Source: Panorpa germanica
Lineage: Eukaryota; Arthropoda; Insecta; Mecoptera; Panorpidae
Assembly (NCBI GenBank): GCA_963678705.1
Contig: OY783217.1
Coordinates: 3,906,001-3,970,000 of the forward strand
Direction: 5' to 3'
DNA length: 64,000 bases
The notes beneath the pieces were generated by a model. That model worked only from the letters and a program-made list of their open reading frames with translations. It had not been told where the DNA came from and did no database searches. The translations under genes and the position numbers were made by a program. Of this stretch, positions 1 to 64,000 are shown piece by piece (positions within the stretch are counted from its first letter, which is position 1; the number at the start of each line of letters is the position of its first letter).

Positions 1-354
1 TTAGCAGGATGCGTTTTCGACTGAAATGATTCAGGATCCGGAATTCAGATATCTCAAGGGTCACTTTAACGGCATTAGAGTGTAAAAGATGATAAGGTCT
101 TATTAGTATCCATTTTGCCATTTCATGTTTCGATTCAGATCTTCGGTTATTTGAGCAGATCCCTATTCATATCAGATTCCTTGTATCTTAACAAATTTAT
201 GACGTCATACAAAGAGGTCATAAATGGTAAACAAACCATTAATATTAGTTACAATCATTCTAAATACAATAGCTATTAATTTTATTACGTAAATATTTTT
301 AAACCAACTGATTTATTGAAAATGATATAACACTCGTATACTTATTATGGCTAT

Positions 355-442
355 TCGTCTGCATCGCCGTCATCTGTGTCATCTGCATCATCTGCATCAT
401 CATCGATTGTTGATTTCGTACTGGAGAAGTTCAATGATCCTA
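355..442 (-). other. Possible acidic C-terminal exon or GAT/GCA microsatellite
   Basis: Read on the minus strand, this stretch gives an open frame rich in Asp and Ala with the order S-S-T-K-S-T-I-D-D-D-A-D-D-A-D-D-T-D-D, ending at a TAG near 355. An in-frame stop lies only a few codons upstream, so it would need a splice acceptor within about 30 bp; an AG is present just before GATCATTG but its pyrimidine tract is weak. Many nuclear proteins end in such tails. It could equally be a decayed trinucleotide repeat. I cannot assign it to any gene. Confidence 0.15.
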
Positions 443-596
443 TTCAATACTATAAATTTTATTATTCTTATTTGAAGTATATTAAAAATACATTTAAAAT
501 ATGTATTTTCAATTGAACCAATGTACTGAAGAAACTCTTGTACACCTCCTCCATGTATGCATTTCAGGGAAGGTCAATCTGTAGTTTCCGTGCAGT

Positions 597-1190
597 TTTT
601 TTTTTTTTTTTTTTAATATTTATTTATTTATAGTGCATCAACTATTGAGTTATTAGCACTTAAACTAATATATATTACATTTTATCAACATTTTATAGGA
701 CATAATCTATACAATTTATAATTTTCTATTTTATCAGGTTATTTCATTTATTCTATTTAAATTCTTCAATCTATGCTTCTTTCCATTATTCATCTTTTTC
801 TATTTCAACTGCATCACAATCTGATACATCGCCTCCACTATGATGACACCCATTGCATTCTCTGGTTCTTTCTTCTGTTAGCATTTTTTCTTTATATAAT
901 ATTGTATACTTCTACTCTTCTGTTCTTTCAACTATAATTCATTTCTTTTTATAAACCAGTTTCCCTTCTTTTTCGTTTTTATTCCTCTGTCTATTTTCTT
1001 TATCGATTATTTCTTTTTGATATCGTGTTTTCTTTGTTCATATTCATGATTATGGTTGCACATAACCAATTAAATCTGATTGTTACCAAACCCAGATAAT
1101 ATAACACTGGCCCGGGAATCGAACCCGGAGACATAGTAGTCAGAGTCAACCATCAATGCTCTCGACTACTTGTGTCGTCCCGTGCAGTTT
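597..1190 (-). repeat. tRNA-derived SINE-like element
   Basis: On the minus strand a Pol III B-box-like motif (GGTTCGATTCC, 1115-1125) lies about 35 bp downstream of an A-box-like motif (TAGTCGAGAGC, 1159-1169), as in a tRNA. An AT-rich body follows and the element appears to end in a poly(A) tract, seen as a run of T at about 597-614 on the plus strand. The cloverleaf is too degenerate for a functional tRNA. A tRNA-headed SINE is the best explanation; the ends are approximate. Confidence 0.45.
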
Positions 1191-1239
1191 GTAACACTTC
1201 CACAAAGCGTTTATAACATTTTTTAATCGTACGTGTCTC

Positions 1240-1435
1240 AACTTTTTTTTATATATATTTATTTAACGTCGGCTTATTTCCGATGCTGAGTCCTATGCAC
1301 AAGATTATATTTTTGTGAGCTCTCACATCATTATCTTTAATAACAACAACCCCCAAAAAATATAGCTCTGGTTCAAGGATCGAACCCGGAGACACAGTTA
1401 TCTGGCATCAAGCATTAACGCTGTTTCAACTTATT
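1240..1435 (-). repeat. Second tRNA-derived SINE-like piece
   Basis: The minus strand has the same B-box-like core (GGTTCGATCC near 1377-1388) and the same bases after it (GTGTCTCC before the box) as the element at 597-1190. A T-rich plus-strand end near 1240 resembles the poly(A) end of the first copy. It is shorter and probably truncated. A third, weaker B-box relic lies near 34735-34760. Confidence 0.4.
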
Positions 1436-4330
1436 TAATTCCGTCAAACATTAATCTAGTAAAATTCGCAAAAATTAGTCAAAGATTAGCTAGTTGTGGC
1501 ATCGAAAAAACATACTGGCTGTTCCTAAACAACGTGGCTTCATTTTGGGTCTTTTAGAACCGATACTCCCTCCCCCTACTCTCCCCACGTGATCTACCGT
1601 AGCTTTTACCACGAACAAAAGTAATGGTCTTAAAAAAAATGTTTTAATTGTAGCAAATAACAATAAATAAGAAAAACTACGTAGCTTCACTCCAACTCAC
1701 ACTTAGCTTAGCTTTGCTTTCTACCGAATGCTTCTCCTCCCCCCTCACTTCCCTAACCTATTTACGTATTTCAGTCGATGGTGGCTGCTAATTTTCATTA
1801 AAAATAAATATGTTGTCCTTAGACAGAGGAAAACACCTGTATTTATTTTGGGTTAAGTTAAAACGGTTATAAACCTCTGAAATATATATCAGACGCAGGT
1901 GTTTCAGGTATTTTGCACGTCTGACTTTTTAAGTATGAAATATAAAATGAATGACGTTTGAAGGTACTTAATTTTTTTTTGTGTTAATTTTTTGGTTTGT
2001 TTTACTTTTATATGTTATGTTATAGTGGGACGTTTTGGGAGTATGTTTTATAAGATTTGAATTTTAATGGTTTTTAAAGTATTTACTTTACCAATAATGA
2101 AGGGCTGCTCTGCCTGTTTTGGATGGGCTCTCTGTATGAGACAAGAGGCGCTAAATATTCTACTTAATATACTGTCCAAAAAATATTTACTTCACACCAA
2201 GGTGTGACTCTCGTCTTTTCTTCTTATTTGTACTTTTAAAAAAGATCTACTTTTTGAGCATGGGTTTTTTATTTCTTTTGCAATAGCTGGAATTGAGATC
2301 TTTGATTTTATTCTTCTAATAAAATTTTTGTAAAGGAAGCTAGACAGTGAATAGATTTGAATTTTGTAAACCTTCAATTTTGACTCCAAAATGAGTTTAT
2401 ACACGATTTCTTCGAGCCCTCAACACAGTTATATCCAGTATAAATATGTTACAAATCCTTTATATATCTAAATTAATAAAATTATATAAATTTGTTAAAT
2501 TGGTGTTGAAATTTAACGTTAATTTTGCATATAGACTAATGATGGTAAATAATAACACTACAAATTTAACTGAGGGTTGTTATAAATCTTGGTTGATACT
2601 CTTGTTTCTCCGCTCTCATTTTTCTTCGAGTTTAATGGCAATTCAAGTCAACCTTAATTAAATACCTCATTACTTAGGGAATGCCTTCCATTACCTATTT
2701 ACTTTTGGTCGATCTTTGACAAAACAGGAATTGACAAATCCTTTTTTTTAGTAACACTAGGTATGCTGAAACCGAAATTTAGCTTACTATTTCACAAATT
2801 TATTAGCATTGCCTTTTTGTTCTACTCTACCTTTCAAATATTATTAAATATATATATATTTGAAGTTATATTTTCTAGGTTTGGTTCTTATTAAATTAAA
2901 TTGATTATGTACATACATAATCATAAACTTACATATAATAACTTAAATTTATATTACAAATACTTTACAGCGATGTAAACTAGAAATATAATTTAAACTA
3001 GTCAAAGCAAAGAAGCTAGTCAAAGTTTAAATGTGGTTTTCCATTTTCACGTACAAACTGGTTGAACACCATAGCATGAGCCTGGTGGCACCACCATCGT
3101 CTACCCTTCTCTTTTGCTCTCTACTGTGCCACGTTGTGTGACTGCATTATGAACAGATGCAGTCTAGACATAAGACTTTGTAGGAATTTGCATCGTGCAT
3201 TTAGTGCATTTCTTTTAAGTCTCTTCTTGCAAGCTCCTAAAGCCTGTGCACTTAAGAATATTTGTTCTCATAGTAAGACTACGTTATTCTGACGTCTAGT
3301 TTAAATGTTTTTTCTTTTAATATATGTGTATGCATGTTTATATACGTTTTAGAGATAAACTTGTTATAGATTTTAAGGTTTTTATCTACAAGAAACTCTC
3401 TAAATATATTCTTGAATATCTCTATAAAGTTACTATGGTCTATGACATTGTACATCCCCCATACTCAACAGGTTTGAGTCTTTCGTTTTGTAAATGTGTT
3501 TGTTATTTTAGGTACTTTGAATTAAAAAGTAATCTGTACAATTTGTTTATCTTAATGTAAGCTTTAAGAGCTTAAAGCTAACTGCAAGCTTAATATTAAT
3601 CCGCAAGACATTTAAGAGACAAGCTTATGGTTTATTTTCTTGTACATATGCTAATTTTATATCCACATAATGTTCAAGATGTTTTAACAGAACGATTAAT
3701 TTAAAAGTAGACAGCTATTGGATTTATTTTCTGATAATCGTACTTATCTTGTTATCGCATTTGAATTCGAAGCACTATTATATTTATAATATTTATATAT
3801 TTATTATAAATTGTTTTAGCACATCCCAGGTAAAAACTGTAACGCAATATAAACCTTAAATTAATTCTTAGTACGCTAGCAATTGTGAAATTGCACTGTC
3901 AGTCAATTTCTATATTAAAAGTATAGAAAACGAACCCTTTAATTAGCTTATCGCTAGCTTTGCAAGACAATTTTCTACCTTGGTTGTGTTCAAGGTAATA
4001 TCCAAATTTAACAACAGGTTTATTTCTTTTTATTTTAATTCTTTTGAAACCTTTTAACTTTACTATTTAGCTAATCGACTAAATGGCTCATCTTTTTTTT
4101 GCTTTACAAATTCATCAATCATATAAACGTTTTGCGTTCAATTTCTTCTTATTGTATTTCCATAGAATTGTGGATTGGACGTACTATGTGTGAGTGACGT
4201 CACAAAATGTGCACCTGACTGTCTGAAAGCATTGCACAGTCTACCTGTTAACTTGGTACAGACTAGTGCGACTCCAACATTTTTTGGAAGAAGTTGTACA
4301 AGACGTCCACACCAGTGTTACATATAATTA

Positions 4331-4663
4331 ATGCCGGTTTCACACCAGAGAGACAGTTCAATAAAACACGAACAAAAACTTGTTTTTCTGAACAAAAACA
4401 CCAATGTTTACACCAAAGAAACAGTTCTTAAAATATTTTTGCCTTTTGTTGCTGTTTTAGTAAACAAAACACATTCCCATGTGGAGTCAGTAAGGTCAAA
4501 GAGGAACAAGTTTGTTGTTGTTTTTAGTCTGCTTGGTTTGAACATGCAGTTTTGTTTTTTGTGAACATTTGCGCTTGTCAGTTATTGTTTATCATGTGAT
4601 TTTGTTTTGTTTTTTGACAACAAAACTGTTTTCAAAAGTGTCTCTCTGGTGTGAAACCGGCAT
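4331..4663. mobile_element. MITE with 25-bp perfect terminal inverted repeats and TA target duplication
   Basis: The left end starts ATGCCGGTTTCACACC and continues to AGAGAGACA; the right end is its exact inverse complement. Both sides are flanked by TA (4329-4330 and 4664-4665). The 333-bp length, absence of a transposase frame and TA duplication fit a non-autonomous element mobilised by a Tc1/mariner-type transposase. The open frames crossing it are not genes. Confidence 0.75.
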
Positions 4664-5118
4664 TACACGTCAGTATTCTTTGTTCGTGCATTCTTCTTCA
4701 CGTGTTGCTCCCGTTCTATCTTTGTCTCTTTCGTCTTTCTTTTCTTCTCCTCTATCTACCTTTCGCTTGCATTCCCTTTTTATGTGTTTAACCATCTCCT
4801 CTGGTCTCTTCCTTCTCCTCCACTTCTTCAGAGTTTCTTTTCTCCTCATTACTGATTTTAAATCTCTTCTTGCATACTTTATAGTCGTTTGCTTTAAGTA
4901 TAAATATATTTTACATTCGATTGTCCGATTTGTCCTTCATCCTCTCTAGCTGCTATACCTTGTCCATATCTCTTTCCTTCAATATTGGATCCATACTTCT
5001 CCGTTCTTTCCATTTCCTCTGCTTCTTCTAGCGCTATTCCGATCTCTTCATAGTAGTCTTTTCTCTTTCTCTCTCCCGGTGTGCTGCTCTTTACATTTAT
5101 TAATACGACACTGGTTGT

Positions 5119-5122
<4 letters not shown>

Positions 5123-5196
<74 letters not shown>
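5123..5196. repeat. (AT)n microsatellite
   Basis: An almost uninterrupted AT dinucleotide run of about 74 bp. It generates a spurious minus-strand frame of alternating Tyr and Ile. Confidence 0.95.
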
Positions 5197-5198
<2 letters not shown>

Positions 5199-6228
5199 TA
5201 TATTTAGTATTATAGTTAGTATCTTAGTACATTTTAGTATCTACTATTTAGTATAGTTAGTTTAGTAATATAGTTGTATTATCTTTGATAGGTTGTAAAT
5301 CCCTGATTACTCGACATCCTAATATTGTTGAATGCATTTAGGTTTCGTGAAGTAACCTACTAACCTATAGAGCAGTAGTTTTTATACGCACATGCATTTA
5401 TGCACATGCAATCCAACGACACACACAATACAGACATACACACATACATGAATAGTTCGCTTCGAGTCGGACCAGTATGTAAATGTATTGTCTATGGTCT
5501 ATGTGTTTTTTGTTGCTTCGTCTGGGTTTGGTCTGGGTTTAGTCTGGGTCTGGACCGTTCTGTTTGGCCATTAGTCCATGTATTGGACTAATGCTTGTAC
5601 AAGACTGCAGGAGTGAAGAGACATCTGTCTGGATCGGTCGATGTTTTACTATACTATATGACCTTGACCATCATTTTGAATACACATATGCACACACATG
5701 TAAAATGACATGAATATGCACTTATGTCCGTCCATGATGCACTTGTATTTTAATAGCCATTTTCAAGGCTATATTATTTGGAAGGGTTATTATATTGTAT
5801 TATACTTTCGATGAGAATCAAGTCCGCAGTAATTGGAGTAAATAAATTTATTTCAATTATAATGACAACATGGCAGGTTTGAGATTTAAATTTACTATAT
5901 TTTATCTAAGTATAAACACAAAGTATAAACTATGTATATACAACTTTTAACCTTTCGTTGGTACCTGGGTCAACTTGATCTGGTGCTCTACTTAGGGTAC
6001 ACGATTTTTTTTTATATAACAACATTTGGCAACATTTTTTTTGTTAAAATCCAATCAATTGAATGTGGACTGGGTCTATATGACCCAGTGTGACAAGCAT
6101 GCTTTTTCAGGGAAGCTCATTTCAAACATTAAATTGTTAGATTTTGTACACACTAGTGTGACTCCAACTAGTGGTCTAAAAAGGATTTTGTTTTTTACCG
6201 CTTTAACTATTTGTACCGGTAACTTATA

Positions 6229-6850
6229 ATGGGCTTGTGTCCTATGTCTTAATTTCTATAAAAGTGTACTATATATTGATAAAGTGGGTTACTAGAACCT
6301 CAAATGTTCAATTATTTTTTAATAACTCCTTATATGTTAAGAGATATTAACAATTAAAAAAGTCATTGTGTCTCTTTAATTATTAAAGGGATTCAACGTT
6401 GCACACATCACAATCCTTGTGTAAGGTTACCAACCTTACAGCTCATAAATCTCTGCTATATGTATTTATATATCAAAATATCAAATATTATTTACAGCTA
6501 TTTCAAGGAACACTCAAATTTCAATATTATGTCTGCCTTAGCAGGGTTAAATAAAATAAAAACTTATTATTCTTTGACTTGACTTGATTATTTAACTACC
6601 AACAGCTACGAAACATTACCGCAGCACTGACCTACTCAACAAATAACTGACGTTAAAATGCATTTCACGTCATACAAATATGGCCGATTTTATTTCTAGC
6701 GCTAAAACTACAATTCAAACTTTTAATTGCTATATCTCCGTCAATATTTAAATATTTAATAAAATAGACACGCCAATACACATTTATTAACATAAATTTC
6801 AATCAACAATTGAAAAATCGACCACTAAAAAATGAGGACACAAGCCCATT
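6229..6850 (+). mobile_element. Terminal-inverted-repeat element, family 1, copy A (full length)
   Basis: The element is bounded by ATGGGCTTGTGTCCT on the left and its exact inverse complement on the right, with about 620 bp between. No transposase frame is present. Relatives lie at 8989-9337, 28381-28979, 31774-32391, 32891-33542 and 62664-63250. I could not settle a target-site duplication: AA and TT extend the inverted repeat in several copies, which blurs the boundary. Confidence 0.8.
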
Positions 6851-7429
6851 GGTAATCTACCTATATACAACTATAATATAATTATTTTTTGACTTCTTAA
6901 ATCGAACGGATGTCTGTCAGACATTAAAATACAGATATCTAAAAGAAAGACTCTGTCACATAGAGTCGACAAATCGTTAAATAAAAATAAATAAAACTTT
7001 TTTTTTCTGTTTCACACACGAGGTACGCTATAGAGTATGCAACCGCTATAGTATGCTAGTACTATGCGAGAACCGCCAACGTAAGAATGCTTGTTTATTT
7101 TTATATGACCTTAACCTTGACCTTGCCCTTGATATATCATATACTCTACAGTGTAGTACGTATGCATCTCTGTATTTAGTTACATATACAGTTTATATAC
7201 GTGTGTGAGTCTTACATGTTCAATTCTTTAACGAGCAGATGTTAGCATAGTGTCATTTTCCTTATGAAATGGTTTTTTTTACTCATTATTTATATTTTTT
7301 TACTTTATAAAGTTATTTAATTGTTTGTATCAAGAAATTCAGAAACTTGAGTGCTGTTGAGTGCTGCGAGTGATTTTGAATTTGAGTGTTAATCAGGGCT
7401 ACAATGACAGTTATGAAAATATGAAACAG

Positions 7430-7775
7430 AGCTGTACATGGTTTCACTAAATTGTCATTTTTTATGAAAATAAGAATAAGTTACGGCTCAAATTTTGTAA
7501 TTACCTAAGGGACATATTAGGTTAACTAATATGACTAAAAAATATAATAACTAAAAAAATAATTTTATTAAATAATGAGGTTTTTTAGATTTTTAAGCTT
7601 CTTATGAGTTGCCGCACAGATATGGAACCGAACTCATTGTACATGGTTTCACTAAATTGCAATTTTTGAAGAAAATAAGAATAAGTTACGGCTGAAATTT
7701 TGTAATTACCTAAGAGACATATTAGTTAACCTATTTATAAGAAAATAATTTCTTTAAATAATGAGGTTTTAGATG
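7430..7775. repeat. Local tandem direct repeat (about 206-bp spacing)
   Basis: A unit beginning GTACATGGTTTCACTAAATT at about 7432 recurs at about 7638. Both share AGAATAAGTTACGGCT, then TTTTGTAATTACCTAAG and an AATAATGAGG end. The copies differ by scattered substitutions and short indels. There is no coding content. Confidence 0.7.
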
Positions 7776-8054
7776 TTCGTTTGCGTTTTATTTTCCTATA
7801 CTAAAACAGCAATATAAGACACTAATTGGTGAATTTATATATTATATAATAATATTTAAGTTACTTAATACTTCTACAGTCTATTATCACTTAAATATTT
7901 GCTTATATGTTGCGATTAGCCATGTAATTTAAAGGTCAATTTAACACCGAATTAATTTTGATTTACCTCACTAGTCCGAATCGACTGCTATCGAATCGGC
8001 TGCGTACTTCACCGACGTGTGAGTAAGTTGTATTGATAGTAACTTTGATTTCAG

Positions 8055-9541
8055 AAACTGCATCTTGTGGAACAGGACGTTGCAATGAACGTCAAATGTG
8101 CCTCAAAGAAATGCATTCCGGAGCTCCGCGATGTGTAACATGTAGTTACAAGTGTCCCCGTACTAAAAGCCATCAAGGGGGGCGAAGAGATGGCCCCATT
8201 TGTGGATCAAATAATCTTACTTATCATTCCTGGTGTCATATGTTGCAGGACGCATGCGCAACAGGTTACGTTATAGATACAAAGCATGCAGGGTCATGCG
8301 AACCTTCAAATGGTAAGTTGGTTCAAATTCAATAGGGAAGCTGCAAGAACAATTATTTTATACAAATAATTTCTCTACCAAAAGTTTTACCGTTACTTTT
8401 ATATATTTATTGTTCCATGAAATTTTTTTAACCTTTAGTTCTTCAGATGGTCTTCTATCACAACATTTAAGGTCCTAATTATTATAATAATTAAATTATA
8501 ATACATTTTTCAATTTAGAATATTAATATTTAATTGTATCCATTTGGTATGCTATACATATGTTTATATGCCTATTTTATTATTATTATTTTAGCGATTT
8601 ATTTATTTTTTTGTTTTGCAAAATATTTTTATTACAAATATATTTTTTTACAACTGCTATAAATTTATTTTAAAAGCGACATTTTTTGCTATAAAATTAT
8701 TTAAATATGTTTGTATTATAATATGTTAGTTAGAAGGACGAAAAACACAATAAAAATCAGCGGACTCTGTCGTTACGTTTTTTTGGTTTATGTGTTTACG
8801 GGTTAGGCATTCTTTCAAAAATTCTTTGTTATTTTGAGAATAGAAAACCTCAGTTAATAACCAATGTTTTTCTTTAAATATATAAATGTAACACACTTTA
8901 ACTGAGAAGTGACCAACTTTTTGTATCGAAAACAAAATCATTTTGCTCTACTCTGATTGTAAAATTATGAGACTTTCTTCAGGTTCGTAATGGACTTGTG
9001 TCCTCATTTCTTAGTGGTCGATTTTTCAATTGTTGATTGAAATTTATGTTGATAAATGTGTATTGGCGTGTCTATTTTATTAAATATCTAAATGTTGACG
9101 GAGATATAGCAATTAAAAGTTTGAATTGTAGTTTTAGCGCTAGAAATGGTCGGCCATGTTTGTATGACGTGAAATGCATTTTAACGTCAGTTATTTGTTG
9201 AGTGGGTCAGTGCTGTGGTAATGTTCTGTAGCTGTTGGTAGTCAAATAATCAAGTCAAGTCAAAGAATAATAAGTTTTTATTTTATTTAATCCTGCTAAG
9301 GCAGACATAATATTGAAATTTTATTGTTCCTTGATACGATAAATCCAATGCGTGCGATATGAATCATGCAGACGTGATTCGCATGGAAACGGTAAAAACG
9401 GTATATGTCACATATCGAAGTCGGTTACAACGAGTTTCAAGTACGCATCAGCACATCCTTTATAATTTTATTTTGTTTTCAGGAGCCTCTGCAGGTAATA
9501 CAGTATTGGGCTTATTATCAGAACGATCGCCAGTGGCGTAG
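8055..9541 (+). CDS. Fs: Follistatin-like protein, last two exons (partial gene)
   Basis: Follistatin is a secreted antagonist of activin/BMP ligands. Exon 8055-8312 sits between an acceptor (TTTCAG) and a strong donor (GTAAGT). It encodes a Cys-rich follistatin-domain unit: a short EGF-like part (C-G-T-G-R-C, then Q-M-C), the linker CVTCSYKCP, and a Kazal-like part (P-I-C-G-S-N-N-L-T-Y-H-S-W-C ending G-S-C). CVTC..CP followed by CG..LTY..CH is characteristic of follistatin. The exon is 258 bp and symmetric (phase 1-1), as expected for an extracellular module. The terminal exon 9483-9541 joins in phase and encodes about 19 residues starting G-A-S-A-G-N-T-V-L, stop TAG 9539-9541, with AATAAA at 9608. 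Upstream exons with the signal peptide were not found. The intron between holds a truncated MITE. Confidence 0.8.
8989..9337 (-). mobile_element. Family 1 TIR element, copy B, truncated, in the follistatin last intron
   Basis: It starts with a one-base variant of the family terminus (ATGGACTTGTGTCCT) and follows the inverted orientation of copy A to about 9337 (TTTTATTGTTCCTTGA), where similarity stops. The other half and far terminus are missing. It lies between the exons ending at 8312 and starting at 9483. Confidence 0.75.
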
Positions 9542-9607
9542 CAAATTTATTTACAAATAGTATATTAGCTATATATATATAAAAAAATAAAAAAGAATAT
9601 AATCTAA

Positions 9608-9613
9608 AATAAA
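9608..9613 (+). terminator. Polyadenylation signal of the follistatin-like gene
   Basis: AATAAA lies 67 bp after the stop codon in an AT-rich 3' flank. Confidence 0.4.
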
Positions 9614-9784
9614 TCGACACCATAAATGTTTTTACTGTAAAATGAAATATAAAACTAGTAGATATAGATTGTTACACATAAAAAAAATAATGAATGAAAT
9701 AATTCTCTTCCTAATTAATTTATTTAAAAGTATACAAAATATTATTTGTTTTATTAATAATTAATTCTATTTTTTAATATAACA

Positions 9785-10539
9785 CTAGCTCTTACCCCCG
9801 TCGCAAGCGACGTTTGTTTTTTGTGTGTGGCTTGAATTTCATGTCAAAATTTAATTCCATTTTTAAACTGAAATAATAAATAAATTCGTCCTATATTAAT
9901 TTTACATATTATAACAATTAATTTTTCATTCAAACTGACTAAGGAAATATATTTTTTATATCAAAATAAAAAATATTTTTAATTCATGCGCTATTTGACC
10001 AACTATTTTTAAAAAATTTAGGATTTTTTTTCAATTAGTAAATAAGTTACCACGGTTAGCCTATATACAAAATTTCAACTTTCTAGCACAATTTTTACAC
10101 TCAGAAATTACTGCCCCCCGTGCCCCCAAATAAAATTTTGAATTTTTCTTTTATTAATAATACACTTAATTATTCTAGAATCTAGAATATGAACTTTCTC
10201 CAAAGTTTTCTACCGGGCCCTCGAATTTGTTCAACCCCCCCTTTTTCAATTTTTGAATTTCTAACTTTTGCGAAATGTCAGCATAAAATACATTAATACA
10301 CATGCTAAAATTTCAACTTTCCATCTTTTACGAATTAAAAGTAATACAGCAAAAAAGGCTTACTTTTTTCCAGTTTTTCCAAAATTACGGGTTTCCAGGA
10401 AATTCAGGGAAAAATCCGGGGACGCCAAAAGTCTTAAAAAAATTTCTCTACGAAACAGGCAATTTTCAAAAACATTGACGAAGCCGTTTTCGCGCTGCCA
10501 TACAAAATTTACTACCAAACATATAAGAATATAAGATCC
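9785..10539 (-). mobile_element. Helitron-like non-autonomous element, copy 1
   Basis: Read on the minus strand, the element ends with a short hairpin (CGTCGCTTGCGACG), then GGGGGTAA, three bases, and CTAG. The next host base is T, so the plus strand reads A-CTAG at 9784-9788. A 3' hairpin followed by CTRR inserted between A and T is the hallmark of Helitrons. The body includes C-rich blocks such as TGCCCCCCGTGCCCCC. A near repeat follows directly at 10540. There is no Rep/helicase frame. The open frame at 10268-10534 lies inside and is not a gene. Confidence 0.55.
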
Positions 10540-11335
10540 TCAGAGTTTACCCCCGTCGCAATGCGACGTCCTTTTGTCGTGTATGATTTGAATCCAATAG
10601 AATAATGCATAATTACATTTCATATTTAATTCTATTTTTAAATTGAAATAATAAATAAACTCGCCACACATATAAATTGACTAAAAAATATATTTTTTTT
10701 ATCAAAATAAAAAATATTTTCAATTTATGCGTTATTTGACAAACTTTTTTTCAAAATTTGCGATTTTTTTTTTCGATTCGTAAATAAGTTACTAAGGTTA
10801 GCCTACATACAAAATTTCAATTTTCTAGCACAATTTTTACTTTCGGCAAATACTGCCCCCGTGCCCCCCAATAAAATTTTTAAATTTTGATTTTTTTTTT
10901 ATTGATAATATACTTAGTTATTCTAGAATCCAGAATATGAACTTTCTCCAAAGTTCCCTAACGGGCCCCCGAATTTCTTCAACCCCCCCTTTTTTAATTT
11001 TTGAATTTCTAATTTTTGAGAAATGTCAGCATTGAATACCTTAATACACATGCAAAATTTCAACTTTCTATCGTTTACGACTTAAAAGTAATACAGCAAA
11101 AAAGGGATCACTTTTTTTCCAGTTTTTCCAAAATTACGGGTTTCCAGGAAATTCAGGGAAAAATCCGGGGACGCCAAAAGTCTTAGAATTTTTTTCTCTA
11201 CGAAATAGGAAATTTTTAAAAAAATCGCCGGGGCCGTTTTCGCGCTGCCATACAAAATTCAGTACCAAACATATAAGAATATAAACATATAAGAATATAA
11301 ACATATAAGAATAGATTCAAACACCTGGGACATTA
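10540..11335 (-). mobile_element. Helitron-like non-autonomous element, copy 2 (tandem)
   Basis: It repeats copy 1 in the same orientation: the hairpin CGTCGCATTGCGACG, the same GGGGGTAA plus three bases, then CTGA, which also fits CTRR. Blocks shared with copy 1 include GTTTCCAGGAAATTCAGGGA and the GCCATACAAAATT end. The far end carries three short repeats of ACATATAAGAATATAA followed by ATTCAAACACCTGGGACATT. That last segment recurs at about 49108-49165, beside the satellite element. Confidence 0.55.
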
Positions 11336-14125
11336 TAATATATGATTTTAAAAAGACTATAAATAGTGCTTCTACCGTCTATATTAAATCCTGATCTTTT
11401 AATATAATATTATTAGAATATATATTTAAAATAAATAAAAATTGTACATATTTATTTCTGTTTATATAATGTATATATAATTAAAATATTTTCAATTAAA
11501 GTAGATCGGTAAAGTAGATATTACTAACATTACTAATATTGTAGCACGAAGTTCTGCGTAACATTTATCTCAAAACGGTAACATAAGTTACGTTAATGAT
11601 ATATTAAAATAAACTAATGCTACATATTAGTTTTTTTAGTGGTAGATAAATATAAAAAGTATATAAATGGATTATCAATTCAATTCAAAATTAAATATAA
11701 ATATAAAATAATCACGAAAATAATAATAACCCTTAAAAATAACTAAACATTAAATTAAAATAAAAAATTATTTATTTTAAAAATATAGGACATAATTAAA
11801 TATTTTTTGTACCTTGGTATAATTTATTTATCTTCTCAATATTTGTATAATTTTAAGGGCATTTATCACCAATACTATTTAGATAATTGTAATAGAAATA
11901 ATAGTGGCCTGGTTTCGCTAAGCTAAAAGAAGTTATTAACACACAAGGTGCCTCAAAATGAACAAAACATTTCGGGACATTTTTGTCACAATTCTTTTTA
12001 GTCTAAAACTTAGTATTAAGACCTATCATTTCTGATACAAAATAACTTGGTGATAATTGTCTTAATGGTTCAAAAAAAGCTGTATTTTTGTAGTCTAAAA
12101 CTTAAGCATTTTGTAAAAATAGTTTCTAACTATATTTGGTCTGAGTTAGAAACCCAGTGGATCTATTATCAACAAGCTAACGTTTTCTAATGTAATAAGA
12201 AAATTATTAGCTAATTATGCATATAATTAAATTATTTTTTGTATATTAAGATTGTATTTATACATCTACAATTATAAACCATTATATTTTTCTTTATTAT
12301 TGTAATTTATAAATAAGAAAATAAGGTTAGGTTTATGTTATATAACTGTGATAATTTTTAAGGTTATGTCGTCATATTTTAAGTCATGCATTAATTTTAG
12401 TTTATTTTATTCAATCTCATAAATTTATTAGTAGTTTAGTATAACTAGTCATTAGTTTTGGATATTTTATGGTAAATGTAGAGTCGCTTAGATATGAAAA
12501 ATATAATAAGACAGATAATTTTTTTCAGCTTTCTATCTCTATTCTAGATTGAGTAAACATTTATTAGTTTATGAGAAAAAAACATAAAGTTATTTTACAA
12601 AAGTATAAGTAAAAAATATGTTTTCGAGGTCGTACGCATCTAGACTTTTGCCACATATATTTATTACTTTCTCTATTTTTAGAGAAGAAAATTTTTCAAG
12701 AAATTTACACAGTAGCGTACGCAATATTTAGTAAAAAGGAGTACAAAATGCTTTAATGTATATAGATATACAAAAATACAAGCTAATTTATCAGAGTTTC
12801 GTATATATTTTTATAAACTTGTAATTAGTTAATTAACTTTGAGAAAATAACAAAAACTATTTATGTAGTCAGAGAAATTCGTAGTTTAGAAAGGCCAACC
12901 ATGCATTTTTTCGGAAAGCAACAATTTTTGTGTTTATGATATAAAAAGGTCTATCCAGACTTTAAATTTGAATTTACAGCTTGGAACGTATATCTATTCC
13001 AGCGCCATCTTAAAAATAATGACGTAATCAATTTTTCTTGTTTATCTTGAAAACTATTACTTGCACAAACATATTGTAAAAAGCTTTTTTGTAGATAATT
13101 ATATTATGACGATGATAATTTCATTCTATCTTCTATAATAAAGGAGTTGTAAGAAAAAATAAGTCTTAAATTAAATGCACGGTTGAATTCCGATTTCTTT
13201 GACTAAAATTAATGTACTATTTTATTTTTATGCTAATTAATAAATCAAAGTATAGTTTTTAAGTAGTATAATATATACTAAAAAGACTTAGACCAAACAC
13301 TATGAATTCAAAAATATTATTTAATGTTTATAATAACGAGAATTATATACTAACTCACATAAATTCATTAATATTATTCATTATTGTATATTTAAGCTAA
13401 GTAATTTATATCGTAGTTATTCTTTTGAAAAATAAATATCGTAATACTACAATTTCTTTCTTCCATTCCCCTTTTCCATAGTCACATTTGTAAATTCTTA
13501 TTTTGTTATTTAAATTTAAATAAATGGAGTTATATTTTTAAAAAATGGTGCTAGACAGACTATATAGTGTAGGAAAGACTAAAACAGTTTCTAAGTCCAG
13601 GTTCAGTTTTCTATTACTATACATTTTCTATAAAAATTTGTTTACTATAGCAGTGGCATCGAAAGTTAAATAGTAATTAAAAATGTTTCTGTGGTCATAA
13701 TATAGAGCTAGATTTTCCGTTTACTTTTATTTATTAATTTCTGTAATTAAATATAAAATTTAATTAGTTTACAAATTTATATCTGCAAATAAAATAGTTC
13801 TTTAATTAGCGGACTGTAATAACATTTATGTAATTCATATTTTAATATATTATTCAGTTTCGTTTTGTAAATTTTGAAATATTGGTGCTTCCATCTATGT
13901 GACAATAGAGACAAATACGAATCTCTGGTTTTTACTAAATGACCAACAGTGAAACACCAAACGACATATTAAATAGATCTAGAATACCAACATTGAACGG
14001 TGACAGCTGTAAAATGTTTGTATTTACAAAAATGCACAAAAGTGATTATAGAAATTGTAAAGTTAATAATGTTTAATGAAGTAGTGATCTTTTTATTATA
14101 GCATTATCATACAATTTAACTAAGA
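11336..14125. other. AT-rich intergenic DNA upstream of mute
   Basis: No gene, RNA or repeat unit that I can define. The region is over 75% A+T by eye. The promoter of the Mute gene should lie in the last few hundred bases, but no clear TATA or initiator element can be singled out. Confidence 0.5.
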
Positions 14126-17100
14126 ATGAAGACACCAAAGAATACAAAAGATACATCTCCAAAGTTATATCCAAATTATGTTGTTAATAATGAAAGTGAA
14201 AATGTCTCATCTGATGAGAATAGCGGGCTCCAAATAGATATTGATGCAGATGGAAATAATAAACCAATCATTAAAAAAACAATAAAACGAAAAAAGTATA
14301 ACGATTGCGTTGTTTATGCTATGTCATATGCCAAAGTACATAACCTAGCTTTCACATTGCTTTTATCTCTTCCAGGAAGAAAATTAAAAAATCTAGCGAA
14401 TCTGATATTGAAAACTTTGAAATTGACAACCTTCTTCATTCTTCAGCAGAAAAAAATAATCTATCTGTTGCAAATGTTAAAAATATTTTAAAGGTATAAT
14501 TTCATTTAAATATGAAGTAATTTTACAAAAGAGACATTTAATTATCATTTGCGTTTCAGAGGGTTGTTACAAATGAACACGTTATGGCAATTGTACAATT
14601 ACAAGAAGAGGAGGAGGAGAAGAGAGCAGAAGCGTATGAACCAAAATTAACCAGAGCTAAAGCAAGGTAATATTTAGATTTCCTTTACACACTAATGCAC
14701 TGAGTGCTAAATTCATTTATTTTGTCAGAGAGTTGCAGAAGAGTGATACAGTTATTCCATGGTCGTTACCTGTAGGATTCACAACACCTGTAAAACAATC
14801 TGAAGTGGCTGTTCTTATACAGAACGAACTTCCTGAAGATTCCTCTGACGAAGAATATCATCCACATGAAGACGAATATGTATATGTAAGTACAATAACT
14901 TTACAAACATATTTCTTTGGCGACCTGTAAAGTATTAGCAGTAAAATAAATGCAATATTCTACAATATATACAATTTCGTATACGTTTAAGACCGATGAT
15001 GAGAAGGACGCTTTGTCTACCAGCGATGTTGACTCTCAACCTCATACCCCCGCTACACCAAAGAATTCCAGAACTATTACCGAAGAGCCGGAACCACAGT
15101 GGACAGATGATGGGCTATTTAAGATACCACCTGTAAATATAGGCTAATATAATAGCAATCAATTTTTTTTTGAATGATAGCTAACACTACAAAACAATTT
15201 CAGTCTCAAATTTCGGAAACGGAGGAAACTATTGCCTTGCGAACGCGCTCGAAACTGTCTCTTAGTGAGACAAATATAGAAACTATAGAACAATCTTTTG
15301 TCCCCCCCGATATAACAAAGGATATGTATGATTTGAACTTTGAGATAGAGGATGGTTCAAATCTTGAAATTGATGATGAACACTGGAATGACTTTTTAAA
15401 GGATTTTTATTATCAAAGTATGTAAGATTGTCTGTTTTTTTAATAACTCATTATTAATAGAGTTTCCACCAATCGCCATTTTATTATTTTAGTACAGAAT
15501 TATGAAGATCATGATGAAGAAATAGATCCAGAGTATAATCCTCAAGTAGAAGAAGTGCGAGGTATATATTATTACAATATTTTAGAATATATATAAGAAA
15601 ATAAAATGATTAGTAAACTAGAATTGGGTTGTGAAACATATTGGATTAATATAAAACTGCACTGTTTATTGATAAATTTGGATATAACCACTTCAAATGT
15701 ACGATTATTTTGATTAAATTCGCAATATTATAGTAATTAACGATTCAAATAGTTATTTTTGTCCCCCTTTAATAATTAAAAGGGTAAAAATGTAAAAAAG
15801 GTCCTGAATAGTCAGTCAACACCCCAATTATTTGTGGTAGGTAAGATCTAGTAAAGAGAAATTGCATTTCTTTCCTAATAGTTGATAAAGAAGAATTACG
15901 AGCAGATCCTGCGGTAGTTGTGTCAAAAAGAGAATTAAACGCTTTAATTGCTGAAGGTCATTATAATCTCGAGGAAGAAGAATATGAGTCTGAAATAATG
16001 TTAAACCAAGAGCATCAAGAATCAACCAGTACCACTAATATTAGCGACATAGTTAATCAAGAGTCTGAGAAACACTTAACAGAATATCAAGTCGAAGTTG
16101 ACGTATTAATTCTTTTATTTTCTATTTACTGACCAACGTTATCATATATTAGTATTTATTTAATTTTTTTTAATACAGACTTCACAAGTATCCGAAGAGC
16201 CTGCAATAATAGTTGATTCCGAGGATGATGGTAAAATTGTAATTTCTGTTGAAGATCAATATGTAACAGAAAACGGAGATTTAGTTATATCAAAAAATCA
16301 ACGACTAATATTATCTCAACAAATCAGAATACATGTTCAGTTATGCACTCAACATTATTTGCAGTTGTATTGTCATCCAGAGCTGTGGAGGTTTGCTCCA
16401 CGTTTTAAAACATACCTGGTACGTTGTAATAGATATTTACTTGATGCTTAGGTTAATATTATGTATATTCATATAAGATTCGTATTATAACTATAAAATA
16501 ATAAATAAGTTATTGTAATATAGAAAGAGCTGATTGAACAATCGAATGGAGATCCTACGTCCATTCTCATGACATGTAATCTTCTGGACGCCATGGAATT
16601 GTGTGAACATTGGGAGAACAAGTTACAATCGTGGGATACAGAAGAAATGCAACAAATGATGAAGTATTGTATAATTTTGTAAATCAAAAGTTAAAATATT
16701 AACCGGATATATGTTTTAATGGTTTTTATTATAATTTTAGGTTTATTCAAAATGAAATAGATAGAGAGTAAGTTGAATCAACTTAAGTTAAATTGTTATT
16801 TAATTTGTATATCCAAAATAACCTAATGTACAATATTTTAGAAAAGTTTTACAAAAGCAATTTAGTGTAAGGGTAGCTAAATTCGCCCCTCAATTTATGG
16901 ATACTGTTGCAGATAGTACAGTGTTTGTTTATCCAGAGTTATTACCTCAAATACCTTTCAGAAATGATTCTTACAGAACTGAAGGGCTTTATTTAAAATC
17001 CGAAGACCAGTGAGTATTTGTAAAAATTGGTTGACTTAATAAGGGTGTTAACACTTTATATATTCTGCAAAATTTCTAGTATAATTGCAATCGAGCTTCA

Positions 17101-20100
17101 ACTATTCTATTATTACATTGAGCACCATCCAGAAAAATTTAGATCGAAAAGAAGTCAATCGTTAAAAACAGTTACTGAAGAAATTGCTAAAGCTATGGCA
17201 ACGCGTACTCCACACAGAGTAGTAAGCCATGTTAGGAATTGTAAGAATACTTGTGGAAAAACTTGTCCTATAAAGGTATAATTCATAAATTACCAGATCC
17301 TCATAATCCATTATATTACATACATATTACTTTATTTTCAGTATTTTTTAACATATGGTGAAGCACCCTCAGTTAAACATTATTTACTACCATTTTATCC
17401 TGACACTCCACCCCGTTGGCAAGATAAAGAGAAGCTGCCGTGCAGTTGGCAGCTATATTTATATAAGAATTCTAAAATTAAAGTTAGTAATTATTACTTC
17501 TATTAATAATTTATTCCTTAATTGTTTTTAAGCAAAGCGCCAATGATATTTACAGATGTGTTACCCGATTGTTTAAAAAATTGGTGTTTTATAATAACCT
17601 GATTTAGCTTTTTTATGTTTCCAACTATATTACTCACTTCAAATCATTAAAACATGTTTCAATTCTGTTTCCATAAAGTGGAGTAAAACTTTTGTTGTTT
17701 ACAAGCAAATTGGAAAAGATAGTTCTTTTAATTCGTTTAAAAACTATTTTCTTTGGTAAAACATAGCATTATTTTAAAGTTAAAGATGTTATACTTTTTT
17801 AATTTATCAAATATTGTCAAATAACATATATAACCTAAAAATTCCAGGATCGTGGTTTAAACAAATTAAAGCCCAGTATTCTTACTAACTTAAGTAAAAC
17901 AAAACTGATAAGCGAAGAAAATAGTGAAGGTATATTTAACGTAGATGGGAATGTTGATTTTATACGGAAAACAGAACAATTTCCTACGAAAGAACGTCAA
18001 ACTTCGTTAACCCAACTTCCAACTGAAACACTACAACTACACCCTGCATCAAATCAATTACCACTTCCACCAGCTGGGAAATACCTTTCAACAGTAGTCC
18101 AAAATCAACAAATTCCATCATTAATACAGCAACAACTTCCAATAGTTGTCACTAATACTGTATCAAGTCATATGTCAATAGACTCTCACTTAAAGTTTAA
18201 TAATTCAACACCAGTTGTAAACAATTTCGTCCAAACTGCTGATAACAATATTGGAGTCCGTTTGATAAATATTACTGGTTTGTGTAACTTTAATGCTGCA
18301 AGTTCTTTACCGCAACTAATTTACATTCCTCTTTCATCATCTTCCAATCCACAAAAAATAAATAAAACTTCTGTAAACCGTACAAATAGATGTGAAATAA
18401 GTGTACAAACAGAGCCGAAATTTTTACCGCAAACCGTTCAAACAATTGATAACTCTTCAACAAATATTGAATATTTGTCTGAATTTTTAACTCTTAAACG
18501 CGATGACAAACAAAAATTGCTGCCTAATTCGTTTACATCAAGATGTAACTCTATAAGTGATTCTCTGAAGTTTGTAGCTGAAAGTAATGAAATTGCTATT
18601 GATATTGAAAATCATAGAGACTTTGAATTAATTAAGAAAATTGGTGATTTAAAAAATAATATATTTTACAGAAATATATGTATATTGAATGAAGCTTATA
18701 AAGTAAATTTTTTCGACTTAAACAATTCTGTTCTAAAAGATATTGTAGTTCACATAATAACTTTACAAATATTTTTGACTATATTGAATAACATGTTGCC
18801 ATCAATGCCAAGTATTACAACTCCTTTAAAGTGTGATATTACAAACGTGAATTCAAATGAAGCAATTAGTTCAAACGTATCAAAACCTTTCGATTATCCT
18901 AGTAGTTCGTCACATAAAGCTAATATCGATTGTTCCGTTGAACCTAAAGAAGGAAGTATTGAAATATCAGAAGAAATAGAAGAAAATTGCGAAGAAGCAG
19001 ATGAAGTAAAAAAGGTAAAAAAAAGAAGTAATTTTTAAAAATAGCTTTTTATTATCTGTAAAATATTTTCTTAATTCAATTAAATTATTTAGCAAGTAAA
19101 AGTAAAAACACCCCGGCCATCCCTAATTGAGAGGCGTAAATTGAAATTGCAAAAAGAATTACAAGCTACGAAAGATATGCTCACCCCACAACAGGACGAA
19201 GAAAGAGATGCACGTAAGTAAAGTTTTTTCGAAATATTTATTGACAGTTAGTTCATTTGTAAAATATGTGATATAGTTATGTACCTACATAAACAATGAA
19301 ACATAATAGAAAATATTTATGTTTTCAGAATATGCTTTCGCATATTATGAGAAAGTTTTGGAGAGACTAAAGGGTCCTTATTCTCCCGAATTTGAAAAGT
19401 TTGTTTCTATACTTCAAAATTATGACGCAAACTTACAAGACCCCAGCTGTTTGTATTTAAAGCTAGAAACAATTTTTAGTCCAAGACATATGGATTTGTT
19501 GGATCATTTTCTGTCATTTCTATTACCTGGACAAGCTTCACAAATTGGAAAATTTATGGAACATTTCTTAACCAGTAACATGAATAATTTTATACAAAAA
19601 CTTCAAGTAAGAATTTATATGTTACGTAATGTTTTTATTTAATAGAATATGTTTAATAAGTCTTGATATTGTAGATTTATTTTGCGAAACAGCCGGCTCA
19701 ATTTCGCAAAGTTATGAACAGCATTGCAGATTTATGTACTGTTGAAAATTTATCATTGGAACAAATAAAAAAAACAGTTATTCCACTTTTAAAAGGAAAT
19801 GCTCTTTTAATTGAATGGTTTTTAGAATTATTTCCAAATGAACGACCACCTGAAAGGTATAAAGATATATATGTATAATAATATTCGCATGCTATTAAAA
19901 TTATTACCTTAATAAAACTTATACATTAATTTTTATAGCGACCTAAAGGATTTTGAAAAATTGGATATCGATAAGCATCCGGATGCAGATGATGAGTTCG
20001 AACATTTCCAGTTTCCGGAGGGAGGAGATGATGGTTATGGTGGTCCAAATTGTGTATGCCAATGTCATAATGTTGAAGATGAAAAGTACAGCAATAGAAG

Positions 20101-21331
20101 TCGTCACTGTATACCATGTGGAATGAAGGTATTATTTTTCTATTTATTTTATTTTGGTTAACATTTGGAGAAAATCACTTTATGTTTCTTTTAGTATATA
20201 CAAGGAAGACTTTACATCCAAACTGATAAGGTATTGCGCCCAGCTCAAATTAAGTTTCCTGATTCTAAACAAATGTCGGAACATATAAAACGATTATCAG
20301 TTCGACCTAAATCTTTGAAAAGAAAAGCAGATAATGTCCCTAAATCTCCGACGAAAGTTGTTGTTCTTTCTCCAAATAAAAGTTCCGGAAGTAACGGTTT
20401 CGAGGAAAATAAGGATCATGGGGGCCACGTTGATGAAGATGTTAAAAAGTCTCCTAAAAAGTTAAATAAAACAACAAAAACACCTACATCACTAAGAAAT
20501 AAAAGTCGCGTGTCTAGAAACTGCAAAGTTGTTATACGCGAAGGCACAGAATTCTGTAAAACTGTTATAAATAATAAAACCAGCAACAAACGGGGCAATC
20601 AAAATGTTACCACTAAAGTAATTGAAAATAATGCACCAGATTCAACTCAGTCTGTAAATGCTTCAAAATTAAAACATCCGGACTCTAATAAAAATAAAAA
20701 TGACAATATTCAAGTAAATATTTGTGATTCAACAGGTGATGATATGAGTTTTGCAAATGAAGTAAAATGTGATACAAAACATGAGAAGCCGGTAATGCCT
20801 CCAGTTAAAGAAGTTCCACCAGATGTACAATGTATTAGGGATGATCCAGGAAGTGATATGGATGTAACACCAGTTCAAAATAATTCTGAAGTGTCGGATT
20901 CTGTTTCAAATGAGAGTAGTGCACAAATTAGTAACTATAGTAAAGACAGTGATAATTCTACGATAATTGAAAAGGACGTGTCGAAAATAAAAGAAACCAA
21001 AACAAAATCAAAAGATAAAAATGAAATAAATTCTAAAAATCAAATAAATACCTTAAGTAAAGTAAATAAAAATAAATGTGACAAAAGGGACCAAAAATCG
21101 ACCAAGCATGAAAAATCATCCGAAGAAAATAAAAATGAAAGTGGTAAAGTGGTTTGGACAAGAGAGGAAGATACAGTGATATTAAAAACTTACCAAGAAG
21201 AATCTTGTTCGGACGTTGCTATAATAAATAAAATATGTAAAAAGTTGCCATATAAAACTGAAGCTGAAATTAAAGATCGTTATCAAGTAATTATGAATTT
21301 ACTTAAAATGAAAATGCAGGAAGTAGAATGA
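14126..21331 (+). CDS. mute: GON4L / Mute (muscle wasted) homologue, 20 exons
   Basis: Nuclear transcriptional co-regulator; Drosophila Mute is a histone-locus-body component. Exons: 14126-14295, 14376-14493, 14560-14666, 14729-14885, 14992-15132, 15204-15417, 15493-15561, 15882-16102, 16179-16418, 16524-16663, 16741-16767, 16842-17009, 17080-17275, 17342-17482, 17848-19014, 19093-19213, 19329-19606, 19675-19856, 19939-20128, 20195-21331; all phases close (about 1727 aa). GON4L hallmarks in order: L-S-V-A-N-V-K-N-I-L then V-T-N-E-H-V near residue 90; DSSDEEYHP; A-L-R-T-R-S-K then P-P-D-I-T-K-D-M-Y-D; DPEYNP; V-Y-P-E-L-L-P; a PAH-like helical region (about 1133-1285); a Cys cluster C-V-C-Q-C-H..C-I-P-C followed by G-R-L-Y-I-Q-T-D-K-V-L-R-P (about 1323-1365); and a C-terminal Myb/SANT domain V-W-T-R-E-E-D (about 1670-1725). 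Exon 15 (1167 bp) is a Ser/Thr/Asn-rich low-complexity segment. The start is the first ATG in frame with exon 2. Confidence 0.9.
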
Positions 21332-22408
21332 GTTATCTAATTTTAAGGAATTGTAAGAAAGAAAATAGATGCTGAAGGTTTGTAAATTTAATTTAAAGTT
21401 TTTAATCAAGCAGACGTTCCTAGAGACTTCGGGCTAAGCCTTTGTAAGACTGGTGTATTAGTATATGTTATATTAGTACGTGACTAAGCTGTGAAAAGAA
21501 TGTAAATAATAAACATTATTTTGTTACAAATATTTATCGAAATATGAGCATTTTGAATGTATGTTAAACCTTCTTGTTCATTAACGCATTTTTGTTATTC
21601 AAATCTTTGTTATTCGGTAGTCTTCACTCATAAGGAATATTAGAGGAAATGGTTAGTAAATTCATTTGCAGGTGGAAAATAAATTTCGTGAGCAATGAAA
21701 ATAACCATTATAATTTTTTAAATCACATTTTATTCACATAAATAATATAACTACAATTCTATTTAGTAATGTATATTTAATAACCCTTAGCACACATTAG
21801 CAAAGTCATTCTTAAGACAATATTATGTTTTTGTAGAAGGTTCGAACAAATAGATGGCCTCACTAAGAAATTTGTCTTAAGACTGTCTTGCCAGAAGTGT
21901 GTTCTAAGCTTTAAAAACTTATCAACACAATTTTTTTTATCAAATTTAGGAACCACTGAGCCCGAATCTGTTCTTTGAAAATTTCTCTGTCTCTAAAGTT
22001 CTTTTAAGTTATGTTCATTTCTTAGAAATGTGAAGTCTTCTATGCAATAGATCAAATCTTTTAAACATAGTTAAATAATGTGATGACAGTTTTAATATTT
22101 AGTAATTCTCATTTTATATAAATATATTTATTTCTTTTAATATCAAAGTTTTGAGTACATAATAATATATTTTAGATTAATATCTAGACTAGGTATATAA
22201 TTAATATCGTACAGTACTATATTACATTGTTAGATACATTAAGATAAGAAATATTGCTTATTTATTAATATTAATTTTCTGATGCAGCCGTATATATTAG
22301 ATTTACTTTGTATATATTAAAATATGATATATTTTTCTAAACGCAGAAATTGTTTATTTTTTGTAGTCGTTCATTCTTTTTAAAATTTAAAATATAACTT
22401 ATTAGATT
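21332..22408. other. 3' flank between mute and the nearest ninjurin last exon
   Basis: AT-rich non-coding DNA that is copied almost unchanged at 23632-24709. It should contain the 3' UTRs of the converging mute (+) and ninjurin (-) transcripts. Confidence 0.6.
21508..21513 (+). terminator. Polyadenylation signal of mute
   Basis: AATAAA lies about 177 bp after the mute stop codon; the same signal is present in the duplicated copy near 23809. Confidence 0.45.
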
Positions 22409-22645
22409 TTAGCTTTGATGTTTGATTATACTATTAACAGAATCTGCTAAAACTTTGTTTGTATCTGCGTTTAAAAAGGTATCTGTTTCCTTCATATCAA
22501 AAGCACTAATCACCACGTTAACAGCCACGCTAATAATATTAATACATAAACAAATATTATTACATTTCTCTGCCGTTTTTTGTTCTTCTTTTTCGTTTAT
22601 ACTTAGTGCAGTGCCCATAACAACACAAAGAATTCCTTGTAGAAT
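22409..22645 (-). CDS. Ninjurin alternative last exon d, copy 1 (duplicate)
   Basis: Identical in protein sequence, acceptor and phase to the exon at 24710-24946, and located at the matching place in the duplicated block. It is the most distal last exon, 6.9 kb from exon 2, and lies about 1.1 kb from the converging stop codon of mute. Confidence 0.68.
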   Translation of the reverse strand: MLQGILCVVMGTALSINEKEEQKTAEKCNNICLCINIISVAVNVVISAFDMKETDTFLNADTNKVLADSVNSIIKHQS

Positions 22646-25600
22646 CTAAAAGTGCAAAAAAAAAGAAAATATATATAAAGAAAAAATACATAATAAAAAT
22701 AAATGTGTGCGAACATAAGACTAAATATAAATAATTCACTTTTGAAATTATGTTACTTTATGTACTCAACTGTTCGGGGAATATGATCTTAGTAGTTGAA
22801 GTGCCATAAAATTATAATATAATTCTCATTTTATCTGACATTTTATCCTGACACTCCACCCCGTTGGCAAGATAAAGAGAAGCTGCCGTGTAGTTGGCAG
22901 CTATATTTATATAAGAATTCTAAAATTAAAGTTAGTAATTATTACTTCTATTAATAATTTATTCCTTAATTGTTTTTAAGCAGAGCGCCAATGATATTTA
23001 CAGATGTGTTACCCGATTGTTTAAAAAATTGGTGTTTTATAATAACCTGATTTAGCTTTTTTATGTTTCCAACTATATTACTCACTTCAAATCATTAAAA
23101 CATGTTTCAATTCTGTTTCCTTAAAGTGGAGTAAAACTTTTGTTGTTGACAAGCAAATTGGAAAAGATAGTTCTTTTAATTCGTTTAAAAACTATTTTCT
23201 TTGGTAAAACATAGCATTATTTTAAAGTTAAAGATGTTATACTTTTTTAATTTAACAAATATTGTCAAATAACATATATAACCTAAAAATTTCAGGATCG
23301 TGGTTTAAACAAATTAAAGCCTAGTATTCTTACTAACTTAAGTAAAATAAAGCTGATAAGAGAAGAAAATAATGAAGGTATAATTAACGTAGATGGGAAT
23401 GATGATTTTATACGGAAAACAAAACAATTTCAATGAAAGTGGTAAAATGGTTTGGACAAGAGAGGAAGATAAAGTGATTTTAAAAACTTACAAAGAAGAA
23501 TCTTGTTCGGACGTTGCTATAATAAATAAAATATGTAAAAAGTTGCCATATAAAACTGAAGCTGAGATAATAGATCGTTGTCAAGTAATTATGAATTTAA
23601 TTAAAATGAAAATGCAGGAAGTAGAAGAATGAGTTATCTAATTTTAAGGAATTGTAAGAAAGAAAATAGATGCTGAAGGTTTGTAAATTTAATTTAAAGT
23701 TTTTAATCAAGCAGACGTTCCTAAAGACTTCGGGCTAAGCCTTTGTAAGACTGGTGTATTAGTATACGTTATATTAGTACGTGGCTAAGCTGTGAAAAGA
23801 ATGTAAATAATAAACATTATTTTGTTACAAATATTTATCGAAATATGAGCATTTTGAATGTATGTTAAACCTTCTTGTTCATTAACGCATTTTTGTTATT
23901 CAAATCTTTGTTATTCGGTAGTCTTCACTCATAAGGAATATTAGAGGAAATGGTTAGTAAATTCATTTGCAGGAGGAAAATAAATTTCGTGAGCAATGAA
24001 AATAACCATTATAATTTTTTAAATCACATTTTATTCACATAAATAATATAACTACAATTCTATTTAGTAATGTATATTTAATAACCCTTAGCACACATTA
24101 GCAAAGTCATTCTTAAGACAATATTATGTTTTTGTAGAAGGTTCGAACAAATAGATGGCCTCACTAAGAAATTTGTCTTAAGACTGTCTTGCCAGAAGTG
24201 TGTTCTAAGCTTTAAAAACTTATCAACACAATTTTTTTTATCAAATTTAGGAATCACTGAGCCCGAATCTGTTCTTTGAAAATTTCTCTGTCTCTAAAGT
24301 TCTTTTAAGTTATGTTCATTTCTTAGAAATGTGAAGTCTTCTATGCAATAGATCAAATCTTTTAAACATAGTTAAATAATGTGATGACAGTTTTAATATT
24401 TAGTAATTCTCATTTTATATAAATATATTTATTTCTTTTAATATCAAAGTTTTGAGTACATAATAATATATTTTAGATTAATATCTAGACTAGGTATATA
24501 ATTAATATCGTACAGTACTATATTACATTGTTAGATACATTAAGATAAGAAATATTGCTTATTTATTAATATTAATTTTCTGATGCAGCCGTATATATTA
24601 GATTTACTTTGTATATATTAAAATATGATATATTTTTCTAAACGCAGAAATTGTTTATTTTTTGTAGTCGTTCATTCTTTTTAAAATTTAAAATATAACT
24701 TATTAGATTTTAGCTTTGATGTTTGATTATACTATTAACAGAATCTGCTAATACTTTGTTTGTATCTGCGTTTAAAAAGGTATCTGTTTCCTTCATATCA
24801 AAAGCACTAATCACCACGTTAACAGCCACGCTAATAATATTAATACATAAACAAATATTATTACATTTCTCTGCCGTTTTTTGTTCTTCTTTTTCGTTTA
24901 TACTTAGTGCAGTGCCCATAACAACACAAAGAATTCCTTGTAGAATCTAAAAGTGCAAAAAAAAAGAAAATATATATAAAGAAAAAATACATAATAAAAA
25001 TAAATGTGTGCGAACATAAGACTAAGTATAAATAATTCACTTTTGAAATTATGTTACTTTATGTACTCAACTGTTCGGGGAATATGATCTTAGTAGTTGA
25101 AGTGCCATAAAATTATAATTTGAAAAGTTGCTTTTTAAACAATAAATAACTTGTCTGCGTTAGCCATCTGTTTCATGCCAGCCAGACGACTAGGTGTTAA
25201 TAAGAAATTATAAAATAAAGAGTGCAACACGTGTTATCACTTGTCTATTTCGGTTGTTTACAATTACGATAGAGAAAGAATATAAATATGGAAAAAGGTA
25301 AACATATTTTAAGGTTTTATCGTTGGTAAAGTTAAATTGTATATTCTAATAGCTGGATCTAATCCGAAATTCATTTTAATAATATCGCAGAATAATGCTC
25401 CAGTAACAAAACCAAGTGCAACATGATTTAAGATGGCGGCCATTTGTCTGGGTTGTTCACCGTCGTGTAGGCTGAGTACTGTCAAAATAGCAGCCAAAAT
25501 CGCGGCCACTACCTAACCAAAATAAACAAGTGACTTTAAAGGTAAGACTGTAATCTAATCTAAATTAACTGCTATAGTAGAGAGTCAGATTATGTAATTA

Positions 25601-28600
25601 TTTAATAAGAAACTATTATCTTATATTCGATAGTGTTTTCTTGCGGTTTCACTTTATGCATATATTTATTTAGCTACATTAAAAGATCACTACGCTTAAA
25701 AATTGTATATGCAGTTTACAACAAACTATTAGTAACATTAGAAAGTTAGCTGCTTTTATCAGTCACTATTTCAAGTGCGCTTCTTTTGCACGTATGATTC
25801 AATTGTATCCAGTTATAATTTATTAATAACCCGGACAAAATAAACATTTGAATTAGCTATATTTCGCATAGAGCTGAAAGTTGGTACAGACCTTGGGTAC
25901 ACTATTACAAATAAAATACTAAAAGTCCTTACCGATCGTATATCTGCAAAAAAGGTTATTCAAGATTAAAGGTCAACAAAAATGGTTTTTCCAATTTTTC
26001 CGGTAAACGGTAGGTGTTATCATAAAAATAGATCAGACCAAAGTTGTAGATCATGAAATTATCTCCAAAAATTGTTCTTATACTTTTTTTCTAAGAATCA
26101 CAATTCCTGAGATATTGCGATTCTAAAAGTCGTATTCCACATAATATGCACACATTTCCACATCACCTGTGAGGTAGTGTTCCAAGCAAACATTTTGGAG
26201 TCACTTTGACATCATATTGAAGATGCGTCATGATTTTTTTGTCATGACAGAGTTCATTTACAGTTCAGTTTCTCACAGTCTTTCATATAAAATGTCTACT
26301 TTATCGTCTACAAATGGCGAAATTACTCCACTTGTCGGAATACAAATGAAGATAAAGTTGATGCGAAGTATAATTGAAGTGAAATAGTGATAGAAACGTC
26401 ACTAAATAGGACGTTTTTTAATCTAATTTGTGGTAATGTCAATAATATACGATAAAAATTGACTATTACTGAATCAAGATAACACTATTGTGATGTTATC
26501 CTAGATATCCTTGAGCAAATGAAAGTAAAATGATCTCATAATTCTTGTATTATGTGAACCACTGTGAACATGTGTTAAGTTTATTGATGCTTTACATAAA
26601 ATATTTTAACTTGCACTTTAAATAGTTCATTTAAATCACATTGCATAACTGTGTAATTTCGGAACACTTTGTATATTCTCACAATCGTATAATTTGTATT
26701 TACAAATTACACAAACCAATATTTTAACTCATATTAAACATCCGATGGCGTGTACACATATAGGCGGGTTCAGCGTACATATTATTGTTTTCTGTGATTT
26801 AGAATCGCAATATCTCAGGAATGGTGATTTTTAGAAAAAAAGGTATAAGAACAATTTTTGTAGATAATTTCATGATCTACAACTTTCTTCTGATCTATTT
26901 TTATGATAAAACTTACCGTTTACCATAAAAATGGGAAAAACCATTTTTATTGACTTTTGACCTTGAATAACTTTTTATGCAGATGTGCGATCGGTGAGGA
27001 CTTTTAGTATTTTATTTGTAATAATGTCCCCAAGGTGTATACCAACTTTCAGCTCTATGCGAAATATAGCTAATTTACCAATATTTTATTATTTATTTTG
27101 AATGGATTACCCTAAACCCCAAACTATAGCTCTGGTTAAAGACGCACATACATACATTATATCTATTTAGATTAATTTTAATATGAATAAAATTAACATT
27201 AAATCTGTCTCTCTACTAATATTATTAATAAATATTTTCCTTTTCTAATAATTTTAAGGGATGATTTGAATGTTCAATACCAAAACCTGAGATTATAACA
27301 TTTACTAGTGATATTATAAATACAAAAACTAAAATGACATCATTCAATATAACGGCCGCTGTTTGATCTTTTTTTTTGTTGATATTTAGGCCTCCAATCA
27401 CAACAAACATTATGCCGACAATCATCTGTAGAAAATAAAAACTATTGTTTTTTATTTATTTAATTGAAATTGTGTATTATTTAAAAATAGATTGAAATCG
27501 ACATTACAAGGATAATTTGTTACTTTCACATTTGAGATCTAGAACATACAAGTCATAATATTTGATGAATCATTAAAATTTTAGCATAACATAAATATAA
27601 AAGTTTAAATTATTATGATGCAATATATTCAAGGTTTTTTTGAGGTAATCTTCATATATCTATGTAACGACTTGATTTTATTAAATTTACTGTTACGGCA
27701 ATTCATAATAATAATCAATCTAATAGAATATTGCGCCAAAATTGATATTTGTTGTTGAATTCCTTATTTACTACGATAATATGTTGTGAAATAATTAAAA
27801 TTAAACTCTTAACGATAAATAATTAAACTTTGAATCATATAAATTATATATCACTTGCCATAAATAATAATAATAACATTTAAAAATTGATAATTGATTA
27901 GTAATCAATATATTTAGCTATTGTTGGATCAAAAGCACTAATAAGTAAATTAAGAGCAGTTACTCCAAAAGAACAGCCTGTGGTAAATAAATTAATCACA
28001 TTTGCGGAGTAATGAAATTCTTTCAAATGTAGCTTGCAGTCTCGCATTAGGTTCAAAGATAGAAATATAAGTCCCATTAGTACCTGTTATCAATATTAAA
28101 CATGCTATATAGTCCAGCCGAAAAAATGAATTAGTTTTATACATAGACTTTAAAGAGACTTTTGTTTCAGGAGGGGTTTTTATTGTTTAAATATTATTAG
28201 GCTTATACTCGTATATCTTATTGATTTTAGGAAGATGGAATGGACTAAATTGTTCAAGTTGTACTTCAGACGCTTCTTTACAATACTGATTTCACAAAAT
28301 TCAGTAATAACCGGTTCTCCTAACACTGGAGTTTAAGATATCCACCATATTGGAAATTAATGTTTCCAATAGTAAATAGTAATGGACTTGTGTCCTATGT
28401 CTTAATTTCTATAAAAGTGTACTATATATTGATACTGGGTTACTAGAACCTCAAATGTTTAATTATTTTTTAATAACTCCTTATATGTTAAGAGATATTA
28501 CCAATTAAAAAAGTCATTTTGTCTTTTTAATTATTAAAGGGATTCAACGTTGTACACATTCCAAGTGCATGTGACATCACAATCCTTGTGTAATGTTACC

Positions 28601-31045
28601 AACCTTACAGCTCATAAATCTCTGCTATATGTATTTATATATCAAATATTATTTACAGCTATTTCAAGGAACAAACAAATTTCAATATTATGTCTGCCTT
28701 AGCAGGGTTAAATAAAATAAAAACGTATTATTCTTTGATTTGACTTGATTATTTGACTACCAACAGCTACAAAACATTACCACAGCACTGACCTACTCAA
28801 CAAATAACTGACGTAAAATGCATTTCACGTCATACAAATATGGCCGACCATTTCTAGCGCTAAAACTACAATTCAAACTTTTAATTGCTATATCTGACAT
28901 GCCAATACACATTTATTAACATCAATTTCAATCAACAATTGAAAAATCGACCACTAAAAAATGAGGACACAAGCCCATTTGCAATTTTTTATGTAAATTA
29001 ATTTTACTATAGTCTTGAAATACATAATTTATCCGGTTTTTCATTAACCGAAAGGATGAAAAAGTGGCTAATGGTTAATGCTTACTTTCGTGTCAAAATT
29101 TCAGTCTTCGAATGCTTCAAAATACATTAGATTCAGCGGGCCAGGCTGTCTATGACTGGACTAATAAATAAATGTAAAAAGTTGACGAGATACAAAGGTT
29201 GTAACCTACAGATATACGTCATGCTATGTAAATCAATATATAAGGTATTTTGTGTCAGGAAATAATTCTAGGAAGCGTGGTATGTATTTTATTGCGGCGT
29301 ATTGATTTTACAAAGTAGAGGCAATTAGAATAAATATTGTAGAATATAATTTATGAGTGTCGGAAAATATATAAATGGAACAAGAAAATTAATCATGGAA
29401 ATTCTATACAATGCTTTCGTGAAGAAATAATTCTATCATGATTTCCTAGAATTTTTAATTTACTTTTTTTATAATTGTAATTATAATTAATTATTTTAAA
29501 GTAGGATAACTTTCCGAGAAAATTCGAAATCTAATTTATCTAATTTATTAAAGATTAAATTAATACTTACTTGAAGAATTATTGAAATTGAGATTAAAGT
29601 CAACATTAAAGTATAAAACTCATGTTTTTCGCCAACTTGCAGAATGTATTTAAGTTGACTCGCATTTGCTGTTAAAAGGGCAATGTCTAGCATCCCCTGA
29701 GCTATAGTTTTCTTTGTCGCATACCGATTTGCATCCAGGAGCTTCATCTGAAAGAGAAAATATTTGTATTCGTCATATAATAATCGTTATTGTACTAGCT
29801 ATATACTTAATCTTTTTATAACCCAGTAAACATTTTGGAGTAAATTCTACTTAATTTCTATTACGTATCATGAATTTTTTGTCTGGAACGTGTTCGTTTT
29901 CTATTCAGTCGTTCAAAGGAAAGGTCCTTTTTATGAGCTACAGACATTGCAACGACGGTTCACTGCTGAATTAAAAGCGGAGTAGGTTTATGATTTATGA
30001 CCGGATAATAAAAATATACCCATGTGGGAAAGAAACAGAAATACTTAATGAATGATGTTGGAAAAAGAAAGAATATTATTATGAAAAACTAACACAAAAT
30101 CTGTGACAGGTAGAGAACTTGTAAAGCGTTAGAATAGAATTGTACGAGTGACTCGAACTTCACCAAATTGTTTACTGGGAATCTAGTATTAGTGACAGTA
30201 ATTAAATTGCATGTCTTGTCTCATCTTATTCTTTATTAGCATTATCATAGGTTTTCTTATCAGTATCATCTGCAATTGACGATTAATGTTCAAAGAATGT
30301 GATAAAATACCCATCAATGATCCTTTCTTTGTTATTGCTCAAAATCTTACAAGTCCAATCATGCGAAATATTTTTATAATATCCCAGTAAACAATTTGGT
30401 GAAGTGCCCTATTTAGTGACGTTTCTATCACTATTTCACTTCAATTATAGTTCGCATCAACTTTATCTTCATTTGTATTCCGACAGGTGGAGTAATTTCG
30501 CCATCTGTAGCCGATAAAGTAGACATTTTATATGAAAAAATGTGATTTTATATGTCAAAGTGACTCCAAAATGTTTACTGGGATATTTAAATATTGGTAT
30601 TTTTTTTTTGTTATTACTTATTGGCATTTAATACCAATGATTTAAAATCGAATTATTTTGTTCATTTCTGTTCAGACTGTTTTTGTTCTTCTTTAAAAAA
30701 TCACAACACAAATATAACATTTACGTAAGTTATAAAAAACATTAAGTACTGTTTTTAAAAGCAGATATTTACAAATGCATTGTTCGTACAAATAATATAT
30801 CGGCAAGTGAGAAACAGCACATCTTTTGTACATTGATACATACACAAATATATATCCACAAAAGTTAAAAAAAAATTGCTAAAACTTACTAAAAAATCAC
30901 TTACACCAAGAAAATCAGGGTCATCTTTTGAATTATTTTCTACTTCTTGACCCGAATCTGGTTTATCCTTACCAACTTTATCAGGTATGGAAGATGTACT
31001 AGGTCCAGCGAAATTATCATAAGTAAATATTTGTTTAGAATTCAT
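22409..31045 (-). CDS. Ninjurin gene with an array of alternative last exons
   Basis: Ninjurins are small two-pass membrane proteins; vertebrate NINJ1 oligomerises to rupture the plasma membrane during lytic death, and insect members act in stress and tissue remodelling. Exon 1 (about 30905-31045) and exon 2 (29571-29747) give an acidic N-terminus and the family signature (Y-A-T-K-K, then M-L-D-I-A-L-L-T-A-N-A-S-Q-L-K). Exon 2 ends after a Gln codon at a phase-0 donor, in the middle of the first membrane helix. Downstream on the same strand are five exons with an acceptor, matching phase 0, the remainder of helix 1, a loop, a second membrane helix and a stop: 27898-28083, 27225-27425, 25309-25512, 24710-24946 and 22409-22645. 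Predicted isoforms are about 167, 172, 173 and 184 aa. Which Drosophila paralogue (NijA, B or C) it matches is not decided. Confidence 0.85.
22839..23632 (+). pseudogene. Broken mute fragment (exon 14 end, exon 15 start fused to exon 20 end)
   Basis: Within the duplication, exon 15 (from about 23296) is joined by the deletion to the last part of exon 20 near 23431-23432. Exon 15's frame meets TGA at the junction (TTT CAA TGA), while the SANT domain continues in another frame, open from about 23393 to the stop at 23630-23632. The PAH-like region, Cys cluster and most of exon 20 are absent. A few amino-acid changes have accumulated in the SANT part (for example a Cys where the parent has Tyr before Q-V-I-M-N). 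It is most simply a non-functional remnant, though exon 14 with its donor survives and could act as a splice decoy for mute. Confidence 0.8.
24710..24946 (-). CDS. Ninjurin alternative last exon d, copy 2
   Basis: Acceptor ACTTTTAG, phase 0, 78 residues. It starts I-L-Q-G-I-L-C-V-V-M-G-T-A-L-S, continues with a charged loop (N-E-K-E-E-Q-K), TM2 ending N-V-V-I-S-A-F-D, and a 25-residue tail with a stop at 24710-24712. It lies inside the tandem duplication and encodes exactly the same protein as the exon at 22409-22645; the one coding difference seen (GTA versus GTT, Val) is silent. Confidence 0.72.
   Translation of the reverse strand: MLQGILCVVMGTALSINEKEEQKTAEKCNNICLCINIISVAVNVVISAFDMKETDTFLNADTNKVLADSVNSIIKHQS
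25309..25512 (-). CDS. Ninjurin alternative last exon c (divergent)
   Basis: Acceptor TTGGTTAG, phase 0, 67 residues. It starts V-V-A-A-I-L-A-A-I-L-T-V-L-S-L, then an acidic/Gln loop, the motif A-A-I-L-N-H, and a second hydrophobic helix ending C-D-I-I-K-M-N-F-G. The N-[LV]-[LI]-I-S-[AG]-F motif shared by the other exons is replaced. Its base composition is more GC-rich than its neighbours. It may be specialised or drifting. Confidence 0.65.
   Translation of the reverse strand, partial: VVAAILAAILTVLSLHDGEQPRQMAAILNHVALGFVTGALFCDIIKMNFGLDPAIRIYNLTLPTIKP
25851..27075. mobile_element. 1.2-kb element with terminal inverted repeats of about 285 bp
   Basis: The left arm (25851 to about 26136) starts AATTAGCTATATTTCGCATA; the right arm (about 26795-27075) is its inverse complement at roughly 90% identity by eye. 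The arms enclose about 660 bp holding a second, shorter inverted-repeat element. No transposase frame is visible. It resembles a fold-back or long-TIR non-autonomous transposon and lies between ninjurin last exons b and c. Confidence 0.75.
26180..26415 (-). mobile_element. Nested MITE of the CCCAGTAAACA family (decayed)
   Basis: This segment (AAACATTTTGGAGTCACTTTGACA onward, in the inverted sense, to CGTCACTAAATAGGACG) matches the interior of the element at 30382-30592 read on the other strand. The shared part includes the blocks ACTTTATCGTCTACA and AGTGATAGAAACGTCACTA. It has been inserted into, or captured by, the long-TIR element. Confidence 0.6.
27225..27425 (-). CDS. Ninjurin alternative last exon b
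   Basis: Acceptor TTCTACAG, phase 0, 66 residues. It begins M-I-V-G-I-M-F-V-V-I-G-G-L-N, has a Lys-rich loop (N-I-N-K-K-K-D-Q), then TM2 ending N-V-I-I-S-G-F-G, then an H/E/K-rich tail. It is closest of the four to the vertebrate arrangement, with L-N at the end of TM1 and F-G at the end of TM2. Confidence 0.78.
   Translation of the reverse strand: MIVGIMFVVIGGLNINKKKDQTAAVILNDVILVFVFIISLVNVIISGFGIEHSNHPLKLLEKENIY
27898..28083 (-). CDS. Ninjurin alternative last exon a
   Basis: Acceptor TAACAG, phase 0. It encodes 61 residues: V-L-M-G-L-I-F-L-S-L-N-L completing TM1, a charged loop (R-D-C-K-L-H-L-K-E), then a second hydrophobic helix ending N-L-L-I-S-A-F-D, followed by a short tail and TAA at 27898-27900. 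The N-[LIV]-[LI]-I-S-A-F motif corresponds to N-I-F-I-T-A-F in vertebrate ninjurin TM2. It contains no upstream ATG of use, so it makes sense only as a spliced last exon. Confidence 0.75.
   Translation of the reverse strand, partial: VLMGLIFLSLNLMRDCKLHLKEFHYSANVINLFTTGCSFGVTALNLLISAFDPTIAKYIDY
28381..28979 (+). mobile_element. Family 1 TIR element, copy C
   Basis: Same orientation and content as copy A, with ATGGACTTGTGTCCT on the left and the family terminus on the right. An interior stretch near 28880 lacks about 30 bp present in copy A. It lies in the ninjurin intron between exon 2 and last exon a. Confidence 0.8.
29571..29747 (-). CDS. Ninjurin exon 2 (family signature, amphipathic helices and first half of TM1)
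   Basis: This 59-codon exon lies between acceptor CTTTCAG and donor GTAAGT. It carries A-N-R-Y-A-T-K-K-T, M-L-D-I-A-L-L-T-A-N-A-S-Q-L-K and the hydrophobic run F-Y-T-L-M-L-T-L-I-S-I-S-I-I-L-Q. In NINJ1 the region before this hydrophobic run forms the amphipathic helices needed for membrane rupture; it is constant in all isoforms here. The first codon is ATG, so an internal start could give N-terminally shortened protein. Reading on through the donor gives only 24 further residues before a stop. Confidence 0.9.
29823..30181. mobile_element. MITE of the CCCAGTAAACA family, longer copy
   Basis: The left end ACCCAGTAAACATTTTGGAG and the right end CTTCACCAAATTGTTTACTGGGA match in inverse the two ends of the element at 30382-30592. 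The interior of about 320 bp differs. It lies in ninjurin intron 1. Confidence 0.6.
30382..30592. mobile_element. MITE with TCCCAGTAAACA termini and TA target duplication
   Basis: The termini TCCCAGTAAACA and TGTTTACTGGGA are exact inverse complements, flanked by TA on both sides. The 211-bp length, lack of coding capacity and TA duplication suggest a Tc1/mariner-type MITE. It lies in ninjurin intron 1. Confidence 0.75.
30905..31045 (-). CDS. Ninjurin exon 1 (N-terminal cytoplasmic or extracellular tail)
   Basis: ATG at 31043-31045. The exon encodes 47 residues rich in Asp, Ser, Lys and Pro, ending D-D-P-D-F-L-G before a GTAAGT donor. A second GTAAGT 15 bp further in frame would extend it to 30890 and add V-S-D-F-L. 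Both donors leave phase 0, so exon 2 can join either way. The acidic, unstructured character matches ninjurin N-termini, which are poorly conserved. Confidence 0.7.
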
Positions 31046-31773
31046 TATTTAAATAATTTTATATTACGTTTAATAAATTGAAACACTTTCAGCTGTTTAC
31101 TGTTTGTTCTTTGCACTAAGACTGATTTCCTAATTCAATGACATACGAGTAGGTAGTATTGTGTATTTTAGATTTAATCTTTGTTTATTATCTATAAAAT
31201 TATCTCTTTATAATTTATTACGTATTTATATAAAAATATAAACTATATATTATTGACAATACCCTTAGAGATAACTATTTTTATTGTTTTTAAGATATGA
31301 TCATTTGACCACGTCTTTACTTGATGTGTACTGCAGTATTTTGTGTCTGGACTAAATTGTTAGATCGTTTTCTTTGTTTGACATACTGTTCATCATTACT
31401 ATAGCGACCATGAATATTTGTTTCTAAAACGGAACTAGGTATGATAAAATTGCATGTCAACCCGCTTAGCACAGTTCAACATTTAATACATTTATTTATT
31501 AATTAATAAATCAATATCAGCATCACGGATAAATCAATCTGGATAAAAATTTAAACAATTAAAACATGTATGTTATGTGTTTTCGCATTCTAAACCTGTG
31601 TAGACGATATAAATATTCGAAATAGATTTTGTCATTCTAGCAGCTGCGGTATTAGAAGAGATACATAGAGGGCAAAATTTAATACAAGCATTAAATATTA
31701 ATTTTATTAAATATCACATTTTTGTCGTTTTCAATCCATTGACCGAATTAATGAGCTTTTATTGTATAACACT

Positions 31774-32391
31774 AATGGGCTTGTGTCCTCATTTTTTAGT
31801 GGTCGATTTTTCAATTGTTGATTGAAATTGATAATAAATGTGTATTGGCGTGTCTATTTTATTAAATATCTAAATGTTGACGGAGATATAGCAATTAAAA
31901 ATTTGAATTGTAGTTTTAGCGCTAGAAATGGTAGGCCATATTTGTATGACGTGAAATGCCTCTTAACGTCAGTTATTTGTTGAGTAGGTCAGTGCTGTGG
32001 TAATGTTCTGTAGCTGTTGATAGTCAAATAATCAAGTCAAGTCAAAGAATAATAAGTTTTTATTTTATTTAACCCTGCTAAGGCTCACATAATATTGAAA
32101 TTTGATTGTTCCTTGAAATAGCTGTAAATAATATTTGATATTTTGATATATAAATACATATAACAGAGATTTATGATCTGTAAGGTTGGTAACCTTACAA
32201 AAGGATTGTGATGTGTACAACGTTGAATCCCTTTAATAATTAAAGAGACAAAATGACTTTTTTAATTGTTAATATCTCTTAACATATAAGGAGTTATTAA
32301 AAAATAATTGAACATTTGAGGTTCTAGTAACCCACTTTATCAATATATAGTACACTTTTATAGAAATTAAGACATAGGACACAAGTCCATT
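31774..32391 (-). mobile_element. Family 1 TIR element, copy D (full length)
   Basis: Bounded by ATGGGCTTGTGTCCT and a one-base variant of its inverse complement, in the opposite orientation to copy A. About 618 bp long, close to copy A throughout. Confidence 0.8.
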
Positions 32392-32890
32392 GGAATTATT
32401 TAGAGTTGATCACAACAGTTATAATAAAACTGGTAACTAGATAAAATTCCTCTTTCAACACGAGTGAATAACATCTTTGTAAATAAATATATTTGGGATA
32501 ATACGCAAAACTTCTGATCTATTGATATAATATAAAAAAACAATCAGTTTGTCTACTTTACATATATGTAGTTTGTTGTTTTTCTAATTTAATTAATTAC
32601 CTATATAAAGGAAACAATAATATGCATGCTATCTATAAGTTGATTGTTTTTATAGATTATCGGATTACTCAGCACGAGGCAATGTTCTTTACGAACAAGA
32701 TTAAACATGACATGACTAACGTGATTGTTGTACATACGACTATTAAATAATAAAATAACAATTTACTAAATTGTTTATTAGTTAACTAATATAACTACTT
32801 GTATTCTTATAGATATATTTTGTTACGTTAGACAGCAAACTGTCGTACAACGCACTATAGGAAACAAAAGACAATACATCCGCTAAACTC

Positions 32891-33542
32891 AATGGGCTTA
32901 TTTATGTCCTATATATTGATAAAGCTGGTTACTAGAACCTCAAATGTCCAATTATTTTTTATTAGCTCCTTATATTTCAGGAGATATTAATAATTAAAAA
33001 AGTCATTTTTTCTATTTAATTATTAAAAGGATTCAACGTTGGACAACATTCCAACTGCATTTGACATCACAGCCGCTAGTTACTATCTCTTTTATACAAC
33101 AGAGTGTAAAAGAGATAGCATATTCAAGATAGAACTCTGGCAAGTTTACAGGTTACCAACCTTACAGCTCATAAATCTCGGCCATATGTATTTATATATC
33201 AAAATATCAAATATTATTTACAGCTATTTCAAGGAACAATAAAATTCCAATATTATGTCTGTCGTAACAGAGTAAAATAAAATAAAAACTTAGACTTGAC
33301 TTGATTATTTCGACTACCAACGGCTACAAAACATTACCACAGCACTGACCTACTCAACAAATAACTGACGTTAAAATTTATTTCACGTCATACAAATATG
33401 GCCGACCATTTCTAGCGCTAAAACTACAATTCAAATTTTTAATTGCTATATCTCCGTCAACATTTAGATATTTAAAAAAATAGACACGCCAATACACATT
33501 TATTAACATCAATTTCAATCAACCATTAAAAAATGAGCCCAT
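32891..33542 (+). mobile_element. Family 1 TIR element, copy E (degraded, with an insert)
   Basis: The termini are eroded (ATGGGCTTATTTATGTCC on the left, AAAATGAGCCCAT on the right, missing the GGACACA block). A unique insert of about 80 bp near 33070-33150 contains a 12-bp stem, CTATCTCTTTTA with its inverse TAAAAGAGATAG. An open frame crosses the insert but is not a gene. Confidence 0.7.
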
Positions 33543-36411
33543 ATGTAAGATTAATTGAATTATTTAGATTACATACCAACAGTTATTTTTTAACATAAAT
33601 TTATGTTCTTTAACGTTAATAAAACATAAAAAAATTTATTCAAGATTATATAGTGTTACATATTAAATGAATATATTAGTAACAGATTTTGCATTTATGT
33701 AATGACTGTATATAACAGATATGTAAAACTTTCGGTAAATGTAAAGCGTAACGTTTATGTGTTTAGCGGGTAGCTTGATATTTATCTGCTACGTTATAAA
33801 TCATTGACATTCAATACAAAATAAATTCCCGTATATAAATAATTATGTCATAAAAACATGTTCTCATTAAATATCTCTTTTAGGAAAAACTATGTACAAT
33901 TTGTCAGTGCTGTATATATCGATTAAACAAAGGTATTGCCACTAATGCCAGTCGTTGTGTGATAGAATTGCAGGCCTCACAAAGGAAGTATGCTTTGATG
34001 CATTTGAATGGTTGCATATGTATGAGTAATTTGTAATTTCCTTTGCGATTTCTGTATTTGTCATTGAGTAATTGAATTTATTCTTTTATTAACTACTATA
34101 CAATGTGCCACTCAGATTGTTAGCTCATTAAATATATTTGGTATGCTGACTTATAGGCATTGTAATCTTAAATTTAATTCTCGATCAAAAATAGTAAATT
34201 AGGAATAGCCTTGCAATATTTAAACATATTTTTTGTACTAAAATTAAACTTTTAGAAGAATTAGTTTTTATTTTTTTAATAAATAAAATTAATACCTACT
34301 TAAATTTGTTACACAGTGCATAAAAATTATGCAGAACTGTCTGACTCTCAATAAATAGTGCCACTATTGAGAAATCCTTAATATTTTTAGATAGTACCAA
34401 CCTTCAAACACTATGTGTTAATATTTCATGATGATGCTACTTTTGTAATTTTCAAAACAATGGAAAAATTTAAATTTCGTGTGTTGATAAAGCATTGCTT
34501 TTTAAGAGGAAGAAATACTGTTCAAGCAAAGCAATGACTTGATAAGTGCTATTCGGACAATGGACTATTTAAGTCGATATTCTTAGTTATCGCGGTCGAG
34601 TCTTGATTTTATCACAAGTGAAAATTACTACACAAAATAACAGAAAGGCATTAAGTAAGGTTTTTTAATATAGGTAGTTTTAACTTAGGTTTATTTATGA
34701 TTCTATCTTTATTACCCAGTGAAAATATATTCTGATTCCAGAATCGAACCGGAAAGCACAACACACTAGCGTTAACCATATCGTAATTGAAAAACCTTAC
34801 CTTGAAATAACCGAACTATACATTGTTTCACTTTTTTAATCTGAATTTATTGTATTACAAATTTCTGAGTTTAAATTAGTATCAAAAATTCTTACCCCAT
34901 CCTGTTCTTGTCTCAAGAATTCTGGAGAAATCGAAGCCATATTTATTTAGGTAGTTTTTATAAAAAATATAATTTAATAAAAAATAAAAATAATTTTTTA
35001 GTTATATAAAATATTCTGTTAACTAGTAAAACGTTTAAAAAATATATTTATTAAAATATGTCTCGTAATATCGAAGTCATTTCACTCAGTAATCTGAAAT
35101 CAGACTATTGGTGTAGTGACAGGCTGCATGGGTTTAACGTGTTGTACATTTGCGTTAGTGGTGTGGCACCGACATAAAAATATTGATGAATTGCTAAACA
35201 ACATTAAAAAAATAACGACACACAAAACAATGTATTTGCTTGTCCTTATATATATCACACTTTAAAGCTAAATATATTTCGATGTAAACGAAATTGTATC
35301 GAACAGAACATATATTTATTTTTCTTCTGGACATCACTTTCTTTGTACGTATAGGACTCTGTGTACATGTATATTACCATGGCGATGAGTGACTCAACTC
35401 ATACTCCGTTGTGAACAGCAACAAAGAAAGGTATTTAAGGTTATGTTGAAAGAATATTTTAATTTTACCAATGTATTTAAATCTTTGTTGCATTATGTTT
35501 TTTGCTGGGATATATTTAATATATGATAGACATAGTAAGAGTCTGAAAATGGAATATGTTTTTTATTTTGACTGTTATTTGCATACCTGTGCGATAGCAA
35601 CGCCAAATTATTTAGGAACTATTGGGGGTACATTGTTTTTAATTTTTGTTTAAAGTTATTTTGTTAGTGTGTAAGACATTAAACAAATTTAGTTTTGATT
35701 ATTTAAAATTAGGTTATATATACATATTTTAAGCAGGTTATAATTAGATATTTACAAAGAAAAATAATAAACATTTATACTTGAAATTAATATTTACATA
35801 TATTCAACTTTTGATTCTTTGCCACAAATAAAATGGTCTAAGCATATTAAATCTGGTAGATACATCGACAAAACAAAATTATTATTTAATTCTCCCCACC
35901 GAAATATTTAATTTCATTATAAAGAGTTAGATTATATATTGTAGCAATTCTTTTTCTCTCTTCAGTGAAACTTTGCTTCAACTTTCAATTTTGTAATTGA
36001 ACATTCATATTTCATTTATTTAATTATTTTAGGTATTATTCTAATACACTAAATTTCCTTTTTTTAATCTCATTTATCCGTAGCTTATGCTGTTATTTGC
36101 TTTTACGTTCCATACTATGTAATATGCTTAAGCAATGAGATATTTTTCAGAAAACAAGGCGTCGCTGCTTTATTTGCCATACAAATATAACAACTAAGTA
36201 AATAAATTGTTTTCTTTCATGAAAATTCAAAATTTTGAATAAAACTAGATTTTGTTTTTTTTATTTGAATATTTCCATTTTAATAATTTTATCAAATTGA
36301 TACTTTTTGGTTAGAAAAGCATTATAGTTTGTGTTAAGATATTTTATTATTAATATTTTTATATCCATTAATTGAAAACTCGTGAAGTATAATAAATACG
36401 CAAAAGTGACG

Positions 36412-39194
36412 ATGGATCAGTGTCAGTTAACATTCCCTGCACTGTCTTTCGTTTCAAACATGTCACTTAATTCAAATGATTGTAGTTTATCAAAGGTTAA
36501 TTTGTTCTGGGAAGTAAATCAAGATTTTGAAAAATTTTACCAATATCTGGATCCTTTTCCTTCTACACAAGACCTGGACAGATTGTCTGCGTATTCTACA
36601 CAATTATCACAAAGCACATATGTATCTGGAGATTTGGGTTCATTGGCTGATGTTGGAATTTACTCTAACCTCTTTGAAAGAAATAGTGGAAGAGATATTA
36701 AGATGTCTTCTTCAGCAGGCAATATTTTAATGGGGTGTAATTGGTTGTCGCACATGACCAAACACCCTGTGTCCAAAAAATACTTTAACGCTAAACTTGT
36801 CTTACGGAATAAGGGGTTGCAAGACTTAAGTGCCTTAGGTAACCATCGGTTCATTCAGTGCTTAGACTTGGGACATAATTGCCTACGTGACGTCTCTGGG
36901 CTAGGAAGTCTGCGTTTCTTGATGAATTTAGATTTATCTTATAATCAACTGACCGACACATTGAGCTTTGCGGCTCCTTGGTACTTAACCCACGTGGATT
37001 TGTCACACAACTGTATAAAAACAATTAACGATTTTTCGGAATATTGGTCACTCGTATATTTGGATTTGTCGTATAACAGAATTGAGAAAATTGATGGTTT
37101 GCAATCGTTAAAGCATCTACGCCACCTAGATTTATCAAACAATGAAATCACCAGAATTGAACATTTAAGTGCCATGAATTTATTGATATTAAACTTAAGT
37201 TATAACAAAATATCATCTTTTGAACAAGATGATAACAAGGGGTTGAGGTCGTTGAAACGTCTAAAGGAACTAAATTTGGAGCATAACGAAATTAGCTCTC
37301 TTGGTTTTTTGGCAAATATGATAGACCTGCAAATATTAGTAATTGGAAATAACAATATCGTAGACATCGTTGAATTGACTTATCTTAGAGGGATGCTGAC
37401 TGTTATAGAAGCATCGTTTATTAATAATGCAGTTTCTAATCACAGATTTTACAGAAATGTCATATTTGACACGTTGAGAGGTGAGTTTATGGAAACTAAT
37501 TCATTAATAACAATACAATGTATTCTAATTTTTGGAAATAAGTCAAAGAGAAATTTAAAGAATGTATAGATCTATAGATTATTGTAGCGCTAATAAGAAC
37601 ATACTCCCAAAAAGAGTAGTGTTCTTAGTTCAGTTTATCTGATAATCTTGTAATTTTTATAATGAAAGAGTAATAAGTGCCCCACACACAAGTTTGAAAT
37701 GTGTTTATGTGCCCGCCCAAAATGGAAGGTGCTTTCTAATGGCGGATTTCCTCGACTCAATATCTATATTTGTATAATAAGTTATAGCATATTTGTTTTT
37801 ACAAATTTATTTTAACTAATATAAGATAAATATTTTAACCATATTTTTATTAATTCTCTTTAACAGCAATACAAATGTTGGATGGGAAAATCATAACTGC
37901 AAAAGAGAAAGTGTCTTGTTGGCCGGGTTATGGGCGCTGCCCAAGAATGCGAGCAAACAAAATTTACAGGTTATTAAAAAATCTTGAAATGATTAATGGA
38001 GGACCACGGATAGGTCCACACGTGATGCCTTGTGATGAGAGTCCAATTCCATTAGTAGTCCTAGTTGGACCTCCAGGTTGTGGAAAATCAAGCGTTGCTT
38101 TTCGTATCCAGTACGAATTTCGACATTATATTTATTGGGCCAACGTACACACAACAGCAGAGAAATCCTTACAAGAATTATACGTGAACAAGCAAGTTTA
38201 CCAAAATAATAATAGGTTAATACATATTACAACAGATAGTTTTAGCAAGAAATTAAAAAATGGTGATTTTTATGCCGTAACAGATATTTGTGGCGCTAGT
38301 TACGGATTCTGTAGTTCAGAACTAGCAACGGCGATTACTTCAAAGAAACTTTGTTTGGTTGTTGGTGATCTTTGCTTTGCTTTGCAGTTAAAACTTCGAA
38401 GACTCTTTCCTTTTATCGTGTTGGCCATGCCCAAATCTTCACATGAATATGTTAAATTTCTTAGTCGTAAATATCGACATAAAGTTTATATGTATGATGT
38501 CAATATTCTCAAAACAATTCGACCGGAGCTTGAATCAATCCTAGATGATCTTCATGTAAATGAGAATTTAGATGTGAGGATAAACAAAGAGGCTACATTG
38601 CTGGATTTGTTGTTCAGTACACGCACAAATAGCTCTTATTTCTTATCAACTCAAGCATCATCCATTAATCAAAATACTACCTATAAATTAAATGAATTAA
38701 ATGAGAAAATGAATATAAATTCCAATTTAGAAAGTTCGTCAAATGACAAAAAGAGTGAAAAGCATATCAACATCGCAGACGCGGCTGTTCAATACGACTA
38801 CCACCCATCTTTTAGTGTGAGTAGTGGTTATTCGGAACCATTGCGTTCAAAATCACTGTCTATCAGTCAGACCGCAATAAGACCATCACCCGAATTGAGC
38901 GGTAACAGTTGTTCTATGGATGGTGACAACTTACCGTCATTCACTCAAGTCCTTGCAGATCCCATGATAGATTTCATTAATTATTGTAAACTTGATCGGG
39001 ATGAATATCTGAGACATTTTGTGGAGTTTGCAGACATATTTACCAAAGTAGTATGGACCGATGATATCAGTTTAGCCATTGCTTCACTTAAGCCAATACT
39101 GAGGAAGGCGTATCGATCTGGGAGTAGCCATTTACAAGATTTAGACGCTTTTTGTGAAGTGGACACTGAAACCCATGATGATATTAAAATGTGA
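36412..39194 (+). CDS. LRRGUK-like protein 1 (leucine-rich repeats plus guanylate-kinase-like domain)
   Basis: Two exons, 36412-37480 and 37867-39194 (donor GTGAGT, acceptor TTTAACAG, phase 1), give 798 aa. The N-terminus ends a short lead (F-P-A-L-S-F) and a Q-S-T-Y-x-S-G motif. SDS22-type leucine-rich repeats follow from about residue 130 to 330 (L-D-L-S-Y-N-x-L/I repeated). The second exon starts with the hinge M-L-D-G-K-I-I-T-A-K-E-K-V, as in vertebrate LRRGUK, then a guanylate-kinase-like domain with a P-loop G-P-P-G-C-G-K-S (about 424-431). The GMP-binding T-T-R motif reads T-T-A-E, so kinase activity is doubtful. LRRGUK in mammals is a testis scaffold for manchette and flagellum assembly; a sperm role here is inference. 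The ATG at 36412 was chosen because it aligns with the starts of the two paralogues. Confidence 0.85.
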
Positions 39195-39277
39195 ATTTGT
39201 TCCTCAATTCAAATTAGGAATTTGTATTTACTGTAATGTACTTGTGATGTGATGATGCACTTCTTGTAGGTTATCTC

Positions 39278-39297
39278 AATAAATAATATTCAATAAA
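39278..39297 (+). terminator. Paired polyadenylation signals of LRRGUK-like gene 1
   Basis: Two AATAAA hexamers (39278-39283 and 39292-39297) lie about 85-100 bp after the stop codon. Confidence 0.6.
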
Positions 39298-40006
39298 AGT
39301 TGCTTTGGAAGTATTATTAAGAAATTCTGATGTAGATACAAATACGGCATTTATTGATTAACACATGTTAGTGTTTAATTGAAAATAGTATATCATTTTA
39401 AAGATATTTTAGGTAAGCTACAGTTTACAGTTGTCATCATTTAAAGGAGTCAAACTTGTATTGAAATTCGGTCGCTATTTTGAAAATAAGAATTTAATTA
39501 GTTTCTTGCGTTTATCTGCAAAACTATAACTCGCAGAAAAATGTTGTGACGTATATTTTTGTAAATAATGATATTATCCACAACTTTTAATAAAACTTTT
39601 TTTTGTAACTTTTGTGATAAAAAAGTTATAAGCAAATAAATCTTAGATGAAGTGCTGTAATGAACAGACTGTCATTTTTTAGTACACTACATGACTTAAT
39701 TAAATAATTGTTATGTGACATGATTTATACGCTATATCTAAAATCATAACGATTAATATAATAAATACTACTTGTGTGTAAATAGTGATGTTTAAGTCCC
39801 ATTCCCACTCGCTGAGTTTTAGCGTTAATTTAAGGTTTTAATCTTAAACGTAAATATCAACTTGAGAAATATAAAGAAATACCATATATTAAATATCATA
39901 ATTTGAATAAAATAAAGAGAGTAATTGTTATTAAATGAAGTATAATACTAATGAACGGTACATGATTTCACAAGTTGAAATTTACATTTAACGTTAAAAG
40001 TAAAAT

Positions 40007-40011
<5 letters not shown>

Positions 40012-40064
<53 letters not shown>
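40012..40064. repeat. (GT)n microsatellite
   Basis: An uninterrupted GT dinucleotide run of about 26 units, 180 bp upstream of the second LRR exon. Confidence 0.95.
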
Positions 40065-40067
<3 letters not shown>

Positions 40068-40245
40068 ATACTTTACTTATTAGATAATATATGTATTTGT
40101 TTTTGCATTTGTTTTAAATTGAGTTATAAAATTAAATAAATGTAAATAATTTGAAAAATTATTTCTTATTAATGCAATTATAAAAATTAATTTTCATTAA
40201 ATCAATTGTAATAAATTATTTGAAAAGTTAAATTATAAATACATT

Positions 40246-41314
40246 ATGAGTTACCCAAATTTTTCTTTTCCTATGCTATCGCTTAGTGCAAGATATAATT
40301 ACTCCGAATCAAACACAGACAGAAAATTGGGGTCGAAAATAAATACGTTATGGATAGAAAGCCAAGATTTAGGAAAATATTTTGACAACCATTCATTGTA
40401 TTCTTGCAATGTAATGCATTCGGAAAGCGTCCAGTCCATAGGTTCTCAAAGCACCTACATGTCCGGACAACTGGGACATTTGGGAAAGTTAGGAATCTAC
40501 TCCAGCCTCTTTGACGACAAATTTCCAGATGTCAAGATGATTTCAAAAGAAGGTGGCACTGTAGCGGAGTGCGATTGGTTGAAGTATTTCGGGCGGCATC
40601 CTACCAACAAACGATACGCAGAGTTGAAATTAGTTCTAAGAAACAAGGGTCTTCGTGATCTTTCTGAGGCTCTAGGAAATCATAAAAACTTGCAGTGTTT
40701 AGATCTAGCTCATAACGACTTATCTGACATCACCGCATTAAGCAATTTGCCTTATTTGATGAACTTAGATCTTTCGTACAACTGTTTAACAGAAGTGTTG
40801 TGTTTCAAAGCTCCTTGGAATTTAACGCATGTTGACTTATCCAATAATTGCATACGCACAATCTACGACTTAACCGAATTTTGGTCTTTGGTTTATTTGG
40901 ATTTGTCTTATAATCAAATTAAAACAATAGCGGGATTACAAAATTTAAAACATTTAAGAAATTTGGATATGTCACATAATCAAATAACAAAGATAGAAAA
41001 TTTGAGTAATTTAAACTTACTAGATCTAAATCTAAGTTATAACCAAATATCTGGAGCAGAGACAGGAAAGAAGGGATTAAGAACTCTAATTCATTTAAAA
41101 AGCTTGAATTTGGAGCACAACGAATTAACCAGTTTAGAAGCACTGTCCGACATACCGGAGCTTCAAATATTAATTTTGGAGAATAACAAAATCGAAGAAA
41201 TTGTAGAAATTCCTTATCTTAAGAGTATGAGCTTTGTGGTCGAGGCGTCTTTCAATAACAATCCAGTGACTGCACATAGATTCTACAGATCCGTGGTGTT
41301 GGAAACTCTAAAAG
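40246..41314 (+). CDS. LRRGUK-like LRR exon 2 (no kinase exon of its own)
   Basis: The ATG at 40246 begins a 356-codon exon that matches the LRR exons of genes 1 and 3 along its whole length: M-S-Y-P-N-F-S-F-P-M-L-S-L-S, Q-S-T-Y-M-S-G, then SDS22-type repeats (N-L-D-L-S-Y-N, L-T-H-V-D-L-S) and the end E-T-L-K. A donor (AAAG/GTAGGA) occurs at the same place and phase 1 as in the others. Only 343 bp separate it from the start codon of gene 3, which leaves no room for a kinase exon. It can either join the exon at 42839, giving an 898-aa protein, or read on to a stop at 41449-41451, giving an LRR-only protein with a 45-residue unrelated tail. Confidence 0.8.
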
Positions 41315-41657
41315 GTAGGAATCTAGGTAGAGCATTTGTTTATAATCGTTATGTTTTCCTATTGCATTTTGTTCCGCAGTCGAACCGTAAATTTATACAA
41401 TCTGACGACCCTGAAAGCTGCTTAACGCGAATGTGCCGCCATCTTGTATAATTTCAGTTAGAAGTTGAATCATTTGTTTTAAAAAACTATTTATCGTTGC
41501 ATTTTTGAAATTATATAAACGCTGCTTTTTTAGAAATTATATTTTGCATAATTTTACTTATTTATTTTTATTCACTTGAGCAATTTTTACAAATTTGTTT
41601 ATTTTGTTAAAAGTTACGTTTGATTGTTACCGTCATAATTTTTATTTCAATTTTAAC

Positions 41658-44466
41658 ATGAATCCCTACATGAATTATTCTTTTCCAACGCTTTCGTTAA
41701 GTGAAAAATACTTCAATACGTTAGAACCATTGTCGACGTCACAAATTAACGTGCTTTGGGAAGAAAGTCAAGATTTGGGGAAGTTATTGGAATATCTAGA
41801 ACCAGAAGCATCTGTATGTGGAAAACATCCTCGAAAATGCTCTGTGCAATCATTATCTTCTCAAAGCACTTACTTAGAAGGAAGTCTTGGTAGTTGGGGA
41901 AAATTAGGTATCTATCCAGATAAATATGAGAGAAATGATCGTGCAGATGTTAAGCTATCTTCAGAAAAAGGAGATTCGCTTGCAGAATGTGATTGGGTGA
42001 AGCATTTCGGACGAAACCCCGTGAACAAGCAGCACGTTGAGTTAAAGCTGGTTTTGAGAAATCAAGGATTATGTAATCTTGCCTTGGCCATTGGTAATCA
42101 CTTGCATGTGCAATGTCTGGATTTAGCGCACAACTACTTCTCAGACGTAACTGCATTAGGGAATCTGCGTCACTTGATGAACTTGGATCTTTCCTATAAC
42201 TGTCTCACCGAGACACTGTCATTTAAAGCTCCTTGGAACTTAACGCACGTGGATTTATCTCATAATTATATCAAATCAATTTATGATTTAACGGAATTTT
42301 GGTCTTTAGTTTATTTAGATTTGTCTTATAATGAAATTCAAAAAATTATTGGTTTAGAAAATTTAAAACATTTGAGAAACCTAAATTTGTCTCATAATAG
42401 CATAACCAAAATTGAGAATTTAAATGACATGAATTTGTTAGATCTGAATCTCAGTTTTAATAAAATAACTGCATCAGAGAGTAAAGGAAAAGGGCTGAGA
42501 ACTCTAAAACGTTTAAAAATCTTAAATTTGGAAAGTAATAACATTAGCAACTTAGAAACATTCTCTGATGTACAGGAACTTCAAATACTAATTATGGATA
42601 ATAATCACATAGAAGAAATTGTAGAAGTTACGCATTTAAGTGGAATGCCTCATCTGACGGAAGTATCGTTATTGAATAATTCAATCACTAAGCACAAGTT
42701 TTATAAATCCGTCGTGGTAGACACGATGAAAGGTACTAAATCGTGAACATTTCCTCAAACATTCTTCAAATTAAAATGCTGCATTTACTGTGAATAGGGA
42801 TAACTTGAATCATTCATTTTATTATTTTTATTTTTCAGGAGTAAGAAGATTAGATGGTGAAGAAATCAGCTTAAAAGACAAAGCGAATGTGTGGCAAAAG
42901 TTTGGAAGGTACCCATTAATACGTGCAACTAAAATATATAAAAACTTACTGAAAATTGAAAGACTTAATGGAGGACCTGTGATAGGACCACATATTATGC
43001 CATGCGATGAAGCCCCCCTCCCAATGGTAATTCTAGTTGGTCCAGCAGCAAGCGGAAAATCAAGTCTATGTTTTAGAGCGCAGTATGAATACGCCGATTT
43101 TATCTACTGGGCTAAGCTATACACTACAGCTGCTCCTAGTCCAATCTGTGGAAGTATGTTGGATAAAGAAGCTCAACAAAATATAACAGGTACCATCAAT
43201 ATTTCAGCTGAAGAATTTTGTTCTAAACTGAGAAATGGAGACTTCCTAGGAGTAATTGAATTTCTTGGAGATAGTTATGGATTCTGTCGTTCGCAGCTTG
43301 AGAAGGCTGTGGTTGCAAGAAAGCTGTGCTTGATCTGCTCAGATCTGTGCATGGCAAAACAACTCATGTTGAGAAGACTCTTTCCCGTGTTGGTACTGGC
43401 TATGCCTAACTGTACAATGAAGCATTTGAAGTTCAACATACGAAAATACGGCGGCACTTTGATGCTCTACGAAACAAAAAATATGAGTATGGTGAAACCG
43501 ATAGTATCGAGTATAATAGACAAAGTAATGGATCGAACTTCAAAACAAGCTCCTCCTTCGACATATATTGAAAACATAAATCAATCAACATCGGCACAAG
43601 TTATTTATAATTCAGATGGCAAGGTTGACAAGAGTTTGGTTAATTTATTCGATGGTAAACAACCGGACAGCTCTGCATCACTGAATGATCTTCCCTTTAT
43701 GGATGTGCCTTCATGTCCTCCAGTAAGTGTGTACACCAGTACCGATAACATCCCTGGAGTCGAAGCATCGGACGCTCTGAGACCACTAAGTGGAATTCTG
43801 AGTGGATCCAAAACAAATCAACAAGAATCCAAAAAGAAAAGTTCTGTGCTTTTTCAATCACATCATGTAAATGTAGTTGCACAAGGTCATGGATCTTGTG
43901 GTGACGAGACTGATGAAAAACGAGTATCCTTTTCGGATAATTTTAACGATCAAAAAGCTAAGAAGATCATTGAAGGAGACGGTACAAAATATTCTATCAG
44001 TCGAACTTTATGTAAAACCCATCCCGAGGGAACCAGCAAAGCCGGTATCAATTTAAGCGTCATCAGTGACACCGTATTCCCAAAAGAGGATGATCAGGAA
44101 GAAGAAATTGTGGGCAAAACGGAACCATTTAAAGAGTTTTTAAGTTTCATTAAAGCGGAAAGAGATATGTACATTGATTTATCCATGTCACAACCTGATT
44201 TATTTGTCAAACAAATAGATACAGATGATGTTGGCTTAGCAATGTGTGAACTAACGCCCATCCTGCGCAACACCTATAGACAAGGCACGTCTCATTTGAA
44301 AGACCTTCCTGATTACAACAACAGGGATGAGCTTCCTGATTGGTGCAGAAATCAACTTTGTGATGCAACATATGAAGAAGAAACATACGTTGAAGAGGAA
44401 CAGGAAAAGTTATCATTAGCATCCCATTGTAGTTCCTGTGATTGTGTTTTCATGTCAAAGAAATAA
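41658..44466 (+). CDS. LRRGUK-like protein 3 (leucine-rich repeats plus guanylate-kinase-like domain)
   Basis: Two exons, 41658-42732 and 42839-44466 (donor GTACTA, acceptor TTTTTCAG, phase 1), give 900 aa. The lead N-Y-S-F-P-T-L-S-L-S and Q-S-T-Y-L-E-G match the paralogues, followed by SDS22-type LRRs. The second exon opens V-R-R-L-D-G-E-E-I-S-L-K-D-K-A, the LRRGUK hinge, then P-L-P-M-V-I-L-V-G-P-A-A-S-G-K-S, a Walker A P-loop (about 426-433). The position of the GMP-binding T-T-R reads T-T-A-A. A Ser-rich linker follows, then a conserved tail (L-R-N-T-Y-R-Q-G-T-S-H-L) also found in gene 1, and a Glu/Cys-rich end. An in-frame ATG 21 codons upstream (41595) is less likely because it adds residues absent from the paralogues. 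Confidence 0.85.
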
Positions 44467-44579
44467 AACTACGTACAGAAAATTCTTTCAAGGGAGTAAA
44501 AATAATGGTTTCGAGGGAGCTGAGTTTTAAGAAGAGCCAGATAAACAGAATTTAAATAATCAATTATTTTTTGTGTATA

Positions 44580-44585
44580 AATAAA
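44580..44585 (+). terminator. Polyadenylation signal of LRRGUK-like gene 3
   Basis: AATAAA about 114 bp after the stop codon, followed by a T-rich stretch. Confidence 0.55.
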
Positions 44586-45020
44586 ACATTTATAATTTTT
44601 TTTTTGTAGTAATGTTTACTAAAAAAATTCAGAAGTCTTTGCTTGATTCTACAAATATATATATTTATATATATATTTTTTTTTTTTGAATAACTTATGA
44701 GTATTAAGAATTATCTAACATAAAATATTACCTATTAAGGAACCAATGTTATCTAATATATATTTTTATAAGTTGTTTCACTACTGTTGAAATAGTTTTT
44801 CTTTTGCATTCATTTGAACATTGTAAAATTGATATGTTGAATTAAAATTTTTATTTCTATATTTATGTTAAACCTTATGCTATATTTGACATCAGTTCAA
44901 ATCATAAAATAAACATAGGTTTAAGTATATTGTATTTTTGTTCGTTACCTATTATATGTATTATGTAGTAAATAAATTAAGTTTACCTATTTACTGTTAG
45001 ATGTAAGATGAACAGATTAT

Positions 45021-45080
45021 GCGCCTGAAATTATGCAACGATTGTTACATCTGTAAGAATCGTTGCATAATTTCAGGCGC
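45021..45080. repeat. Perfect 23-bp stem with 14-base loop
   Basis: The left arm 45021-45043 (GCGCCTGAAATTATGCAACG plus ATT) is the exact inverse complement of the right arm 45058-45080. The arm begins with GCGCCTG and contains ATGCAAC, the same blocks that bound the satellite element at 45748 and 49507, so it may be a minimal relative made of two termini joined head to head. Confidence 0.9.
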
Positions 45081-46029
45081 CACGTTGCTAAAAAGTCTGG
45101 TTTTAAAATAATTTTTTTTATACTGATCTCAGTATTTGTAAGCCATTATTTACTTCTATTCACTTCTATACTATATTAGTTTTCATTATTTTCCGCAATT
45201 AATAGAATATATATTATATTGCACAATGATAGTGTCTTGAAAATTATTAGAGTTTTTATCATAGACATCTTACAATCTTAATAAAAATACGGTTCTTTGA
45301 AAAACATGAATATCAAATCTAATAATCTAGGTAAAACATACATTTAAAAATTTTCATTTAACTTAAAAATAAATCTGTTCTGTTCTTTTTTATGAAATAA
45401 GGGTAAAGGGTATATCTTAGTAAAAAACAAAAAAGAGAATTGTAGGAAAAATGGTATTTCCTCCATGTTTGATATGAAACATGAGACAACAAGATAGTAT
45501 TGTCTAACTTTTAATATTGTGTAACATGTAAAATTATAAATGAAAATAAAAATATTAAATCGAAATTTATGTCTTTTATTTATAGTAGTATAATCTTAAA
45601 GTAACCGTCTGAAATAACCTTAAAAATCAACTAATTTTTTTGCAAAAATAGCATCTTTCAAGCTTTTTAGATGAAAGAAGGTATTAGATTTAAGAACTTC
45701 TTAAAAAACAAGAAAAAGTTAAAAATTTCCATTTTACACTTAAAGATGCGCCTGGAAAGAATGCAACTAAAGTAACACGATCACATTACTCCATAATAAC
45801 AAATGATTAAATATAATATTTTTGTATCATTATTTAAACCTTGTTAGAAACGAAGGTAAAATTTCAAATATAAGCAAAAACAGCATCTTCGTGGTTTTAG
45901 AGACCTTCTTTGAAGAAATTCAATGTTTCATTTTTTGCAAAAACAGCATCTTCGTGATTTTAGAGATGTAACAAGGCTATAACCTTCTTAAAATTCAAGA
46001 AAAATTTCTAATTTTTTTTTTGATTCCTT

Positions 46030-47735
46030 GAAATGTTGTGATGCAATAATGTTCGTTAGGCTTTAAAATAAATAACTGCATCATTACTTTTTAAATAAGT
46101 ACGATTTTATGGCTTTTATGCGACTTTTTTAAAATTCATGGACATTTTTTTCTAATTTTTTTTTTCTGATTTCGTGAAATGTTTTGATGCAGTAATATTC
46201 GTTAGGCTTTAAAATAAAGAACTGCTTCATTACTTTTTAAATAACTACGATTTTCTGGCTTTTATGCGACTTTTTTAAAATTCATGGACATTTTTTTTCT
46301 AAAATTTTTTTTTGATTCCTTGAAATATTTTGATGCAGTTATGTTCGTTAGGCTTTAAAATAAAGAACTGCTTCATTACTTTTTAAATAACTAAGAATTT
46401 CTGGCCTTTATGCAACTTTTTTTAAATTCATGGACATTTTTTTTCTAAAATTTTTTTTTTGATTCCTTGAAATATTTTGATGCAGTTATGTTCGTTAGGC
46501 TTTAAAATAAAGAACTGTTTCATTACTTTTTAAATAACTACGATTTTCTGGCTTTTATGCGACGTTTTTTAAATTCATGGACTTTTTTTTCTAAATTTTT
46601 TTTTTGATTTTATGAAGTTTTTTGATGCAGTTATGTTCGCTAGGCTTTAAAGTAAATAACTGCTTCATTACATTTTAAATATCTCCGCGATTCTGGCTTT
46701 TATGTGACCTTTTTTAAATTCATGGACTTTTTTTTCTAAAATTTTTTTTTTGGATTTCTTGAAATTTTTTGATGCAGTTAAGTTCGTTAGGCTTTAATTT
46801 AAAGAACTGCTTCATTACATTTTAAATATCTTTGCAATTCTGGCTTTTATGCGACCTTTTTTAAATTCATGGACTTTTTTTTCTAAAATTTTTTTTTTTG
46901 ATTTCTTGAAATTTTTTGATGCAGTTATGTTCGTTAGGCTTTAAAGTAAATAACTGCTTCATTACATTTTAAATATCTACGCGATTCTGGCTTTTATGTG
47001 ACCTTTTTTAAATTCATGGACTTTTTTTTCCATAATTTTTTTTTTGGATTTTTTGAAATTTTTTGATGCAGTTATGTTCGTTAGGCTTTAAGTTAAAGAA
47101 CTGCTTCATTACATTTTAAATATCTTTGCAATTCTGGCTTTTATGCGACCTTTTTTAAATTCATGGACTTTTTTTTCTCAAATTTTTTCTTTGATTTCTT
47201 GAATTTTTTTGATGCGATTATGTTCGCTAGGCTTTAAATTAAAGAACTGCTTCATTACATTTTAAATATCTCTGCGATTCTGGCTTTTATGCGACCTTTT
47301 TAAAATTCATGGACATTTTTTTTCTAAAATTTTTTTTTGTATTTCTTGAAATTTTTTAATGCAGTTATCTTCGTTAGGCTTTAAATTAAAGAACTGCATC
47401 ATTAGATTTTAAATATCTACTCAGGAACTCAAAAAAATGCATTGCTCTTCAAATCATAAAAGTGAACCTTTTCATCATTTTTAACAAGATTATAGTCTTC
47501 TTTCTATATGGAGATATAATATAAATTTCTTTTTGGATTTCTTGAAATTTTTTGATGCAGTTATGTTCGCTAGGCTTTAAATTAAAGAACTGCATCATTA
47601 GATTTTAAATATCTACGCAGAAACTCAAAAAAATGCATTGCTCTTCAAATGATAAAAGTGAACCTTTTCATCATTTTTAACAAGATTATAGCCTTCTTTC
47701 ATGACATACTCCGATAATGAGATTTAATATATTGA
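46030..47735 (+). repeat. Satellite array, left block (about 147-bp monomers)
   Basis: The marker GATGCAGTTATGTTCGTTAG recurs at about 46040, 46186, 46332, 46479, 46624, 46771, 46918, 47065, 47211 and 47357, a spacing of 145-147 bp. A longer monomer of about 196 bp follows (47554), with an extra segment carrying AAATGCATTGCTCTTCAAAT and GTGAACCTTTTCATCATTTT. Other monomer landmarks are AACTGCTTCATTAC, TTCTGGCTTTTATGCGAC and AAATTCATGGAC. Confidence 0.92.
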
Positions 47736-47869
47736 TGAAGAAGAGTATAACCTTCTTACTTTTCATAAAAAATTTAGAAAATATATATTATTTTATAACG
47801 GATTTAACTTAATTTTGAATGCTGATTCTAAATTTGTAATTCATTTTTAAATAAGTATTTTAGTTTTTG

Positions 47870-49105
47870 ATATATCAATATAATAAATCTCTTTATCGGA
47901 GTATGCAATGAAAGAAGACTATAATCTTGTTAAAAATGATGAAAAGGTTCACTTTTATGTTTTAAGTTTCTGCGTAGATATTTAAAATCTAATGATGCAG
48001 TTATTTACTTTAAAGCCTAGCGAACCTAACTGCATCAAAAAATTTCAAGAAAACCAAAAAAAAATTTATATTATATCTCCATATAGAAAGAAGACTATAA
48101 TCTTGTTAAAAATGATGAAAAGGTTCACTTTTATGATTTGAAGAGCAATGCATTTTTTTGAGTTTCTGCGTAGATATTTAAAATCTAATGATGCAGTTCT
48201 TTAATTTAAAGCCTAGCGAACATAACTGCATCAAAAAATTTCAAGAAAACCAAAAAAAAATTTATATTATATCTCCATATAGAAAGAAGACTATAATCTT
48301 GTTAAAAATGATGAAAAGGTTCACTTTTATGATTTGAAGAGCAATGCATTTTTTTGAGTTTCTGCGTAGATATTTAAAATCTAATGATGCAGTTATTTAC
48401 TTTAAAGCCTAGCGAACATAACTGCATCAAAAAATTTCAAGAAATCAAAAAAAAAAATTTTAGAAAAAAAAGTCCATGAATTTAAAAAAGGTCGTATAAA
48501 AGCCAAAATCGCGTAGATATTTAAAATGTAATGAAGCAGTTATTTACTTTAAAGCCTAGCGAACATAACTGCATCAAAAAATTTCAAGAAATCTAAAAAA
48601 AATTTTTAGAAAAAAAAGTCCATGCATTTAAAAAAGGTCGTATAAAAGCCAAAATCGCGTAGATATTTAAAATGTAATGAAGCAGTTATTTACTTTAAAG
48701 CCTAGCGAACATAACTGCATCAAAAAATTTCAAGAAATCTAAAAAAAAATTTTAGAAAAAAAAGTCCATGAATTTAAAAAAGGTCGTATAAAAGCCAAAA
48801 TCGCGTAGATATTTAATATGTAATGAAGCAGTTATTTACTTTAAAGCCTAGCGAACATAACTGCATCAAAAAATTTCAAGAAATCTAAAAAAAATTTTTA
48901 GAAAAAAAAGTCCATGAATTTAAAAAAGGTCGTATAAAAGCCAAAATCGCGTAGATATTTAAAATGTAATGAAGCAGTTATTTACTTTAAAGCCTAGCGA
49001 ACATAACTGCATCAAAAAATTTCAAGAAATAAAAAAAAAATTTTAGAAAAAAAAGTCCATGAATTTAATAAAGGTCGTATAAAAGCCAAAATCGCGTAGA
49101 TATTT
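47870..49105 (-). repeat. Satellite array, right block, inverted
   Basis: The same monomers lie in the opposite orientation. The marker TAACTGCATCAAAAAATTTC recurs at about 48032, 48228 and 48424 (spacing 196 bp), then 48571, 48717, 48863 and 49009 (spacing about 146 bp). The order of long and short monomers mirrors the left block. Around the centre, the inverted partners ACATACTCCGATAATGAG (about 47702) and its near inverse CTCTTTATCGGAGTATGC (about 47890) leave an unpaired loop of about 130 bp. Confidence 0.92.
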
Positions 49106-49165
49106 ATATAAACATATAAGAATATAAGAATAGATTCAAACAGTTGGAACATTATAATATAGGAT
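49106..49165. repeat. Copy of the Helitron-like element end
   Basis: ACATATAAGAATATAAGAAT followed by AGATTCAAAC and GGAACATTATAATATA matches 11300-11342 at the end of the tandem Helitron-like copies. It directly follows the last satellite monomer. Confidence 0.7.
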
Positions 49166-49507
49166 AACTGCATTAAAAAATTGTTGCAAAATGTATTTCC
49201 TAATTATTTATATTCCTTAAGTTAGATTCAAAGCAATTAGGCAGGTGTATGAATGGTTGCAGTAAATTAGGCTGAAGAATGGTTTCGAATATAAGGTGAA
49301 TACTTTTCCATCGTCCCGACCAGTTACAAATTTAGGAAGACGAGAGTGGTAGGCCAATGACAAAGTTTGTCTCTTTTCACGAATTGTGTAGACACACCTA
49401 TCCAAACTATAGTCTCAAGACTTAACACAACCATTTGTATCTAAAAATTAATAAAGTTCTAACTGATTCATAAGTGATGTTACTTAGGTTGCATAATATT
49501 CAGGCGC

Positions 49508-50997
49508 AATAATTCCAGTAATTGTCATTTTTCCTTCTTAAAATTATGATAAAGTTCAATATTTAAATTTTAAACATGACGAAAGTATAACTTATGCGCC
49601 TGGAAACAATGCAACTAAAGTAACAATATCAATTTGATCCATAGTAAATATATGATTAAATATAATATTTTTGTTTCATTGTTTAAACTTTGTTAAAAAC
49701 GATAAAACGTTAAATATTTCTATTTTAGAAAAATAGCAGCTTTGTAGTTTTAGAGATGTAACAAGGCCTTCTAAAAGGTCAAGGAAAAGGTTGATGTTTC
49801 AATTTTAGCAAAAATAGCAACTTCTCGGTTTTTGAGATGACAGAAAAAATAATAATATTTCCTTCTTAAAAATTAAGAAAGTTAATTTTTCAAAAAGACA
49901 AAAGGTTACACGGTAAGGTGTGCTGGTTCTCTCGTTGCTCATTTCTGGTTTTTAATATAGTAATCAATATTTAAAACTAGCGCTTAATAGATGTTCCACT
50001 ATTTAGATTGCAACTGCTCCATCTGTTAATTAAATCCTTAACTACGCTCTTATTTTCTACTGATTAATAGATGGCCATTGGTGCTGCTATTATTGGTATT
50101 TGATATTAGCGCTTACTTATTTAAGTTTATGTATTAAATTATATTTTTTTATAATCTTTTAAATTTTTTTACAAAGATAATTAATGTTAGAATTCTTTAA
50201 ATGAGATTTAAAACTTGCGCCTAATATAGGCTCTACTATTTATACACAGCAGGTGCTACATCTGGTAATTAAATCGTTAACTAAGTTCTTAGTATCTACC
50301 AGTTAATAGATGGCGCAGATGGTGATATTATTGATATTTAGTATTGGTGTAAATTAATTACATAAACTTATTATTAGTAAGAGTAGTAGTTTAATCTTTT
50401 AATTAGTTATATTTATTTGTTAATAAATGACATTTTATTTATTTAATCTTGAAATATAATATAGTAAATCTTATTTATAGCTAACAATGCACTATATTTT
50501 CATTGACAGCACCATCTGTTGCTAATAAGATATATCTTTAACAGAAATTATTTCTTCAGTAATAGTTATTTAATAATATGATATTCTTTGAAATTATTGA
50601 TGACGAGAACATATAGACAAGTTATTTCATTCTTTTTGTTATAATTTTTTTTTAATTTACCGCTGCAATTTTTTATATAATATATTTTTAATACATATTT
50701 GTTTACAGGAGTGTACTTCTGTCAGTTCTGTCGTTCGTCAGAAACGAAATAGAGGGGGAGTGGCCAAGGTCTTACCTTAATAACAATTTTAATATAATTA
50801 TTAAAAATAAAAACATTTATATTTTTTAAAATGTGTAGTAGATGGATTTTGTTCTCTAATTGTTTATGTGTGTCAATGTTATTGGTACAATAATTCGTTT
50901 TTAAAAAACTTTTCCAGATCTACTATTTACCTAAATCTGTTTTTAATTGTAAATAGTTTTATAACGAAAATAAACATACGGTAATAATATTAAAGAT
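49508..50997. other. Intergenic DNA and probable promoter region of Ric
   Basis: The first 400 bp carry decayed relatives of the satellite element's left end. The rest is AT-rich with no gene. A pyrimidine-rich GTCAGTTCTGTCGTTCG near 50730 looks like a plausible transcription start area, but this is only a guess. An open frame at 49217-49405 (minus) has no support. Confidence 0.45.
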
Positions 50998-52522
50998 ATG
51001 GCGGGTGAGGTTTCAGTATCTAGTTCATTTATAACGGGTAAGAAAAAAGGTAAATTAATACGAGATAGTTCAAGTAAAGGAGCTTCTGATGAAAATTCAA
51101 GGCCTGCACCTCCCGTACAAACAACACGAGGTGGATTGCGGGTCTATAAAATTGTTGTTCTTGGCGATGGCGGAGTTGGAAAATCAGGTAAAGTGACAGA
51201 TAAACATATGCGCCTGATTAACACGCAACGTATGCTACTTTTATTTTCGTTTTAAAATAAACTTTTGTATTGATTAATAGTCATACAAATAGTACAAACT
51301 TTTAGATAAAGTGGTCTATATTATAATACAGTTCTTTTTCAGTTCAGAAAACTTTGTATTAATATTTATGACATGTAATTTTACAGCTGTAACATTGCAG
51401 TTCGTTAGCCACAGTTTTTTGGATTACCATGATCCCACTATTGGTGAGGATGTTTTATTATGTCACAGAGCAGCTTTATAAGTTTTTATTTTAATAATTA
51501 TTATAAACATTTTTTAGAGGATTCATATCAACAACAAGCGGTAATTGATGGAGAAGCAGCTCTATTAGATATTTTAGACACCGCTGGACAGGCAAGATTT
51601 TTAAATTTTATTTTAGTAATACTAAAATCAAAGCGACGTCTGTTTTATATCGTAAGATATGAATTTAATAAAATATTGTGTAGTTTTATTTTAAATTTTA
51701 ATTCCTATTTTGGAAATACACGATTTTCTTGTATCCGTTTTTTATGAATAAATTTAAAAAAACACATGGTCGCAATAAATTCTTTATAAATAAATAATTT
51801 TGGGAGTCAAATATTGTTAATATATTTTATTTGCAGGTTGAATTCACTGCTATGCGAGATCAATACATGCGATGTGGCGAGGGTTTTATTATTTGTTACT
51901 CTGTAACAGATCGTCGTAGTTTTCAAGAAGCTTTAGAATATAGAAAATTAATTGCACGTGTTAGACTAGCAGAAGACATACCCCTGGTACTAGTAGGAAA
52001 TAAATTTGATCTTCAATCGCAACGTAAGGTAATAAACTGAAACTTATATAAAGTATTTTTAAAATCTAATGTTTTATAAGTTATTAACTTTTGGGAATTT
52101 AAAAAGTTTTCAATAATCATAAATTTGCAATATCAATTAAATAGGTAACTACTGAGGAAGGTGCTGCATTAGCAAGACAGTTTGGATGTCCATTTTATGA
52201 AACTTCTGCAGCTTTAAGACATTATGTAGATGATGCATTCCATACGTTAGTTCGCGAAATACGACGTAAAGAAGCGCAGCGAGTAAGTATGGATATATTT
52301 AAAAATATTAAATATGTGTACCGTGTTTCGGAGTATATCTTTCAATAATAAAAGTTTTCATTTACTAACCGTTAAATATATTTAATATAGGCACTACACG
52401 CAAATGGAAGTAGTTCTGACAAAATTCATTCAAGACGTCATAGCCGTTGGTGGAGGCTTAGAAGCATTTTTACATTAGTCTTCAAGCGAAAACGTCATCA
52501 ACAACATAATTACTCTCCTTAA
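50998..52522 (+). CDS. Ric: Ric / RIT-type Ras-related small GTPase
   Basis: Six exons (50998-51187, 51387-51443, 51518-51591, 51837-52028, 52145-52282, 52391-52522) give 260 aa, close to Drosophila Ric, a calmodulin-interacting membrane GTPase with roles in stress survival and neurons. After a Ser/Lys-rich N-terminal extension come all G boxes: G1 G-D-G-G-V-G-K-S (56-63), the effector region H-D-P-T-I-E-D-S-Y, G3 D-T-A-G-Q, G4 N-K-F-D, G5 E-T-S-A. H-D-P-T-I-E-D instead of Ras Y-D-P-T-I-E-D is typical of RIT/Ric. The C-terminus is a basic, Trp-containing tail (R-R-H-S-R-R-W-W-R-L-R, then F-K-R-K-R) with no CAAX box, as in RIT proteins, which bind membranes through charge. Intron 3 starts with GC instead of GT. 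Confidence 0.95.
51592..51836 (+). other. GC-AG intron in Ric
   Basis: Exon 3 must end after the Gln codon of D-T-A-G-Q (CAG, ending 51591), and exon 4 resumes with Val-Glu-Phe (GTTGAATTC at 51837). The intron therefore begins GCAAGA and ends TTTGCAG. CAG/GCAAG is the known consensus of the minor GC-AG class processed by the U2 spliceosome. No GT donor in a suitable frame is available at this point. Confidence 0.85.
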
Positions 52523-55499
52523 ACATATATGAAGTAATAATTAAAACAGACCAAAAACAAGAAATAAGACAGGTATTTTTATATCTTATACTATTTCATT
52601 TCGACATCGTTTAATCTGATTTATTGAGCAAAAATATGAAAACAAAAAAATTAAAGAAAAAGATTTTTTAATATTTGTCTATTAATGACAATAGTACTTT
52701 TATATTAATATTTTATAGAAGAGACAAATATTATTTGACAATTTAATCATTTATTGCCATATATTGTAATTGTTGATAACATACTTTTATATAGTTTATG
52801 TTATTATTTTTATAGAATGTAATGTGAAGTAATATATATTAATATTTCGAATATCGGACTGCGGCAGCTTGATAGAGTAATTAATATTACACTTAGAGAT
52901 AGGCATATGATAAGTAACGTTGAAATCAATTTCTTCTTTATGTTTGTATATTTAAATTAAAAAAATTATATTTGAATGAGATTGTACTAATTATCGCTTG
53001 AATATTAATAAGTAGCAATCTGTTAGGTAGTTCATGTATTACAATTAATGGAAATGTAAAAGAAAGAGTGAATGACTTAACATTAGTTGAAATATTGACT
53101 GTATGTGGTGTAAACGATTTTGTATTGAAAATACATTTTTATCTACCTTTACATAAATGTATTAATTTTAATACAGATTTTGTTAAGAGAACATGCTGTT
53201 CTCTTATAGTTTGCAGATATAATTCTGCTACCTGCAATAATAGGTGCCGTTCCAATTGGAATAATACAATAACAAAATTGCCTACATTTTTTATATAAAA
53301 AATTATTTAGCTTCTACTTAGAAGAATGTTGATGTGTACTTGTTAAAAGTTAAATGGTTAAAGACATTTCGCAGTTTTTCTTTCAATCAATTATTTATTT
53401 TATTTTCAATAAAGAGAAAATCGCGATTTTTATATATAAATTTGTATAGAAGTCCCAAAACAAATTAAAATTGATAAACAAAGTGCAATTTTAAAATTAA
53501 ATGTTTCGTTAATAATTTTAATTTTTCAAATGTTTGAACATTTTTACACTTTTTAAAAATATATCTATTAAATCATATATAATTAATATTAAAAATGTTT
53601 TAGAAGATAATTAATTGAAAAATAGTTTAATATAGGGGAATGTTTAAGTTTCCGTCGAACCCATTAATCTGAATTCATAAAACCTTTATTCTTAATTGAT
53701 GTCTATTAAAGTTCCTTTTGTAAAATCATATTTCCGAAACTTCAATAGATAAAATTATAAAATATTATACAATTATAAAATATTTGTTAAATCAGCTTAA
53801 TGGTTACGATATAAACTTAATCCAGTGAGAGTCTGTGATTTTTTGCTTAAAATTAATTTAGAATTTATCGCAATATAATATAGAATAGTACCATAGTATT
53901 TAATAAAAAAAAAGATACCCTAATTTTAGAAAACAAAACATGCTAAGAATGTTATTATAGGATTTAAATATTATTGTCGCACCTTATTTTTTTGGCAATA
54001 GTTAAACTTCTACTAAAAAGTAGTTTTCATTTTTCCTTCAATTATTAATGTTTCTATACATCATGTATAAATTTGATGCTTTGCATGATACGGTTTGTAC
54101 GGAAAATAATTAAGAATGAAAGGTAAAGACCGCTTAAAAAAATATGATGGAAACATTGAATAATAAATATCTAACATAATTCATAAAAAAATAAGGCATA
54201 AAACATTTATAGTCAAAATAATGAGACTTATCATTATTGTTTTGTTCTATAAATCTTACAGATAATATAGTTTGATATATTTATTTTAAAAAACCTAATT
54301 CTAATTCACATTTCTAGTCAATCAAAACGTATGTGTTTATATTATTTCAAAATGCTTTAATTTCATATTTTTATAATTCATTGCATGAAATATATATCTA
54401 TATTTACTATAAATAATATATTATGTATAATGCTTAGCATATATATGCAACGCACACATGTAGGGTACCTAACTAACATAGTTTGCTTGTTACTACGTTC
54501 CAAATTATTATTAAATAACAAAATAAAAAAATATATTTATATTAGATATATAATAATACTTTCCTAGAAGGAATATATAGCAAGTATTCATATAAGCAGG
54601 ATGGTTCGCAAGTAGTTTTATTATTATTGCTTCAAAAAATGTGTCTTGTGAACTAATCAGATAGAAATTCAAAAAGTTAAAACTTAATGTAGATGCAGTT
54701 GAATTAAAATAAATATAACTGTTAATATACCAATAATAATAACGGGTAATTAAATGTTTATACATAAAAATATATTTAATACCTGTAATATATGTAATAT
54801 TATGAAATATAAATTGTAATTGTGTAGAAAAGTCAAAATATGTAGCTTAGGCAAGTCGTAATCTAATATGTGATTGTCTTTCTAGTTTCTGGTAGTTTTA
54901 ACATCGTATTAATATATTTTAATGGACATACTTCATTGCAACAAAAGTTCCAGTTAAAATTATAAACTGATGCATACAATTAAATAATGGGAACAAAATA
55001 AACTAAAACCATTTTAGTTGTGCAGTCTATTTCTGTTATTGACATATTATTGATTGTCCAATGTTTATTATACATTACAATACTTTTTAAATATATACTA
55101 TATATATATATTTATTATGACTGCACAAAGCTGCCTAACAAATAGTATTATTAATTTATATTCAATTATATTGTTACAATATATAATAAACCTACTTTTT
55201 TATACGCCAAATAATAATGTTGTTCAAGATAATAAAAATATTTTCTTTTATATAATAAAAATTATTCGTTTGGTGTATTCATTTTGTCAATGTTTTACAA
55301 AGAAAAATAAATTGTTTAAAAAAATTGTTGTTTAATTTACCCATTAAATATTATATCATATATCACAAATTTAATAGAATATTGTATTTTTACATGTTTT
55401 ATTATATAAATATTGTTAGAATAACAAGTTCAGTCTTTAAACTACTTTGTATCAGTCTTCATAATGTACGTAAATAAATATATTATTGAATATTCTTAC
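52523..55499. other. Ric 3' UTR and intergenic DNA
   Basis: AT-rich, with a likely Ric polyadenylation signal at 53408. Short open frames at 53068, 54385, 54511 and 55054 are composed mainly of Ile, Tyr, Phe, Asn and Lys, as expected for random AT-rich sequence, and have no homology that I recognise. The last few hundred bases should include the 3' UTR of the deaminase gene on the minus strand. Confidence 0.55.
53408..53413 (+). terminator. Possible polyadenylation signal of Ric
   Basis: AATAAA about 890 bp after the stop codon; earlier weaker variants exist, so the 3' end is uncertain. Confidence 0.35.
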
Positions 55500-56945
55500 T
55501 TATTTTTGCGTCAGTAACAACTTTCTTAGGAGACGTTTCTCAGCTTCGTTTCCAAAAATAAAATTTATTGATTCATAACAAAGATTCCATAACTCACTTT
55601 TGCTCAAATTAAATGTTTTAGCACAAATAAAATATTCATCTGAAAGTTCAGTTTCGAAAACACCTTTATCATCTGTCTGTAATAAATAAAATTGTTAGCA
55701 TAAGTAAATCTTAAGTAAGTTTTGTGAAATATGTGAAATATACTCTACCGAAATTGCTATAGGATGTGATTTATGTAAGAGATATTTTATGTGGTGATCT
55801 GCATAGGTTTTTGTAGTTTCAGTTTTAACATTTGAGGTAAGGCAGCATTCTGGATAAAATAATTGTTTTATTAGAGATAAATCAAAATGTGTTCTATACT
55901 CAACAATAAATAAAAAACTCACCAACAGGAATATTGGCTTTAATCAATAATTTAAACAATATTTCTGATCCTCCTGAATTAGGATGAATAAATGTCCCAT
56001 GACCAATTCGATCTGGATTGAATTGTAACATTGATAAGACTTCTGATTCTTTGAACACCTCAGCACAATGCAATGTCACCTACAAATATAACTTTAAGTA
56101 ATAATAATTTACTTATTTAGTGTTTTATAATTTAACCTATACCTTTAATCCACTTAGCCTTGCATGTTCAAATAATTTGCAATGAAAAGATCCTTTGTTG
56201 GGGTCTCCACAAAGGTCAACACCGCATACAATATCAGGATGTAAGCCTGCTTGATCTATTGCTAGAGTAATTACATCGAATGATTCCAAATAAGAATGAC
56301 GACGATCGATTGAAACTAGAAGCTTAACAATAATTGATGGCACAGTTTTTCTGGCTGCCCTGAAATTATTAATAAAACTATATTTATAAGATTTAATCAC
56401 TGTATTTCAGAAGAGGGTTTACTTACTTAATTGCTGCAATAACAACATCTAAATATTCTCTTTTTGTCATTACACATTCAATTTCCCGAGGCGTTGTTCT
56501 TAATTCCAAATAGACAACATTATCTGCAGCAAATTCTTCGATAACTCGTGTTGTGGCTAAACTTAAACCTTCTTTTGTAGAAGTGAGCATGTGAGCCACA
56601 CGAAATAACTCGAAACACCTGTGGAGTAATAATACAAATTTTAAAAAGTCGTACGAATTTTAAATAATTTCTTCTAATAGCTATATACTTAGATAATGAG
56701 GTAAAAGATCCTTTGCTGATTCTATAACTAAGAATTGATTGCAAATCCACAGGATTGTTAATACAAAGTTTTTCTAACTCTTTCATTGTAGATATACTTA
56801 ACGACCCATTTAAATGTGCATGTAATTCCTAAAACAGTTTTAAAAGATAAGAGAAACAATATATCTATGTATCAAATTATATTGGTACTTAAAAGTAAAT
56901 TACAATTTTAGGCAAGTTTTTACAGTACGCCTGCAAATCATCCAT
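55500..56945 (-). CDS. Adal: Adenosine deaminase-like protein (N6-methyl-AMP deaminase, ADAL/MAPDA)
   Basis: The enzyme hydrolyses N6-methyl-AMP to IMP and methylamine in the cytosol, clearing modified nucleotides from RNA turnover. Seven exons in transcription order (56945-56904, 56828-56689, 56618-56427, 56359-56143, 56079-55923, 55849-55749, 55676-55500) close in phase to 341 aa, near the family length of about 350. The metal-binding H-A-H is in E-L-H-A-H-L-N-G-S-L-S; later motifs are E-L-R-T-T-P-R-E, G-V-D-L-C-G-D-P, the catalytic H-C-A-E, R-I-G-H-G, C-L-T-S-N and T-D-D-K-G-V-F. All active-site residues expected of the family are present. The first Met begins M-D-D-L-Q-A-Y-C-K-N-L-P-K; an out-of-frame ATG lies five bases upstream. 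In Drosophila the orthologue is named Ada. Confidence 0.93.
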
Positions 56946-59900
56946 TGCATTTACACCTTTTTACAATCCGTATATTGGTTTATGCCTGAAATAAAATATA
57001 TTACTTATAAAATTATAACCTATTTTATAATATATTAAAATTTCTTATATTTAAATTATTAAATATAGTATTATACATAGCTAAGAAATATATATAATAT
57101 CAAGAAGTATGCTGCGTAGTTTTGTCCGTGGAATGGGCAATTTTATCTAACTTACGCAAATGTCAAATCTTGCTGTCAAATATAACGCATCCGTATCACA
57201 AACCAATTGTGTCTACTGACCAATGAAGAAAACATATTTAGGAGTAAAAATAAATAAACGAATGCTGGTACAGAGGTCACTCAAAGCTGTTTTTTTAATC
57301 AATAGAATGGTACAACTCTATGATATAAATAGTTTAATAGACGACGCACTTTTTGTTTAAATTGTTGTTAAACAATTACTTGTTTAAAATTGATTATTAA
57401 TATTTGTCAACTAATTAGTATTAATTAGCGACACCTATTACAGAATAGCTTTAAATCACTTATTGTTAACGATTTGTTCAACACTTGGCAAGCCACTTTA
57501 TTGCGCATAGACAGTATGCAACTTTATATACACAGTTAGGAAAAGGTAAAGGTCTTTTAATTATTAAATTAATTTGTTTATTTCAAGTACATTTTGCTTT
57601 CACCGGTATGCAAATTTACAGCTTCCTTACTATCATCAAAATTAAAAAATGGTTTTTTTTTGATAAAAAGCTGAGAGAAAAATAAAAAGTTTCTCATAAT
57701 TCAGAAAGAGAAGTTTCGTCTCTTTTAGTGATAAGAGGTTTTCCTGTCAGCACTTGAAATATATATATTTACAAAGGTGTTCCAATACATCCCAATTACG
57801 TTCCCAAAGTTGTTTTAACCGTTATGTGGTTGGTTGGAAAGTAAAATAGGAAACATTTATAATACAAATTAATATCTAGACTGAATTTTTTATTTATTTT
57901 TATAACAGCTACAAATCATTTAATGTAATAATTTAACTACAGGTTCTTTTACAATTATTAATATTATTATATACTTCTAAATATTTCTCATTATGCATAC
58001 ATACAATACGGTGTTGCATTTGTCGATCATGTTTATTTCTTAACTATAATATATATTTTCAATAATAATATTGTGATTTAGTTTTACTATTAATGATAAA
58101 ATTACAATAAAATAATAACAGTCTTTTTGGTAATTATTCATATAATTTATAACTTTTAAGATATGCGTTTTCATAATCATGAAATACTCCATTATATCCA
58201 ATGATATATTATTTCAAATATTTTATAAAAAAAATTTTAATATATTGTTTAATAAAAAATGTATAGCTGAAACGATCATAGCTAATACACTAGTATATTG
58301 CCTAAAAATGATCATATTGCGGATTTGGAATAAAGAACGCAGTATGGCTTACACACATATCAGAACCCAGGCCCACACGTGAAGACAAAACATCAAAGGG
58401 GTAGGGGGATAGCGGCGAACCGTATTAACCTGTCGGTGCGGTTATGTTTTAAGTTATGTTTTATAAAACTTTATTCAATCTTAATTAAGCTGATCAAACG
58501 ATCCGTTTAAACGAACAGAGGTGAAATGCATATTCATGTTCCAATAAATGTTTCAAAATGTTTTTGTGATTTTGAAATTTTTTGTTGTTGTTTGGATATC
58601 CAACCTCACAACCATATTCTTTTTTTCGTACTAACTACTATTTTGTAACTATAACAGAAACTGCAGGCCTTCAAAAATCAGTAGTTTACGGACGTCAGTT
58701 TAACAGTTACAAAAGTTAACGATTTAATATTTCCTTCGACCTTCTTCTTCACTGGTTACTCAGGTTATATCTTGCAGTAATAAGAATAACAGTATTTAAT
58801 ATAACTTATATCATAAAGAAGAGTTACATACTTAGAAACCATTGCAATAAGGATTCTTACGATTTTTAAAATAAAAGTTGATTGAACTTAAAATAGAAAC
58901 ATAACTCAAAAAAGAATATTATGTTCATAAAAATATTTACACGATAATGAAATACATATATTTATACATATATATTGTTTCAAAATAAATTTTTCGATAG
59001 TATAAAATATGTTTTGTGAATTTCAAATTGAAATGTTGAAAAGTTAAAATGTCAAAAAAAAATTAATTAAAATTAATGCAGCTACTTACAAGAACAATTT
59101 CGGTTATACTTTGATAGGTATAACAATAAGTAAACATATTTATATATATTTATAGGTACATATATATTTATATAAAAAATAATTAAAATTAATGCAGCTA
59201 TTTACAAAAACGATTTTGGTTATAGTTTGATTATAGTTCAAATTACGAGAGTTCGCCGGCGACTCATACTTAAAATAAGTTGTGGGGTGTAAACTGCCGA
59301 TATAACTAAAAAGCACTGACTCACTTATTTCTATAATGTATGTAGAAACAAATAAAATAAAATTCATTATCCTATTATAGATTTATACCGGTCACAACCA
59401 CTTTTAAGTATCCGCCAAACTATCTCACTTTTTCGTAAATAATTATACAAATTGCTTCATAAAAGAATATAAATAATAATTAAAATTTGTCTTGTATTTA
59501 TTATTTATATAAGTTTTATAGTAGTATTATTATTTCTATTGATTAAGATTGTCTGCGATTTATTGATACCATCGTCTGAATGAAAAATGTTAATTTAAAA
59601 TAAATTAAATTATTATTACACCATCTATATTTATAGTTTTAAGAAGACTGTATTCAGAATTATTGTGTTATATACATTATATAAATTCAGCAAAAACAGA
59701 AATGGTTTTTACCCGCAAACGAATGGGATCGTATATTAATACAGACTATCTTATGTATATATGTAAAAACATATATATATTTATAGGTACATATAAATTT
59801 ATAAATAAAATAATTAAAATTAATGCGATTATTTACAAGATCAATTTGGTTATGGTTAGATACGTTTTCAAATTTATTTAAAGTATTTTATTTATAAAAT

Positions 59901-61061
59901 TATTTCGTAGTTCAATTGAAATTTTTTTTTAAATGGTATACTTGTAGATTATTAATTGTACCTATCTACTCTTTGACAATAAGTAAACATTTATTATGTC
60001 TAGTAAAACATTTTAATTAAAAATTTACACATAATTTTCTCCATGTATGCTATACATTTAAATGAAATGAAATTAATTTATAATGAAATTAATTTTTAAC
60101 ATACAATATCACGTTTTCGTAAATAATGATACAAATTGCTTTATAAAAGAATATAAATAATAATTAAAATTTGTGTTGTATTTATTATTTATATAAGTTT
60201 TATAGTAGTATTATTATTTATATTGGTTAAGATTGTCTGTAATTTATCAATACCATCGTCTCAATGAAAAATGTTAATCTTAAATAAATAAAATTATTAT
60301 TAACACCATTTATAATTATAGTTTTAAGAAAACAGTATTCATAATTATTGTTTTATATACATTATATAAATTCAGCAAAAACAGAAATGGTTTTTACCCG
60401 CAAACGAATGGGATCGAATATTAATACAGACTCTCTTATGATCAATTTTTCAAATTAAATCACACATTTATAATCGATTTTCGAACAATATGTGAAAACG
60501 TATTTCTTTTTTAATACATACCATAGAAATATAAATGACTGGGCTTATAAAATAATCACGTAAATATTTTGACTTTTAAAAATTGGAAATACTACTATAC
60601 ACATATGACTTATTGCTATAAAAGATATTTTTGTCAAAATAATTTACACACGGAAAATATCTTTCATTATTCATTCACACAAGGATTAACATATTTAACA
60701 AAGATCTAGTTCAGAGATTCTATATATAATTCTACTCGCATAACTAGGACTAATGATTATAGTCATGATATAAAAAAAAACCAATGACAATTACAATATA
60801 AATTTACACCTTTAAGTTTAATTATAAATAAAAACATAAAACAAAAAAGTAAGGCGTCAGTCCATGCTACATTTGTAAAACAAACTTAAGAACTAAACCA
60901 AGAAAATATCAATGCTCGCATCAATGTTCAAGAATACGGGAACAACAACTACGAGTTTCTACTCTTGAATAATCAATTACTTACAATTAATAGTTAATCA
61001 CTATCATTATACTATAACATAAACATAAGCCGTGAATGTTTTGTAGTTAGCAGGATGAAAC
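56946..61061. other. Intergenic DNA and long 3' region of retained
   Basis: No gene is recognised. A GC-richer island at about 58380-58445 (GGGGTAGGGGGATAGCGGCG within it) stands out but has no frame or RNA fold I can defend. The direct repeats at 59431 and 60117 lie here. The deaminase promoter (minus) must be near 56946-57200, and the retained 3' UTR extends leftward from 61061 for an unknown distance. Confidence 0.5.
59431..60440. repeat. Direct repeat of about 320 bp (59431-59752 and 60117-60438)
   Basis: Both copies run from GTAAATAAT.ATACAAATTGC through ATAGTAGTATTATTATTTPyTA-like sequence and ACCATCGTCT to AATGGTTTTTACCCGCAAAC and GAATGGGATCG. Identity is above 90% by eye and the spacing is 686 bp. 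A related smaller repeat (TATAGGTACATATA followed by TAATTAAAATTAATGC) occurs at about 59150 and 59783. The function is unknown. Confidence 0.8.
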
Positions 61062-63441
61062 TTATGAAACTAGAGGCCGAGAATCTCGATGTTGCGTTTG
61101 AGATGATCCTTGGGCGTTTGCAAAGAGAGTACCCTGGTACATAACGCCATTCAGCTCCATAGAAACGACTAGTTGTTGGCCTCCATTGATGCTATCTACT
61201 GGGATGAATTAAAGATAGAATTAAATTTGAAAATATTGTCCATGTACACAATTTAAGCATACATTAGTTAACAAATATATATATTATTTCTAAAATAAAA
61301 TTATTTGATTTATACCTTTGCTAGCAATCTTAAAATTAGCTCCAAATGAAAGCGGATTTAGATTCTTTTCCGGTGAAACGATTTCTTCATCAGTATCTTC
61401 ACGAATTCCATTGCTTGTACTAGTATGCCCTCGTTTGGCTGGAGGTGGTGGTAGAAGATCACTATCTGGCAATTCACGTTTGAAGCTTGTAATTGGAGTA
61501 CTTGAAGTATGGGCTTCTGGGGCATCACTCAGATTTAAAGCTTCCCTACGAGATATAAAGTAAATCATTTTCATTAAATTCAAGTTTATAAATAAACAAA
61601 AATAAATTCTGTTCCAATTCAACTTCAAAGATCATTTTATAATTTCGACTGGCAATTAGTACGACAAACGGATTTGCTGGGTTTTCTTTCTTAGTAAAGA
61701 CATAGGGACCTATTTTGTAAAAGTTTACTTAAACTAAGCTATGCAATTTTATACAAACCTATCAGAAGACCTTAAATAGAGAGTAAAATGGATCCCATAC
61801 CTTGAAACTGGCATAAGTAGCCTAATTTGTAAATTATAGGGCTTTGAAAAATCGTCAGAAGTTAACAGACGTCAGGTAAGCAGTTACAAAATAGGTCCTA
61901 TAGTTTATACAAATTGTGATTTTAAAATATTTTTACTATAAACATTACTCTACGACTTTTTCTCAACACGGAGCAATGAAGAATAATTACAAATCTATTG
62001 GTGTTATGAAACATTCGTTCTAACTGGCTAAGGTTAATAACTATTTGCAAATATTATTTTAAGTTTAGTGAAAATGTTTTTATGAATTCCATTCAAAATT
62101 CAAAAGTTATTCAATGTTTTCTTTACATCGCATATGCAATTAAGCTAATATTTAAACCATAAAATATGCTTTGAAATTTACCTTTGTGGTTCTTGTGCAT
62201 TTGGTGGAGATTTTGATTTATCTCTAACAGAATTTGGTGGAGATGTGTTGTTCATGTAATAATTGTTTAATAACATATTTTGAACACGTGATAATTCTAA
62301 AGCATTGATAGCATCTCTAGAAGTGATTTCTGTGGTCGGACTACGTGCATGGAGTCTGCCGTTATAGAGTTCAGTGTGTTGCAGTATTTTAAGGTATTCC
62401 ATCATGTGTGCTTCTTGAATTGCTGGAGTTGTTCCATGAGCGGCATGAGCCATTGCTGCACGGCTTTGTTGTAGATGTGCTTGCTGCTGATGTGTTACCA
62501 GTGCCAGTGGTGTCATCGGGTGTGTTAATTGTAAACTTGGTGGTATTGGGCTTCGCTGTGTAGAAGGCTGTGAAAGTTTCATCTTTTAAAAAAATTACTA
62601 AATTTCACAGTTTCAAAATATCCACTAAAACTTATCTATAGAGTTAAAGGAACATAACAATTAAATGGGTTTGTGTCCTCATTTTTTAGTGGTCGATTTT
62701 TCAATTGTTGATTGAAATTGATGTTAATAAAAATCTAAATATTGACGGAGATATGGCAATTAAAAATTTGAATTGTAGTTTTAGCACTAGAAATGGTCGG
62801 CCATATTTGTATGACGAGAAATGCATTTTAACGTCAGTTATTTGTTGAGTAGGTCAGTGGTTATGTTTTGTAGCTGTTGGTAGTCAAATAATCGAGTCAA
62901 GTCAAAGAATAATAAGTTTTTATTTTATTTAATCCTATTACGGCAGACATAATATTGGAATTTTATTGTTCCTTGAAATAGCTGTAAATAATATTTGATA
63001 TTTTGATATATAAATACATATAGCAGAGATTTATGAGCTGTAAGGTTGTGATGTCACATGCATTTGAAATGTGTACAACGTTGAATCCTTTTAATAATTA
63101 AAGAGACAAAATGATTTTTTTAACTGTTAATATCTCTTAACATATTAGGAGTTATTAAAAAATAATTGAACATTTGAAGTTCTAGTAACCCACTTTATCA
63201 ATATATAGTACACTGTTATAGAAATTAAGACATAGGACACAATCCCATCCCATTGCCAGATAGTTAAAAATGTTTTCATTTGAAACTTACCAGCTGCATC
63301 TGATTTTGCATTTGGTTCTCATAATTTCCATATGACGATCGCCTTCCCTCGCGTCTGTTTCCATCAATGGCCGCTTGGAGCTCTTGCGGCGTGCTAAGAT
63401 TCTTCTTCTCGCACTCATACGGATATAGATACTTCATATAT
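61062..63441 (-). CDS. retn: Retained / dead ringer (ARID3 family), 3' part of gene
   Basis: Sequence-specific nuclear regulator of the ARID3 family, active in embryonic patterning and neural identity in flies. Four exons in transcription order: 63441-63291, 62582-62182, 61545-61316, 61198-61062 (255 codons, all phases agree). The first has the C-terminal end of the ARID DNA-binding domain (Y-M-K-Y-L-Y-P-Y-E-C-E-K, then E-L-Q-A-A-I-D-G-N-R-R-E-G-R-R). The second is Gln/His/Pro-rich with a segment E-I-T-S-R-D-A-I-N-A-L-E-L-S-R. The third has a Ser/Pro-rich nuclear-type segment (P-P-P-P-A-K-R). The last two encode the REKLES-type region: F-K-I-A-S-K-V-D-S-I-N-G-G-Q-Q-L-V-V then S-M-E-L-N-G-V-M-Y-Q-G-T-L-F-A. 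The stop is at 61062-61064. Upstream exons are outside the window. Confidence 0.92.
61705..61898. mobile_element. Short TIR element with TA target duplication in a retn intron
   Basis: The left end GGGACCTATTTTGTAA and the right end TTACAAAATAGGTCC are inverse complements, flanked by TA at 61703-61704 and 61899-61900. It is 194 bp with no coding capacity. A partial relative (GTAGTTTACGGACGTCAG, TTAACAGTTACAAAA) lies near 58680-58720. Confidence 0.7.
62664..63250 (-). mobile_element. Family 1 TIR element, copy F, in a retn intron
   Basis: It starts AATGGGTTTGTGTCCT and ends AGGACACAATCCCAT, in the same orientation as copy D. The interior lacks about 40 bp near 62725 relative to copy D. It fills most of the 708-bp intron between the exons ending at 62582 and starting at 63291. 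Confidence 0.8.
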
Positions 63442-64000
63442 CTGTAAACAAATAAGGCACAATTATGTTAATGTAGTAACAACCTGCATTCAAACTAAAC
63501 ATACATTTATCATTAATTTTTTTTTTAAGTAGCTAAGTATTCATTTGATATTACTTCTTTTTTAAAATATATTATTTAATAAAATGAATGTATGTAAAAG
63601 CGTAGGCGAGAAGCTGAATATTTAAAATTTAAATAAATACACTAAAATATATTAATATATTCATATATAAAAGTATTTATTATTATTTAAATTTCTTTTT
63701 AGGTTTTTAATTTTCTTAAGTTTGTTGACATTAAGATGTATTGACATAAGTGATGAGGTTAGGATTCGGAGTTGTGTTGTAAAATCGTAGCTTACGCATT
63801 TTAAGATTTATCTAGTGAGACACAGGCGTCATTTTCTATGTACTGTATCTTTTAAATTTAAGGTTATGATAGAATACAGAAACTATTGTTGATTAGAAAA
63901 CTGTTGTTAAAAAAAAGACTAGTCGTGCACTTTGGGTAGCCTGATATTTTTTTTCATGATTTGAGGAGGGCGCTACCATCTTGTCAATTATTTTGTTTCT
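63442..64000. other. retn intron, running off the window
   Basis: AT-rich sequence upstream (in transcript terms) of the ARID exon. The incoming exon must end in phase 1. No further exon is recognised before the window ends. Confidence 0.6.

Follow-up and report, generated by a model that had tools for sequence, protein, structure and literature searches.

A ninjurin gene of Panorpa germanica with a shared front half and an array of candidate alternative last exons

Dying cells burst through the action of NINJ1. We asked whether a ninjurin gene of the mecopteran Panorpa germanica, located in the 64,000-nucleotide stretch of DNA that we analyzed (the window), joins one front half to any of several interchangeable last exons. 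The gene lies on the minus strand and has a single constant coding half, followed on the same strand by five candidate last exons. The coding part of exon 1 (30905..31045) starts the N-terminal ectodomain (MNSKQIF...DDPDFLG) and ends at a phase-0 donor with GT at 30904, read by eye as GGT/GTAAGT. Exon 2 (29571..29747, minus strand, 177 nt), which encodes the NINJ amphipathic helices together with the first half of helix 3, is preceded by ...ttttctctttcag and followed by gtaagt; its last codons are CTT CAA, and it ends in phase 0 just past the Gln that aligns with NINJ1 Q91. A previous sequence-only reading had placed a phase-0 junction after a Gln codon in the middle of the first membrane helix; this was borne out, and its coordinates for exon 2 and the five last exons all checked to the base.

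The constant half alone matched the ninjurin family PF04923 at 94.3 bits over profile positions 1-54, where the Pfam cut-off is 26 bits. When exons 1 and 2 were joined to each distinct last exon in turn, scores rose to 117.5 (V1), 136.8 (V2), 114.9 (V3), and 130.1 (V4) bits. All four joined forms covered the profile from 1 to 102 of 102, supporting the proposed ninjurin identity, and had solved NINJ1/NINJ2 chains as their best matches. By alignment, the constant half contains the NINJ1 residues K44, K45, D53, I84, and Q91, and the amphipathic segment with the K45-D53 pair is present, as had been claimed for the constant part. The gene thus resembles NINJ1 and NINJ2 in its full-length PF04923 match, amphipathic segment, and helix-loop-helix hairpin, and NINJ1 in keeping I84, Q91, and, in all four distinct last exons, N119. 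In contrast to NINJ1 and NINJ2, it has four alternative C-terminal halves behind one front half. Identity to NINJ1 is 54% in the constant half and 22-29% in the C-terminal halves, and the Ala at NINJ1 position 47 is Ile here.

The candidate last exons, all on the minus strand, are V1 (27898..28083; 61 amino acids), V2 (27225..27425; 66 amino acids), V3 (25309..25512; 67 amino acids), V4 (24710..24946; 78 amino acids), and V5 (22409..22645), a near-identical copy of V4. Every one has an AG acceptor, phase 0, a length that is a multiple of three, and a terminal stop, and encodes the remainder of helix 3, followed by a charged loop and helix 4. GC content is higher at codon position 1 than at position 3 in all five. 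The four distinct exons are all open, with mutual identities of 18-41%; V2 is nearest to the canonical ninjurin hairpin, and V3 is the most divergent. The motif N-x-x-I-S-[AG]-F, said to be kept by three of the four, is indeed found in V1 (NLLISAF), V2 (NVIISGF), and V4/V5 (NVVISAF), while V3 deviates with DIIKMNF.

With leave-one-out profiles, V1, V2, and V4 scored 17.7, 40.7, and 28.8 bits, respectively, values reached by none of 2000 shuffles. V3 scored a weak 4.5 bits, which 17 of 2000 shuffles reached and which two other frames in the window, outside the array, exceeded. V3 alone had no Pfam ninjurin match and was absent from the 13 matches of a genome-wide PF04923 search; all of this counts against the array. 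Joined to the constant half, V3 matched PF04923 at 116.2 bits, compared with 99.6-106.1 bits for nine segment-preserving shuffles, none of which spanned the whole profile. The predicted structure of V3 has helices at 2-16 and 21-49 (mean pLDDT, 66.7). A hairpin scan for a pyrimidine tract, an AG, an open frame of 55-90 codons, and a hairpin pattern, with criteria chosen after the exons had been seen, gave four matches in 9.6 kb, namely, V2, V3, V4, and V5. Among 300 first-order Markov sequences, 10 had one match and none had more (mean, 0.033), and real window sequence elsewhere gave 4 matches in ~115 kb of strand, or ~0.33 expected for 9.6 kb. The scan missed V1, a point against the array, because its helix-4 hydropathy is 1.56, slightly below the cut of 1.6 that V2-V5 reach; V1 also fails the pyrimidine filter, since its printed acceptor reaches only 7/15. 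A tree of the C-terminal halves grouped V1-V4 weakly (0.87 FastTree support, 66 bootstrap), with too little signal in its 49 aligned positions; this, too, is a point against the array.

Splicing and polyadenylation signals also differ among the exons. The pyrimidine tract is strongest in V4 (which shares it with V5) and weakest in V1, at 10/21 compared with 12-18 in the others, and AATAAA lies downstream of V1, V2, V4, and V5. Within 600 nt past its stop, a span that includes V4, V3 has neither AATAAA nor ATTAAA, and within 420 nt only AATAGA, CATAAA, and TATAAA were found among the variants sought. The weak tract of V1 and the missing V3 signal both weigh against the array, whose least certain members are V1, with its weak acceptor, and V3, which is the most divergent and has no canonical poly(A) signal. 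These features would suit a locus in which only one or two last exons (e.g., V2 and V4) are used and the others are old open duplicates, dead or nearly so, as would the missing IS[AG]F end of V3. Nor are open frames of 55-90 codons behind an acceptor uncommon in this AT-rich DNA: simulated regions had 1.66 on average. However, when we simulated neutral drift by substitutions only in 56-codon frames, 6% were still open at ~23% identity and ~10% at 36%, so that drift to the observed divergence would keep just ~6-10% of frames open. V3 also outscores all nine of its segment-preserving shuffles and, at 0.38 versus 0.28 in its flanks, is the exon richest in GC. We regard disuse of most of the exons as unlikely.

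The earlier count of five exons, four of them distinct, holds, since V4 and V5 encode one protein and differ by one synonymous base in 237 coding bases. They lie in a tandem duplication of 1,688 bp at 98.9% identity, with a flanking block at 97.6%. The copy nearer exon 2 (22839..25119) carries V4. The other copy (17391..22818) carries V5 and, on the plus strand, the coding frames of a Myb-domain gene; its two matching blocks are separated by 3,150 bp that the V4 copy lacks. V5 is a very recent copy of V4. The same near-identity could mean that V5, and V5 only, is a product of misassembly or a very recent copy without function, which we consider possible but rather doubtful; allelic misassembly would also need to explain the 3,150-bp gap and the 97.6% flanking block.

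We also searched the animal's own genome for relatives of the gene. A search with exon 2 yielded 6 matches (E values up to 1), of which the one on the contig of the array was exon 2 itself, and among the 13 PF04923 matches, one on this contig covers the profile front; neither search found a second constant half near the array or elsewhere on this contig. PF04923 matches at V2, V4, and V5 extend upstream through stops (profile from 25, 41, and 35, respectively), which counts against the array; we take the upstream parts as a probable chance likeness between T-rich DNA and a membrane helix, because the exon 2 query does not find them. Two intron-bearing paralogues on another contig, which appear to resemble NijA, also have a phase-0 intron directly behind the Gln that corresponds to the end of exon 2; when 30 kb around each was searched with a profile, one C-terminal exon apiece stood out above background. 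A six-frame profile search of the window (frames of at least 22 amino acids) found no further array member above background. In the genome, V3 matched only itself, and V1 matched itself and, poorly, a sequence with two stops on a third contig (E value, 0.07). There were no relatives among 37 pattern matches in viral contigs and 170 in prokaryote contigs, and no Rfam match to the window at the gathering threshold. The mitochondrial contig has the tRNA order I-Q-M, as opposed to the M-I-Q order that marks ditrysian Lepidoptera; this order and the likeness of the genes point to an insect.

These searches bear on whether the downstream exons belong to a tandem series of independent ninjurin genes that have promoters and first exons of their own. 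Tandem gene duplication is common, and the first codon of V2 is ATG. However, each V exon opens precisely at the splice junction, halfway through a membrane helix and in phase 0, and because no second constant half was found near the array, we rejected separate genes as very unlikely. The sequence instead suggests one gene with a shared front half and four apparently interchangeable last exons, so that several protein versions are possible. Since no other constant half was found near the array, each exon has its own stop, and the paralogues have the same intron, the exon anatomy strongly suggests alternative last-exon use, and we put the probability that the V exons are so used in one ninjurin gene at about 80%.

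In Drosophila, mod(mdg4) and lola have arrays of alternative 3' exons in which common 5' exons are joined, partly through trans-splicing, to one of several last exons that give transcription factors different ends. The ninjurin array has the same layout, whereas the part that it would swap is half a membrane helix and a hairpin. Dscam-type mutually exclusive clusters consist of tandem duplicated homologous exons, as do the V exons. In contrast to that type, each V exon has a stop, and the exon-2 intron showed no docking-site pairing above chance with the regions upstream of V1-V4 (duplex energies within the null), so that mutually exclusive internal exons were set aside; the lack of pairing also counts against the array. 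What we found, homologous same-phase exons behind one donor, each with an acceptor and a stop, is the anatomy of alternative last exons, and it is weakest for V3. Drosophila NijA, NijB, and NijC share the ninjurin domain; the passages of PMC11664169 and PMC3460944 covered here mention no hairpin array in these genes, and a NijA figure legend in the latter refers to "all four exons." Among the literature matches listed (titles, abstract starts, and passages of PMC11664169, PMC3460944, PMC5353688, PMC10307626, PMC12919058, and PMC12547243), none described a ninjurin with alternative hairpin exons.

We propose that an ancient tandem duplication of the ninjurin last exon gave rise to four diverged versions, one of which would have been recopied recently. 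Splicing would connect the exon 2 donor, in phase 0, with one of the acceptors, and the chosen exon would bring its own stop and 3' end. All products would have the same ectodomain, the same amphipathic helices, and the same first half of helix 3, whereas the remainder of helix 3, the loop, helix 4, and the tail would vary. To judge from NINJ1, the exchanged part would hold the helix-3 and helix-4 faces that pack neighboring subunits, so that the isoform chosen should determine both whether filaments form and which partners join them. We infer all three steps: the splicing choice, isoform-specific assembly, and an effect on rupture.

Sites known from NINJ1 are consistent with such a role. In the passages of PMC10307626 covered, the NINJ1 mutants K45Q, D53A, I84F, Q91A, G95L, T123L, I134F, and A138L show reduced lysis and filaments. 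When mapped to the array by alignment, K45, D53, I84, and Q91 fall in the constant half and G95, T123, I134, A138, and F117 in the swapped half, so that filament-blocking sites flank the predicted splice junction on both sides. According to the same passages, NINJ1 T123L fails alone and adds rupture when mixed with the wild type; because of this, the Leu that V2-V4 have at NINJ1 position 123 would fit mixed filaments. The split in rupture activity between NINJ1 and NINJ2 is tied partly to NINJ1 F117 versus NINJ2 Q103 (PMC12547243, in the passages covered). At the F117 position, V1 has Val and V2 and V3 have Ile (non-polar, NINJ1-like), and V4/V5 have Lys (polar, as in NINJ2). V3 has lost the G95-F127 pair, with Ala and Thr in its place. 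Swapping the hairpin may tune oligomers or rupture. The residues at NINJ1 positions 95, 117, 123, and 127 bear on a more speculative and, to our minds, improbable reading, in which the array would act as a selector: one gene would make rupture-competent and rupture-incompetent or dominant-negative subunits, alike in their front halves, whose mixed filaments would decide cell bursting.

If the V exons are alternative last exons, this locus would be a natural domain-swap series in which the amphipathic half is held fixed and the filament-forming membrane half is exchanged by splicing. The share of helices 3 and 4 in rupture would then become directly testable, and splicing would add a level at which an insect controls lytic cell death.

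The ninjurin gene is encoded on the minus strand, with coding sequence of exon 1 at 31045-30905 and exon 2 at 29747-29571, the latter ending in CTT CAA followed by gtaagt. Exon 2 is followed on the same strand by five candidate last exons, V1 (28083-27898), V2 (27425-27225), V3 (25512-25309), V4 (24946-24710), and V5 (22645-22409). The sequence-only reading had placed these exons at exactly these coordinates, and the AG acceptor, matching phase (phase 0), and own stop that it ascribed to each are present in 5 of 5. The N-x-x-I-S-[AG]-F motif, which it had attributed to three distinct exons, is kept in V1, V2, and V4/V5 and absent in V3. By its anatomy, the array of candidate alternative ninjurin last exons is real and well formed. 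The introns also hold diverged inverted repeats, at 25851-27075 (91% identity) and 26273-30545 (96% identity), which are probably mobile-element remains.

We found that the constant half (exon 2) alone scores 94.3 bits against the Pfam ninjurin family PF04923 (cut-off, 26 bits), and that exon 1 and the constant half joined to V1, V2, V3, or V4 score 117.5, 136.8, 114.9, and 130.1 bits, respectively, with the whole profile covered. Without the constant half, V2 and V4 exceed the cut-off (33.2 and 26.7 bits), V1 falls below it (15.4 bits), and V3 gives no PF04923 match. With leave-one-out profiles, V1, V2, and V4 each outscore all 2,000 shuffles, while V3 is reached by 17 of 2,000 shuffles and exceeded by two non-array frames of the window. 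The constant half plus V3 scores 116.2 bits, above all nine shuffles preserving segment composition (99.6 to 106.1 bits); no shuffle spans the whole profile. Thus, sequence alone identifies V1, V2, and V4 as ninjurin hairpins, and very probably V3 as well. A structure model made from the four exons gives V3 helices at residues 2-16 and 21-49 (mean pLDDT, 66.7), which is compatible with a hairpin at modest confidence. A scan of 9.6 kb for open frames with a hairpin pattern behind a pyrimidine tract and acceptor, with cuts set after the exons had been seen, returned four matches, V2 to V5; the background was 0.033 for Markov sequence and, after scaling, about 0.33 for real sequence from other parts of the window. 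V1 was missed, being just under the hydropathy cut and, by our count, also below the pyrimidine filter.

A search of the 464-Mb assembly containing the window gave 13 PF04923 matches: five each on contigs C14 and C3, two on C21, and a single one on C6 that falls below the cut-off. All five on C14 lie within the gene described here, V3 not being among them, and an exon 2 query found one place on C14, exon 2 itself. The matches at V2, V4, and V5 reach beyond the exon on its upstream side and cross stop codons, which we read as probable chance extension into T-rich DNA. C3 carries two intron-bearing ninjurin genes and a relic exon with stops (L032 2503-2670; C3:370502-370669), a decayed copy of the adjoining gene's exon. 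Both intron-bearing genes have a phase-0 break after the same Gln, then a 35-nt exon (VAVGIGLIWNS or IAVGVGLIWNS) and, beyond a phase-2 intron, a last exon; a profile search of 30 kb around each found one C-terminal exon above background per gene. On C21, two closely similar loci in opposite orientation (L034/L035; C21:29268582-29273121) have a domain frame continuous across the Gln intron site; the minus-strand member ends early, and a profile search of 20 kb found no extra C-terminal exons besides the pair itself. Thus, the array junction is an intron common to this gene and its paralogues, the second intron of the C3 genes is absent from the V exons, and among the ninjurin loci seen in the assembly the array is confined to one. 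The assembly also has 20 COX1-like stretches, one on the mitochondrial contig C249 and 19, probably nuclear mitochondrial insertions, on C1, C3, C5, C6, C10, C12, C15, C16, C21, and C115, with those on C5 including two equal-scoring places about 104 kb apart.

V4 and V5 lie in the two copies of a tandem duplication (17391-25119; about 5.4 kb), of which the copy nearer exon 2 is missing 3,150 bp internally; 21134-22818 and 23432-25119 are 98.9% identical, and 17391-17983 and 22839-23431 are 97.6% identical. A single synonymous base separates V4 from V5. Within the 1.7-kb block, the copies show 9 differences over about 200 bases at the end of a Myb gene, compared to 7 over about 1,490 in the rest (Fisher P = 2e-5), and gene conversion around V4/V5 is possible. 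Plus-strand frames of this Myb gene, one with a Myb-like domain (PF21227), lie tail to tail with the array at 17839-21331, and pieces of them reappear between V5 and V4 (23287-23632). Other plus-strand frames comprise a leucine-rich-repeat frame (36376-37569), a frame at 37854-39194 whose guanylate-kinase match is under the cut-off, what look by eye like further leucine-rich-repeat copies (40201-42746), and a stretch resembling a kinase-like part, for which a Pfam scan gave no family (42775-44466).

V1 to V4 share 18 to 41% identity over 49 aligned positions, about as diverged from one another as from human NINJ1/NINJ2 (22 to 35%), and a tree groups them weakly. In a simple neutral simulation with substitutions only, about 6% of frames were still open at 23% identity and about 10% at 36%; all four distinct exons have an open frame.

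In the proposed splicing, donor 29571 would be joined to a single acceptor and the selected exon would end the message. Past the stops of V1, V2, V4, and V5, AATAAA first occurs at 216, 128, 51, and 51 nt, respectively; within 420 nt V3 has only variant hexamers, and its message may run on through V4. From V1 to V5, acceptor pyrimidines per 21 nt number 10, 13, 12, 18, and 18, and the exon 2 acceptor has 13; such weak near and strong far acceptors would let the nearest exon be skipped. We found no docking-site pairing beyond chance for V1 to V4. In the available parts of two sources on Drosophila ninjurins (PMC11664169, PMC3460944), three genes appear, NijA with four exons, and no hairpin array is described; one of the sources mentions mRNA-seq for splice variants. 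No report of alternative ninjurin hairpin exons was found in a literature search covering mainly open-access papers, so such exons may already be annotated as predicted isoforms in other insects.

The junction maps inside NINJ1 helix 3 (residues 79-103). According to the available text of PMC10307626, filaments and lysis are reduced in NINJ1 mutants K45Q, D53A, I84F, Q91A, G95L, T123L, I134F, and A138L; the first four sites map to the constant half and the last four to the swapped half. At 95/123/134/138, V1 has G, T, L, A; V2 has G, L, V, G; V3 has A, L, I, N; and V4 has G, L, V, A. In the C3 and C21 paralogues, residue 123 is likewise L or V and residue 138 is S, so changes at these two positions by themselves are no sign of loss. 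The same text describes T123L as failing alone and adding rupture beside wild-type protein, and A47L as still forming filaments while inactive in cells; position 47 is Ile in the constant half here and Leu in the C3 paralogues. V3 departs most at the NINJ1 sites, and at the strongly co-evolving pair G95-F127 it has A and T, where V4 has G and I.

The available portion of a review (PMC12547243) describes F117 as distinguishing NINJ1 from NINJ2, which has Q103 there and is cholesterol-bound and non-rupturing. This position is V, I, I, and K in V1 to V4; among the paralogues, the C3 pair and one gene on C21 have N, K, and R. The C3 genes presumably resemble Drosophila NijA. A simple F117 reading is countered by these paralogue residues together with the induction of cell death by NijA, as stated in the accessible part of PMC3460944. 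The portion of the review also reports that the NINJ1 N-terminal region, put in place of the first 30 residues of NINJ2, is enough to confer rupture (PMC12547243). Because that region would be common to all isoforms, rupture may depend on more than the choice of hairpin.
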